Below are positions 1 through 43,494 of a DNA stretch of 43,494 bases, in pieces (position 1 is the stretch's first letter; every line of letters starts with the position of its first letter). Origin of the DNA: Acholeplasmataceae bacterium (lineage in GTDB: Bacteria > Bacillota_I > Bacilli_A > Acholeplasmatales > Acholeplasmataceae). The notes beneath the pieces were generated by a model. That model did no database searches, was not told the DNA's origin, and saw nothing but the letters and a program-made list of their open reading frames with translations. The position numbers were made by a program, and so were the translations under genes. The DNA is taken from the NCBI GenBank assembly GCA_018400755.1, contig JAGYLU010000012.1, positions 1 to 43,494 on the forward strand, written 5' to 3'.

Positions 1-1
1 T

Positions 2-556
2 CAAGAGGTTGGTCGTCCGGTGGTGTCTTATGCCGAGTATCTGGATATCTTCACGTTCCCAGTCAGGGCGTATTACGCCAAGGTCTATGATCTTGAGGCT
101 GTGAGTTTTGATGTTTTGGCCGAACGGTTCATCAACAGATACAAACCCCGAAGTCTTCAAGTCCCGTTGACGGATGGGGCGATCGAAGCCTTGACTCATG
201 CCAAACGTCTGGGATTCAAGAATGTCTTGTTGTCGGCATCAGAGATCAACAATCTCTATGAACAGATCAGACACTTCAAGATTGAGTCATTCTTTGATGA
301 TGTCTTGGGCACGGATAACATCCATGCCAAAGACAAGACCGACGTCGCGTTGTCCTATGTCAAGACTCATCCGATTGATCCAGCGAACACTTTGATGGTT
401 GGTGATACTCTACACGATGCGAAGGTCGCCAAAACCATTGGTTGTGAGATTGTCTTATATACTGGCGGACATCAGAGCAAAGCCCGTTTGTCCGCATATC
501 AGACCATTGATCACATCGCTGATGTGATCCAAATCTTGTCAAACAAAGGAGATTGA
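2..556 (+). CDS. HAD-superfamily hydrolase (5' end missing)
   Basis: Haloacid-dehalogenase-like phosphatase of the phosphoglycolate phosphatase type, cut by the left edge of the window. The frame is open to base 2, so the GTG at 20 is probably internal. Visible are motif II (the Ser in VLLSASE), a Lys in the HAKDKTD stretch fitting motif III, and motif IV MVGDTLHDA, whose acidic residues hold Mg2+. Motif I (DxD, with the nucleophilic Asp) and most of the cap domain must lie upstream. The substrate cannot be told from the sequence; family members act on small phosphate esters. It stops at 554-556, three bases before the next gene and overlapping that gene's leader, so the two are probably co-transcribed. 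Confidence 0.85.
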   Translation, partial: QEVGRPVVSYAEYLDIFTFPVRAYYAKVYDLEAVSFDVLAERFINRYKPRSLQVPLTDGAIEALTHAKRLGFKNVLLSASEINNLYEQIRHFKIESFFDDVLGTDNIHAKDKTDVALSYVKTHPIDPANTLMVGDTLHDAKVAKTIGCEIVLYTGGHQSKARLSAYQTIDHIADVIQILSNKGD

Positions 557-558
557 AG

Positions 559-1425
559 ATGCCAAAGAAAACGGCTGTGCTTGTCTGCAGCAATGCAGGA
601 CTTGATTATTTTGATTTTCCCAAAGACATCAGGATTCTAAGATCAGTGATTCATTTCCCAAATGATGACCAGGTCTATGAGGATTATGTCGGCATGGATG
701 CTGAAACGTTTTATGATCGGATTTCCAAAAAACCCGACGACGTGCCCAAGACATCCTATGTGTCGGTTGGGACAATGATTGACATCTTCAAAGAGTTAGA
801 GGATGAGGGGTATGAGGAAGCGCTCGTCATCACCATCTCCGGACAGTTGAGCGGTCTTCACGAGGCAGTCAAACGGACTGCGGGATCAGAAGACGTCAAT
901 CTTGATGTGACGGTCTTTGACTCGAAGACCTTGGCCTATGCCGAGGCGTATATGGCGCTTGAGGCCCATCGGATGTTTCAAGCAGGCAAAGCCATGGATG
1001 ACGTGCTTCGGGTCCTGGCATTCATCCGTGACAACAACCATGTGTATTTCGCCGTTGACACGTTGCTGTATCTGGTCAAGAACGGACGGCTATCGAAGTT
1101 TTCCGGCATGGCCGGAACGATGCTGAAACTCAAACCGCTTTTGACCATTGATGAGATCGGCAAGGTCGTGTCGTTAGAGAAGATCAGGACCACACCGAAG
1201 GCCCAACAAAGGGTTTTGGAAAAGTATTTCGAGGAAACCGAAGGGCTTGATGTCATCACCTACATCGCCCATGCCCACACCAACGAGACAGCGCTTCGTT
1301 TCAAGAAGATCATCCAGGAGAAGTATCCTCAAAGACAAGTCGAGATTGCTTATCTGACACCAGTTGTCGGGGCTCATACTGGTCCGAAAGCGATTGGCGT
1401 CGGCTACATCATCAAACATACATGA
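559..1425 (+). CDS. DegV family fatty-acid-binding protein
   Basis: A 288-residue DegV-family protein. Members such as FakB bind a fatty acid and present it to the kinase FakA for phosphorylation, feeding phospholipid synthesis. The family layout is visible: PKTSYVSVG near residues 63-71, the serine loop ISGQLSG near 93-99, YLVKNGRLSKFSG in the second half (usual form GGRI), and a C-terminal GP-A-G-G segment. I chose ATG 559 because AAAGGAG at 545-551 lies seven bases upstream; a TTG at 553 is too close to that site. The only lipid gene nearby is plsX, 15 kb away. The ligand is not known. A strong terminator follows after about 100 bases. Confidence 0.85.
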   Translation: MPKKTAVLVCSNAGLDYFDFPKDIRILRSVIHFPNDDQVYEDYVGMDAETFYDRISKKPDDVPKTSYVSVGTMIDIFKELEDEGYEEALVITISGQLSGLHEAVKRTAGSEDVNLDVTVFDSKTLAYAEAYMALEAHRMFQAGKAMDDVLRVLAFIRDNNHVYFAVDTLLYLVKNGRLSKFSGMAGTMLKLKPLLTIDEIGKVVSLEKIRTTPKAQQRVLEKYFEETEGLDVITYIAHAHTNETALRFKKIIQEKYPQRQVEIAYLTPVVGAHTGPKAIGVGYIIKHT

Positions 1426-1521
1426 CCCACAGATGATTGTTTCAACATGATGTCTGGTCTCAAGACCGCATGTGAATAAGCACCATATGGTCTTTTTAAG
1501 ATGAGATTTGAAAGCACCAGA

Positions 1522-1567
1522 AAAAAACGCACTTGTTGCCTTTATTAGGCGGTCAAGTGCGTTTTTT
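1522..1567. terminator. Bidirectional intrinsic terminator between degV-like gene and pdxT
   Basis: A perfect 14-bp stem (1522-1535 with 1554-1567) has an A run on one side and a T run on the other, enclosing an 18-base loop with its own GCC/GGC pairing. It can end both the plus-strand DegV transcript and the minus-strand pdxST transcript, which converge here. Confidence 0.9.
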
Positions 1568-1610
1568 GATAGGCCGATAACGGCTGCGGATGCAGCATAG
1601 TTCCTAAGGG

Positions 1611-2171
1611 TCAGATCATATCGAGCAGGCATCTGTGAATGATGTCGGTGCCGGAGAGTTCAGGGTGAAAACTGGTTGCGATGATGTTGTTTTTTCTGAC
1701 CGCGACAGGACAATCCATGACGGTTTCGAGAATGTCGATACCTGGACCTGACTGTTCAATCCTTGGGGCCCTGATGAAAACCATCTGGATGTCATGGCCA
1801 AAAATCTTTCCGGGATGAATGAAACTGCCTAGTTGCCGGCCATAGGCGTTTCTTCTGACCGTGATGTCAAGGGCATTGAAGTATGGGGATTCACCGATGA
1901 GGTTATTTGCGAGAAGAATCATGCCGGCACATGTGCCAAGCACCGGCATCCCTTGCCGGATGGCTTCGGATAACGGTTCAAAAAGACCGTTGTCGTTGAT
2001 CAATCGTCTCATGGCGGTACTTTCACCACCAGGGAGAATCAAGGCATCTATCGGATTTTTCAGATCTTTTTCGCTTCTGATCTCAATCGTTTGGACACCT
2101 AAGGCATGAAGGATATGGATATGTTCGATGAACGCGCCTTGCACAGCAAGGACACCAACCAGATGACTCAT
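1611..2171 (-). CDS. pdxT: Pyridoxal 5'-phosphate synthase glutaminase subunit PdxT
   Basis: Glutaminase partner of the PLP synthase: it hydrolyses glutamine and passes ammonia to PdxS in a 12+12 complex. The 186-residue length is normal. The class I amidotransferase features are present: the GGES turn (48-51), the nucleophile Cys81 in GTCAGM, and the His169/Glu171 pair in FHPEL. The start ATG overlaps the pdxS stop as ATGA (2168-2171), so translation is probably coupled, as suits a fixed subunit ratio. A terminator follows at 1522-1567. Confidence 0.97.
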
Positions 2172-3043
2172 TTGCCGCGCTCTGCCATCAGGAGATTGAT
2201 TTCATCCTCGTTGATGCCGACCATGGCGTCGCCAAGGTCTTCAGAGATGTCAGCAAGGACAGCCGGATCGTCAAAATGGGTGACCGCTTTGACGATGGCT
2301 TCGGCCCGTTTTTTGGGGTTTCCGGACTTGAATATTCCGGAACCGACAAAGACGCCTTCGGCGCCAAGTTGCATCATGAGCGCGGCATCCGCCGGGGTGG
2401 CGATGCCGCCAGCGGCGAAATTGACGACCGGAAGACGTCCGGTATCATGAACGGATTTGACAAGGTCATACGAGACCATCCAGGTTTTGGCGAGATGGAA
2501 AAGCTCATCCTCGCGCATGCTTTTGATGCGTCTGATTTCGGCATTGATAGCTCTGAGATGACGGACTGCCTGGATGACGTCGCCAGTACCAGGTTCACCT
2601 TTGGTCCGGATCATCGATGCGCCCTCATCAATCCGTCTGAGGGCTTCACCAAGGTCTTTGGCCCCACAGACAAAAGGCACGTTGAATACCCGTTTGTCAA
2701 TGTGATAGATGTCATCAGCAGGTGAGAGCACTTCGCTTTCGTCGATGTAATCGATCTCGATGGCTTCCAGAATCTGGGCTTCCATGAAATGACCGATCCT
2801 GACTTTGGCCATGACTGGGATCGTGACCGCAGCCATGATGTCTTTGATCATTTTTGGGTCACTCATCCTTGAAACGCCACCAGCGGCGCGGATATCGGCG
2901 GGAATGCGTTCCAATGCCATGACCGCGACCGCCCCAGCTTCCTCAGCAATGACCGCCTGGGCAGCGGATGTGACATCCATGATGACGCCACCTTTGAGCA
3001 TCTGGGCGAGCTCGCGATTCAGTTTGATCCGATTTTCTTTCAT
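2168..3043 (-). CDS. pdxS: Pyridoxal 5'-phosphate synthase lyase subunit PdxS
   Basis: Builds PLP from ribose 5-phosphate, glyceraldehyde 3-phosphate and ammonia (DXP-independent vitamin B6 route). A 291-residue TIM barrel. Lys80 (in MAKVRIGH) and Lys148 (in IRTKGEPG) match the two lysines that carry the substrate imines, and Asp23 fits the conserved N-terminal aspartate. I chose ATG 3043 because GGAGGTG sits six bases upstream (acctcc at 3051-3056 on the plus strand). An in-frame ATG at 3073 lacks such a site and would add ten unlikely residues. Co-transcribed with pdxT and divergent from pdxR. Confidence 0.97.
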
Positions 3044-3058
3044 AAGGCACACCTCCGT

Positions 3059-3087
3059 TTGTGTTTCTTTCATCTATAGTTTATACT
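3059..3087 (+). promoter_or_regulatory. Predicted pdxR promoter
   Basis: TTGTGT at 3059-3064 and TATACT at 3082-3087 are 17 bases apart, putting the transcription start near 3094, within the first operator half-site. No good -35 was found for the opposing pdxST promoter; its -10 is probably TATAGT or TATAAA within 3082-3091 on the minus strand. A weak -35 would suit activation by PdxR. Confidence 0.6.
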
Positions 3088-3092
3088 ATAAA

Positions 3093-3137
3093 CTGGTATG
3101 GTGGAATAACCAGAAAATAAAAAATGAACCATACCAG
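3093..3137. promoter_or_regulatory. Candidate PdxR operator (10-bp inverted repeat)
   Basis: CTGGTATGGT (3093-3102) and ACCATACCAG (3128-3137) are perfect inverted copies 25 bases apart, between the divergent pdxS and pdxR genes. A CCAG remnant at 3110-3113 may be an additional partial site. PdxR-type MocR regulators bind spaced repeats in the pdxR-pdxST intergenic region, repressing their own gene and activating pdxST. Binding here is inferred. Confidence 0.65.
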
Positions 3138-3149
3138 ATGAGGCAAAAC

Positions 3150-4556
3150 ATGTTAACCCTGTTCGTTGACAAGAAGGCAAAGACACCGCTATACATGCAA
3201 ATCTATGACCAGATCAGGCAAATGATCGGAGATGGGACGCTTGGTGTCGGAAACAAACTGCCTTCCAAAAGGCATTTGGCCCAACATCTTAAAATCAGTG
3301 TGTTCACGATCGAGAACGCTTATCAGCAACTTCAGGTCGAAGGGTATGTCAGAAGTGTTGAGAAGAAAGGCATCTATGTCGAGGAGATCGGAAAGATCAA
3401 AGGCATCATGACAAAAGACAAAAGTCTCCAAGGCGATCACCGGATCAAAGCGAAACCCCAACCGTTTGGGTTGTATACGCATGTTGTTGATACAAGCCTC
3501 TTCCCGACAAAAACGTGGGCGAGACTCTCCCGCGAGGTCCTTAGAGACCACGCCGATGATTTGCTCAATGTGACGGACCCACAAGGTTTATATGAGCTCA
3601 GACAAGCGATTGCGAGCCATGTTTTCGAATATCGGGGGATTCATGCGATGCCTGAGCAGGTGGTCTTAGGGGCTGGGTCTGAGGCGTTGATCACTTTGAT
3701 TGTGAGAATGCTTGGGCGAGATCAGAGATATGCCCTTGAGGATCCAGGGTATCAGAAAACCAGAGATCGGTATCTTGCCTGTGGGGCGCGTATCCTTGAC
3801 GTCGACGTTGATGATCAGGGACTCATGACCTCTCAGTTGGACATGACCAACGCTGATGTTGTCCACCTCACTCCCTCACATCAGTTTCCAACAGGGGTGA
3901 TCATGCCGGTTCAAAGACGTTCAGAAGTGTTGGATTGGGCCCAAAAAAAAGATCATCGGTTCATCATCGAAGATGATTACGATACCGAATTCAGATTTCA
4001 AGGACGACCGATTCCGGCGTTGATGTCTCTGGATGGCCATGGCAAAGTCATCTATATGAACACGTTTACGAAGAGTCTTGCCCCGTCGTTTCGGATCAGC
4101 TACCTTGTCCTACCCAAAACACTTCTTGAACGGTATCAGAAGCATGCCCCGATCAACAATTGTGGGGTCGCCAATGTCGAACAGCATATTTTGGCGCGTT
4201 TTATGTCAGAAGGGGTTTTTGAACGACATATCAACCGGATGCGAAGTGTATACAAAGCGAAAGCCAAAGCGGTCTATGATGCGCTCGAACCCTTGGCCAA
4301 AGAGCAGTTGATCACGCGTTTTGGCATCGAGAATGGCCTGCATCTGGTGGTGGGGCTGAGTCCTAGGATCAAAGAGGAAGATGTGATCGGAAACGCGCTT
4401 GAGCAAGGTTTGGTTGTCATGGGCATTGGGGCATTCACGAGCAAAGAAAAACCGATGACAAGGCAAGCGCTTGTCATCGGTTATTCGGGGTTGTCGATGG
4501 ACGAGATAGCCCAAGCGATGGCGATCCTCACGAAAGCGATCAGAATGAGCGCTTGA
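3150..4556 (+). CDS. pdxR: MocR/GntR-family PLP-dependent regulator PdxR
   Basis: A fusion of a GntR-type winged helix (about residues 10-75, with SKRHLAQHLKIS as the recognition region) and a fold-type I aminotransferase domain (about 110-468). The PLP lysine is in TFTKSLAP, with Arg in PSFRISY downstream and DYDTEF upstream, as in MocR proteins. In this family the aminotransferase domain senses PLP rather than catalysing. Position opposite pdxST, with the inverted repeat between them, supports a PdxR role. I chose ATG 3150, with GATGAGG about seven bases upstream; ATG 3138 is an alternative. The frame is open further upstream only as antisense to pdxS. The 3' end overlaps the convergent permease gene by 17 bases. 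Confidence 0.9.
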   Translation: MLTLFVDKKAKTPLYMQIYDQIRQMIGDGTLGVGNKLPSKRHLAQHLKISVFTIENAYQQLQVEGYVRSVEKKGIYVEEIGKIKGIMTKDKSLQGDHRIKAKPQPFGLYTHVVDTSLFPTKTWARLSREVLRDHADDLLNVTDPQGLYELRQAIASHVFEYRGIHAMPEQVVLGAGSEALITLIVRMLGRDQRYALEDPGYQKTRDRYLACGARILDVDVDDQGLMTSQLDMTNADVVHLTPSHQFPTGVIMPVQRRSEVLDWAQKKDHRFIIEDDYDTEFRFQGRPIPALMSLDGHGKVIYMNTFTKSLAPSFRISYLVLPKTLLERYQKHAPINNCGVANVEQHILARFMSEGVFERHINRMRSVYKAKAKAVYDALEPLAKEQLITRFGIENGLHLVVGLSPRIKEEDVIGNALEQGLVVMGIGAFTSKEKPMTRQALVIGYSGLSMDEIAQAMAILTKAIRMSA

Positions 4557-5421
4557 AGGCTTTAAGACGGGCGATTGACATCATGAAGAAGACAAGCATC
4601 GCAACCAGGGCATAGAGCACAATGCCCCAAATAGAGAAATCAATGCCAAATGAACTTAAGGAGATTCCATAGTCGCTTTCATAGGCATTCCGATAGGTCT
4701 CAGGTGCACCATTGAAAACCAGATCAAGTGGGCCTTGCATCATCAGTCTTCGAAACGCGGAGACAAGTTGGGCTGCCGGATTCAGTTTCAAGACATTGGC
4801 AAACGATTCATTGAAGGCGACAAAAGGGACGTAGATGCCGGCGAAGAAACCAATCAATGTGCCAATCAAGGTATTGAGGGTCGAAGCGGCATTGACGGTT
4901 TTGACGAGTGAGATCAAAAAGAAGGACAAGGCCGAGAAGGTGGCGGTACTGAGGAAGATCATCAACATGATCGAACCGATCTCTAAAAGTGAGAACCACT
5001 CGCCCCCTTGACTCACGATGTATAACTGACCGAGAACAAAGGTCACGGTGACCATGATCGAACCAATGACGAAGGAAGACAGGACGTATCCGAAGACGAT
5101 TGAACGGCGCGGAATCGGGGCGACCAGAAAGTCATCAAAGACCCGGTTCTCAAGGTCTGAGACCATATCACTCATGACCGCAAGCGGCACAGTGAACGAA
5201 CTGACGGAGAGAAGACCGGCTATCAACCAGGTGTCAACGAGCCAACCAATCCCTTCGATGTCACCAACAGAGGCAGCAATGCCATCTTTTTGAAGTTTGC
5301 CAAGAAAGACAGCATAGACGAGAATGAGGATGAAGACGGAAAGGAAACTGAAGAAAATGCTCGTCTTATCATAGAAATAGTTGAGCAGGTTGCGTCTGAC
5401 GATTCTGAGCATGGCTTTCAT
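4540..5421 (-). CDS. ABC-2 type transporter permease
   Basis: A 293-residue membrane permease of the ABC-2 export family. An N-terminal amphipathic stretch and a first helix (about residues 22-41) are followed by a roughly 25-residue outside loop and five more hydrophobic segments, the last at about 268-283. The DFLVAPIPR segment, after DLENRVFD, matches the coupling region of this family. Its ATG overlaps the stop of the ATPase gene as ATGA (5418-5421), so the two form one exporter. Substrate unknown; family members export antibiotics, polysaccharides or lipids. The PadR/HAAS genes upstream suggest it responds to envelope or drug stress, an inference from context. Confidence 0.88.
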   Translation of the reverse strand: MKAMLRIVRRNLLNYFYDKTSIFFSFLSVFILILVYAVFLGKLQKDGIAASVGDIEGIGWLVDTWLIAGLLSVSSFTVPLAVMSDMVSDLENRVFDDFLVAPIPRRSIVFGYVLSSFVIGSIMVTVTFVLGQLYIVSQGGEWFSLLEIGSIMLMIFLSTATFSALSFFLISLVKTVNAASTLNTLIGTLIGFFAGIYVPFVAFNESFANVLKLNPAAQLVSAFRRLMMQGPLDLVFNGAPETYRNAYESDYGISLSSFGIDFSIWGIVLYALVAMLVFFMMSIARLKAFKRSF

Positions 5422-6332
5422 GATTCTCTGAGCTCCTTTCCAGTGATGTTGATGAAGACGTCATCCATGGTGCCCCGGACAACCTCAAAGGCGGTCAGAT
5501 CTGATCTGATTTTTGAAAGAAGATCGAGGGCTTCTAGGCTTGGCAGATAAACGTTCACGACATCTTCGGTGATCTCATAATCTTGTTTCAGAGTCTCAAG
5601 CATGGTTCTGATCTTGGGGATGTTTCCTGAGAGTCTCAAGACATCACGGGAATAAGCTTGCCGTAATGATTCAGGCGTTCCTTCGGCGACAATCAGACCT
5701 TCATCAATGACCACGACGTGACTTGCTTTGGCTGCCTCTTCCATGTAATGGGTGGTCAGAAAGATGGTCATGTTTTCTTTTCTGAGCTTTTCAATCACCG
5801 ACCAGACCTCTTTTCTGGTCTTGGGGTCAAGACCAGTGGTCGGTTCGTCAAGGATTAGGATCTTCGGTTGGTTGATCAAGGCCCTGGCGATATCGGCACG
5901 TCGTCTTTGGCCTCCGGAGAGGGTGCCATACTGTTGGCTGATGAAGTTCTCCATGGACAGTTGTTCTGTCAGTTTCTGGATTCTTTGGGCAAGGGTCTTC
6001 TTGTCAAGGTCATAGAAACCGCCACGGATGTTTAGGTTCTCACGGACTGAGAGTTTCTTGTCGAGCATGTTGTTCTGGAAGACAACGCCGACGGTCTTCC
6101 TGATCTGGTCATCGTCTTTACCAAGAATATGGTGATTGACACTGACGTGACCGTCATCGTGACCCAAGAGGGTGCAAATGATATTGATGGTTGTGGATTT
6201 GCCAGCTCCGTTGGGGCCGAGGAAAGCGAAGAATCCGCCCTCTTCAACGGCAAAACTGATGCCTTTGACAGCCATCAGATCGCCATAGGTTTTGACAAGT
6301 CCGTTGACTTCAATGATTTTTTGATTGGTCAT
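5418..6332 (-). CDS. ABC transporter ATP-binding protein
   Basis: Energy-coupling subunit for the downstream permease. It has Walker A GPNGAGKST (about residues 39-47), a Q-loop in VVFQNNMLDKKLS, signature LSGGQRRR, Walker B ILILDEPTTGLD and the switch His in TTHYMEE. The C-terminal 80 residues form the small regulatory domain usual in DrrA/CcmA-like exporters. The length of 304 is normal. AAAGGA lies nine bases before the ATG. A separate minus-strand promoter is likely at 6362-6389, so the pair may be transcribed alone as well as by read-through from padR. Confidence 0.93.
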   Translation of the reverse strand: MTNQKIIEVNGLVKTYGDLMAVKGISFAVEEGGFFAFLGPNGAGKSTTINIICTLLGHDDGHVSVNHHILGKDDDQIRKTVGVVFQNNMLDKKLSVRENLNIRGGFYDLDKKTLAQRIQKLTEQLSMENFISQQYGTLSGGQRRRADIARALINQPKILILDEPTTGLDPKTRKEVWSVIEKLRKENMTIFLTTHYMEEAAKASHVVVIDEGLIVAEGTPESLRQAYSRDVLRLSGNIPKIRTMLETLKQDYEITEDVVNVYLPSLEALDLLSKIRSDLTAFEVVRGTMDDVFINITGKELRES

Positions 6333-6361
6333 CGTGGATGTCCTTTCTGGGTTTTACATCT

Positions 6362-6389
6362 ATTTTATACGATATGGGGATGAAAACAA
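6362..6389 (-). promoter_or_regulatory. Predicted promoter for the ABC-2 exporter genes
   Basis: On the minus strand, TTGTTT (6384-6389) and TAAAAT (6362-6367) are 16 bases apart, about 30 bases upstream of the ATPase start. It lies in the 118-base gap after the HAAS gene. No clear terminator was seen in that gap. Confidence 0.45.
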
Positions 6390-6450
6390 GGGGGCGTTTG
6401 GACATTTTACACTTTGCATACTCGAATGTCATGAAGAAACGTCATCAAAA

Positions 6451-7542
6451 TCAGCCCTCGATGATCGCGGTCATCGGGATCAGCAGGAAGACGAGCCATG
6501 CCCAAGTCCATGCGCCAAAGAAATAGCCAAGCGTGAAGAAAAGGATGGTCGCGACAAAAGGGGCGATGGCGGTGAAACGGAAATGCCCCGAAACAATGAT
6601 TGAGACAATCGGAATCATCAGGAAAATCTGCCACATATAGGACCATGTGTCATAGAGAATGCCGGTGACGATGAAGATGACAATGGCCAAAAAGACAGTC
6701 ATCAAAATGATGATGGCACGACGACGTTCGGGTCCTTCTTCGGGCAAGTCACCGATGATCAGGACATCTCCGATCAAAATCCCATACACCATCGGAAGCA
6801 AGAAGGCCAAGCCGGCATAGAACCATTCACCATAGGTGTATCCGACAAAGAGGTAGGTGGCGATGGCAATCACAAACAAACTCTCATAGACGATGATCTG
6901 GGTCCGGTTTTTCTTGTATAGGATCCCGACCATCGGGATCAACATAAACACAAGCCATCCCGGGTTCCAGTAACCATATAGGCCGAGAACCACGAAAGCG
7001 ATGACAGCAAGAAATGGGGTGGCGGCCATGACGCTGTCCTTGCGTGTGGTGTTGAGGATGATTGCGGATAATGGAATGATCAGAAAGACCAACCAACCAG
7101 GGTGCCAAAGGTCGAATTCGCCAAGGATGATGAAGGCGATCACGGCGATAAATGGGGCGAGTGCGGTCAGCATGTGACGGACACGCTTCTTGTGGAGAAT
7201 GATGGCTGACATCGGGATCAGCAAGAAGACCAACCAGCCCGGATTCCATAGGTTGCCTAAGAGACCTAGAAGCATATACGAAATTACGGCAACAAACGGC
7301 ATCAGAGCGACAAATTTGTTCTTGATTTGAGCAGGTCTCTTCAATTTGAGGGTTTCAAGCAGTTCGTAGGCGACATCGTCAGGATTGCCAAGAAGCTCAT
7401 AGACCTCATCATCACTCATGCCTTTGTTCAAGGCATCATCATAGAGCTGCTCGTAATCGATCAGGATATCCCTGATGTCTAATCTGTCAGCCTCAAATTC
7501 GTGTAACTTTGATTCTAGTCGTTTCAGATAAGCTTGTTTCAT
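6451..7542 (-). CDS. HAAS-domain membrane protein with six two-helix repeats
   Basis: A 363-residue protein. The first 65 or so residues are a HAAS/DUF1700-like helical domain (KRLESKLHEF...DILIDYEQLY...LLGNPDDVA), which in Bacillota is typically encoded beside PadR regulators. The rest is an array of six units of about 47 residues, each a membrane hairpin: a hydrophobic run APFIAVIAFIILG, a Trp-rich turn WNPGWLVF, then LLIPMSAIIL. Units 1-3 and 6 are closest; 4 and 5 have diverged. Charged linkers alternate between them. The PadR stop overlaps this start as ATGA (7539-7542), with GGGAGG just upstream, so it is translated with padR. Function is unproven; HAAS proteins are thought to work with PadR in envelope-stress sensing. 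Confidence 0.8.
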   Translation of the reverse strand: MKQAYLKRLESKLHEFEADRLDIRDILIDYEQLYDDALNKGMSDDEVYELLGNPDDVAYELLETLKLKRPAQIKNKFVALMPFVAVISYMLLGLLGNLWNPGWLVFLLIPMSAIILHKKRVRHMLTALAPFIAVIAFIILGEFDLWHPGWLVFLIIPLSAIILNTTRKDSVMAATPFLAVIAFVVLGLYGYWNPGWLVFMLIPMVGILYKKNRTQIIVYESLFVIAIATYLFVGYTYGEWFYAGLAFLLPMVYGILIGDVLIIGDLPEEGPERRRAIIILMTVFLAIVIFIVTGILYDTWSYMWQIFLMIPIVSIIVSGHFRFTAIAPFVATILFFTLGYFFGAWTWAWLVFLLIPMTAIIEG

Positions 7543-7856
7543 GTCTCATTTCCTCCCATGACTTCGAACACACCTTTGAGAAAGGATGTCCATTCATTTT
7601 CGTATGACGCCAGACGTTCTTTGCCGGTTTGTGTGATCCGGTAATACTTGCGTGGCGCGCCAATGTTCGTCTGCTCCTCATAGGTCTCAAAGAGCGCTTG
7701 ACCGGTGAGACGCCTCAAGATTGGGTAAATCGTGTTTTCGTTGACAGGAATCGAAGAAGCGAGTGTTTCAATCACTTCGAATCCATACATGTCATGCCTG
7801 TTGATCAACGCCAGCACACACATCTCGAGGATCCCTTTTCGAAATTGTGAATTCAT
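7539..7856 (-). CDS. PadR family transcriptional regulator
   Basis: A 105-residue winged-helix regulator with the classic PadR pattern: GILEMCVLALI near the start, YGFEVIETL, then NENTIYPILRRL as the recognition helix and the wing GAPRKYYRITQTG. I chose ATG 7856, which has AAGGAGG six bases upstream; a longer frame from 7946 would run through the promoter. Two inverted repeats lie over the promoter and start site (7871-7920), so it probably represses its own operon. The operon continues with the HAAS protein and perhaps the ABC exporter, a layout common for PadR-controlled exporters. Confidence 0.9.
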   Translation of the reverse strand: MNSQFRKGILEMCVLALINRHDMYGFEVIETLASSIPVNENTIYPILRRLTGQALFETYEEQTNIGAPRKYYRITQTGKERLASYENEWTSFLKGVFEVMGGNET

Positions 7857-7870
7857 GTTGGGCCTCCTTA

Positions 7871-7920
7871 CTGTGTCTTGCACAGCACCAATATAACACG
7901 TTACTGTGTGAAACACAATA
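7871..7920 (-). promoter_or_regulatory. padR promoter with two overlapping inverted repeats
   Basis: On the minus strand, TTGTGT (7913-7918) and TATATT (7890-7895) are 17 bases apart. An inverted repeat TGTGT-GAA-ACACA (7905-7917) covers the -35 region, and CTGTG-N5-CACAG (7871-7885) covers the start-site region. Both share the core ACTGTGT, so they are likely PadR operators; binding is inferred. Confidence 0.65.
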
Positions 7921-7956
7921 CCAAAATAAAAAAAATGTGAAATCAAGAGCGCTATC

Positions 7957-7985
7957 TTGTGTTTTTTTGTGTGCTGTGATAGACT
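7957..7985 (+). promoter_or_regulatory. Predicted promoter of the aromatic amino acid operon
   Basis: TTGTGT (7957-7962) and TAGACT (7980-7985) are 17 bases apart, with a TG extension before the -10. The start would fall near 7992, just ahead of the leader peptide ribosome site. The -10 is not ideal, so this is moderate support. It is back to back with the padR promoter. Confidence 0.5.
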
Positions 7986-8011
7986 GACAATACAAAAGAA
8001 AGGTGATTCAC

Positions 8012-8050
8012 GTGTCCAAATTCTCTTACAGCTATTACGGATCTGTTTGA
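8012..8050 (+). CDS. Phe/Tyr-rich leader peptide of the aro operon (12 codons)
   Basis: A short reading frame, GTG to TGA, with product MSKFSYSYYGSV. AAAGGTG (7999-8005) sits six bases upstream, a ribosome site as good as those of the real genes here. Four of twelve codons are aromatic (Phe4, Tyr6, Tyr8, Tyr9). It is followed within 65 bases by a terminator hairpin and then by DAHP synthase, the first enzyme of aromatic synthesis. This is the arrangement of a ribosome-mediated attenuator: stalling at Tyr/Phe codons when these amino acids run short would change the RNA fold. I infer the role from layout; no similar leader is known to me for this gene in this group. Confidence 0.7.
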   Translation: MSKFSYSYYGSV

Positions 8051-8059
8051 ATAGGACTG

Positions 8060-8132
8060 CTCAGGCATTCCTTTTTGAACTGAGAAGGAACAGCCAAAGA
8101 CCGTGAACGCGTTCATCCTTGGGGTTCCTCAG
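8060..8132 (+). promoter_or_regulatory. Candidate attenuator: competing RNA stems before DAHP synthase
   Basis: Three mutually exclusive pairings can be drawn. First, 8064-8073 pairs with 8085-8095 (GGC and TTCCTT with AAGGAA and GCC), and may be extended by the end of the leader frame (8037-8047 with 8089-8104, ACGG/CCGT and CTGTT/AACAG). Second, 8080-8091 pairs with 8124-8132 (nine pairs around a three-base bulge), which would open the terminator. Third is the terminator itself at 8115-8136. A ribosome stalled on the Tyr codons would cover 8037-8047 and favour the second fold. Drawn by eye, without energy calculation. Confidence 0.5.
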
Positions 8133-8142
8133 GGATTTTTTT
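8115..8142 (+). terminator. Intrinsic terminator in the aro operon leader
   Basis: Bases 8115-8136 form a nearly fully paired hairpin (two G-T wobbles, loop of about four bases), followed by a run of T to 8142. It lies between the leader peptide and the DAHP synthase ribosome site (AAGGAG, 8150-8155), so it can only work as a regulated terminator. Confidence 0.8.
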
Positions 8143-8163
8143 ATACCATAAGGAGACCAGCCA

Positions 8164-9183
8164 ATGATCATTCAAATGAAGCAAAACGCAACCAAAAAGC
8201 AGTATGAAAAGGTGACAGGGTATTTAAAGGAAAAGCAATTTGAGATCCGTGACGTGAGCAGTGCCCACGTCATGGTGTTTGGCATCATCGGAGATACCTC
8301 TAGGATTGATCCCCATGATCTCTATGCGTTTGATGGGGTCGGTGAGGTCACGAGAGTGTCGACGCCGTTCAAAAAGGCAAGTCGGTCTTTCAAACGAGAG
8401 GACACCATCATCAAGCTACCCGGTGGCGTTGAGATTGGTTCTGACATGTTCGTGATGATGGCCGGACCTTGTTCGGTCGAAAGTGAGGAACAGCTTTTGA
8501 CCATCGCCAAAGGGGTCAAGGCGGCAGGGGCACACCTGCTCAGGGGTGGGGCGTACAAACCCCGGACTTCACCTTACTCGTTTCAAGGGCTTGAAGAAGA
8601 GGGACTGAAGATCCTAAGACGGGTGGGAGACCAGACGGGACTCTCGGTCGTGACTGAGATTCCGGCAGCGGATTTGTTGCCGGTCTTTGAGAGGTATGTC
8701 GATGTCATTCAGGTCGGGGCCAGGAACATGCAAAACTTCCATTTGTTGAAAGCACTCGGCAAATCAACAAAACCGATTCTTTTGAAGCGCGGTTTGTCAG
8801 CGACCATCGAAGAATGGCTGATGGCAGCTGAGTACATCATGGCCGGTGGGAATGAACAGGTCATCTTGTGTGAGCGCGGCATCAGGACCTATGAGAAGTA
8901 TACCAGGAACACCCTTGATATCAGTGCGGTCCTGGCGGTCCGGGAACTGTCGCATTTGCCGGTGATTATCGATCCCTCGCATGCTGCTGGCCGTTGGCAG
9001 ATGATTGAGAAGCTCTCCATGGCATCGCTTGCCGTTGGGGCGCACGGTCTGATTGTCGAAGTTCATCATGACCCCGAACACGCCATGTCGGACGGGGCCC
9101 AATCGCTTAAGATTCCGAAATTCAAGTCGATGATGACGTCGCTTGGCCAGATGGCTGATGTTCTTGGTCTCAGAATGAAATGA
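8164..9183 (+). CDS. aroF: 3-deoxy-7-phosphoheptulonate (DAHP) synthase, type I-beta with N-terminal regulatory domain
   Basis: Condenses phosphoenolpyruvate and erythrose 4-phosphate, the first step of the shikimate pathway. The catalytic barrel starts near residue 95: GPCSVE (metal ligand Cys103), GAYKPRTSPYSFQG, LLKRG and IDPSH follow in order. The first 70 residues resemble the ferredoxin-like regulatory domain of the Thermotoga maritima enzyme, where Tyr and Phe inhibit; the 339-residue length matches that type. AAGGAG lies eight bases upstream of the ATG. The leader peptide and terminator before it suggest a second level of control by Tyr/Phe. The stop overlaps the next start as ATGA. 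The symbol aroF is one of several in use. Confidence 0.95.
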   Translation: MIIQMKQNATKKQYEKVTGYLKEKQFEIRDVSSAHVMVFGIIGDTSRIDPHDLYAFDGVGEVTRVSTPFKKASRSFKREDTIIKLPGGVEIGSDMFVMMAGPCSVESEEQLLTIAKGVKAAGAHLLRGGAYKPRTSPYSFQGLEEEGLKILRRVGDQTGLSVVTEIPAADLLPVFERYVDVIQVGARNMQNFHLLKALGKSTKPILLKRGLSATIEEWLMAAEYIMAGGNEQVILCERGIRTYEKYTRNTLDISAVLAVRELSHLPVIIDPSHAAGRWQMIEKLSMASLAVGAHGLIVEVHHDPEHAMSDGAQSLKIPKFKSMMTSLGQMADVLGLRMK

Positions 9184-10025
9184 TTATCGTCATTGCAGGG
9201 CTTGGCCTGATTGGGGCCTCATATGCCGAAGGTCTTCACGCCAAAGGGCATACCATCTATGCCTGGAACAGAAGCGAAGCAACACTTCAAAAAGCCATTG
9301 ATCTGGGATTTGTCCAACCGGGGTCCATTGAAGAGACGCTTCAGTCAGCCGATGTGTTGATTCTGGCACTCTATCCCAAACACAACACCTGGTTCATCCG
9401 CGAACATCGTGCTTTTTTACCTCCAGGATTGATCATCACCGATGTCAGTGGCACAAAGACAAAGATGATGGACGAGATTGAGGCAATCTTGCCAGAAGGC
9501 GTCTTCTACACCTCGCATCATCCGATGGCGGGCAAAGAGACAAGTGGCTTTGATGTGCGGGATCCGTTGATCTTCAAACGGGCCAATGCCATCATCGTGA
9601 AAGGTCCGGCAAGCGGACCTTCGGATGTCTTGGTCCTCCATGGCCTTTTGAAGGATCTTGAATTTGGTCGGATTCTTGAGACCGACCGGCAAACCCACGA
9701 CGCCTTGATCGCGTTCACAAGTCAGTTGACCCATGTGCTCGCAGTCACTTTGGTCCAAAGTGATCATTTTGATGAGACTGCCAAAGCGACGGGGGACTCT
9801 TACCGTGATCTGACCAGGATTGCGAAAATCAATGAGATCATGTGGACAGATCTCTTCCTTATGAACAAGGAAGCGCTTCTCGATCAGATCGAGAGATTTG
9901 AAGAGAAACTTGCAGAGATCAAACTCATGATCAAAGAAGAGGACCGTCCGGCCTTGATTGAGACGCTTAGGACAGCGAAAGAAAAGAGGTTGACCTTTGA
10001 CAACATTAAGGATGAAGACATATGA
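9180..10025 (+). CDS. tyrA: Prephenate dehydrogenase
   Basis: Oxidises prephenate to 4-hydroxyphenylpyruvate with NAD(P)+, the tyrosine branch. The 281-residue protein has the Rossmann motif GLGLIG (residues 7-12), TDVSGTK, and the catalytic HHPMAG. A helical dimerisation domain with SQLTHVLA follows. There is no C-terminal ACT domain, so feedback control, if any, differs from the Bacillus enzyme. It starts within the previous stop (ATGA, 9180-9183) and its end overlaps aroB. A prephenate dehydratase for the phenylalanine branch is not in the window. Confidence 0.93.
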   Translation: MIIVIAGLGLIGASYAEGLHAKGHTIYAWNRSEATLQKAIDLGFVQPGSIEETLQSADVLILALYPKHNTWFIREHRAFLPPGLIITDVSGTKTKMMDEIEAILPEGVFYTSHHPMAGKETSGFDVRDPLIFKRANAIIVKGPASGPSDVLVLHGLLKDLEFGRILETDRQTHDALIAFTSQLTHVLAVTLVQSDHFDETAKATGDSYRDLTRIAKINEIMWTDLFLMNKEALLDQIERFEEKLAEIKLMIKEEDRPALIETLRTAKEKRLTFDNIKDEDI

Positions 10026-11010
10026 CATCTTAATCGAAAACCATGCGATTGAAGCTGTGAAACGATTGGTTGAAGATGGATCGAATAGGAAAGATGTTTT
10101 TGTCGTCACCGACAATCACGTCAAAGCGCTTCACCTAGAGACGTTGAGACGCGTTCTTGACCCAATTCATCTTCACGTTGTCTCAATCACCCCTGGAGAA
10201 GCTTCAAAGTCGGTATCGACGATGCTGGATGTCATTGGGCAGTTGTTGACGATGGGGATCAAACGGGATCATCTTCTGATTGGTTTTGGTGGTGGTGTTG
10301 TGACCGACTTGGCCGGATTTGTGGCCGCGATTCTTTACCGCGGCATCACATACGCGGCCATTCCGACGACCTTGCTCGCCCAAGTGGATGCCAGCATCGG
10401 ATCAAAGACCGGGATTGATCTCGCCCAAGGGAAAAATTTGCTTGGCGCATTCAAGGATCCGGCATGGGTTCTGATTGATCCGATGTTCTTGGAAACACTT
10501 CCAAAAGAGGTTAGAATCGATGGCCTTGCCGAGATGATCAAGGCCGCGTTGATTGCTGATCCAGTCCTCTATCAGATGCTCAAGGATGACGATGAGATCA
10601 CTGAAAAAAAGATCATCAGGGCAGTAGAGGTCAAGCGATCGATCGTGATGAAAGACCCCTATGAGACGCATGAACGGATGTTGTTGAACTTCGGACACAC
10701 CTTTGGACATGCGATTGAACGCAAACATCATTATGAAACTTACACGCATGGCGTGGCGGTCGCTTATGGGATGTTGATTGCGATGGATCTCGGTGTCAGG
10801 CAAGGGATCACACCAAAAGCCTTGTATGATGATGTTTTGAATACCTTGAAAAAGACGAAATTGGTGACCGAACCGTTGTTGCTGGCATCTGATTATGTCT
10901 CACATATCGGATTTGACAAAAAGCAACTCTCAGACGGTCTTCGGTTCATCTTCCTTGAGGATATCGGACAAGCGGTTATCAAGACGGTTCGAATGGAGGA
11001 TCTTCTATGA
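9997..11010 (+). CDS. aroB: 3-dehydroquinate synthase
   Basis: Converts DAHP to 3-dehydroquinate with NAD+ and a metal ion. Visible are the GGGVVTDLAGFVA nucleotide loop, PTTLLAQVDASIGSKTGID, and the metal ligands Glu179 (AEMIKAA), His234 (FGHTFGH) and His251 (HGVAVAYG). At 337 residues it is slightly shorter than usual. Two starts are possible: TTG 9997, with AAGAGGT about six bases upstream, or ATG 10012 (MKTYDILIENHA), which looks more natural as the protein begins but has a poor ribosome site. Both lie inside the end of tyrA, so translation is probably coupled. Confidence 0.95.
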   Translation: MTTLRMKTYDILIENHAIEAVKRLVEDGSNRKDVFVVTDNHVKALHLETLRRVLDPIHLHVVSITPGEASKSVSTMLDVIGQLLTMGIKRDHLLIGFGGGVVTDLAGFVAAILYRGITYAAIPTTLLAQVDASIGSKTGIDLAQGKNLLGAFKDPAWVLIDPMFLETLPKEVRIDGLAEMIKAALIADPVLYQMLKDDDEITEKKIIRAVEVKRSIVMKDPYETHERMLLNFGHTFGHAIERKHHYETYTHGVAVAYGMLIAMDLGVRQGITPKALYDDVLNTLKKTKLVTEPLLLASDYVSHIGFDKKQLSDGLRFIFLEDIGQAVIKTVRMEDLL

Positions 11011-12269
11011 ATGTGCTGATCAGAAACAAACCTCTCTTTGGAACGGTTGATGTCATCTCATCAAAGTCGGTGTCACATCGCTCTTTGATTGCGGCTGCGC
11101 TCGCTGTTGGGACTAGCGAGATCAACGGTCTTCTTGATGCGCTTGATCTGGATGCGACCAAGCATGCGCTTGAATCGCTTGGCGCTAGGTTTGAAGCACG
11201 TTTTGTGACGGGTCAAGCGATGAGACAAGTCAACAAGATCATTGACTGCAATGAGTCAGGATCAACCTTGAGAATGATGATTCCGGTAGCCATGTTACTC
11301 GATCAAGTTTTTGTTTTCACCGGAAGAAACCGCTTGACAAAGCGACCTTTGGACGTTTACAGAGATGCATTCAAACCCTTTGGGTATCATTTTGAGACGC
11401 TTTCAAAAGAGACGCTTCCCCTTTCGGTCAAAGGCCCTTTGAAAGCAGGGCGGTATGTGCTCAGAGGGGATGTCAGCTCACAGTTTGTGAGCGGACTTCT
11501 CTTTGCCTTGCCACTGCTTGAAGGCGATTCAATCATTGAACTCACCACCCCTCTCGAATCTAAAGGGTATGTGGATCTGACGATATCGACACTCAGACGA
11601 TTTGGCGTTGAGGTCAGAGAAGAAGGACAAATGTATCTGATCGAAGGCAAGCAACGTTATCAACCCCAAACGCTCAAAGTCGAGGGTGATTATTCACAGG
11701 CAGCATTCTTCTTCGTGGCTGGAACCATTGGCCAAGAGATTTGCCTCACAAACCTTGATCCTGAGTCCATCCAAGGCGATCGTGCGATTGTCAGAATCAT
11801 CAATGAGATGGGCGGAGACATTCAATATGATCAGAAAGCGACCGCCTTTGTGGTCAAACCAAGACGGACAAGAGGGATCACCATTGATCTGAAGGACATC
11901 CCTGACCTTGGACCGGCATTGATGGTACTGGCGGCATTGAGTGAAGGCACAACAGTGTTTATAAACACGGAGCGGCTCAGACTGAAGGAATCTGATCGGG
12001 TCCAGGCGATGGCGGATGTGTTGAATGCCTTTGGTGTCCAAGTCGAGATGGATGGTGATACCCTCAGGATCACCGGCGTCAATGCGTTACAAGGACACGT
12101 GACCATCGATTCTGCCAATGATCACCGGATTGTCATGGCGGCGGCGATGGCCGCCATCAGGGCCAATGGTCCGGTGATGATCAATGGTGCTGAAGCGATC
12201 CGAAAATCCTATCCGACATTTTTTGACGATTATCAAACACTTGGAGGTGATTTTGATGCAAGCAATTGA
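11007..12269 (+). CDS. aroA: 3-phosphoshikimate 1-carboxyvinyltransferase (EPSP synthase)
   Basis: Transfers an enolpyruvyl group from PEP to shikimate 3-phosphate. The 420-residue two-domain protein shows SKSVSHR (19-25, substrate-binding Lys/Ser/Arg), NESGSTLR around the PEP-binding glycine, TKRPLD, DVSSQF, the LRLKESDR motif and DHRIVMA near the end. GDYSQAAFF is the pattern common in Clostridia-type enzymes. Its start overlaps the aroB stop as ATGA; its end runs 14 bases into the chorismate mutase gene. Its substrate would have to come from a shikimate kinase encoded elsewhere. Confidence 0.96.
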   Translation: MNVLIRNKPLFGTVDVISSKSVSHRSLIAAALAVGTSEINGLLDALDLDATKHALESLGARFEARFVTGQAMRQVNKIIDCNESGSTLRMMIPVAMLLDQVFVFTGRNRLTKRPLDVYRDAFKPFGYHFETLSKETLPLSVKGPLKAGRYVLRGDVSSQFVSGLLFALPLLEGDSIIELTTPLESKGYVDLTISTLRRFGVEVREEGQMYLIEGKQRYQPQTLKVEGDYSQAAFFFVAGTIGQEICLTNLDPESIQGDRAIVRIINEMGGDIQYDQKATAFVVKPRRTRGITIDLKDIPDLGPALMVLAALSEGTTVFINTERLRLKESDRVQAMADVLNAFGVQVEMDGDTLRITGVNALQGHVTIDSANDHRIVMAAAMAAIRANGPVMINGAEAIRKSYPTFFDDYQTLGGDFDASN

Positions 12270-12513
12270 AAAGATCAGACGTGAGATTGATGACATTGAT
12301 GACCAGATGATGGATCTGTTTATGAAACGGATGGAACTGGTGCATGCTGTCGGTATCCACAAGAAGCAAGCGGCACAACCGATTTCAGATCCCAAACGGG
12401 AAAAAGAAGTGCTTGACCGTCTGAAAGCAAGATTATCCAATGTCAATCTTTGGCCGTACTACAAACGGTTTGTCACCCATATGTTCCTGTTGTCCAAAGA
12501 ATACCAAAAATGA
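12256..12513 (+). CDS. Chorismate mutase, AroQ class
   Basis: Rearranges chorismate to prephenate. An 85-residue all-helical protein with the AroQ pattern: IEKIRREIDDIDDQMMDLFMKRMELV, then KKQ in helix 1-2 and DPKREKEVLDRL in helix 2-3. It begins at ATG 12256 with a near-perfect GGAGGTGA (12243-12250) five bases upstream, inside the end of aroA. It is a stand-alone domain, not fused to dehydratase or DAHP synthase as in many Bacillota. Its stop overlaps the aroE start as ATGA. Confidence 0.92.
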   Translation: MQAIEKIRREIDDIDDQMMDLFMKRMELVHAVGIHKKQAAQPISDPKREKEVLDRLKARLSNVNLWPYYKRFVTHMFLLSKEYQK

Positions 12514-13292
12514 TGAAACGACTTGGCATAATCGGTCGAGATATCGGATACAGCATGTCACCTCGCATCCATGATTGGATTGGCAGGCGGTATGGCATCG
12601 ATCTCTCCTATGACATCTTTGATGTCAAGGAGGATGAGATCGAAGGACTGATCCATGGTCTCAAGTCCGGTGTCTACCATGGCTTCAATGTCACCAAACC
12701 CTATAAAGAGACCATCATGAGATGGGTGGATCAGTTGACGCCGGTTGCGACCGCAGTCCATGCCATCAATACGGTTTTTTTGAGAGATGGTCTCGTCATT
12801 GGTGACAATACCGATGTTGCCGGATTTGAAGCCTTGCTCCAATCCAGCGGAATCATAATGGCGGGACAAGAGGTTTTTGTCCTAGGCAGTGGGGGTGCGG
12901 CGAAAGCGGTTGTCCATGTCTTTGAAAGCATGGGCATCAAGCCGGTTGTCGCGGCTCGGAACACCAAACGGGCATCAACCATGTTCGAGCGGGTCATCCC
13001 CATCGACAGTCTGAGGTCTTTTTGTGGGGCGTTGGTCGTCAATTGCACACCGGTTGGAACATCACCTGATGTTTCGGCATCGGTGGTCAAAGAAGATGTC
13101 ATCAATGGGGCTTATGTGATTGATTTGGTCTATGATCCGATGCCAACGCAGATTGTGATGGATGCCAAAGACGGCATCGGTGGGGCGATGATGCTTGTGG
13201 TTCAAGCGCTCAAGAGCGCTGAACATTTTCATCAACAACCGTTTGCGTTTGATCCATCAATCCTTGAGTTATTCGGAGGGAAATCGACATGA
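12510..13292 (+). CDS. aroE: Shikimate dehydrogenase
   Basis: Reduces 3-dehydroshikimate to shikimate with NADPH. A 260-residue protein with SMSP near residue 15 (substrate serines), FNVTKPYKE with catalytic Lys63, GDNTD with Asp102, the dinucleotide loop GSGGAAKAVV and VNCTPVGT. I chose ATG 12510, which shares bases with the preceding stop (ATGA, 12510-12513); the longer open frame upstream is antisense-like read-through of the mutase gene. The 3' end overlaps aroC as ATGA. Confidence 0.95.
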   Translation: MMKRLGIIGRDIGYSMSPRIHDWIGRRYGIDLSYDIFDVKEDEIEGLIHGLKSGVYHGFNVTKPYKETIMRWVDQLTPVATAVHAINTVFLRDGLVIGDNTDVAGFEALLQSSGIIMAGQEVFVLGSGGAAKAVVHVFESMGIKPVVAARNTKRASTMFERVIPIDSLRSFCGALVVNCTPVGTSPDVSASVVKEDVINGAYVIDLVYDPMPTQIVMDAKDGIGGAMMLVVQALKSAEHFHQQPFAFDPSILELFGGKST

Positions 13293-14308
13293 ACACATAC
13301 GGACAGTTTTTCAAAGTGACCCTTTTCGGGGAGTCCCATCAACCTGAGATCGGCGTCGTGGTCGAGGGTGTGCCAGCGGGGACAGTCATTGACATGACCT
13401 TGATCGAACAGGATCTGAAGAAACGTCGCCCCGGAGCCGTCGGAACGACCGCCAGGGTCGAGGCGGATCACTTTCGGGTGACCGCAGGGATTTTTCAGGG
13501 TCGGGCAACGGGATCACCGTTGCATCTGGTGATTGAAAACACCGACACCAGATCGAAAGATTATCAGCATTTGCTCAAGCAACCCCGCCCTGGTCATGCC
13601 GATTATGTCGCTTCCATCAAGTATGGGGGATTTCATGATCATCGCGGTGGTGGTCGTTTCTCAGGACGCCTGACCGCTGCTTTGGTGATGGCAGGCAGTC
13701 TTGCCAAGATGTTTTTGCCATATACGTTTGAGACGGAACTGATCAAAGTGGGTACCTTGACCGACATGTCATCACTCGATCAATATCTTGAGGGCATCAA
13801 AGCCAAAGGTGAATCTGTCGGAGGTATTGTAAAGCTCTCTGTCAAAGGCATCCCGGTCGGTATTGGTGAGCCCTTCTTCCAAAAGCTTGATGCTGAGATT
13901 GCCAAGATGATGTTTTCCATTCCGGCCGTCAAAGGGGTGTCTTTTGGTCTTGGATTCGAAGGTGTTGAGAGGCTTGGAAGCGACTTCAATGATGTCTTTT
14001 CCGATTCAGACGGCACCACACTCTCCAACCATAGCGGTGGCGTGTCCGGAGGTCTTTCAAATGGAAACGACCTTGTTTTGAAGGTGTTCGTGAAACCAAC
14101 GTCATCCATTCAAAAGACCCAAGAGACCTATGACTTTGAAACGAAGACACTGAAGCCACTCTCGATTGGCGGGCGTCATGATGTCGCGATTGTCAGACGG
14201 GCCGGGATTGTGTTGGAAAATGCCTTGGCCATTGTGCTGGCCGATCTGACGCTCATAGCCCGGGCAACCAAGATCGAAAAGCCAATATCAGTGCCTCAGA
14301 ACCTATAA
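13289..14308 (+). CDS. aroC: Chorismate synthase
   Basis: Last step to chorismate: 1,4-elimination of phosphate from EPSP, needing reduced FMN. The 339-residue protein begins NTYGQFFKVTLFGESHQP, the family's first signature with its conserved His. RPGHADY, HDHRGGGRFSGR (second His) and the C-terminal RHDVAIVRRA follow. Reduced FMN could come from a flavin reductase or flavodoxin; a flavodoxin gene lies 12 kb away but no link is shown. Last gene of the aromatic operon; recG follows after five bases. Confidence 0.96.
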   Translation: MNTYGQFFKVTLFGESHQPEIGVVVEGVPAGTVIDMTLIEQDLKKRRPGAVGTTARVEADHFRVTAGIFQGRATGSPLHLVIENTDTRSKDYQHLLKQPRPGHADYVASIKYGGFHDHRGGGRFSGRLTAALVMAGSLAKMFLPYTFETELIKVGTLTDMSSLDQYLEGIKAKGESVGGIVKLSVKGIPVGIGEPFFQKLDAEIAKMMFSIPAVKGVSFGLGFEGVERLGSDFNDVFSDSDGTTLSNHSGGVSGGLSNGNDLVLKVFVKPTSSIQKTQETYDFETKTLKPLSIGGRHDVAIVRRAGIVLENALAIVLADLTLIARATKIEKPISVPQNL

Positions 14309-14313
14309 ACAAG

Positions 14314-16302
14314 ATGGTAACGACGCATCCGATCAGCGATGTCAAAGGTGTCGGGAAAGCCCTTTATAAAAGGTTTTTGGACGCTGGAATCAAGACAACG
14401 TATGATCTCATCACAACCCCACCAAAAGCGTATGAAGATTACACCACAGTCGATGTCAGTGCGCTTTCTGATGGCCAAATCGTGACTCTGCAGGCGGTCG
14501 TTCTCTCTGCCGTCCATGTCCATTCGATGACCCGTGTCAGTCGGGCGACGTTCGATATCCTTGTTGATGGGCTGACACTTTCGGTCATTGCGTTTAACCA
14601 AAACTATCTGAAAGAATCGCTTCATGCAGGCGATGAGATCATTGTCAAGGGGTCCTATCAGGCTAGGACATCTTCGATCACAGCATCGAAGATTCATCAT
14701 ATGGCAAATGTCCGATTGATTCAACCGATCTATGGGCTTGAAGGTATTTATGACAGACATATCTCAAAAATCATCAAAGCGATTGAGACAGACCAACAGG
14801 TTGATATCTTTGAGACACTTCCTATGGAGGATCTTGAGACGTACCGGATGCCAAGGCGGGATCAGGCGTTTCATATGCTCCATTTTCCAGAGTCAAAGAA
14901 GGACATTCAAGAGGCTCAAAGACGATTCAAGTATGAGGAAGCGTTTTTTTTGAGTTTGCAGATGTCATATCAGACCAAAGAGAAGACCAAACGGCCGCCC
15001 AAGGTCTATGATCTTGAAAGGGTCAAGAAAGCGATTGAGAGATTGCCATTCGAACTGACCGATGATCAGAAGAAAGCCACCAATGATATCTTCAAAGATT
15101 TCCGTAAGCCTTATGCGCAGTTCAGATTGATCCAAGGGGACGTCGGCTCAGGAAAAACCGTTGTTGCCGGGCTTGCCGCGCTCGCAGTCGCGAGTGCGAA
15201 TGAGCAAGTGGCAATCATGGCCCCAACTGAACTGCTTGCCAGGCAACATTACGATGTGCTATCAAGATTGTTTGAAGAGATGTCAATTGCGCTTCTGTCC
15301 AGTCGGACCAAAGACAAGAAGACACTCAAAGACCGGATCAGCCATCATGAGATCGATGTTGTGATCGGCACCCATGCCATGATCGAGGAGGATGTTGTCT
15401 TCGATCGGTTAGGGCTCGTGATCATAGATGAACAACACCGTTTTGGGGTCCGGGCCAGAAGTGAACTCGGCAACAAAGCGATGTCTCAGGATATCCTCTA
15501 TCTCAGTGCGACCCCCATTCCAAGGACGCTCGCGATGGTGGCGTTTAAAGATGCGAACATCAGTGTGATCAGGACCAAGCCGGAAGCAAGACCAGATGTC
15601 ATGACACATTATGTCAACCGGGATGACATCCAGATGGTCTTTTCGGATATGGATAGGCGGTTGGCGAATGGTGAGAACATCTTTATCGTTGTTCCGGCCA
15701 TCGAATCCTTGGAAAAAGGCGAAAACATTGAAACGGTCAGTGGGTTGATTGCGGACCGTTTCAATGTCGATGTTTGGACCATGCATGCCAAAATGGCCTC
15801 AGATGACCGTGATTTGGCCATGGCATCATTTCGTGAGAAACGCGGCGCGATTCTGATTGCGACCACGATGATCGAAGTGGGCATTGATGTCCGACACGCG
15901 ACGATGATGGTGGTTTTTTCAGCTGAACAATTCGGATTGAGTCAGCTTCATCAGCTCCGAGGCAGGGTCGGACGGGGAGACCGCCCGTCAGTGTGCTATC
16001 TGATCTCGGAAAAAGAGGATGTTAACCGTCTGATGATCCTTCAAAGCACCAATGATGGGTTTGAACTGTCAGCCAAAGATTTGGCACTCAGAGGCCCTGG
16101 GCAATTTGTGGGATCACGACAAAGCGGGTTTTTCAAGTTTCGGTTTCTTGACTTTTTCGAAGACAGTGCCATTCTTGAGGAAGCCAGCCGCCGGGTTGAA
16201 CGGTTGCTTGATGATCCGATGTTTGAAGGCTCTGTGAGACAAGCACATTTGGTCAAGCGTCTCAAACGGATGCAAGGGGCATCAGAGCCATACGCCATGT
16301 AA
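14314..16302 (+). CDS. recG: ATP-dependent DNA helicase RecG
   Basis: Remodels stalled forks and branched DNA. The 662 residues show the N-terminal DVKGVGK segment, the OB-fold wedge domain (about 60-150), and the two helicase lobes: GDVGSGKT (275-282), PTELLARQH, DEQHRFG (372 on), SATPIPRT, and QLRGRVGRG. The C-terminal block RGPGQFVGSRQSG is specific for RecG. Only a weak ribosome site precedes the ATG, which is five bases after aroC, so it may depend on read-through from the aro operon. The length is close to normal (about 670-690). Confidence 0.96.
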   Translation: MVTTHPISDVKGVGKALYKRFLDAGIKTTYDLITTPPKAYEDYTTVDVSALSDGQIVTLQAVVLSAVHVHSMTRVSRATFDILVDGLTLSVIAFNQNYLKESLHAGDEIIVKGSYQARTSSITASKIHHMANVRLIQPIYGLEGIYDRHISKIIKAIETDQQVDIFETLPMEDLETYRMPRRDQAFHMLHFPESKKDIQEAQRRFKYEEAFFLSLQMSYQTKEKTKRPPKVYDLERVKKAIERLPFELTDDQKKATNDIFKDFRKPYAQFRLIQGDVGSGKTVVAGLAALAVASANEQVAIMAPTELLARQHYDVLSRLFEEMSIALLSSRTKDKKTLKDRISHHEIDVVIGTHAMIEEDVVFDRLGLVIIDEQHRFGVRARSELGNKAMSQDILYLSATPIPRTLAMVAFKDANISVIRTKPEARPDVMTHYVNRDDIQMVFSDMDRRLANGENIFIVVPAIESLEKGENIETVSGLIADRFNVDVWTMHAKMASDDRDLAMASFREKRGAILIATTMIEVGIDVRHATMMVVFSAEQFGLSQLHQLRGRVGRGDRPSVCYLISEKEDVNRLMILQSTNDGFELSAKDLALRGPGQFVGSRQSGFFKFRFLDFFEDSAILEEASRRVERLLDDPMFEGSVRQAHLVKRLKRMQGASEPYAM

Positions 16303-16311
16303 GGGTGTTGG

Positions 16312-16341
16312 TTGTCCAAAGACCAAGAAAAGTGATATAAT
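16312..16341 (+). promoter_or_regulatory. Predicted promoter of plsX-rnc-dnaD-nth
   Basis: TTGTCC (16312-16317) and a consensus TATAAT (16336-16341), 18 bases apart, with the extended TG motif directly before the -10. It lies in the gap between recG and plsX. Confidence 0.8.
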
Positions 16342-16366
16342 AATCAATACGAAAGAAGGGATGCTT

Positions 16367-17374
16367 ATGATCAGAATCGCTGTGGATGGCATGGGTGGGG
16401 ATAACGCCCCCGAACCGATTGTCAAAGGAGTTATGAAGGCACTTGAGACGTTTGACAATATATCGATCATCCTGTTTGGTGACGAGACCAAGATGGCCCC
16501 ATATCTGAAGACACATGAACGACTTTCAGTTGTTCACACCCCCGATTATCTTGACATGGGGGAGAAAGATCCGATTGGCAAATACCGCAAGAACAAGAAG
16601 ATTTCGATGTTCATGGCCTTGCAGGCCGTCAAAGACAAGGAAGCCGATGCGGTTGTCAGTGCCGGACCAACCCAGGCCTTGGTCGTTGGTGGTCACTTTA
16701 TCGTCAGACGGATGCCTGAGATGCGTAGGGTGGCAATCGCGCCTATCATTCCCTCATTTGATGGCCGTGGACGTATTCTCTTGGACTCTGGGGCCAATGT
16801 CGAGATCCGGCCTGAGTATTTGCTAGAGTTTGCCGTTTATGCGACCATCGTGGCCAAGCATGTTCTCAAAAGAGAGAATCCCAGTGTGGCTTTGATCAAC
16901 ATCGGAACCGAAGAAGGCAAAGGTCGTGACCTTGATAAAGAAACATATGCCTTGCTGAAAGACAGCAAGGACATCAACTTCTTCGGGAATCTGGAACCGA
17001 AAGAGGTCTTCATGACGGAAGCGGATATCCTGCTCTCTGATGGATTCACCGGAAACATCGTCATGAAGACGATGGAAGGTGCTGCCAAAGGACTTGGTGC
17101 GGTTCTCAAACGGGAAATCAAATCGACGTTGGCGGGCAAAATCGGTGCTTTGTTCATGAGGAAATCACTCCATCGGTTCAAGAAGTCGCTTGATGCGTCT
17201 GAAATTGGGGGCGCGTTATTGATGGGTTTGAATGGGGTTGTCATCAAAGCCCATGGTTCATCCAATGATTATGCGTTTTTCAATGGCATCAGACAAGCCA
17301 AGGAAATGGTTGAGGCTGATGTTATCAGGATTGTCTCACAGACGCTTGAGAAGAAAGCAGACGATGGCTCATGA
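16367..17374 (+). CDS. plsX: Phosphate acyltransferase PlsX
   Basis: Makes acyl-phosphate from acyl-ACP (or balances the two pools) for membrane lipid synthesis with PlsY. The 335-residue protein starts IRIAVDGMGGDNAP, the family hallmark, and carries SAGPTQALV, DSGANVE, NIGTEEGKG and LSDGFTGNIVMK. I chose ATG 16367, which is six bases from AAGGG; ATG 16361 is too close. In Bacillus plsX is followed by fabD, fabG and acpP before rnc; here rnc follows directly with an ATGA overlap, as in mycoplasmas. That suggests fatty acids may be taken up; the DegV-like protein at the left edge would fit. Confidence 0.95.
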   Translation: MIRIAVDGMGGDNAPEPIVKGVMKALETFDNISIILFGDETKMAPYLKTHERLSVVHTPDYLDMGEKDPIGKYRKNKKISMFMALQAVKDKEADAVVSAGPTQALVVGGHFIVRRMPEMRRVAIAPIIPSFDGRGRILLDSGANVEIRPEYLLEFAVYATIVAKHVLKRENPSVALINIGTEEGKGRDLDKETYALLKDSKDINFFGNLEPKEVFMTEADILLSDGFTGNIVMKTMEGAAKGLGAVLKREIKSTLAGKIGALFMRKSLHRFKKSLDASEIGGALLMGLNGVVIKAHGSSNDYAFFNGIRQAKEMVEADVIRIVSQTLEKKADDGS

Positions 17375-18045
17375 CATTGTTTTTAAAACGTCTGGGTCTG
17401 CCTTTCAAAGATCTCTCATACTATGAAACAGCGTTGACACACGCTTCTTTTGCCTATGAGAATCAGAGTGAGAAGAATGAACGACTCGAGTTCTTAGGGG
17501 ACGCCGTCCTTGGATTCTTGATGACGGATTACCTTTATCGCACAGATCCTAGCGATGAAGGTGTGATGTCTAAGAAGAAGGCCAAGGCAGTGAGTGAGGA
17601 AGCACTGGTTGTCTATGCCGCCACCATTGGCCTGAAAGAGCATATGAGATTAGGGCGAGGCGAGGCGGTCAAGGGTGCGAATGGCGCGATGGTTGCTGAT
17701 GCCTTTGAAGCGCTTATGGGGGCGATTTATCTTGACCTCGGTCTTGAGTATGTCAGTCTTTTTTTCAATCAGGTCATCAAGCCCAACCTTAGGAAGACCC
17801 TTGAGATCAGAGATCATAAGTCAGCTCTTCAGGAGTTGATCCATAGTGGAGACAAACGCAATATCAGCTATCACCTGATCAGGGAAAGTGGTCCGTCTCA
17901 TGATAAGGAGTTTGAGGTCGAGGTCCGGCTTGACAAGACCATCAGATTGGGATCAGGTATCGGCAAAACGAAGAAGGAAGCCGAACAACGTGCCGCAAAG
18001 GACGCGCTTGGGAAGGGGAACTATGATACTGAAGAGACTGTTTGA
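17371..18045 (+). CDS. rnc: Ribonuclease III
   Basis: Cuts double-stranded RNA in rRNA and mRNA processing. The 224 residues show the signature NERLEFLGDAVLGF with Glu40 and Asp44, then Asp110 and Glu113 in VADAFEALMGAIY as further metal ligands. A double-stranded RNA-binding domain (about 150-220) ends the protein. It starts inside the plsX stop (ATGA, 17371-17374) and its end overlaps dnaD by 23 bases. Confidence 0.96.
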   Translation: MTLFLKRLGLPFKDLSYYETALTHASFAYENQSEKNERLEFLGDAVLGFLMTDYLYRTDPSDEGVMSKKKAKAVSEEALVVYAATIGLKEHMRLGRGEAVKGANGAMVADAFEALMGAIYLDLGLEYVSLFFNQVIKPNLRKTLEIRDHKSALQELIHSGDKRNISYHLIRESGPSHDKEFEVEVRLDKTIRLGSGIGKTKKEAEQRAAKDALGKGNYDTEETV

Positions 18046-18640
18046 AGATGATGTCTTGAATATTGAGCGGATCATGATCAGAGAGTATCGGCGACTTGAA
18101 CTTTCGGTTCCGGAGACGCATGTGCTTCTCGCCCTTTTTTCAATATCTAGAAAGCGCAAGACGTTTTCTTTGGCCGCGATTAGCCGTCGCATCGATTATG
18201 ATCAGGAAACGATTGGGACGATCATTGAGTCTTTGTATAAGAAAAATTTGTTGACACTGGCACTTGAAAAGTCCAAGGATGGAAAATCAAGGGAGATTTT
18301 CGATCTTGATCCGGTGTTTCAAAGGTTGCAGACGATGTTTGAGGATGACTTGAAAGAACAACAAAAAGCGATTTCGGAGAGTCAGGTCTCACAAACACTG
18401 GAACTCTTTGAACAAGGTCTTGGACGCCTGCTCAGACCACACGAGATTGAAGAGGTCAGGCGATGGTATGACGATGGGATCTATTCACACGAACGCATCC
18501 TGAAAGCAATCGAGCAAAGCGAACCAAGGATCAGTGTCAAAGCAGTTGAGAGATTTTTGACGGCGATGATTCCGGAAACGGTGGAGATCGACGATGAAGT
18601 CGAACAGATTCTTGACAGCTTTTATAGGAAGATCAGATGA
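18023..18640 (+). CDS. dnaD: DnaD-like replication initiation / primosome protein
   Basis: A 205-residue protein with an N-terminal winged-helix-like part (RRLELSVPETHVLLALFSI...FSLAAISRRI) and a C-terminal DnaD domain (about 115-190) with LFEQGLGRLLRPHEIEEVRRWYDDG and the terminal Trp/Tyr-rich helix area reduced. In Bacillus DnaD helps load the helicase. I chose ATG 18023, with GGAAGGGG a few bases upstream, inside the end of rnc; a longer open frame upstream is only the rnc gene in another frame. The following nth gene starts in its stop codon; dnaD-nth adjacency is conserved in Bacillota and supports the call. Confidence 0.85.
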   Translation: MILKRLFEDDVLNIERIMIREYRRLELSVPETHVLLALFSISRKRKTFSLAAISRRIDYDQETIGTIIESLYKKNLLTLALEKSKDGKSREIFDLDPVFQRLQTMFEDDLKEQQKAISESQVSQTLELFEQGLGRLLRPHEIEEVRRWYDDGIYSHERILKAIEQSEPRISVKAVERFLTAMIPETVEIDDEVEQILDSFYRKIR

Positions 18641-19278
18641 CCAAGGCTGATTCGATCATCCGTGCGCTTGATCTGATGTTTCCAAACGCGAGGGTTGAAC
18701 TCCACCACCAGAATCCTTTTGAGTTGTTGATCGCGGTGGTTTTGAGTGCCCAAACCACCGATGTGTCTGTCAACAAGGTCACTTTGGAATTGTTCAAGGC
18801 CTACCCTGATGCCAATGCGATGGCCAATGCGGACCTCAAGGCGTTGGAGATCCATCTGAGATCGATTGGTCTTTATCGGAACAAAGCCAAGCACATCAAA
18901 GCGTTGTCACAAGCATTGATCGACCATCATGAAGGTGTCGTTCCTAATGATCGTGAAGCCCTTGAAGCGCTTGCTGGGGTCGGACGCAAGACCGCCAACG
19001 TGGTGTTGTCAAATGCTTTCGGTGTGCCGGCATTTGCTGTGGATACACATGTCGCCCGAGTCTCAATCAGGTTAGGAATTGCCAAAGAGACCGATTCAGT
19101 CAGGACCATCGAAGAGAAGCTCATGACCATTTTTCCAAAAGACAAGTGGCAAACCCTGCATCATCAAATGATTTTTTTCGGACGATACCATTGTCTTGCG
19201 AAATCGCCTAAATGTGGCCATTGTCCGTTGTATCAATTGTGTGTGTTTTCTCAAAAAAAGCCATATGAAGGATTCTGA
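18637..19278 (+). CDS. nth: Endonuclease III (DNA glycosylase/AP lyase)
   Basis: Removes oxidised pyrimidines in base-excision repair. The 213 residues have the helix-hairpin-helix LAGVGRKTA with catalytic Lys118, Asp136 in AVDTHVARV, and a C-terminal 4Fe-4S loop with Cys186, Cys193, Cys196 and Cys202 (C-X6-C-X2-C-X5-C). The length is standard. It overlaps dnaD as ATGA, and its stop codon lies inside the operon terminator. Confidence 0.97.
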   Translation: MTKADSIIRALDLMFPNARVELHHQNPFELLIAVVLSAQTTDVSVNKVTLELFKAYPDANAMANADLKALEIHLRSIGLYRNKAKHIKALSQALIDHHEGVVPNDREALEALAGVGRKTANVVLSNAFGVPAFAVDTHVARVSIRLGIAKETDSVRTIEEKLMTIFPKDKWQTLHHQMIFFGRYHCLAKSPKCGHCPLYQLCVFSQKKPYEGF

Positions 19279-19298
19279 TTTGATCAGGATTCTTTTTT
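19269..19298 (+). terminator. Intrinsic terminator after nth
   Basis: An 11-bp stem with a three-base loop (19269-19279 with 19283-19293) is followed by TTTTT. The stem contains the nth stop codon (19276-19278). It ends the plsX-nth transcript. Confidence 0.9.
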
Positions 19299-19368
19299 AT
19301 ATCAAGAAAAACATAGATTTTATCAATCAATTTCTAGTACAATGGCGGAAACGAAAGGATGATGACAT

Positions 19369-20628
19369 ATGAGTATTGATGTCGCTTACATCAAAAGGCA
19401 GCTGGTTGTCAGAGAACAACAAAAACTCTACGAACCCAAACCATTCGGTTCTGCTGTCCGGTATCGCCGCAATGAACTGAACATGACGCTTGAGGAGGGG
19501 GCTGAAGGCATTTGTAGTGTGTCTTATCTTTCTAAGGTTGAGAACAATCTGATCAAGGTCAGTGACAAGTTCTCAGATGCTCTAGTCAAACGGTTCAAAC
19601 TTGAAAACGATCCCGATGAGGGTATCAAGAGGTTCAAGAAAGACTTTGACCGTGTTTGGACACACCTGATCAACAAGTCCGTCATAGACACAAAGATGAT
19701 GAGTTTCTATGAGGCGAGAATCGATCATCTGGCGCATTTGATGGTGATGGCCGGAAACATGATGCAGGAGGATTTTACCGCTGCTTTTGAGAGATCCATT
19801 GATGTCTCTAGATTTCTGACCCACTACAAGGATGAGGAAGTTGCTTTGTTCTTATATCTGATGAACTGGATGATGCAAAGATCAGAACGGTACGGTGATG
19901 CATATACGGTATTGACTTTGGTTCCAGAAAAGGCATTTCAAGACGACCGGATTGGACTCCTCTTCATGAAAGCAAGACTTGAGAATGCCTATCGGATGCA
20001 TCTTGTTCAAGAAGTGACAAGGACGTATCAAATGTGTGTCAATCAGGCGATTGACATGCGTGAATACAATCTTCTTTATGATATCGAGTATGCTCACGTG
20101 GCGTTTCTCTCAGGCATTGAGCATCCCAACGTCATCAACAAGATGGTTTCTAAGATGCATTATCTGACACCGGGCCAGAAGTCATTCATCCAGGCGTCCA
20201 TCGCATATACGGATCAGCGATACGAGGCAGTGATCAAACTGTCAGCCGATCACCGTCTTGAAAACGAGGACTGGCTACGTCTCACCCTAATCACATTGGA
20301 TATCCAAAATGATCGGGACAGCGCACTCAAGTTGATTTCAAAGATCGATGCTCAAATGCTCAAGAGACCTTCATCATATGCATTGATCAATCATATCAGG
20401 TACAAGCATGATGATGACAGGGAGCGGATTTTGCCATACATGAAACGAGAAGTCATTGCCAACATGCATGTCGGTGACGACTATCAATATTTGAACTACA
20501 TCATGAACGACGCCACGAGGATTTTTTCAAAACATCAGCACTACAAAGATGCGGTCCAGGTGAATCAGATCTATCAGCCTAGAATCGCTGGGTTACAAAG
20601 ACTTTACAGAGAAGTTAACAAATCGTAA
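19369..20628 (+). CDS. XRE-family regulator with long helical C-terminal region (Rgg/RRNPP-like)
   Basis: A 419-residue protein. Residues about 26-80 form an XRE helix-turn-helix (FGSAVRYRRNELNMTLEEGAEGICSVSYLSKVENN). The remaining 330 residues are all-helical with repeated aromatic and acidic positions, like the TPR-type sensor regions of Rgg/PlcR-like regulators, which bind small peptides. I cannot see a peptide-encoding gene beside it. AAAGGA is nine bases before the ATG. Upstream, TACAAT (19338-19343) may be the -10, with no good -35. It stands directly before the ABC exporter pair on the same strand and may control it; this is inferred. Confidence 0.75.
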   Translation: MSIDVAYIKRQLVVREQQKLYEPKPFGSAVRYRRNELNMTLEEGAEGICSVSYLSKVENNLIKVSDKFSDALVKRFKLENDPDEGIKRFKKDFDRVWTHLINKSVIDTKMMSFYEARIDHLAHLMVMAGNMMQEDFTAAFERSIDVSRFLTHYKDEEVALFLYLMNWMMQRSERYGDAYTVLTLVPEKAFQDDRIGLLFMKARLENAYRMHLVQEVTRTYQMCVNQAIDMREYNLLYDIEYAHVAFLSGIEHPNVINKMVSKMHYLTPGQKSFIQASIAYTDQRYEAVIKLSADHRLENEDWLRLTLITLDIQNDRDSALKLISKIDAQMLKRPSSYALINHIRYKHDDDRERILPYMKREVIANMHVGDDYQYLNYIMNDATRIFSKHQHYKDAVQVNQIYQPRIAGLQRLYREVNKS

Positions 20629-20689
20629 GTCCAAGCATTCACAATTTCATTTTTTCACGTCATTAATCGCTTTTTGAAGCCATATCTGG

Positions 20690-20718
20690 TTGACTATTCC
20701 TTGTCTTTCCTATATACT
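20690..20718 (+). promoter_or_regulatory. Predicted promoter of the heterodimeric ABC exporter
   Basis: TTGACT (20690-20695) and TATACT (20713-20718), 17 bases apart, are followed by GGAGGG six bases before the ATG at 20742. Confidence 0.8.
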
Positions 20719-20741
20719 TATTAAGGTTTGGAGGGAACGAT

Positions 20742-22586
20742 ATGCGCGTCAAAAGGCTATTTGCCTTGGCTAAAGGGTTCATCATTCTGTTCATCGTCGT
20801 GGCACTGTTGACAGCGTTTCATCAGTTCACTTACTCGAATGTTCCCCTTTTCACACAATATCTCATCAAAACGTTGATCGAGCAACCGGGTGTTGCTGTT
20901 GGTGCGGCAAGCGTCAACGAAGTCAATCTGCCCGTTTTTCTCGTTCGTTACTTCGAACGGACCGAAGATGTCTTGAATATTGTCCTTAGAATCGCGATCT
21001 CACTGATGGCCTTGCAGCTGATCCGGTTCTCGTTCAGATTCGTTGAACTGTCCTTGAAGGGGACCTTATACGAGCGTTTGGCGGAAAGATTGAGACTGAA
21101 ATTATACAAGCATATCCAAAGTTTGCCCTATAGTTATCATAACAACGCTGATTCCGGAGACCTGATCCAACGCTGCACGACCGACATCGAGTCGACATCG
21201 AATTTTCTTGTCAACCGCATGCTTGATGTTGTTCATCTGATAGCAACATTGTTCTTCGGTGCTTTTCAGCTCTATATCATCAATCCACAGATGGTTTGGG
21301 TCACCCTTGCGGTTGTGCCTTTGGTCTCGGCCTCCTCCATCATCTACTTCATGAAGATTGACAAGATTTTCATGAGCATCGAGGAAACTGAGTCAAAGAT
21401 GATGACCGTCATCCAGGAGAACCTCTCTGGGGCACGGGTGGTTCGGGCGTTCGCCAACGAGGTCTATGAGATCTCGAAGATGGAAAAGAAGAACACCGCA
21501 TATACCGACGCCTTGAAACGAGCCAACAAGATCATCGCCATTTATTGGGGATCGATGGACTTTGTCGGTGTCATGCAGTATCTTGTGATCATCGCCATTG
21601 GCGTCATGAATGTCAAAAATGGCACCATGGACGCGGCCGCGGTGGTTGCCTCGCTGGCCCTTGTTGGTATGTTGATCTGGCCAGTCAGAGGACTTGGACG
21701 GATCATCAACGACTTCGGAAAAGCGCTCGTTGCCTCTGACCGGATCAATGAAATTCTCGATATGAAGAGTGAATATGACGATGATGGCACGCTGAAGCCA
21801 GACGTTCATGGCAAGATTGAGTTTGACAAAGTCTCATTCAAATTTCCAGATACCGACGAACATCTGTTGAAGGATGTGAACTTCGCCATTGAAGCGGGAC
21901 AGACAGTTGCCGTGATTGGCCGTACCGGTAGCGGAAAGTCCACCATCATCAATCTCTTGATGAGAATGTATGATTATCAAGCGGGTGATATCCGGATTGA
22001 CGGCGTGTCCCTCAAAGATATCAACAAACGTCATATTCGGGAAAACATCGGAGTTGTGCTTCAAGATCCGTTTCTCTACTCGAAGACGCTTTTTGAAAAC
22101 ATCGCGATTGCCCACAAACAGGCAGACCGGACAACCGTGATCAGAGCAGCTGAAATCGCTGCTTTGGCCAAAGATGTCAAAAGTTTCAAAGAAGGTTACG
22201 ACACGGTGGTCGGTGAAAAAGGGACAACGCTTTCCGGCGGACAAAAACAACGCGTGGCGATTGCCAGAGTGCTTGTTGCCGACAAGCCGATTCTCATTTT
22301 TGATGATGCCCTTTCCGCGGTAGATACACAAACTGACATCATGATCAGAAATGCATTGGCGGAGAAAGGCAGACGCCAGACGACCATCATCATCACCCAC
22401 CGGATTACGACTGCGAAGGAAGCGGATTTGATCATTGTGTTGGACCAAGGCCGGATTGAGGCGATTGGTACTCATGAGACGCTTTCTGGCAAAGAAGGTC
22501 TTTATCGTAATCTATGGGCGATCCAGGGCAAGCTTGAAGAGGCATTCCAAGCCATGGTGAAGGCAGGTGAGACCCATGAGACCTGA
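20742..22586 (+). CDS. ABC exporter half-transporter A (degenerate catalytic site)
   Basis: A 614-residue fusion of a six-helix membrane domain (about 1-340) and an ATPase domain, like BmrC/LmrC or TM287. Walker A is GRTGSGKST (about 393-401), the signature is a canonical LSGGQKQR (about 497-504) and Walker B is ILIFDDALSAVD, where the catalytic Glu position holds Asp522. That is the mark of the degenerate site in heterodimeric exporters. The first outside loop (about 30-75) is long. Its end overlaps subunit B by 11 bases. Such pairs export drugs, lipids or peptides; the substrate is unknown. The XRE/TPR-like regulator upstream may control it. Confidence 0.92.
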   Translation: MRVKRLFALAKGFIILFIVVALLTAFHQFTYSNVPLFTQYLIKTLIEQPGVAVGAASVNEVNLPVFLVRYFERTEDVLNIVLRIAISLMALQLIRFSFRFVELSLKGTLYERLAERLRLKLYKHIQSLPYSYHNNADSGDLIQRCTTDIESTSNFLVNRMLDVVHLIATLFFGAFQLYIINPQMVWVTLAVVPLVSASSIIYFMKIDKIFMSIEETESKMMTVIQENLSGARVVRAFANEVYEISKMEKKNTAYTDALKRANKIIAIYWGSMDFVGVMQYLVIIAIGVMNVKNGTMDAAAVVASLALVGMLIWPVRGLGRIINDFGKALVASDRINEILDMKSEYDDDGTLKPDVHGKIEFDKVSFKFPDTDEHLLKDVNFAIEAGQTVAVIGRTGSGKSTIINLLMRMYDYQAGDIRIDGVSLKDINKRHIRENIGVVLQDPFLYSKTLFENIAIAHKQADRTTVIRAAEIAALAKDVKSFKEGYDTVVGEKGTTLSGGQKQRVAIARVLVADKPILIFDDALSAVDTQTDIMIRNALAEKGRRQTTIIITHRITTAKEADLIIVLDQGRIEAIGTHETLSGKEGLYRNLWAIQGKLEEAFQAMVKAGETHET

Positions 22587-24405
22587 TCAACAGGATATCG
22601 TTTATAAGGTTCAAATCGGAACCTGGAAAAAGATTATCAATATTGTTTTCAAATCCAAGAAGCATCTCTTTCTTCTCATTTTCTTTTCAGCGTTCATCGC
22701 CGTTCTAGACGGTCTGATTCCATTGATCAACAGATATGCTGTAGATACCTACTTCATTGGTGGGGACTATGAGACGTGGCCATACTTTGTGTTGGTCAAT
22801 GTCTTGATTGCCGTTTTCTTCGGATTATCTGTCTGGGGGTTCATCTATCAGGCAGGGATCATCGAGGCGGAGACGAGTTATGAGCTCAGACGGCAGGCAT
22901 TCAAAAACATCCAACGTCTGTCTTACTCATACTTTGACAAGACCCCCCAAGGATGGGTGATGGCACGAATGACTTCCGATGCCCGCAAACTTTCACTCAT
23001 CATCTCATGGGGCCTGATTGATTTCGTCTGGGCAGGTATGTCCATGGTCATCATTATGGTGATTCTCTATCTGACATACGCCAAGTTGGCATTGATCGTG
23101 ACGATTATCTTGCCGCTGATGCTGGTGACTGCTTATGTGTTCAGGAAGATGATCTTGAAGGAACACCGGATCGCCAGACGTTACAACTCCCACGTCACCG
23201 CCCAATATAGCGAAGGTTTCCTTGGGGCAAAGACAACCAAGAGCCTCACCATTGAGGAAAACAACTACATGGAGTTTCATGAGACCACCCAAATGCTGAA
23301 GAAGCATTCAGTCAGGGCGGTTGTCTCTTCCGCGATGTTCTCATCCATCATCTTGGTGCTGGCCTTCCTCGCGGTGTCCATGACGATGGTGAGCGGCAGC
23401 AGCGAGGTCTTGGGACTTGCGATCACGGTCGGGACGCTTCAGATGTTCATCGCCTACACCATCAACTTCTTCGAGCCGGTCATGGCCATCTCAAGGATTA
23501 TCTCTGACTTCCAGAATGCCCAGGCATCGGCGGAGCGAATCGTCGAGCTGATTGAGACCAAACCTGAAATCACGGATACCAAAGAGGTCGAAGACCGATA
23601 TGGCAATCTCTTCAATGATCGGACTGATGATTGGGAAGATCTTGAAGGACATATCGAGTTCAAAGATGTCACCTTCTATTATCAGGAAAACGAAGTGATT
23701 CTTGATGCGTTCAATCTAGAAGTACAAAAGGGCATGAGTGTCGCTTTGGTTGGACATACCGGATCGGGCAAGACAACCATCGTGAACTTGCTCTCAAGAT
23801 TCTATGAACCCATCAAGGGAAGTATCATGATTGATGGGAAGGATTACCGGACCAGAAGTATCCATTGGCTGCACAAACGACTCGGATACGTCATGCAAAG
23901 CCCGCATCTCTTCTCAGACACAGTGATGGAAAATATCCGTTATGGACGGCTCGAGGCAACCGATGAGGAAGTCATCAGTGCGGCGACATCCGTGGGCGTC
24001 AATGACTTTGTGAAGCATCTTGACAAAGGATATCACACACAGGTTGGCGAAGGCGGAAATTTGTTGTCGGTTGGACAAAAGCAACTGATTTCATTTGCAA
24101 GAGCGGTTCTCGCCAATCCACGATTACTGATTCTTGATGAGGCGACAGCATCAATCGATTCCGAATCCGAACAAATCATCCAGAAAGCCACGGATACCTT
24201 GCTCAAGGGGCGGACCAGTTTCATTGTCGCTCACCGCTTGTCAACCATCGTGAACAGCGATCTCATTGTTGTTCTTGATATGGGCAAGATCATCGAGATG
24301 GGTGATCACGAGACGCTTCTTGGTCAAAGAGGTCATTATTTCGAACTTTATCGGAACCAGTTCTTCAGGGAAAAAGCAACTGAACTTGAAGCTGAATTGA
24401 CATGA
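22576..24405 (+). CDS. ABC exporter half-transporter B (catalytically competent subunit)
   Basis: The 609-residue partner of the preceding subunit, with the same membrane-plus-ATPase layout. Walker A GHTGSGKT (about 393) and Walker B LLILDEATASID, with the catalytic Glu522, are intact. Its signature motif is LSVGQKQL (497-504), deviating from LSGGQ. The two subunits are complementary: the active site would pair this Walker A/B with the LSGGQ of subunit A. I chose ATG 22576, which has AGGTGA five bases upstream; GTG 22567 is an alternative. No terminator was recognised after it. Confidence 0.93.
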   Translation: MRPDQQDIVYKVQIGTWKKIINIVFKSKKHLFLLIFFSAFIAVLDGLIPLINRYAVDTYFIGGDYETWPYFVLVNVLIAVFFGLSVWGFIYQAGIIEAETSYELRRQAFKNIQRLSYSYFDKTPQGWVMARMTSDARKLSLIISWGLIDFVWAGMSMVIIMVILYLTYAKLALIVTIILPLMLVTAYVFRKMILKEHRIARRYNSHVTAQYSEGFLGAKTTKSLTIEENNYMEFHETTQMLKKHSVRAVVSSAMFSSIILVLAFLAVSMTMVSGSSEVLGLAITVGTLQMFIAYTINFFEPVMAISRIISDFQNAQASAERIVELIETKPEITDTKEVEDRYGNLFNDRTDDWEDLEGHIEFKDVTFYYQENEVILDAFNLEVQKGMSVALVGHTGSGKTTIVNLLSRFYEPIKGSIMIDGKDYRTRSIHWLHKRLGYVMQSPHLFSDTVMENIRYGRLEATDEEVISAATSVGVNDFVKHLDKGYHTQVGEGGNLLSVGQKQLISFARAVLANPRLLILDEATASIDSESEQIIQKATDTLLKGRTSFIVAHRLSTIVNSDLIVVLDMGKIIEMGDHETLLGQRGHYFELYRNQFFREKATELEAELT

Positions 24406-24451
24406 TAGTAAACAAGGCATGATTCCCCTATGATAAATCGGAGGTGGAAGC

Positions 24452-26531
24452 ATGTCTTTTTTGTTATCTTTGATGGTGATTGCATCAATGCCATTTTATG
24501 AGATCGTTTGGGAAAATGACTTTATTGAGATTGAACTTCATGAGGCGGTTGAAGCTTATAAATATCTGCCGAGTGCGACCTTGACCATCGATGGTGAGGC
24601 GGTCCACGACCCAGAGATGTTTTATGAAGTTGGCGTTGACCGAACCTTCTTCTCGGTCGTTCACAGCAATACCGTGAAGACCCATACGGTCAAGTATCCG
24701 GGTGACGTTTCCATCATTTGGGAATCGGACATCGACCAGATCAGTGACATTCTCGATCGTTGATCGGATTGCGCCCGAGGTTGTCTTTGTTCCTGAGTTT
24801 AGGATTCCCGTGGGAGAAAAGCTTCCCGATATGATGGAAGGACTTGTTTTAGCTGATAATTACGATGATGCGTCTGATCTTGTGATAACTGTCGATATCG
24901 CGTCTGTCATGACCGATGTCGCAGGGTGTTATCCAGTCACTTATACGGTCTTGGATTCATCTTTGAGAGCAGACGGTGTTTGTCATTGAAGTCATCGTAT
25001 TTGATGCCAAACCACAAATCATCGAGAAGAAAGATATATGGTCATGAAAATCGGAGATGTGTTTTCATGGAGCGATTATCGACGATTTACGATAACGAGG
25101 ACCGGTTTGTAAATGTGCTTGTAGATGACGATATGATTGACTGGAGAGTTCCAGGCGATTATCGAGATTATGATTGTTACGACGGCAATGCGGGACTAAC
25201 GACGACAGTGGCTTTACCGATCACCCTTTATGATGGCACAAAACCGGGTTAGCGAAGTCGGTGGAAAATTATCTTGTCGGTTGGAACTGATGCGGCCATG
25301 ATTGATTTATATCAGTATGTGATCCCGGGGTGCGTGATGATGTTGATGATTTGAAGACACATGATGTCACGATTGAGGCATATGATGATTGATCAGTGTT
25401 CTTGGTGTCTATGAGATCGATTGTCCGGTGAGCGACAAAGAGCGGAAACCAAACCATCAAAGGTGAAGTGCACATCGTCGATGACATCAAAGCCCGATAA
25501 TCGAGCTCATCCGGATCCTTGAGTTATCGGTAAGTCACTTCCCGTTTTGGTCGACGATGTTTGGGATCCTGAGATAACATCAGTGTGAGAAGAAGATCAA
25601 AGTCACTTATGACATCAAGATCGATATGAACAAAACGGGTATCTATCCTTTGTTTGTTGTGGCAATAGATGGTGTTGGAAACAGACGTGTCTTTGAGACG
25701 TATGTCTTAGTGGTCGATCGTGATCAGCCTTCGATCACCCAGTTGGAAGAGATCGTGATCACTGATTTTAAACCAAGTGCACTACGCTCGTATTTTAGTC
25801 TTTCTGATAATTACGATATCTCTGAGCAGCTGCTATTTGAAGTGAATGACGATTACGTGGATTATGAGACGATTGGCGTCTACCCGGTGATGATCCTGGT
25901 TTCTGACGCCGCCGGCAATCAAACTGAACTAGAGACGGTTGTCTATGTGATGGATCTGATTTCTCCTATCATTGATCTTCGCGTCAACAGTCTCGAACTA
26001 GAGATCCATCAACCGATGCCTGACATCGACGCCTTGGTGAATGGGGTTACCGACAATGGCGAACCTTTGACGATTGACGAGATCGTCATCGAAGGAGAGG
26101 TTGATGTGGCCAAGATTGGTCTTTATACTTTGACTTTGAGCATCAGGGACAGTTCTGGTAACATCGGTCTTGAAACGATTGACGTCATGGTAAATGACAC
26201 TGAAGACCCAGTCATCACAATGACTGATCTGACCATCAGGCAAGGGGATCAGATTGATCTCTTGGATGGGGTGGAGGTTGAAGATCGAAGCGGGTCGGTC
26301 ACGCTCCAGATCTTTCCAAAGACCATCGACACATCGGTTGCAGGGCTAAAAACAGTGATGGTGGTTGCCACAGACAGTCGGGGCAACCAAAGTATCAGAT
26401 ATCGTCTGATTGAGGTTACGCCGGTTGCAACAAAGCGAACGATAACAGATTTTCTTCCCATGATGATCATCACGACATTGGGGTTATCAGTCCTCGCATA
26501 TTTACAAAAGACAAGTGGTAAGAGATATTGA
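24452..26531 (+). pseudogene. Ig-like (DUF5011/HYR-type) surface protein gene broken by frameshifts
   Basis: A GGAGGTGG ribosome site and ATG 24452 open a frame with a short hydrophobic start. Coding similarity then jumps frame near 24700 and again near 24965. It is fragmentary, with several stops, to about 25620, and resumes as a clean 301-codon frame (25626-26531). Across the breaks the same repeat can be followed: a D-N-Y-D turn, then G-V-Y-P-V, a V-S-D-A-A-G-N-Q strand pair and V-x-D-x-x-x-P-I. These are bacterial Ig-like modules of about 75-80 residues. The end has a hydrophobic helix (about 20 residues) and a basic tail, so the intact protein was probably anchored outside the membrane. 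The breaks could be gene decay or indel errors in the assembly. Confidence 0.75.
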
Positions 26532-26561
26532 TTGACAACGTGATGAAAGGATGGTTATAAT
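26532..26561 (+). promoter_or_regulatory. Consensus promoter of the flavodoxin gene
   Basis: TTGACA (26532-26537) and TATAAT (26556-26561), both perfect, are 18 bases apart, starting one base after the preceding stop codon. This predicts strong, steady expression. Confidence 0.85.
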
Positions 26562-26597
26562 GACTCATAGAAGCCACATCATAAAGGAGGAAACGCG

Positions 26598-27023
26598 ATG
26601 ACGCACACATTGGTCGTATATTGGAGCGGCACCGGAAACACTGAAATCATGGCAAACAAAATCGGCGAAGGCCTTGAGGCTGAGGGGCTGAGTGTTGATA
26701 TCAAATTTGTGGAAGATGTTGAGGTAAGTGACCTTGATCGTTATGACAGAGTCGCATTCGGATGCCCATCAATGGGCGTAGAAATTCTAGAGGAAGAGGC
26801 ATTTGAGCCCTTCTTCGCTCAGGTCGAAGGTGATCTCGGTAGTAAAAAGGTTGCTTTATTCGGGTCCTATGGATGGGGTGAAGGAGAATGGATGGACGAA
26901 TGGAAAGCACGGACAGAAGATTCAGGTGCTGATCTCTTTGATGTTCTGATCATCAACTCAACGCCAAGCAGTGAAGAAGAAGAGACGTGTGTGGATTTCG
27001 GACGTCGCTTCGCATCATTTTGA
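26598..27023 (+). CDS. Flavodoxin
   Basis: A 141-residue FMN-binding electron carrier. The phosphate loop SGTGNTE (residues 10-16) and the second flavin loop GCPSMG (around residues 55-60) fit short-chain flavodoxins of Clostridia and Mollicutes. GSYGWGEGEWMDEW carries the aromatic residues expected to stack on the flavin. AAAGGAGG is seven bases upstream of the ATG. It has its own promoter and terminator, so it is a single-gene unit. The redox partner is unknown. Confidence 0.93.
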   Translation: MTHTLVVYWSGTGNTEIMANKIGEGLEAEGLSVDIKFVEDVEVSDLDRYDRVAFGCPSMGVEILEEEAFEPFFAQVEGDLGSKKVALFGSYGWGEGEWMDEWKARTEDSGADLFDVLIINSTPSSEEEETCVDFGRRFASF

Positions 27024-27026
27024 ACC

Positions 27027-27051
27027 AAAGCCCTCTTGAAGGGCTTTTTTT
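27027..27051 (+). terminator. Intrinsic terminator after flavodoxin
   Basis: A seven-bp stem AAAGCCC/GGGCTTT (27027-27033 with 27041-27047) plus a T-A pair closing the loop, followed by a T run to 27051. Confidence 0.9.
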
Positions 27052-27102
27052 AAAATCCATGATCAAGCTGTCAGCGAAAGCCAAAAGAGGTCAGATGCGT
27101 GA

Positions 27103-27108
27103 TATAAT
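27103..27108 (+). promoter_or_regulatory. Likely extended -10 promoter of dnaE
   Basis: TATAAT preceded by TGA, i.e. the TGn extended -10, about 18 bases before the dnaE start. No convincing -35 is seen; the 5' leader would be very short. Confidence 0.55.
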
Positions 27109-27125
27109 GAAACCAGGTGAAGATG

Positions 27126-30101
27126 ATGTTTGGAGTCTTTGGATTGCAAAGTGCCTTCAGCATGCTGAAGAATACAATTCCCATCGAAACACTTGTCACA
27201 TCCGCCAAGCAAGGGGGGTATGACTTTGTCGCGCTTTCAGACGAATCACTTCATGGGACACTCAAATTGTTCAAAGCATGCAACGCACAGGGATTGAAGC
27301 CTGTCCTTGGATGGCGGGTTACCGTGACAATCGATTTGGTTGAAACATCCTTTCTATTGCTTGTCAAAAATTTAAAAGGGTATCAAAACCTGTTACAGTT
27401 ACAAATCGACAAAATCAATGAGAAGACGTTGACAATCGACCATCTCGCCAGACGACAAGAGGGCTTGATATTTATCTCAGACACCGCGATGTCGGTGATC
27501 GATCAGGCGATTCTTGAAGATGACATGAACGAGGCTTATCGTTATGCGAATCAGTTTGGTTCTTTGTTTGATACATTTTTGATTGGGCTTGGCCTAGAGA
27601 CATTCGATGCCGAAATGAAGGTTGCTCCAGGGCTCCTACAAATCTCTGGAAAGACGGGTTGCAAGCTTGTTCCAGTACACCGCACATCATACATAGGAAA
27701 CTCCCAAAAAGACGTTTACAAAGCCCTTTTACAGATATCTGGATTAGACCTGAAAGAGATTGCTGAGCCTGATCGATCATTTATGGACAGGCATCAACTT
27801 GAGACCATGTATCAGGATTATCCTTATGTTTTTGAAACCGCATCCGAGCTCGTTTCAGGGATTGATTTCAATCTTGAACTACCTGAGTTTGACATGCCAC
27901 AGTTCAAATTGGACCAAGGCGTGACATCGAAAGACTATCTGCATTCTTTGGCAACAGTGGGTCTATCCAAACGTCTCCGATCGACAAATGATGCGAATCA
28001 TGGCCTTTATCGTGAGCGTCTTGCCTATGAGCTGAAAATGATTCATCGGATGGGCTATGACAATTACTTCCTGATTGTCTATGATTTTGTCAGGCATGCC
28101 AAGCAAAGCGGGATTCTTGTCGGTCCCGGACGTGGGTCCGCCGCGGGATCGCTCGTCGCTTATGCGACTGGGATTACCGATGTTGACCCGATCAGGTTTG
28201 ATCTTCTTTTTGAACGGTTTCTAAATCCGGAACGGATCAGCATGCCGGATATTGATATGGATTTTCCCGATGACAAACGCGATGAGGTCATCAGATATGT
28301 CGCCAAGACATATGGTGAGAACCACATCGCTTCGATTGTCACCTTTGGGACGTTTGCCAAACGATCCTCGATCAGGGATATTGCCAAGGTCATGGGAATC
28401 AGTTCTGACCGGATCACTGGTCTTGTCGAACGGATATTGAAAAACCAGATTGAAACGTCTGACCGGGAGATGCAGTCTCTTGTCTCGGCAGCCAACGCCA
28501 TCGAGGGACTCCCTAGACAGACAGGAACGCACGCCGCCGGAATTATTTTGGCGAAACAGGATCTTCTTAAGTGGCTTCCCTTGCAAGAGGGACCATTCCC
28601 CTTTTATCAGAGTCAGTTCGAAGCATCTGATTTGGAATCTCTTGGTCTTCTCAAAATCGATTTTCTGGGGATCAGGAATCTCTCTGTCATCGACCAGGTC
28701 GTCAAAACCCTTCATGCACAGGGAACATCCATTGATCTCAAACATATCCCTTATGACGACTCCAAGACATATGACTTGTTATCCAAGGCCGAGACATCAG
28801 GTCTGTTTCAACTCGAGTCAGGCGGTATGAGAGCATCACTGGTCAAGTTGAAGCCGTCCTCATTCGAGGATATCATTGCGATTCTTGCGCTTTACAGACC
28901 GGGGCCGATGGAACACATCGATACCTATGTCAGAAGGAAAAATGGCGAACCATATCATGACATCCACCCGGTTCTGACACCGATTCTAAAAAACACATAC
29001 GGGATCATTGTTTATCAGGAACAGATTATGAAAATCGCTTCTGAATTTGCCGGATATTCCCTTTCTGAAGCGGATATCTTAAGACGCGGCATATCCAAGA
29101 AGGATGTTGATATCCTTGAAGAGGAACGCAAGAGATTCATTCATAAAAGCCTTTCAAAGAATCGATTGGCCGCTGAGGCGAAAATCATTTATGACTATAT
29201 TGTCAAGTTCGCCAATTACGGATTCAACCGCAGTCATAGCGTCGCCTATGCGATGGTCGCTTACCAGATGGCGTATCTGAAAGCGAATTATTTTGGTGTC
29301 TTCATGACAATCTTGATGACATCAGTGATCGGTAATGAGTCACTGACCCGTGAGTATGTCCAGGAAGTCAGAAGACGTGGCATCAGGATCCTTCCTCCTG
29401 ATATCCATCGAAGTGGTGAGCACTATCTCTACGACAAGGACAGTATCACTTTGCCGCTTTCGGCCATCAGATCGATCAGCCGAAACACCGTCTCCAAGAT
29501 TCTAGACATCAGGAAAGAAAGGCCCTTTGTTGATTATCAGCAATGCAAAACCAGACTCAAAGGGGCCATCAATGACAAACAGCTTGACATGCTGATCAAA
29601 AGTGGTGCGTTTGATGTCTTCGGTGAGACCAGACGCACGATGCTTGAGAACAAGCAGATCGGACAAGCCGGATATGAGCAATACATCCAGGATTTTGAAC
29701 TTAGGACATATGAGGAGTTTTCCTTTGCTGATCTGGCGGCCATGGAAATCGAATCATTAGGCTTTTCGTGTCTGTTCAATCCGATGACCGCCTACGCCAA
29801 AGAACGCAAAGAGATGGGGTTGATGACTTTCTCCGACTTCAACAACCGAACATCTGGACGGGTTCTCGCAACGGCCAGGTCAATCAAGGCAATCAAGACA
29901 AAGTCAGGACAACGAATGGCTTTTGCGGTCCTTGATGACGGGCTCATTGAGCAAGAAGTCACCCTCTTTTCCGAGGCGTATGAGGTGTTTTTAAAGATTC
30001 CGGCGGGATCATTGATGATTTTTGATCTTCAAGAAAGAATCTACCGAGATAAAAAAACATATGTGGTTTCAAAGGTCGAACCCCTCGAGAAACATGACTG
30101 A
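27126..30101 (+). CDS. dnaE: DNA polymerase III alpha subunit, DnaE type
   Basis: A 991-residue replicative polymerase of the DnaE class, in Bacillota usually the primer-extending partner of PolC. The N-terminal PHP domain (about 1-110) has lost the usual HxH metal motif (it reads FGLQSAFSML), so it is unlikely to be a nuclease. The polymerase core shows GRGSAAGSLVAYA (334 on), the catalytic aspartates in PDIDMDFPD (about 374-382), FQLESGGMR, YRPGPM, and NRSHSVAYAMVAYQ (about 700). A helix-hairpin-helix and a C-terminal OB fold (about 910-985) follow. I chose ATG 27126 (or 27123), with AGGTGA just upstream. The length is shorter than the 1,100-1,200 of Gram-negative DnaE and fits the Bacillota DnaE type. 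Confidence 0.93.
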   Translation: MFGVFGLQSAFSMLKNTIPIETLVTSAKQGGYDFVALSDESLHGTLKLFKACNAQGLKPVLGWRVTVTIDLVETSFLLLVKNLKGYQNLLQLQIDKINEKTLTIDHLARRQEGLIFISDTAMSVIDQAILEDDMNEAYRYANQFGSLFDTFLIGLGLETFDAEMKVAPGLLQISGKTGCKLVPVHRTSYIGNSQKDVYKALLQISGLDLKEIAEPDRSFMDRHQLETMYQDYPYVFETASELVSGIDFNLELPEFDMPQFKLDQGVTSKDYLHSLATVGLSKRLRSTNDANHGLYRERLAYELKMIHRMGYDNYFLIVYDFVRHAKQSGILVGPGRGSAAGSLVAYATGITDVDPIRFDLLFERFLNPERISMPDIDMDFPDDKRDEVIRYVAKTYGENHIASIVTFGTFAKRSSIRDIAKVMGISSDRITGLVERILKNQIETSDREMQSLVSAANAIEGLPRQTGTHAAGIILAKQDLLKWLPLQEGPFPFYQSQFEASDLESLGLLKIDFLGIRNLSVIDQVVKTLHAQGTSIDLKHIPYDDSKTYDLLSKAETSGLFQLESGGMRASLVKLKPSSFEDIIAILALYRPGPMEHIDTYVRRKNGEPYHDIHPVLTPILKNTYGIIVYQEQIMKIASEFAGYSLSEADILRRGISKKDVDILEEERKRFIHKSLSKNRLAAEAKIIYDYIVKFANYGFNRSHSVAYAMVAYQMAYLKANYFGVFMTILMTSVIGNESLTREYVQEVRRRGIRILPPDIHRSGEHYLYDKDSITLPLSAIRSISRNTVSKILDIRKERPFVDYQQCKTRLKGAINDKQLDMLIKSGAFDVFGETRRTMLENKQIGQAGYEQYIQDFELRTYEEFSFADLAAMEIESLGFSCLFNPMTAYAKERKEMGLMTFSDFNNRTSGRVLATARSIKAIKTKSGQRMAFAVLDDGLIEQEVTLFSEAYEVFLKIPAGSLMIFDLQERIYRDKKTYVVSKVEPLEKHD

Positions 30102-30143
30102 ATGTTTCAAGATTGATTTGATGATGTGAAGGAGAAGTTGGAT

Positions 30144-30452
30144 ATGTCATATTTGAAGATTTCTTTGCTTGTTTTCATGCTTGTCTTTTCGGTCTTCATC
30201 GCGCTAGAAAAAAAGTACATTCCGATCACAAGCGAAGCCTACTATGCCAGATGGATTGATGTCTCAAATGCCAATGCCCACAATGAAGAATCACAGGCGG
30301 ATGCAATCCGTCATTATGAAGACAAATTCATTGAGAGAAATGATGGGTTTTATCAAATTCAGTACAATTTCAGAACAGGCGCTTATTGCTTTTTGTTGAC
30401 AATGCTGCTTGGCGTTGTCATTTTCGAGAAGAAGAATGACACCAAAAAGTGA
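30144..30452 (+). CDS. Small two-helix membrane protein of unknown function
   Basis: A 102-residue protein I do not recognise. It has an N-terminal membrane helix (about residues 5-24), a polar segment of about 60 residues rich in Asn, Glu, Tyr and His, then a second helix (about 81-94) ending in a lysine-rich tail. Both ends are predicted inside, with the middle outside. AAGGAG (30130-30134 area) is about nine bases before ATG 30144; the in-frame GTG at 30126 has no ribosome site. It follows dnaE by 42 bases and may share its transcript. No terminator was recognised afterwards. Confidence 0.65.
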   Translation: MSYLKISLLVFMLVFSVFIALEKKYIPITSEAYYARWIDVSNANAHNEESQADAIRHYEDKFIERNDGFYQIQYNFRTGAYCFLLTMLLGVVIFEKKNDTKK

Positions 30453-30926
30453 TCGATTAGTCCAAGCGATCTTCCATCATGGGGTTCATTTGGGTTTAAT
30501 CAAATAAAGGCTAATCCAAGGTCGATCTTGGTGCGTCATGCAGTCAAATGACTTTTTATACCATGCCGGCGTCATGGAAATCAATACCGGGTTTCATAAC
30601 CAATGATTTTTGAGTAAAAAAAATGCCTCAAATCCGTTTTTGAAGCCATTTTTCAGGGTCAAGCGACAAACTTGACATCCCGACATGCCAAATTGTGTGA
30701 TTTTTTACACATTTTCATCGATACCGTTTTCATGATGTTCTGTTGAGGCCTTTCGACCGACCGGCTTTTCCGATGGTCTGATCGCTATTTGGAAGGCTCT
30801 TTTTGAGATGCTATTGACGGCTTCAAATGGGCGTGTATCAAAGCCCTTTCGAAATCCTTTTTAAGCGATATTCCGACATTGAAAGTGTACCCTTTGTGTA
30901 AAATATTAAACTATGTTTATATTTTG
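30453..30926. other. Non-coding stretch upstream of the giant gene
   Basis: About 560 bases (30453-31015) separate the small membrane protein from the giant gene, the longest gap in the window. I see no gene in it. It has short inverted repeats (CCAAG/CTTGG near 30514-30530; TTTGAAGCC near 30638 and GGCTTCAAA near 30823) but none with a T run. It also has a weak second promoter-like pair at 30879-30904 with poor spacing. The right part is much more A/T-rich than the coding DNA. Confidence 0.6.
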
Positions 30927-30955
30927 TTGAAACTCGATTTTTTTTTTGTTAAAAT
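30927..30955 (+). promoter_or_regulatory. Predicted promoter of the giant gene with T10 in its spacer
   Basis: TTGAAA (30927-30932) and TAAAAT (30950-30955) are exactly 17 bases apart, and ten of the spacer bases are a T run (30938-30947). The start would be near 30962, giving a leader of about 54 bases before ATG 31016. Confidence 0.75.
30938..30947 (+). repeat. Homopolymeric T10 tract
   Basis: Ten T in a row between the -35 and -10 boxes of the giant gene's promoter; the other T runs noticed in this window are seven bases or fewer. Tracts of this kind slip in replication and change spacer length. Confidence 0.85.
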
Positions 30956-31015
30956 GAACCCGAATGAGGTAAAATAAAAGAAATGGTGTAAGACAAAAGA
31001 AAGGTGGTAGGTATT

Positions 31016-34000
31016 ATGCCATCATTGTTGCTTCTTCAATGGGGTATCATTGGCATTTTCGTTTTAATTCATTTCCTCATCGGGTTCGTGAGAGGAACGA
31101 GTAAGTCAGGGTACTACACACTTGTCAGTATCTTCTTGACAGCTGTGACCCTGCTCCTTGTCTCATTCATCACGATACGCTGGTTTTACACACCAGAGGC
31201 TCTGGTCAATCTGATCCAAAGCCAAACCGGAGGCATCATTCCCTCCGACATCGAAGGATACATCCTGGACCCAAGTCTCAGCGGTGTTGTTTTCTCTTTG
31301 GTGGATCTGGTTGTTAGAATCATCGCATTCATTCTCATTTATCCGATTCTCAAGTGGCTTTTGACCTTCATCATCTTCAGGCCAATCTGGAAACACGGCG
31401 TTCTCGCCGGCCAGCTTGCCCGCCAAGATGACAGAAAAGTCAGGGCCATGGCTAAGAAAGCACCGGAAGACCGGACAATGCTTTTGCCATCAAGACGCAT
31501 CAAGATCGGTTTTGTCAGCCGTATCTTTGGTGGTGCACTTGGTGCGGTCCGCGGATTCATCGTCGCTTTCGTATTCCTGTTGCCACTTCTGGTGATTGCG
31601 AGCTTCACGTCAAACATTGGCGATGTCAGCAATCTCGATGCGAACACAGTCACAATCAGCATCGGTGACCGACAACTTGATGTCGGGACCAGCGAGTATC
31701 AGGATATTCTTGATGCACTCGACGAAATGAACAGCGCCGGACTGACGTCCATGGCCCAAAGTGTCAAATTTGGGGACAAGACGTTGGACCGTCTGATCTT
31801 TGACAGGCTGTTCACGACCAATATCATAGACGAAAACAATCGAGTCACCAGAGTCAATTACGGGGACGAACTCGAAAACCTCATGGGTATTGCCCGTGTG
31901 TTGATTGAGGGCGGTTATCTCGATAGTGACTTTGATCTTGAAAGCATCTCCTCCGACAACCTCGATGACATCAAAACCGTCTTCGAACTGATCGGACAAT
32001 CAACCTTGCTCAGCCACATGATTCCAATTGGCACAAGATTTGCCGTTGAGAGTCTGTTGCCGGACATGATTGATGTCAATCTTTACGACCGCGAGAGCAG
32101 CGCTGCTGCCCTAGAAGCGTTCGAAAACATTGACTGGCAAAATGAGTTCATGAGCATCTACGGCATCGTCGAAGCTGTTCTTGAATTTGGAACTGTTGGA
32201 GATTTGATGACCTATGCGGAAAATCCCGAACTTCTGTTCGAGCTCTCTCCTCAGGAAGGTCAAGCACTTGCCGACGTCATTCGTGCCCTCGGCAACACCA
32301 AAGTCACGGTTCTCCTCAATGTCGCACTTGACTATGCGACCACTCTGCAGGAAGCCAAAGACTTTATCGAATGGATGGACCCGGCAGACGTCGAAGCCTA
32401 TTTGGCCGAACGTCTGGATTTTGCTATCAGTGACCTTGAGTATTTCTCAGGTGATGACGGCGAAATCGCAAACATCGCAAACCTGATCGAAACGGTCTTC
32501 AGCGATGAATACGGCGACATCGATTTGGTCAACCTCTTTGAAAACATCAGTGATCCTGAGTATTTGCTCAATCAGGACAATGGTGAATGGATCGGCGCAT
32601 TGGTCGAGAAACTGGTTGATATCCAACTGGTTGTTGAAGCAATCCCTATCGGCGTTGACTACGCTCTCTATGGCTTGCTCAACGAAGATTTCGAACAGGA
32701 ACTGCTTGAAAACATCGATGCCGCTCTGGCCGATGTCGACTGGGCAGGAGAACTGACCAATGTCGCAGACATCTACAAAGAAGCATTGAAACTCGGACTA
32801 TCCGGTATTTTCGGGACTGATCCCGACTACTTCGGAATCATCGATGAAATCGCAGTCAATCAGGGCGATTCCCTGCGTGTGGTCGTTGAAAAGATTTTCG
32901 AAGAAAGCACCGCGGTCAATACCGTACTGGAAATCGTGAGTCCGACCCTGGTTGAAAAATTGATTGAGGATGCTGACCTTCGCGATCTTGCACTTGAAGC
33001 GTTGATGAGCGATCCTGCGAGTGGCGTTGTTGATTTTGACTTCGGTCAGGAAATCAACACCATTTTGGATCTCGTTGACTCACTCTATCAATTCACAACT
33101 GTTTCCGAACTGATTAACTTTGCCGATATGACAACCGATGACATGGTTGATCTCGCTGCAAGGTTTGGAGAAATGAGCACAGCCGATGTTGATTTGTTCA
33201 CATCGCAAATCAGAAACCTCCAAGTGCTTGACAGAGCTGGCGCAAGCATCATTGATTTTGTCGCCGGTGATATCAGCATTGACATGTTTGGAGCGACATT
33301 CAATCCATTGATTCCCGCCGATGTTGATCTTGGTGCGGAATTGACAGCGATATTGAATCTTGCGCACTATGCAGCCGGTTATGTCGGAACAGAACTCGAG
33401 AAGGTTGATCTCTACGAGTACATCGACTTCGCCGGATTGCTTGCGGATCCTGAGTTCCAGGCGTATTTGACAGATACCCCTGCCAACAAACATTCGCAGT
33501 TATTGCTCTCCAATATCGCAAGTTTCGTACTGACCATCAAGGACAGTGCGGATTTGGCTGATTTCTTGGCCGTCCCGGATACGCTTGCCACCGCTGAGCC
33601 GGGAAGCCAGGCATGGAATGATGAAGTCAGCGCCTTGCTTGGTGCCGTCTTTAACCTTGCCGGATCATTCGATGGGTCGTCCTACCTGACCCTATCGGTT
33701 GATGGCATCAGCCGTTTGCTTGAAGACCTTGACCAACTCAAACTTGGTGTTGTCGGTCAATATGCGGATAACGATCTTGCTACCACCGCGTTCTCCGGAT
33801 TCGACGACTCATCGATTTTGATGGCAAGCATTCCCAAGGTCATTGATCATTTCGGTGAAGCCACCGAAGATCTGATTACCGGTTACGCGCTCACAACGCC
33901 CGCATCCCTTCTTGATGTGAATGGTGCGTTGCAGCCTGGCGTTCTGACTGACCTGATCAACGGTCTTGCCGTTGTCTTTGTCGGTTTGAATGAGACGCTC

Positions 34001-37000
34001 GGCTTTGAGACGCTCGGTGATGTCACTGCCAACGAGGATATGCTTGTCTTCCTAGACGCATACAGCGCACTTGATGATACGGTTGTCGACAGATTGGCAT
34101 CCATCCAGTTCTTCCAGGCTGTCATCAGTGACGCATTGCTCTCCGAAGAGGTTCAGGCATTTGTCAGAAGCACCGTCAACGATATGGATCTCGGATTCAC
34201 CGTCAGCAACAATTTCTTCGCATTCGAACGCGATGGCGGCGTTGTCCCGGTATCTGAAATTACCGACCTGTTGCTTTCAGTCAAAGCGCTCGGACTCACA
34301 TCCGCGTTCCTTGATGCACCGATGGATAATCTCTTTGATTTCCTTCAAACCTTAGACGATGACGCCCTCGACGTGATTTTCGGTTCAGTCATCTTAAGAG
34401 AAATCATCGACTTTGCTGTCACCGATGAAAACATCATCGCTTACTTGGTCGATCTTGTCGACACCGAACTCGAAAGTGTTCTCTCCGGTGCCGATTTGCC
34501 GATTGATCTTAATCTCAATGTTGACAACATCATCAGAAGCATCACCGGTATCGAAGGTGATGATGGCCTGTTTGACGTCGAGGAACTCAAGACGCTGATC
34601 AAGGTCTTCAATGAGCTTGGTTTGTCAAGCTTTGATGATTTTGACAATTTCTCAGATCTTGGTTATGTCTATGATCTCATCAACACAACTGAAGTGATTG
34701 AAACCCTGTTCTCATCCGAACGGTTGCTCAACACCATCAGCGAATTGATGACCGATGAAGCACTATTGACCGATCTTTCCATCATGGCAAGCGAAATGGT
34801 CCAAGACTTGGTGGGTGTCACACACATCTTCACCGCTGACCACTTCCGCTTTGATGAGGACAAGTACGGTCTCTTTGAACTGAATGTTCGCCTTGATCCA
34901 GTGCTCAAGGTCACCGAAATCAAGCAATTGATTCTTTCTGGTCTGCGCATTGACTTCTTGAACCTTGAACTCTCCGACAATATGATCGGTGATGTCATCA
35001 ATCTTGCCAACGCAGTTGGTGATGACGGTGTCTCAAACATCGACTTCATCCTCAGCTCCGGTATCCTGATGGCGGTTCTCGACAAGGTCTTGAACCTTGA
35101 AACCAATCCGCTTGGACTGAGAGAGTTCTATCGCGATCTCGTCAATAGCTTTATTCCTGACCTTGGCATTGACATCCTTGATGGTGTCGAAGTCACCGAT
35201 AACCTGTTTGTCTTCAGAGACATTTCTGATGAAAACGGTGTTCTTTTGGTCAGTGAACTCAAAGGCATTCTCCAGACGCTCGTGAACCTTGGTCTTGATG
35301 AAGGCTTTGATGCGACTGAACTCACAGATTATTTCATGGAGATTTTGTTTTCAGGCGATGACCTCTCTGAATATAACGATGTCTTCGCATCGAAGATCAT
35401 CCTGAGCGTTGTGACAAACTTGCTCTCAGAACCTTGGGTGCTCCAGATTGCCCAAAATATTGCTGAAGACGCCCTCGTTGATCTGATTGAAGGCAATGAC
35501 GCACTTGCCGGTCTTCCGGAAACACTTGTTGACCTCATCGTTGGAACGCTTGGCAAGATTGTCGATGAAGATGGCAACTTTGACTATGAGGACGTCGGAC
35601 GTGTTCTGGTCATGTTAAATGAACTAGACATTGACTCCACCGATGATCTTTCAACGATCGGCACTGATGTCTTGAACCAGTTGCTGAATAAAGACATCGA
35701 TGGACAAAACGGTCTCGAATACCTTGCCAATACCAAGACCGTCAGATACGTTGTCGACGCCATCCTCAAAGATGACGATCTCTATGACTATGCGATGGCG
35801 TTCCTTGAAGATGCGACCGGTATTGACTTCAACGATTCCGAACTTTCCGCCAACGGCGGTGCTGTCAATCTCGGATGGATTCAAGAACCCAATGGCAAAC
35901 TCGCCATCGGACCTGAGTTCGATGATTTAGACAATGTCATTTCCGTCGATAGTTTCTATCGTTTGCTTCTCGCTTTCGCAGCTGTTGATATCGATGCCAT
36001 TCTCAACGATGAACTCGATTTGGCGTTTGCCTATAGTTTCCTCGAAGAACCATTCGATGATATCGCTGGCGACCGTCTCTATCACATCTACAATTCCGAA
36101 TTGCTCGAAGCTGTTCTTACGGAACTGATTGCCAACAACGGACTTCAGGCCTACATCACCGATCTCGTCAACGAGCAGATCCAATCAGCTGTTGCCGGAT
36201 TTGATGCCAGCATTGATGTGCCGCTACTTCAACCTGAAGACTTGGGCATCACATTCGAACTGATTGATGAAACCTCAATTCGCGGTTTGCTCACAGCCAT
36301 TCAGGCAACCGGCCTCGAATCCATTGATGACGCGCTCGAACTTGACACTGTCAGTGAAATCGCCGACTTCCTGGATTTCGAATCCGCAAACGAGAAACTG
36401 ACCGCGATTCTAGAGACTACTTTGGTCCGTCATTTGATCAGCACCGTGCTGACAACGGATCTTTGGAGTGAGGTTGCTGCCCAGTATGTCAACACATTGG
36501 CCGCTGATCTCGGTATCGAAATCACCGCTGATCTGATCGCATTTGACGCAGCGCTTCTTGATGATGAAGGATTGGTTCCAACCGAGTATGTCTATCAGTT
36601 GGTTGTTGTTGGATATGTCATCTTGACATCTGGCGAAACCATAGATCCTGAATACATCAGAAACCTTGACTTGAACATGACCGTCGGTGGTGTCCAAAAA
36701 TCAAGAATCGATCATATCCTTGACTCAGTCATTCTCTATAACTACATTGATCGCTTCCTGATGAGCACCGAAGTCAAAGACATCCTTGCCGACCTCGCGA
36801 ATGAACAAATCGCCGACCTCGGTTTCGATTTCACGATTTCTGCTGACAAATTGAACGTGCCGGCAAGTGCGCTAGAAGATGGCAGCTTGAAACGCAGTGA
36901 GATTCTTGCGATTCTTGCGACATTCAACGCCCTTGAACTCGACTCGTTCGATGAATTACAAAACTTTACCGACCTCGGTTATCTCTATGACAAAGTCACG

Positions 37001-40000
37001 ACAACCGATGTTGTTGAAACCCTCTTTGAATCGAATTGGATCCACGTCGGCCTAAGCCGTCTGTTTGCCAATGAGTCAGCCCTTGCCGAACTGGCTGAGC
37101 TGGTCTCCGGATATGCTGAGGAATTCCTTGGTGTGCCGCACACATTCACGGCATCTGATTTCGATTTCACACTCGACAAGTATGGCATCTTCGCATACGA
37201 CGATGTTGATGATGTCAATCTGATCAAAGTCTCGGAAGTCAAAGAACTGATTGCGGCCGGACTCAGAATCGATTGGCTGAATGTCGACTTCTCTGACATT
37301 GAAGGTCTGATTGACCTCATGCTTGCAGAAGGTGATGACAATGTCAGAAACATCGAAGCGATCCTAGAAGCCAATATTCTGGTCGCCGTCATTGACAAGG
37401 TCCTAAACCTTGAAACAGATGATCTTGGATTGCGTTCATACCTGACCGAAGTCATCAATCACTTCTTGCCGGATCTCGGCATTGACCTGCTTGATGGTGT
37501 CGTGGTTTCAGAGAACTTATTGACATTCAGAGGTATCACGGATGAAAATGGCGTTATCAATACGGACGAGTTTATCGCCCTACTTGAAGTCGCCTCACTC
37601 CTTGACTTCGATAACATCAGTGCCGATCTCGCCTTCCAGCTGATTGATACGGATGCCAACGGCAACGGTGTTGAAGACTTCCAAGACGTCTTCGCTTCCA
37701 AGCTTCTTCTGAGCCTGTTGACCAACGTCTTGAATGAAACCGCCCTCCTCGATGTCGCACAAGGTTTGATTGAAGATATCGTTTCCGGTATTGACATGCT
37801 TGATGGTCTCGTGATTGATTATGATGCCATATTGAGTGTGCCAGGAAGCATTGTTTCCGAAACTGGTAACTTCGATTACATGGATCTCAGACGCATCTTC
37901 GTCACTGTCGGTCTCCTGGGCATCGAAAGCATCGATGATTTCTCCAATATCTCACTTGATGCGATTGATACCCTTATGAATGCCGAAGAAGAAGGCGTTG
38001 ACGGTCTACGTTACGTCGCTGAAACAAGAATGATTCGCTATCTGCTTGACGCAGTTGTCAAACAAGAAGGCATCATTCCGTTTGGCGTTGACCTGATTGC
38101 TGATCAGATTGGTATTGAAATGTCTGGTGCCGATCTCGTCTTTGGCGGTCAGTATGATGACATCTATGGCATCATTACTGCGGATCACCTCTATGACTTG
38201 CTTCTTGCTGCCGCAGCCGTGGATCTTTCAATCCTTGAAGAGTCCTTCACCATCACTTATGTCTATGGATATACACGTCCGGCATTCGAGGGTCGTGAAG
38301 GCGATCGCCTATCCTATATATATGGCTCCGAAATCCTGACCGATCTGATCAAACAGCTGATCAATAATGAAGGCTTGCAGAATTATGCGCTTGACCTCGC
38401 CAATGAACAGCTCGAATCGATCGTTTCCGGACTTGATTCGTCCATTGATGTGCCGGTTCTGACTTGGGACGATCTTGGTATCACATACGATCTGATTGGA
38501 GAAGCGGCGATTCGCCAGCTCCTCAATGCCATTGAAAACACTGGTATTGTCTCCATCAGCCAAGTGCTCGCCCTCACTGATATTGACGGTATTGCTGAAC
38601 AGCTTGACTTGGAGAACTCACTTGCCAAGACCCAAGCCATTCTTGCGGTTCCGCTCATCCATCACGTGCTCTCAACCGTTCTTCTCACAGATATCTGGAG
38701 TGATGTCGCTGCCCAGTACATCAATATTCTGGCAGCTGATTTCGACATTGAGATCTCAGCAGACCTGCTTGCTCTCGATGACAGTCTCCTTGATGGCAAC
38801 GGCATGGTCGACGTCACGCACCTCAGCCAGGTCATTGGTTCCGCATATGCTGTCTACACAGCCCTTGACGGAATCACCCCGGCATTCATCCGTGCGCTTG
38901 AAGATGATGTGACCATCAACGGCAAGACCCAATCCAGAATTGACCATGTGCTTGATTCCGAATTGATCCACACTTATGTTGATCGTTTCCTTACAAGCAT
39001 GGAAGTCAAGGAATTGGTTGCCCAATTCCTCTCAGACCAACTCGCATCGTTCGGCTTTGAAGATATTCCGATCGAAGCCGCTGGATTGATGGTTCCGCCA
39101 ATCGCTCTTGAAGACGGACGTCTCAAGCGTAGTGAAATCAAGGCGTTCATCGGTGCCTTCAATGCACTCGAACTCGATTCTTTCGATGAATTCCAAAACT
39201 TCACCGACTTGACGTACGTTTATGACAAACTGCAAAACACGCAATTTGTCGACAAATTGTTTGAATCCAACTGGATCCATGTCAGCCTGAGCCGCACTCT
39301 GACGAGTGAAGCGACATTAGATGCGTTGGCTGAATTGGCAACCACCTATGCTGAAGAGTTCACCGGTGTCGAACATGAGTTCACAGCCGCTGACCTGGAT
39401 TTCACCCTTGAGAAATATGCGCTCTTTGAAGAAGACGCAGAACTCGAAGAACTCCTCATCAAAGTCTCCGAAGTGAAGGCGCTTCTGACTGCTGCAACCA
39501 GAGTTGATTGGTTGAATGCCGACTTTGGCAACATCAGTGGTATCATCGATCTCTTGATGGATGAAGGTACCGACGGCAAGCGAAACATTGAAGCCATGCT
39601 TGAAGCAAACATTCTGATGGCCATCTTCGACAAGGTCCTAAACCTTGAGACAGATGATCTCGGACTCTCGGCATACTATGTCGAAGTGCTCAATGTCTTC
39701 CTACCGGAACTTGGTATCGCTGAACTCGAAGACATCGACATTTCCGCAGACCTCTTGGTCATGCGTGGGGTCGCCGATGAGAACGGACTCCTCAAGGTGT
39801 CTGAAATCGTCGCGCTTCTTGACGCTGTCCAAATCATTGGCATTGATGCCTTCTCTGCTGATGTGATCTTCGAACTCGTCAACAACGATTCCAATAACAA
39901 TGGCGTTGAGGATTATCAGGATATCTTCGCATCCAACATCGCGATGAGCCTGATCACCAATGCGCTCAACAATGACGGACTACTCGACCTTGCCAAGGGC

Positions 40001-43000
40001 ATTGTTGAAGATCTGCTCGTCGACATCGAATTGCTCGATGGCCTAAGTCTTGACCTTGATGCCTTACTTGCCGCACCAGGACAGGTCCTTGATGCCAATG
40101 GCAATCTTGATGCTGGCGATCTCAGAAGACTGTTCGTCACCCTGAGTCATCTGGGCGTCACATCGATCGATGGCTTCTCCAGCCTTGGACTCGATGCCCT
40201 GCAAACACTTGCGACAACGACTGAAGGCGACGTCAATGGTCTTGGTTATGTGGCTGAAACAAGAATCGTCCAATATCTCTTGGGCGCATTGCTTGGAACT
40301 GAGAACCTTGTTCCTTGGGCGATGGATCTAGTCAGCAACATGATCGGTATCGATTTGGTTGAAGTTGAGTTTGACTTCAACGGATACCTGACCGAATTCG
40401 AACCCAGACGGATGGGCAGTGCCGCCATCTATGACCTGTTGCTCGCCGCTGCCGCGGTTGATATTGATGCGTTGACATCTGGCGATCTTGATTTGGCACT
40501 TGCCTATAGTTTCCTTGATCAGCCATTTGCGAACATCACCGGTGACCGTTTGGCACTGATCTTCGGTTCTGACATCCTCAACGATCTCCTTAGGGCAGTT
40601 GTTGAACATGGACCGGTTGCCGATTTCGTCGCTAACCTTGCCAACGATCAACTCGCAGGCGTTCTCGAATCACTCGATCCGACGCTCGAATCACGTGATC
40701 TTGTTGCTGCCGACCTCGGTCTTGCCTATGAGCTGATCGATGAGGCCGCGCTACGCGCTTTGTTGGTTGCCATTCAGGATACCGGACTACAGTCCATCGA
40801 TGAAGCACTTGATATCGCTGACATCGAAGCTGTCGGAGATCTCTTTGATCTCGGTACCTCTCCGGCGAAACTGATGGCCATCCTTGAAGCACCTCTTGTC
40901 CACCACCTCCTGAGCACCGTCCTCACGATTGACATCTGGAGTGACGTGGCCGCCCAATACATCAACATTCTTGCGGCTGACCTCGGTGTTGAAATCACCG
41001 CTGACCTGCTTGCTCTCGATGAAACACTCATCGGTGAAGATGGTATGGTCGCAGTCCAGGATCTCTATGACCTGGTTGTGGTCGCTTATGTGGTCCTCTC
41101 AAGTGGCACTGACATCACCCCGCTCTACTTGCAGAAGCTCGAAAACAACATCGTGATCGGTGGCGGTTGGAGTCAGTCAAGAATTGACCATATCCTTGAT
41201 TCGAAGATTCTCTATAGTTACATCAACCGTTTCCTGACATCGACCGATGTCAAGGAAATCGTGGCAGACCTGGCCAATGACCAGCTTGCAAACCTAGACC
41301 TTGGATTTGACATTCCGATCGAAGCTGCTGGCTTGAATGTTCCGCCAATGGCCTTTGATGAAGATGGCAACTTCAAGCGTTCCGAAATCCTGGCGATGCT
41401 TGGTGCATTCAATGCACTTGGCCTCGAAAGCTGGGATGATTTGAACAACTTCACGGACATCACCTACATCCACGACAAACTTTCAAACACATTGTTCGTC
41501 GACAAACTCTTCGAATCCGAATTGATCCATGTCAGCCTTTCAGACTTCTTCAATAACGAAGCCGCACTGGCTGAACTGGCATCCATCGCTTCGACCTTTG
41601 TTGAAGACCTGACAGGTGTTGCCCACACGTTTACGGCCGCAGACCTTGACTTCACGGAAGTTAAGTACGGTCTCTTTGAGGCTGACCTCATGAAGGTCAG
41701 TGAAATCAAGCAATTCCTCGTCTCCGCTACTGTGATTGACTGGCTCGCTCTTGATACTTCTGATCTTGGCGCATTGGTCGATCTCGCATCCGACAACATT
41801 GATGAGTTGCTCCAATCGAACTTCCTGATGGCGGTTCTTGACAAGGTCCTAAACCTTGAGACTGACCCGCTCAATCTCAGATCGTTCTATGTTGATCTGG
41901 CGAATCAGTTCATACCTGATCTTGGCATCAGCCTACTCGACGGTTTCACAGTGACCGAAGACCTCCTTGTCTTCAGTGATGTTGTCAACGGTGTTGGTGT
42001 TCTTGACAAGGCCCATCTAATCGCAATTGTGGACGCCGCAGCTCTGATTGACTTTGATAGCCTCTCGGCTGACACAGTCTTCGCATTCATCAACAATGAT
42101 CAGAACGGCAACGGCGTGGAAGACTATGAAGACCTGTTCGCTTCGAACATCCTCATGAGCCTTCTCACCAATGCCCTTCAAAATGATGGCGTGATCACCA
42201 TCACCGCTGGTCTGATTGAAGATGCGGTCAGTGGTATCAGCCTACTCGATGGTCTCACCCTTGACTATGAAGGTCTGGCTGCTGTGCCTGGCACTATGGT
42301 TGATGGCAATGGCTTCTTCGATGTCATGGATGTCCGCCGTCTCTTCACGACCCTCTCGATGATTGGTGTCGAAAGCATCGATGACCTCTCAACTGTTGGC
42401 CTAGATGCGCTTGAAATGCTTGTCACAAACGATGACGAAGGTGTTGATGGTCTCAGATTCATTGCTGAAACCAAGACAGTCCGTTATCTCCTTGATGCCG
42501 CTCTCAAGACCGAAGGCCTTGTCGAGTGGGGACTAGGGCTTGCCGAAGACGTTGTTGACATTGACTTCTCAATGATCGACTTCTCATTCGACACATACGA
42601 TGATGTTGAAGGCAGACTCTCGGTTGAAAATCTCTATGACCTGCTGATTGCTGCCGCGGCTGTTGATCTCTCGATCCTCGAAGAATCATTTACCGTCGCC
42701 TATGTCTATGGATATTTGGCTCCGGCATATGATCACATCGCTGGTGACAGACTCTCTCTCATTTATGGATCAGATATTTTGACAGATGTCCTAAAGACCG
42801 TCATTGAAGATGTCAACGTCCGTAAGTATTTGGTTGATCTGATCAATCCGGAACTTGAAGCAGCGGTTCAAGGCCTCAATTCAAGTCTGACCGTTCGTGC
42901 GCTCGCACCGATTGATCTTGGACTCTCTTATGACTTGATTGACGAAGCCGCCATGCGCGCGCTTCTTGAAGCCGTTGAAGCAACGGGCATCAATTCGATT

Positions 43001-43494
43001 TCCGAAGCCCTGGCACTCACGACTCCGAATGCGATCTTCGATGCTTTGAATCTCGCAAACACCGACGATGTCCTCATGGGTCTCTTGTCCGCACCGCTCG
43101 TCCATCATCTGATCAGCACCGTGCTGACCATTGATATCTGGAGCGATGTGGCAGCCCAGTATGTGAACATCCTCGCTGCCGACCTTGGCATTGAAGTGAC
43201 AGCTGACCTGCTCGCCCTTGATGAAACGCTGATTGGTGCGGATGACATGGTCGCGGTCGAACACATTTACGATCTCGTGATATCTGCTTATGTTGTCCTC
43301 TCGAACGGCACCGATATCACCCCAGCTTGGGTTCAGACACTCGAAGAAACAGCAACCATCAATGGATTGACCCAAGAACGGATCAACTTCATCCTTGATT
43401 CTGACATTCTCTACAGCTACATCGACCGTTTCATGACCGATGCCGCTGTCAAGGAAATCGTGGCTGATCTCGCCAATGACCAGATCGAAGGTCT
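31016..43494 (+). CDS. Giant CvpA-like membrane protein with hierarchical acidic repeats (3' end beyond window)
   Basis: One open frame of 4,159 codons with no stop before the edge. It starts at ATG 31016, with AAAGGTGG eight bases upstream. Residues 1-200 hold four hydrophobic helices (about 5-25, 32-54, 85-120, 165-195), with GFVRG after the first and GFVSRIFGGALGAVRG before the last. This is the layout of the CvpA family, which acts in colicin export and envelope homeostasis in other bacteria. Everything after is soluble, strongly acidic, Leu/Ile-rich and, in my reading, cysteine-free. It is built of units of about 101-112 residues; from 34361 these recur as an ordered set of seven. Units start like ILDSxIL-x3-ID-x-FL and have a D-x-x-G-x-hydrophobic-x3-E turn. 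The repeats are likely extracytoplasmic. No known family was recognised for them; function unknown. Confidence 0.85.
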   Translation, partial: MPSLLLLQWGIIGIFVLIHFLIGFVRGTSKSGYYTLVSIFLTAVTLLLVSFITIRWFYTPEALVNLIQSQTGGIIPSDIEGYILDPSLSGVVFSLVDLVVRIIAFILIYPILKWLLTFIIFRPIWKHGVLAGQLARQDDRKVRAMAKKAPEDRTMLLPSRRIKIGFVSRIFGGALGAVRGFIVAFVFLLPLLVIASFTSNIGDVSNLDANTVTISIGDRQLDVGTSEYQDILDALDEMNSAGLTSMAQSVKFGDKTLDRLIFDRLFTTNIIDENNRVTRVNYGDELENLMGIARVLIEGGYLDSDFDLESISSDNLDDIKTVFELIGQSTLLSHMIPIGTRFAVESLLPDMIDVNLYDRESSAAALEAFENIDWQNEFMSIYGIVEAVLEFGTVGDLMTYAENPELLFELSPQEGQALADVIRALGNTKVTVLLNVALDYATTLQEAKDFIEWMDPADVEAYLAERLDFAISDLEYFSGDDGEIANIANLIETVFSDEYGDIDLVNLFENISDPEYLLNQDNGEWIGALVEKLVDIQLVVEAIPIGVDYALYGLLNEDFEQELLENIDAALADVDWAGELTNVADIYKEALKLGLSGIFGTDPDYFGIIDEIAVNQGDSLRVVVEKIFEESTAVNTVLEIVSPTLVEKLIEDADLRDLALEALMSDPASGVVDFDFGQEINTILDLVDSLYQFTTVSELINFADMTTDDMVDLAARFGEMSTADVDLFTSQIRNLQVLDRAGASIIDFVAGDISIDMFGATFNPLIPADVDLGAELTAILNLAHYAAGYVGTELEKVDLYEYIDFAGLLADPEFQAYLTDTPANKHSQLLLSNIASFVLTIKDSADLADFLAVPDTLATAEPGSQAWNDEVSALLGAVFNLAGSFDGSSYLTLSVDGISRLLEDLDQLKLGVVGQYADNDLATTAFSGFDDSSILMASIPKVIDHFGEATEDLITGYALTTPASLLDVNGALQPGVLTDLINGLAVVFVGLNETLGFETLGDVTANEDMLVFLDAYSALDDTVVDRLASIQFFQAVISDALLSEEVQAFVRSTVNDMDLGFTVSNNFFAFERDGGVVPVSEITDLLLSVKALGLTSAFLDAPMDNLFDFLQTLDDDALDVIFGSVILREIIDFAVTDENIIAYLVDLVDTELESVLSGADLPIDLNLNVDNIIRSITGIEGDDGLFDVEELKTLIKVFNELGLSSFDDFDNFSDLGYVYDLINTTEVIETLFSSERLLNTISELMTDEALLTDLSIMASEMVQDLVGVTHIFTADHFRFDEDKYGLFELNVRLDPVLKVTEIKQLILSGLRIDFLNLELSDNMIGDVINLANAVGDDGVSNIDFILSSGILMAVLDKVLNLETNPLGLREFYRDLVNSFIPDLGIDILDGVEVTDNLFVFRDISDENGVLLVSELKGILQTLVNLGLDEGFDATELTDYFMEILFSGDDLSEYNDVFASKIILSVVTNLLSEPWVLQIAQNIAEDALVDLIEGNDALAGLPETLVDLIVGTLGKIVDEDGNFDYEDVGRVLVMLNELDIDSTDDLSTIGTDVLNQLLNKDIDGQNGLEYLANTKTVRYVVDAILKDDDLYDYAMAFLEDATGIDFNDSELSANGGAVNLGWIQEPNGKLAIGPEFDDLDNVISVDSFYRLLLAFAAVDIDAILNDELDLAFAYSFLEEPFDDIAGDRLYHIYNSELLEAVLTELIANNGLQAYITDLVNEQIQSAVAGFDASIDVPLLQPEDLGITFELIDETSIRGLLTAIQATGLESIDDALELDTVSEIADFLDFESANEKLTAILETTLVRHLISTVLTTDLWSEVAAQYVNTLAADLGIEITADLIAFDAALLDDEGLVPTEYVYQLVVVGYVILTSGETIDPEYIRNLDLNMTVGGVQKSRIDHILDSVILYNYIDRFLMSTEVKDILADLANEQIADLGFDFTISADKLNVPASALEDGSLKRSEILAILATFNALELDSFDELQNFTDLGYLYDKVTTTDVVETLFESNWIHVGLSRLFANESALAELAELVSGYAEEFLGVPHTFTASDFDFTLDKYGIFAYDDVDDVNLIKVSEVKELIAAGLRIDWLNVDFSDIEGLIDLMLAEGDDNVRNIEAILEANILVAVIDKVLNLETDDLGLRSYLTEVINHFLPDLGIDLLDGVVVSENLLTFRGITDENGVINTDEFIALLEVASLLDFDNISADLAFQLIDTDANGNGVEDFQDVFASKLLLSLLTNVLNETALLDVAQGLIEDIVSGIDMLDGLVIDYDAILSVPGSIVSETGNFDYMDLRRIFVTVGLLGIESIDDFSNISLDAIDTLMNAEEEGVDGLRYVAETRMIRYLLDAVVKQEGIIPFGVDLIADQIGIEMSGADLVFGGQYDDIYGIITADHLYDLLLAAAAVDLSILEESFTITYVYGYTRPAFEGREGDRLSYIYGSEILTDLIKQLINNEGLQNYALDLANEQLESIVSGLDSSIDVPVLTWDDLGITYDLIGEAAIRQLLNAIENTGIVSISQVLALTDIDGIAEQLDLENSLAKTQAILAVPLIHHVLSTVLLTDIWSDVAAQYINILAADFDIEISADLLALDDSLLDGNGMVDVTHLSQVIGSAYAVYTALDGITPAFIRALEDDVTINGKTQSRIDHVLDSELIHTYVDRFLTSMEVKELVAQFLSDQLASFGFEDIPIEAAGLMVPPIALEDGRLKRSEIKAFIGAFNALELDSFDEFQNFTDLTYVYDKLQNTQFVDKLFESNWIHVSLSRTLTSEATLDALAELATTYAEEFTGVEHEFTAADLDFTLEKYALFEEDAELEELLIKVSEVKALLTAATRVDWLNADFGNISGIIDLLMDEGTDGKRNIEAMLEANILMAIFDKVLNLETDDLGLSAYYVEVLNVFLPELGIAELEDIDISADLLVMRGVADENGLLKVSEIVALLDAVQIIGIDAFSADVIFELVNNDSNNNGVEDYQDIFASNIAMSLITNALNNDGLLDLAKGIVEDLLVDIELLDGLSLDLDALLAAPGQVLDANGNLDAGDLRRLFVTLSHLGVTSIDGFSSLGLDALQTLATTTEGDVNGLGYVAETRIVQYLLGALLGTENLVPWAMDLVSNMIGIDLVEVEFDFNGYLTEFEPRRMGSAAIYDLLLAAAAVDIDALTSGDLDLALAYSFLDQPFANITGDRLALIFGSDILNDLLRAVVEHGPVADFVANLANDQLAGVLESLDPTLESRDLVAADLGLAYELIDEAALRALLVAIQDTGLQSIDEALDIADIEAVGDLFDLGTSPAKLMAILEAPLVHHLLSTVLTIDIWSDVAAQYINILAADLGVEITADLLALDETLIGEDGMVAVQDLYDLVVVAYVVLSSGTDITPLYLQKLENNIVIGGGWSQSRIDHILDSKILYSYINRFLTSTDVKEIVADLANDQLANLDLGFDIPIEAAGLNVPPMAFDEDGNFKRSEILAMLGAFNALGLESWDDLNNFTDITYIHDKLSNTLFVDKLFESELIHVSLSDFFNNEAALAELASIASTFVEDLTGVAHTFTAADLDFTEVKYGLFEADLMKVSEIKQFLVSATVIDWLALDTSDLGALVDLASDNIDELLQSNFLMAVLDKVLNLETDPLNLRSFYVDLANQFIPDLGISLLDGFTVTEDLLVFSDVVNGVGVLDKAHLIAIVDAAALIDFDSLSADTVFAFINNDQNGNGVEDYEDLFASNILMSLLTNALQNDGVITITAGLIEDAVSGISLLDGLTLDYEGLAAVPGTMVDGNGFFDVMDVRRLFTTLSMIGVESIDDLSTVGLDALEMLVTNDDEGVDGLRFIAETKTVRYLLDAALKTEGLVEWGLGLAEDVVDIDFSMIDFSFDTYDDVEGRLSVENLYDLLIAAAAVDLSILEESFTVAYVYGYLAPAYDHIAGDRLSLIYGSDILTDVLKTVIEDVNVRKYLVDLINPELEAAVQGLNSSLTVRALAPIDLGLSYDLIDEAAMRALLEAVEATGINSISEALALTTPNAIFDALNLANTDDVLMGLLSAPLVHHLISTVLTIDIWSDVAAQYVNILAADLGIEVTADLLALDETLIGADDMVAVEHIYDLVISAYVVLSNGTDITPAWVQTLEETATINGLTQERINFILDSDILYSYIDRFMTDAAVKEIVADLANDQIEG
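31853..34360 (+). repeat. Divergent single repeat units upstream of the ordered array
   Basis: About 840 codons of the giant gene that carry the same helix-turn pattern as the later units but much more diverged. Recurrent elements are I-D-W-x-N/G-E near 32130 and 32740, V-x2-L-I-x-F-A-D/A-M and S-I-I-D-F. They are not in the seven-unit order. The last one before 34361 (VVPVSEITDLLL region) is already close to the array type. Confidence 0.55.
34361..36700 (+). repeat. Seven-unit super-repeat, copy 1 (780 codons)
   Basis: First complete copy of the ordered set of seven. It is longer and more diverged than later copies. Unit 4 has an insertion around 35490-35560, unit 5 one around 35820-35900, and the calcium-loop-like segment at the unit 3/4 junction is missing. 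Its unit 7 already carries the conserved LWSEVAAQYVN block. Confidence 0.8.
36701..38932 (+). repeat. Seven-unit super-repeat, copy 2 (744 codons)
   Basis: Units start at 36701, 37013, 37349, 37679, 38006, 38309 and 38630, with lengths 104, 112, 110, 109, 101, 107 and 101 residues. Each begins with a helix of the type ILDSVIL, LFESNWI, ILEANIL, VFASKLL, VAETRMI, IYGSEIL or ILAVPLI, and each has a D/G turn in its second half. At the unit 3/4 junction DANGNGVEDFQD looks like a thrombospondin-3 or EF-hand-type calcium loop. Confidence 0.88.
38933..41176 (+). repeat. Seven-unit super-repeat, copy 3 (748 codons)
   Basis: Same seven units in the same order as copy 2, with long blocks nearly identical at the DNA level, for example the DKVLNLETDDLGL block (near 39629) and the SDVAAQYIN block (near 40939). 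The junction loop reads DSNNNGVEDYQD. Confidence 0.88.
41177..43375 (+). repeat. Seven-unit super-repeat, copy 4 (733 codons)
   Basis: Same unit order as copies 2 and 3. Unit 2 is shorter by about ten residues before the DKVLNLETDPL block, which explains the shorter period. The junction loop is DQNGNGVEDYED. Unit 7 is very close to that of copy 3 (AAQYxNILAADLG then ADLLALDETLIG). Confidence 0.88.
43376..43494 (+). repeat. Seven-unit super-repeat, copy 5 (start only)
   Basis: The last 39 codons before the edge match the start of unit 1 (ILDSDILYSYIDRFM, then VKEIVADLANDQI), so the array goes on beyond the window. Confidence 0.85.

Follow-up and report, generated by a model that had tools for sequence, protein, structure and literature searches.

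The question raised by this locus is what a protein might be that begins with four membrane helices resembling those of CvpA and then continues through thousands of residues of acidic repeats, and what it might do at the surface of a member of the Acholeplasmataceae. The window, i.e., the whole stretch of DNA analysed here, is the entire contig C24 (43,494 bases) of a genome, G000, of 2.23 Mb in 239 contigs. The giant frame opens at an ATG at position 31016 on the plus strand and runs without a stop through 4,159 codons to the last whole codon, which ends at 43492; the window closes with the end of the contig and the 3' end of the gene is therefore missing. The parts of the locus are as follows.

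30927..30955, plus strand: promoter-like TTGAAA-N17-TAAAAT carrying an extended TG; 10 of the 12 bases agree with the consensus (resemblance to the consensus only)
31000..31007, plus strand: Shine-Dalgarno-like ribosome-binding site, AAAGGTGG, 8 bases upstream of the ATG (read from the sequence)
31016..43492, plus strand: giant open reading frame, 4,159 codons, continuing past the contig end (translation, homologues, dN/dS)
31016..31615, plus strand: predicted CvpA-like four-helix membrane domain, residues 1-200 (family profiles, topology; model helices 4-26, 28-50, 86-148 and 166-197)
31391..31519, plus strand: predicted basic cytoplasmic loop between helices 3 and 4, residues 126-168 (15 K/R against 4 D/E; basic in all relatives checked)
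31628..34564, plus strand: first part of the acidic ectodomain, residues 205-1183, predicted mostly helical (model of residues 1-530 and alignment with relatives)
34565..36880, plus strand: repeat block A, residues 1184-1955 (self-comparison)
36881..39115, plus strand: repeat block B, residues 1956-2700, a helical solenoid in the model (self-comparison; pLDDT 85.8, pTM 0.74)
39116..41365, plus strand: repeat block C, residues 2701-3450 (self-comparison)
41366..43492, plus strand: repeat block D, residues 3451-4159, interrupted by the contig end (self-comparison)

The initial annotation had described a single open frame of at least 4,159 codons with a good ribosome-binding site and promoter, followed after the membrane domain by a huge acidic repeat region of more than 3,900 residues. 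Both the frame and the repeat region are borne out; neither an in-frame stop nor an assembly join was found within 31016-43494, and long homologous frames occur in independent assemblies of related species. The ribosome-binding site also stands, whereas the promoter-like site is by itself weak evidence (four such sites were found against 1.7 expected). The N-terminal part of the giant is present in one copy in the genome. Upstream of it, the gene at 27117-30101 reads on inspection as the DNA polymerase III alpha subunit (dnaE), and a dnaE-like gene usually precedes the giant frame in the window's family (most members) but not in other families. Elsewhere in the window, consecutive frames at 8164-14308 resemble, by eye, genes of aromatic amino acid (shikimate/chorismate) biosynthesis, including EPSP synthase and chorismate synthase, which are unexpected for a bacterium of a wall-less group. 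A frame of 301 residues at 25626-26531, in which Ig/HYR-like segments recur and a hydrophobic helix lies at the C-terminus, probably encodes another surface protein, and similar frames are found in the vicinity of the giant gene at two other loci (L056, L063).

Self-comparison of the giant protein reveals blocks of about 745 residues that start at residues 1184, 1956, 2701 and 3451 and are 42-54% identical in pairwise comparison, each holding about seven units of roughly 100-110 residues; in relatives, units of 71, 75, 89, 103 and 170 residues have been tandemly amplified. Since synonymous sites between blocks are near saturation (dS about 1.7-2.4), the blocks are old repeats at the protein level rather than an echo of assembly. 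When the repeats were used to search G000 itself, they matched the 3,540-bp contig C6 (locus L007), where positions 3-3539 of the minus strand form one frame, open throughout, of 1,179 residues of the same repeat family. It aligns to residues 3631-4450 of a homologue from the same genus, with 51% identity across 816 residues, and also to residues 1179-2237 of the 2,922-residue homologue of genome G017. Contig C6 thus continues the family and is probably a later piece of the same gene, although the join to C24 is drawn from similarity rather than from reads and C6 could instead come from a co-binned strain. Because the start of C6 corresponds to the end of a 745-residue block that is just 50% identical to the end of block D, at least one further block is expected between the two contigs. 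The intact protein would then probably exceed 6,000 residues, and adding the C-terminal part seen in G017 we infer a length of about 6,700.

The affinity of the N-terminus to CvpA, also proposed in the initial annotation, emerges solely when this part is scanned alone; scans of the whole protein against Pfam and NCBIfam return chance matches only. Residues 1-215 match PF02674 (Colicin_V/CvpA) at E 0.004-0.005 with 17.3-17.6 bits, below the curated cut-off of 29.3 bits, which is also missed by every giant frame listed in the PF02674 scan of the genomes. (We take the membrane part of MarP, a mycobacterial protein considered below, to be assigned to PF02674 as well.) Matches to PF02674 are nevertheless found in 14 of 20 family members (best E 1.8e-6), and in an hhalign comparison the family profile aligned with eight CvpA proteins of normal size from the same order at 91.8% probability (E 7.3e-7), over helices 1-2 only; the Pfam match spans helix 4. 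Four hydrophobic segments lie within residues 1-204, hydropathy predicts four helices in the window protein and nearly all of its relatives (20 sequences), and G23, G27, K30, R169, G172, G176 and G180 are invariant in 20 members. An AlphaFold2 model of residues 1-530 (18 sequences, pLDDT 83) shows four helices followed by a mainly helical ectodomain, and neither a Foldseek search with this model nor a sequence search with the domain brought up a significant match in the PDB. With CvpA the domain shares four N-terminal membrane helices, a G-x-x-RG-type motif after helix 1 and a G-rich helix 4; in contrast, normal CvpA proteins of the same class mostly have 170-300 residues and lack a giant part, so that a protein of 4,159 or more residues departs from the usual picture of CvpA as a small protein consisting of the membrane domain only. 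The N-terminus is, as judged from these profiles, a distant CvpA-like relative; since it falls short of the curated cut-off, we do not count it among the CvpA proteins proper.

Six genomes (G047, G058, G077, G085, G101 and G110) contain frames of ~570-590 residues that exceed the PF02674 cut-off and look like a mid-size CvpA with an extra part. No neighbourhood shared by giant and normal CvpA genes was found. Among the first 41 genomes normal CvpA seemed restricted to those without a giant, as if the giant replaced it, but this was rejected as a general rule when the class profile search found giants in such genomes too (G033, G039); it is also contradicted by family f19, where giant and normal CvpA occur together.

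A topology prediction, as had been suggested, gives four helices and a charge pattern that places the repeats outside. In the window protein and its relatives, helix 1 is followed by a loop with 1-4 K/R and without D/E, helix 2 by one of acidic or mixed charge, and helix 3 by one with 5-18 K/R, an arrangement that by the positive-inside rule would put both the N-terminus and the giant part outside; we consider it very likely that the giant C-terminal part lies outside the cell. Its composition differs from that of the 15 other proteins of the window: the ectodomain together with C6 has 18.3% D+E and 4.0% K+R, and none of its 5,123 residues is a cysteine, whereas those proteins have 12.1% D+E, 11.6% K+R and 0.27% cysteine, so that 13.6 cysteines would be expected where none is observed (P about 1e-6). 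Of 19 relatives from the order, 17 likewise have no cysteine in the giant part; members of other families of the class have up to 9 there, and the argument is weaker for them for that reason. Neither a second membrane helix nor a sortase signal (LPXTG-type) was seen at the C-termini of 12 relatives with a stop-terminated frame, so the far end of the protein would be free. Profile scans revealed no recognised ligand-binding or adhesin domain.

The initial annotation had also called for a structure prediction of one repeat block. The model of block B (24 sequences, pLDDT 85.8, pTM 0.74) is a solenoid that is helical throughout, with a few short strands. Foldseek comparison with PDB and viral structures returned nothing significant (best E 6e-3 with a TM-score of about 0.13; TM-scores at most about 0.2), and sequence searches with the repeats matched no PDB sequence and no Pfam family; the modelled fold is probably new. 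It resembles HEAT/ARM solenoids in its predicted helical repeat architecture, and Integrator subunits and karyopherins rank highest, without significance, among its Foldseek hits; it differs in having no Pfam HEAT/ARM match and units of ~105 residues with more than two helices. As regards calcium loops of the EF-hand or dockerin type, EF-hand_6 appears below its cut-off (E 0.022) in 3 of 24 repeat blocks, and the motif D-x-[DNE]-G-x-[hydrophobic]-x3-[ED] occurs 7 times against 0.15 expected from residue shuffling, its copies being homologous repeats. If each pair of helices, at 35-40 residues, lengthens a helical solenoid by about 1 nm, 4,000-6,000 residues would span on the order of 100-170 nm, which is large beside the 0.32-0.65 micrometre cells reported for Peloplasma aerotolerans (PMC11122141). 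For the homologues of G017 and G004, which belong to one genus and are 85% identical, the membrane domain has a dN/dS of 0.07 and the rest of the protein one of 0.08-0.23, and between the window and G002, where synonymous sites are near saturation, it is 0.15-0.29 with the membrane domain at 0.15. The membrane domain is thus the lowest part of the protein in both comparisons, and values of 0.07-0.29 along the whole length indicate that the protein has been maintained by purifying selection over its full extent.

The search for homologues in related genomes shows that the family is by no means peculiar to this one. Residues 1-528 were matched in 24 of 41 near genomes. Homologues in named records include those of Peloplasma aerotolerans M4Ah (2,921 residues), Mycoplasmatota bacterium zrk7, Tenericutes bacterium MO-XQ and numerous MAGs of the Acholeplasmataceae, which puts the window within that family or near it; a single-sequence scan recovered 0 named relatives and an alignment-based scan 20. 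The membrane-domain profile matches 103 of 395 genomes in a sample of the class, and the matching frame has 1,000 or more residues in 89 of these (median 1,975, largest 4,461) and fewer than 300 in just 2; in a draw of genomes across the phylum, hits were confined to the same class. Proteins from nine other families of the class mostly begin with N-terminal hydrophobic helices and continue with roughly 1,300-3,900 acidic residues, many with detectable ectodomain similarity to the window's family. The order of the parts is conserved across many species; among relatives the length varies, the anchor is conserved and the C-terminal ends are related. Single-contig genomes have complete homologous genes of 1,629 to 3,683 codons. 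By its profile matches the family spans the class.

Some homologues are broken near the frame start: that of MO-XQ (L119, CP017948.1) has a stop after about 323 residues, the one at G191:C1:982958-983608 has one TAG, and those of G001 (L069/L101) have TGAs; these may be either sequencing errors or genuinely broken copies. Two members occur in some genomes (G038:C1, G117, G132:C1), those of G038 having 3,689 and 1,223 residues. In the window's family, the genera g7 and g8 have small genomes of 0.6-1.1 Mb, and no homologue was detectable in any of those sampled, as would be expected had the gene been lost in the course of genome reduction.

The reading that we favour, and hold to be rather probable, is that of a surface fibre with a multi-helix membrane anchor, its topology and fold being predicted and its function and total length inferred. 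The four CvpA-like helices would sit in the cytoplasmic membrane with the N-terminus outside, and after helix 4 the acidic, cysteine-free part would extend outside for more than 3,900 residues here and probably about 6,000 in the intact protein. This outer part would fold as a long helical solenoid of ~100-110-residue units (about 70-170 in relatives), lengthened through block duplication, and would most likely serve as an extended spacer or fibre at the cell surface, through which the cell attaches to surfaces or to its neighbours. Of the surface fibre, adhesin or envelope scaffold first proposed, display outside is thus likely from the loop charges and the lack of cysteine, whereas a role as adhesin or scaffold is putative.

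A function tied more closely to the envelope, in which solenoids packed side by side would form a mechanical layer, an exoskeleton in place of the missing wall, seems to us unlikely, even though several observations point toward it. The genome G000 has no match to PF00905 or PF01098 (transpeptidase, FtsW/RodA), which fits an organism without a peptidoglycan wall, as had been surmised; all 24 giant-bearing near genomes are likewise free of both, and Peloplasma aerotolerans, whose homologue was noted above, has been cultured and is reported to be wall-less (PMC11122141). Giant bearers are also less often walled, since penicillin-binding transpeptidases occur in 27 of 89 of them against 146 of 306 remaining genomes (Fisher P 0.004), an association that is weak and confounded by shared ancestry. 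Those same 27 genomes speak against the exoskeleton, as do the wall-less genomes of g7 and g8 with no detectable homologue, and no layer-forming feature was seen. They also rule out the rule that the giant occurs only in wall-less bacteria, so that it is no marker of wall-lessness.

The protein might otherwise be a CvpA-type membrane channel or transport regulator whose giant part is a sensory or gating ectodomain. The CvpA of E. coli affects bile-salt resistance, and predictions for it resemble solute transporters or mechanosensitive channels (PMC6705877). The low dN/dS of the membrane domain would suit such a role; block duplication, which has given lengths of about 1,500 to more than 4,400 residues, fits fixed gating poorly, and we regard this account as distinctly unlikely. 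Helical solenoids in known proteins are often intracellular, as the insignificant Foldseek hits named above might recall, and the repeats could in principle form a cytoplasmic scaffold on the inner face of the membrane, but the loop charges in the window protein and its relatives and the absence of cysteine make this quite improbable. That the frame is an artefact, a collapsed or mis-joined repeat chain, as the contig ends inside repeats here and in G002 might suggest, is scarcely credible given blocks near synonymous saturation, an open frame and complete homologous genes in single-contig genomes.

The surface fibre, which we continue to prefer, has precedents for each of its elements. MarP (Rv3671c) of mycobacteria, in which four membrane helices at the N-terminus lead into a C-terminal domain outside the cytoplasm, is a precedent for the anchor (PMC4992679); it differs in having about 400 residues and a trypsin-like protease, of which the giant showed no trace (no Pfam protease domain matched the window protein or three relatives). 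Giant1-3 of Apilactobacillus kunkeei are surface proteins of 3,000-8,000 residues, mostly of elongated helical repeats, with a predicted length of up to about 0.2 micrometre (PMC12863079), a likeness in described architecture; they have a beta-solenoid N-terminal domain, and no CvpA-like anchor has been reported for them. The combination of a CvpA-like anchor with a giant helical-repeat ectodomain joins known elements in a new way. The initial claim that such proteins are not described holds to the extent that neither Pfam nor NCBIfam has a model that the family matches above threshold and that the open-access literature searched does not mention it; it needs amending in that the family is spread over a class.

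More tentatively, we put forward as an outside prospect that the CvpA-anchored solenoid giants may be an ancient, class-wide external fibre coat with a fold absent from the PDB, either an exoskeleton of wall-less bacteria or a general attachment organ. The finding adds a family of giant proteins with an unusual multi-helix anchor, found in roughly one in four of the genomes sampled from a class of small-genome bacteria, a cultured species among them, and offers a probably new solenoid fold. It bears on how surfaces are built in wall-less bacteria and on the role of CvpA-type domains.
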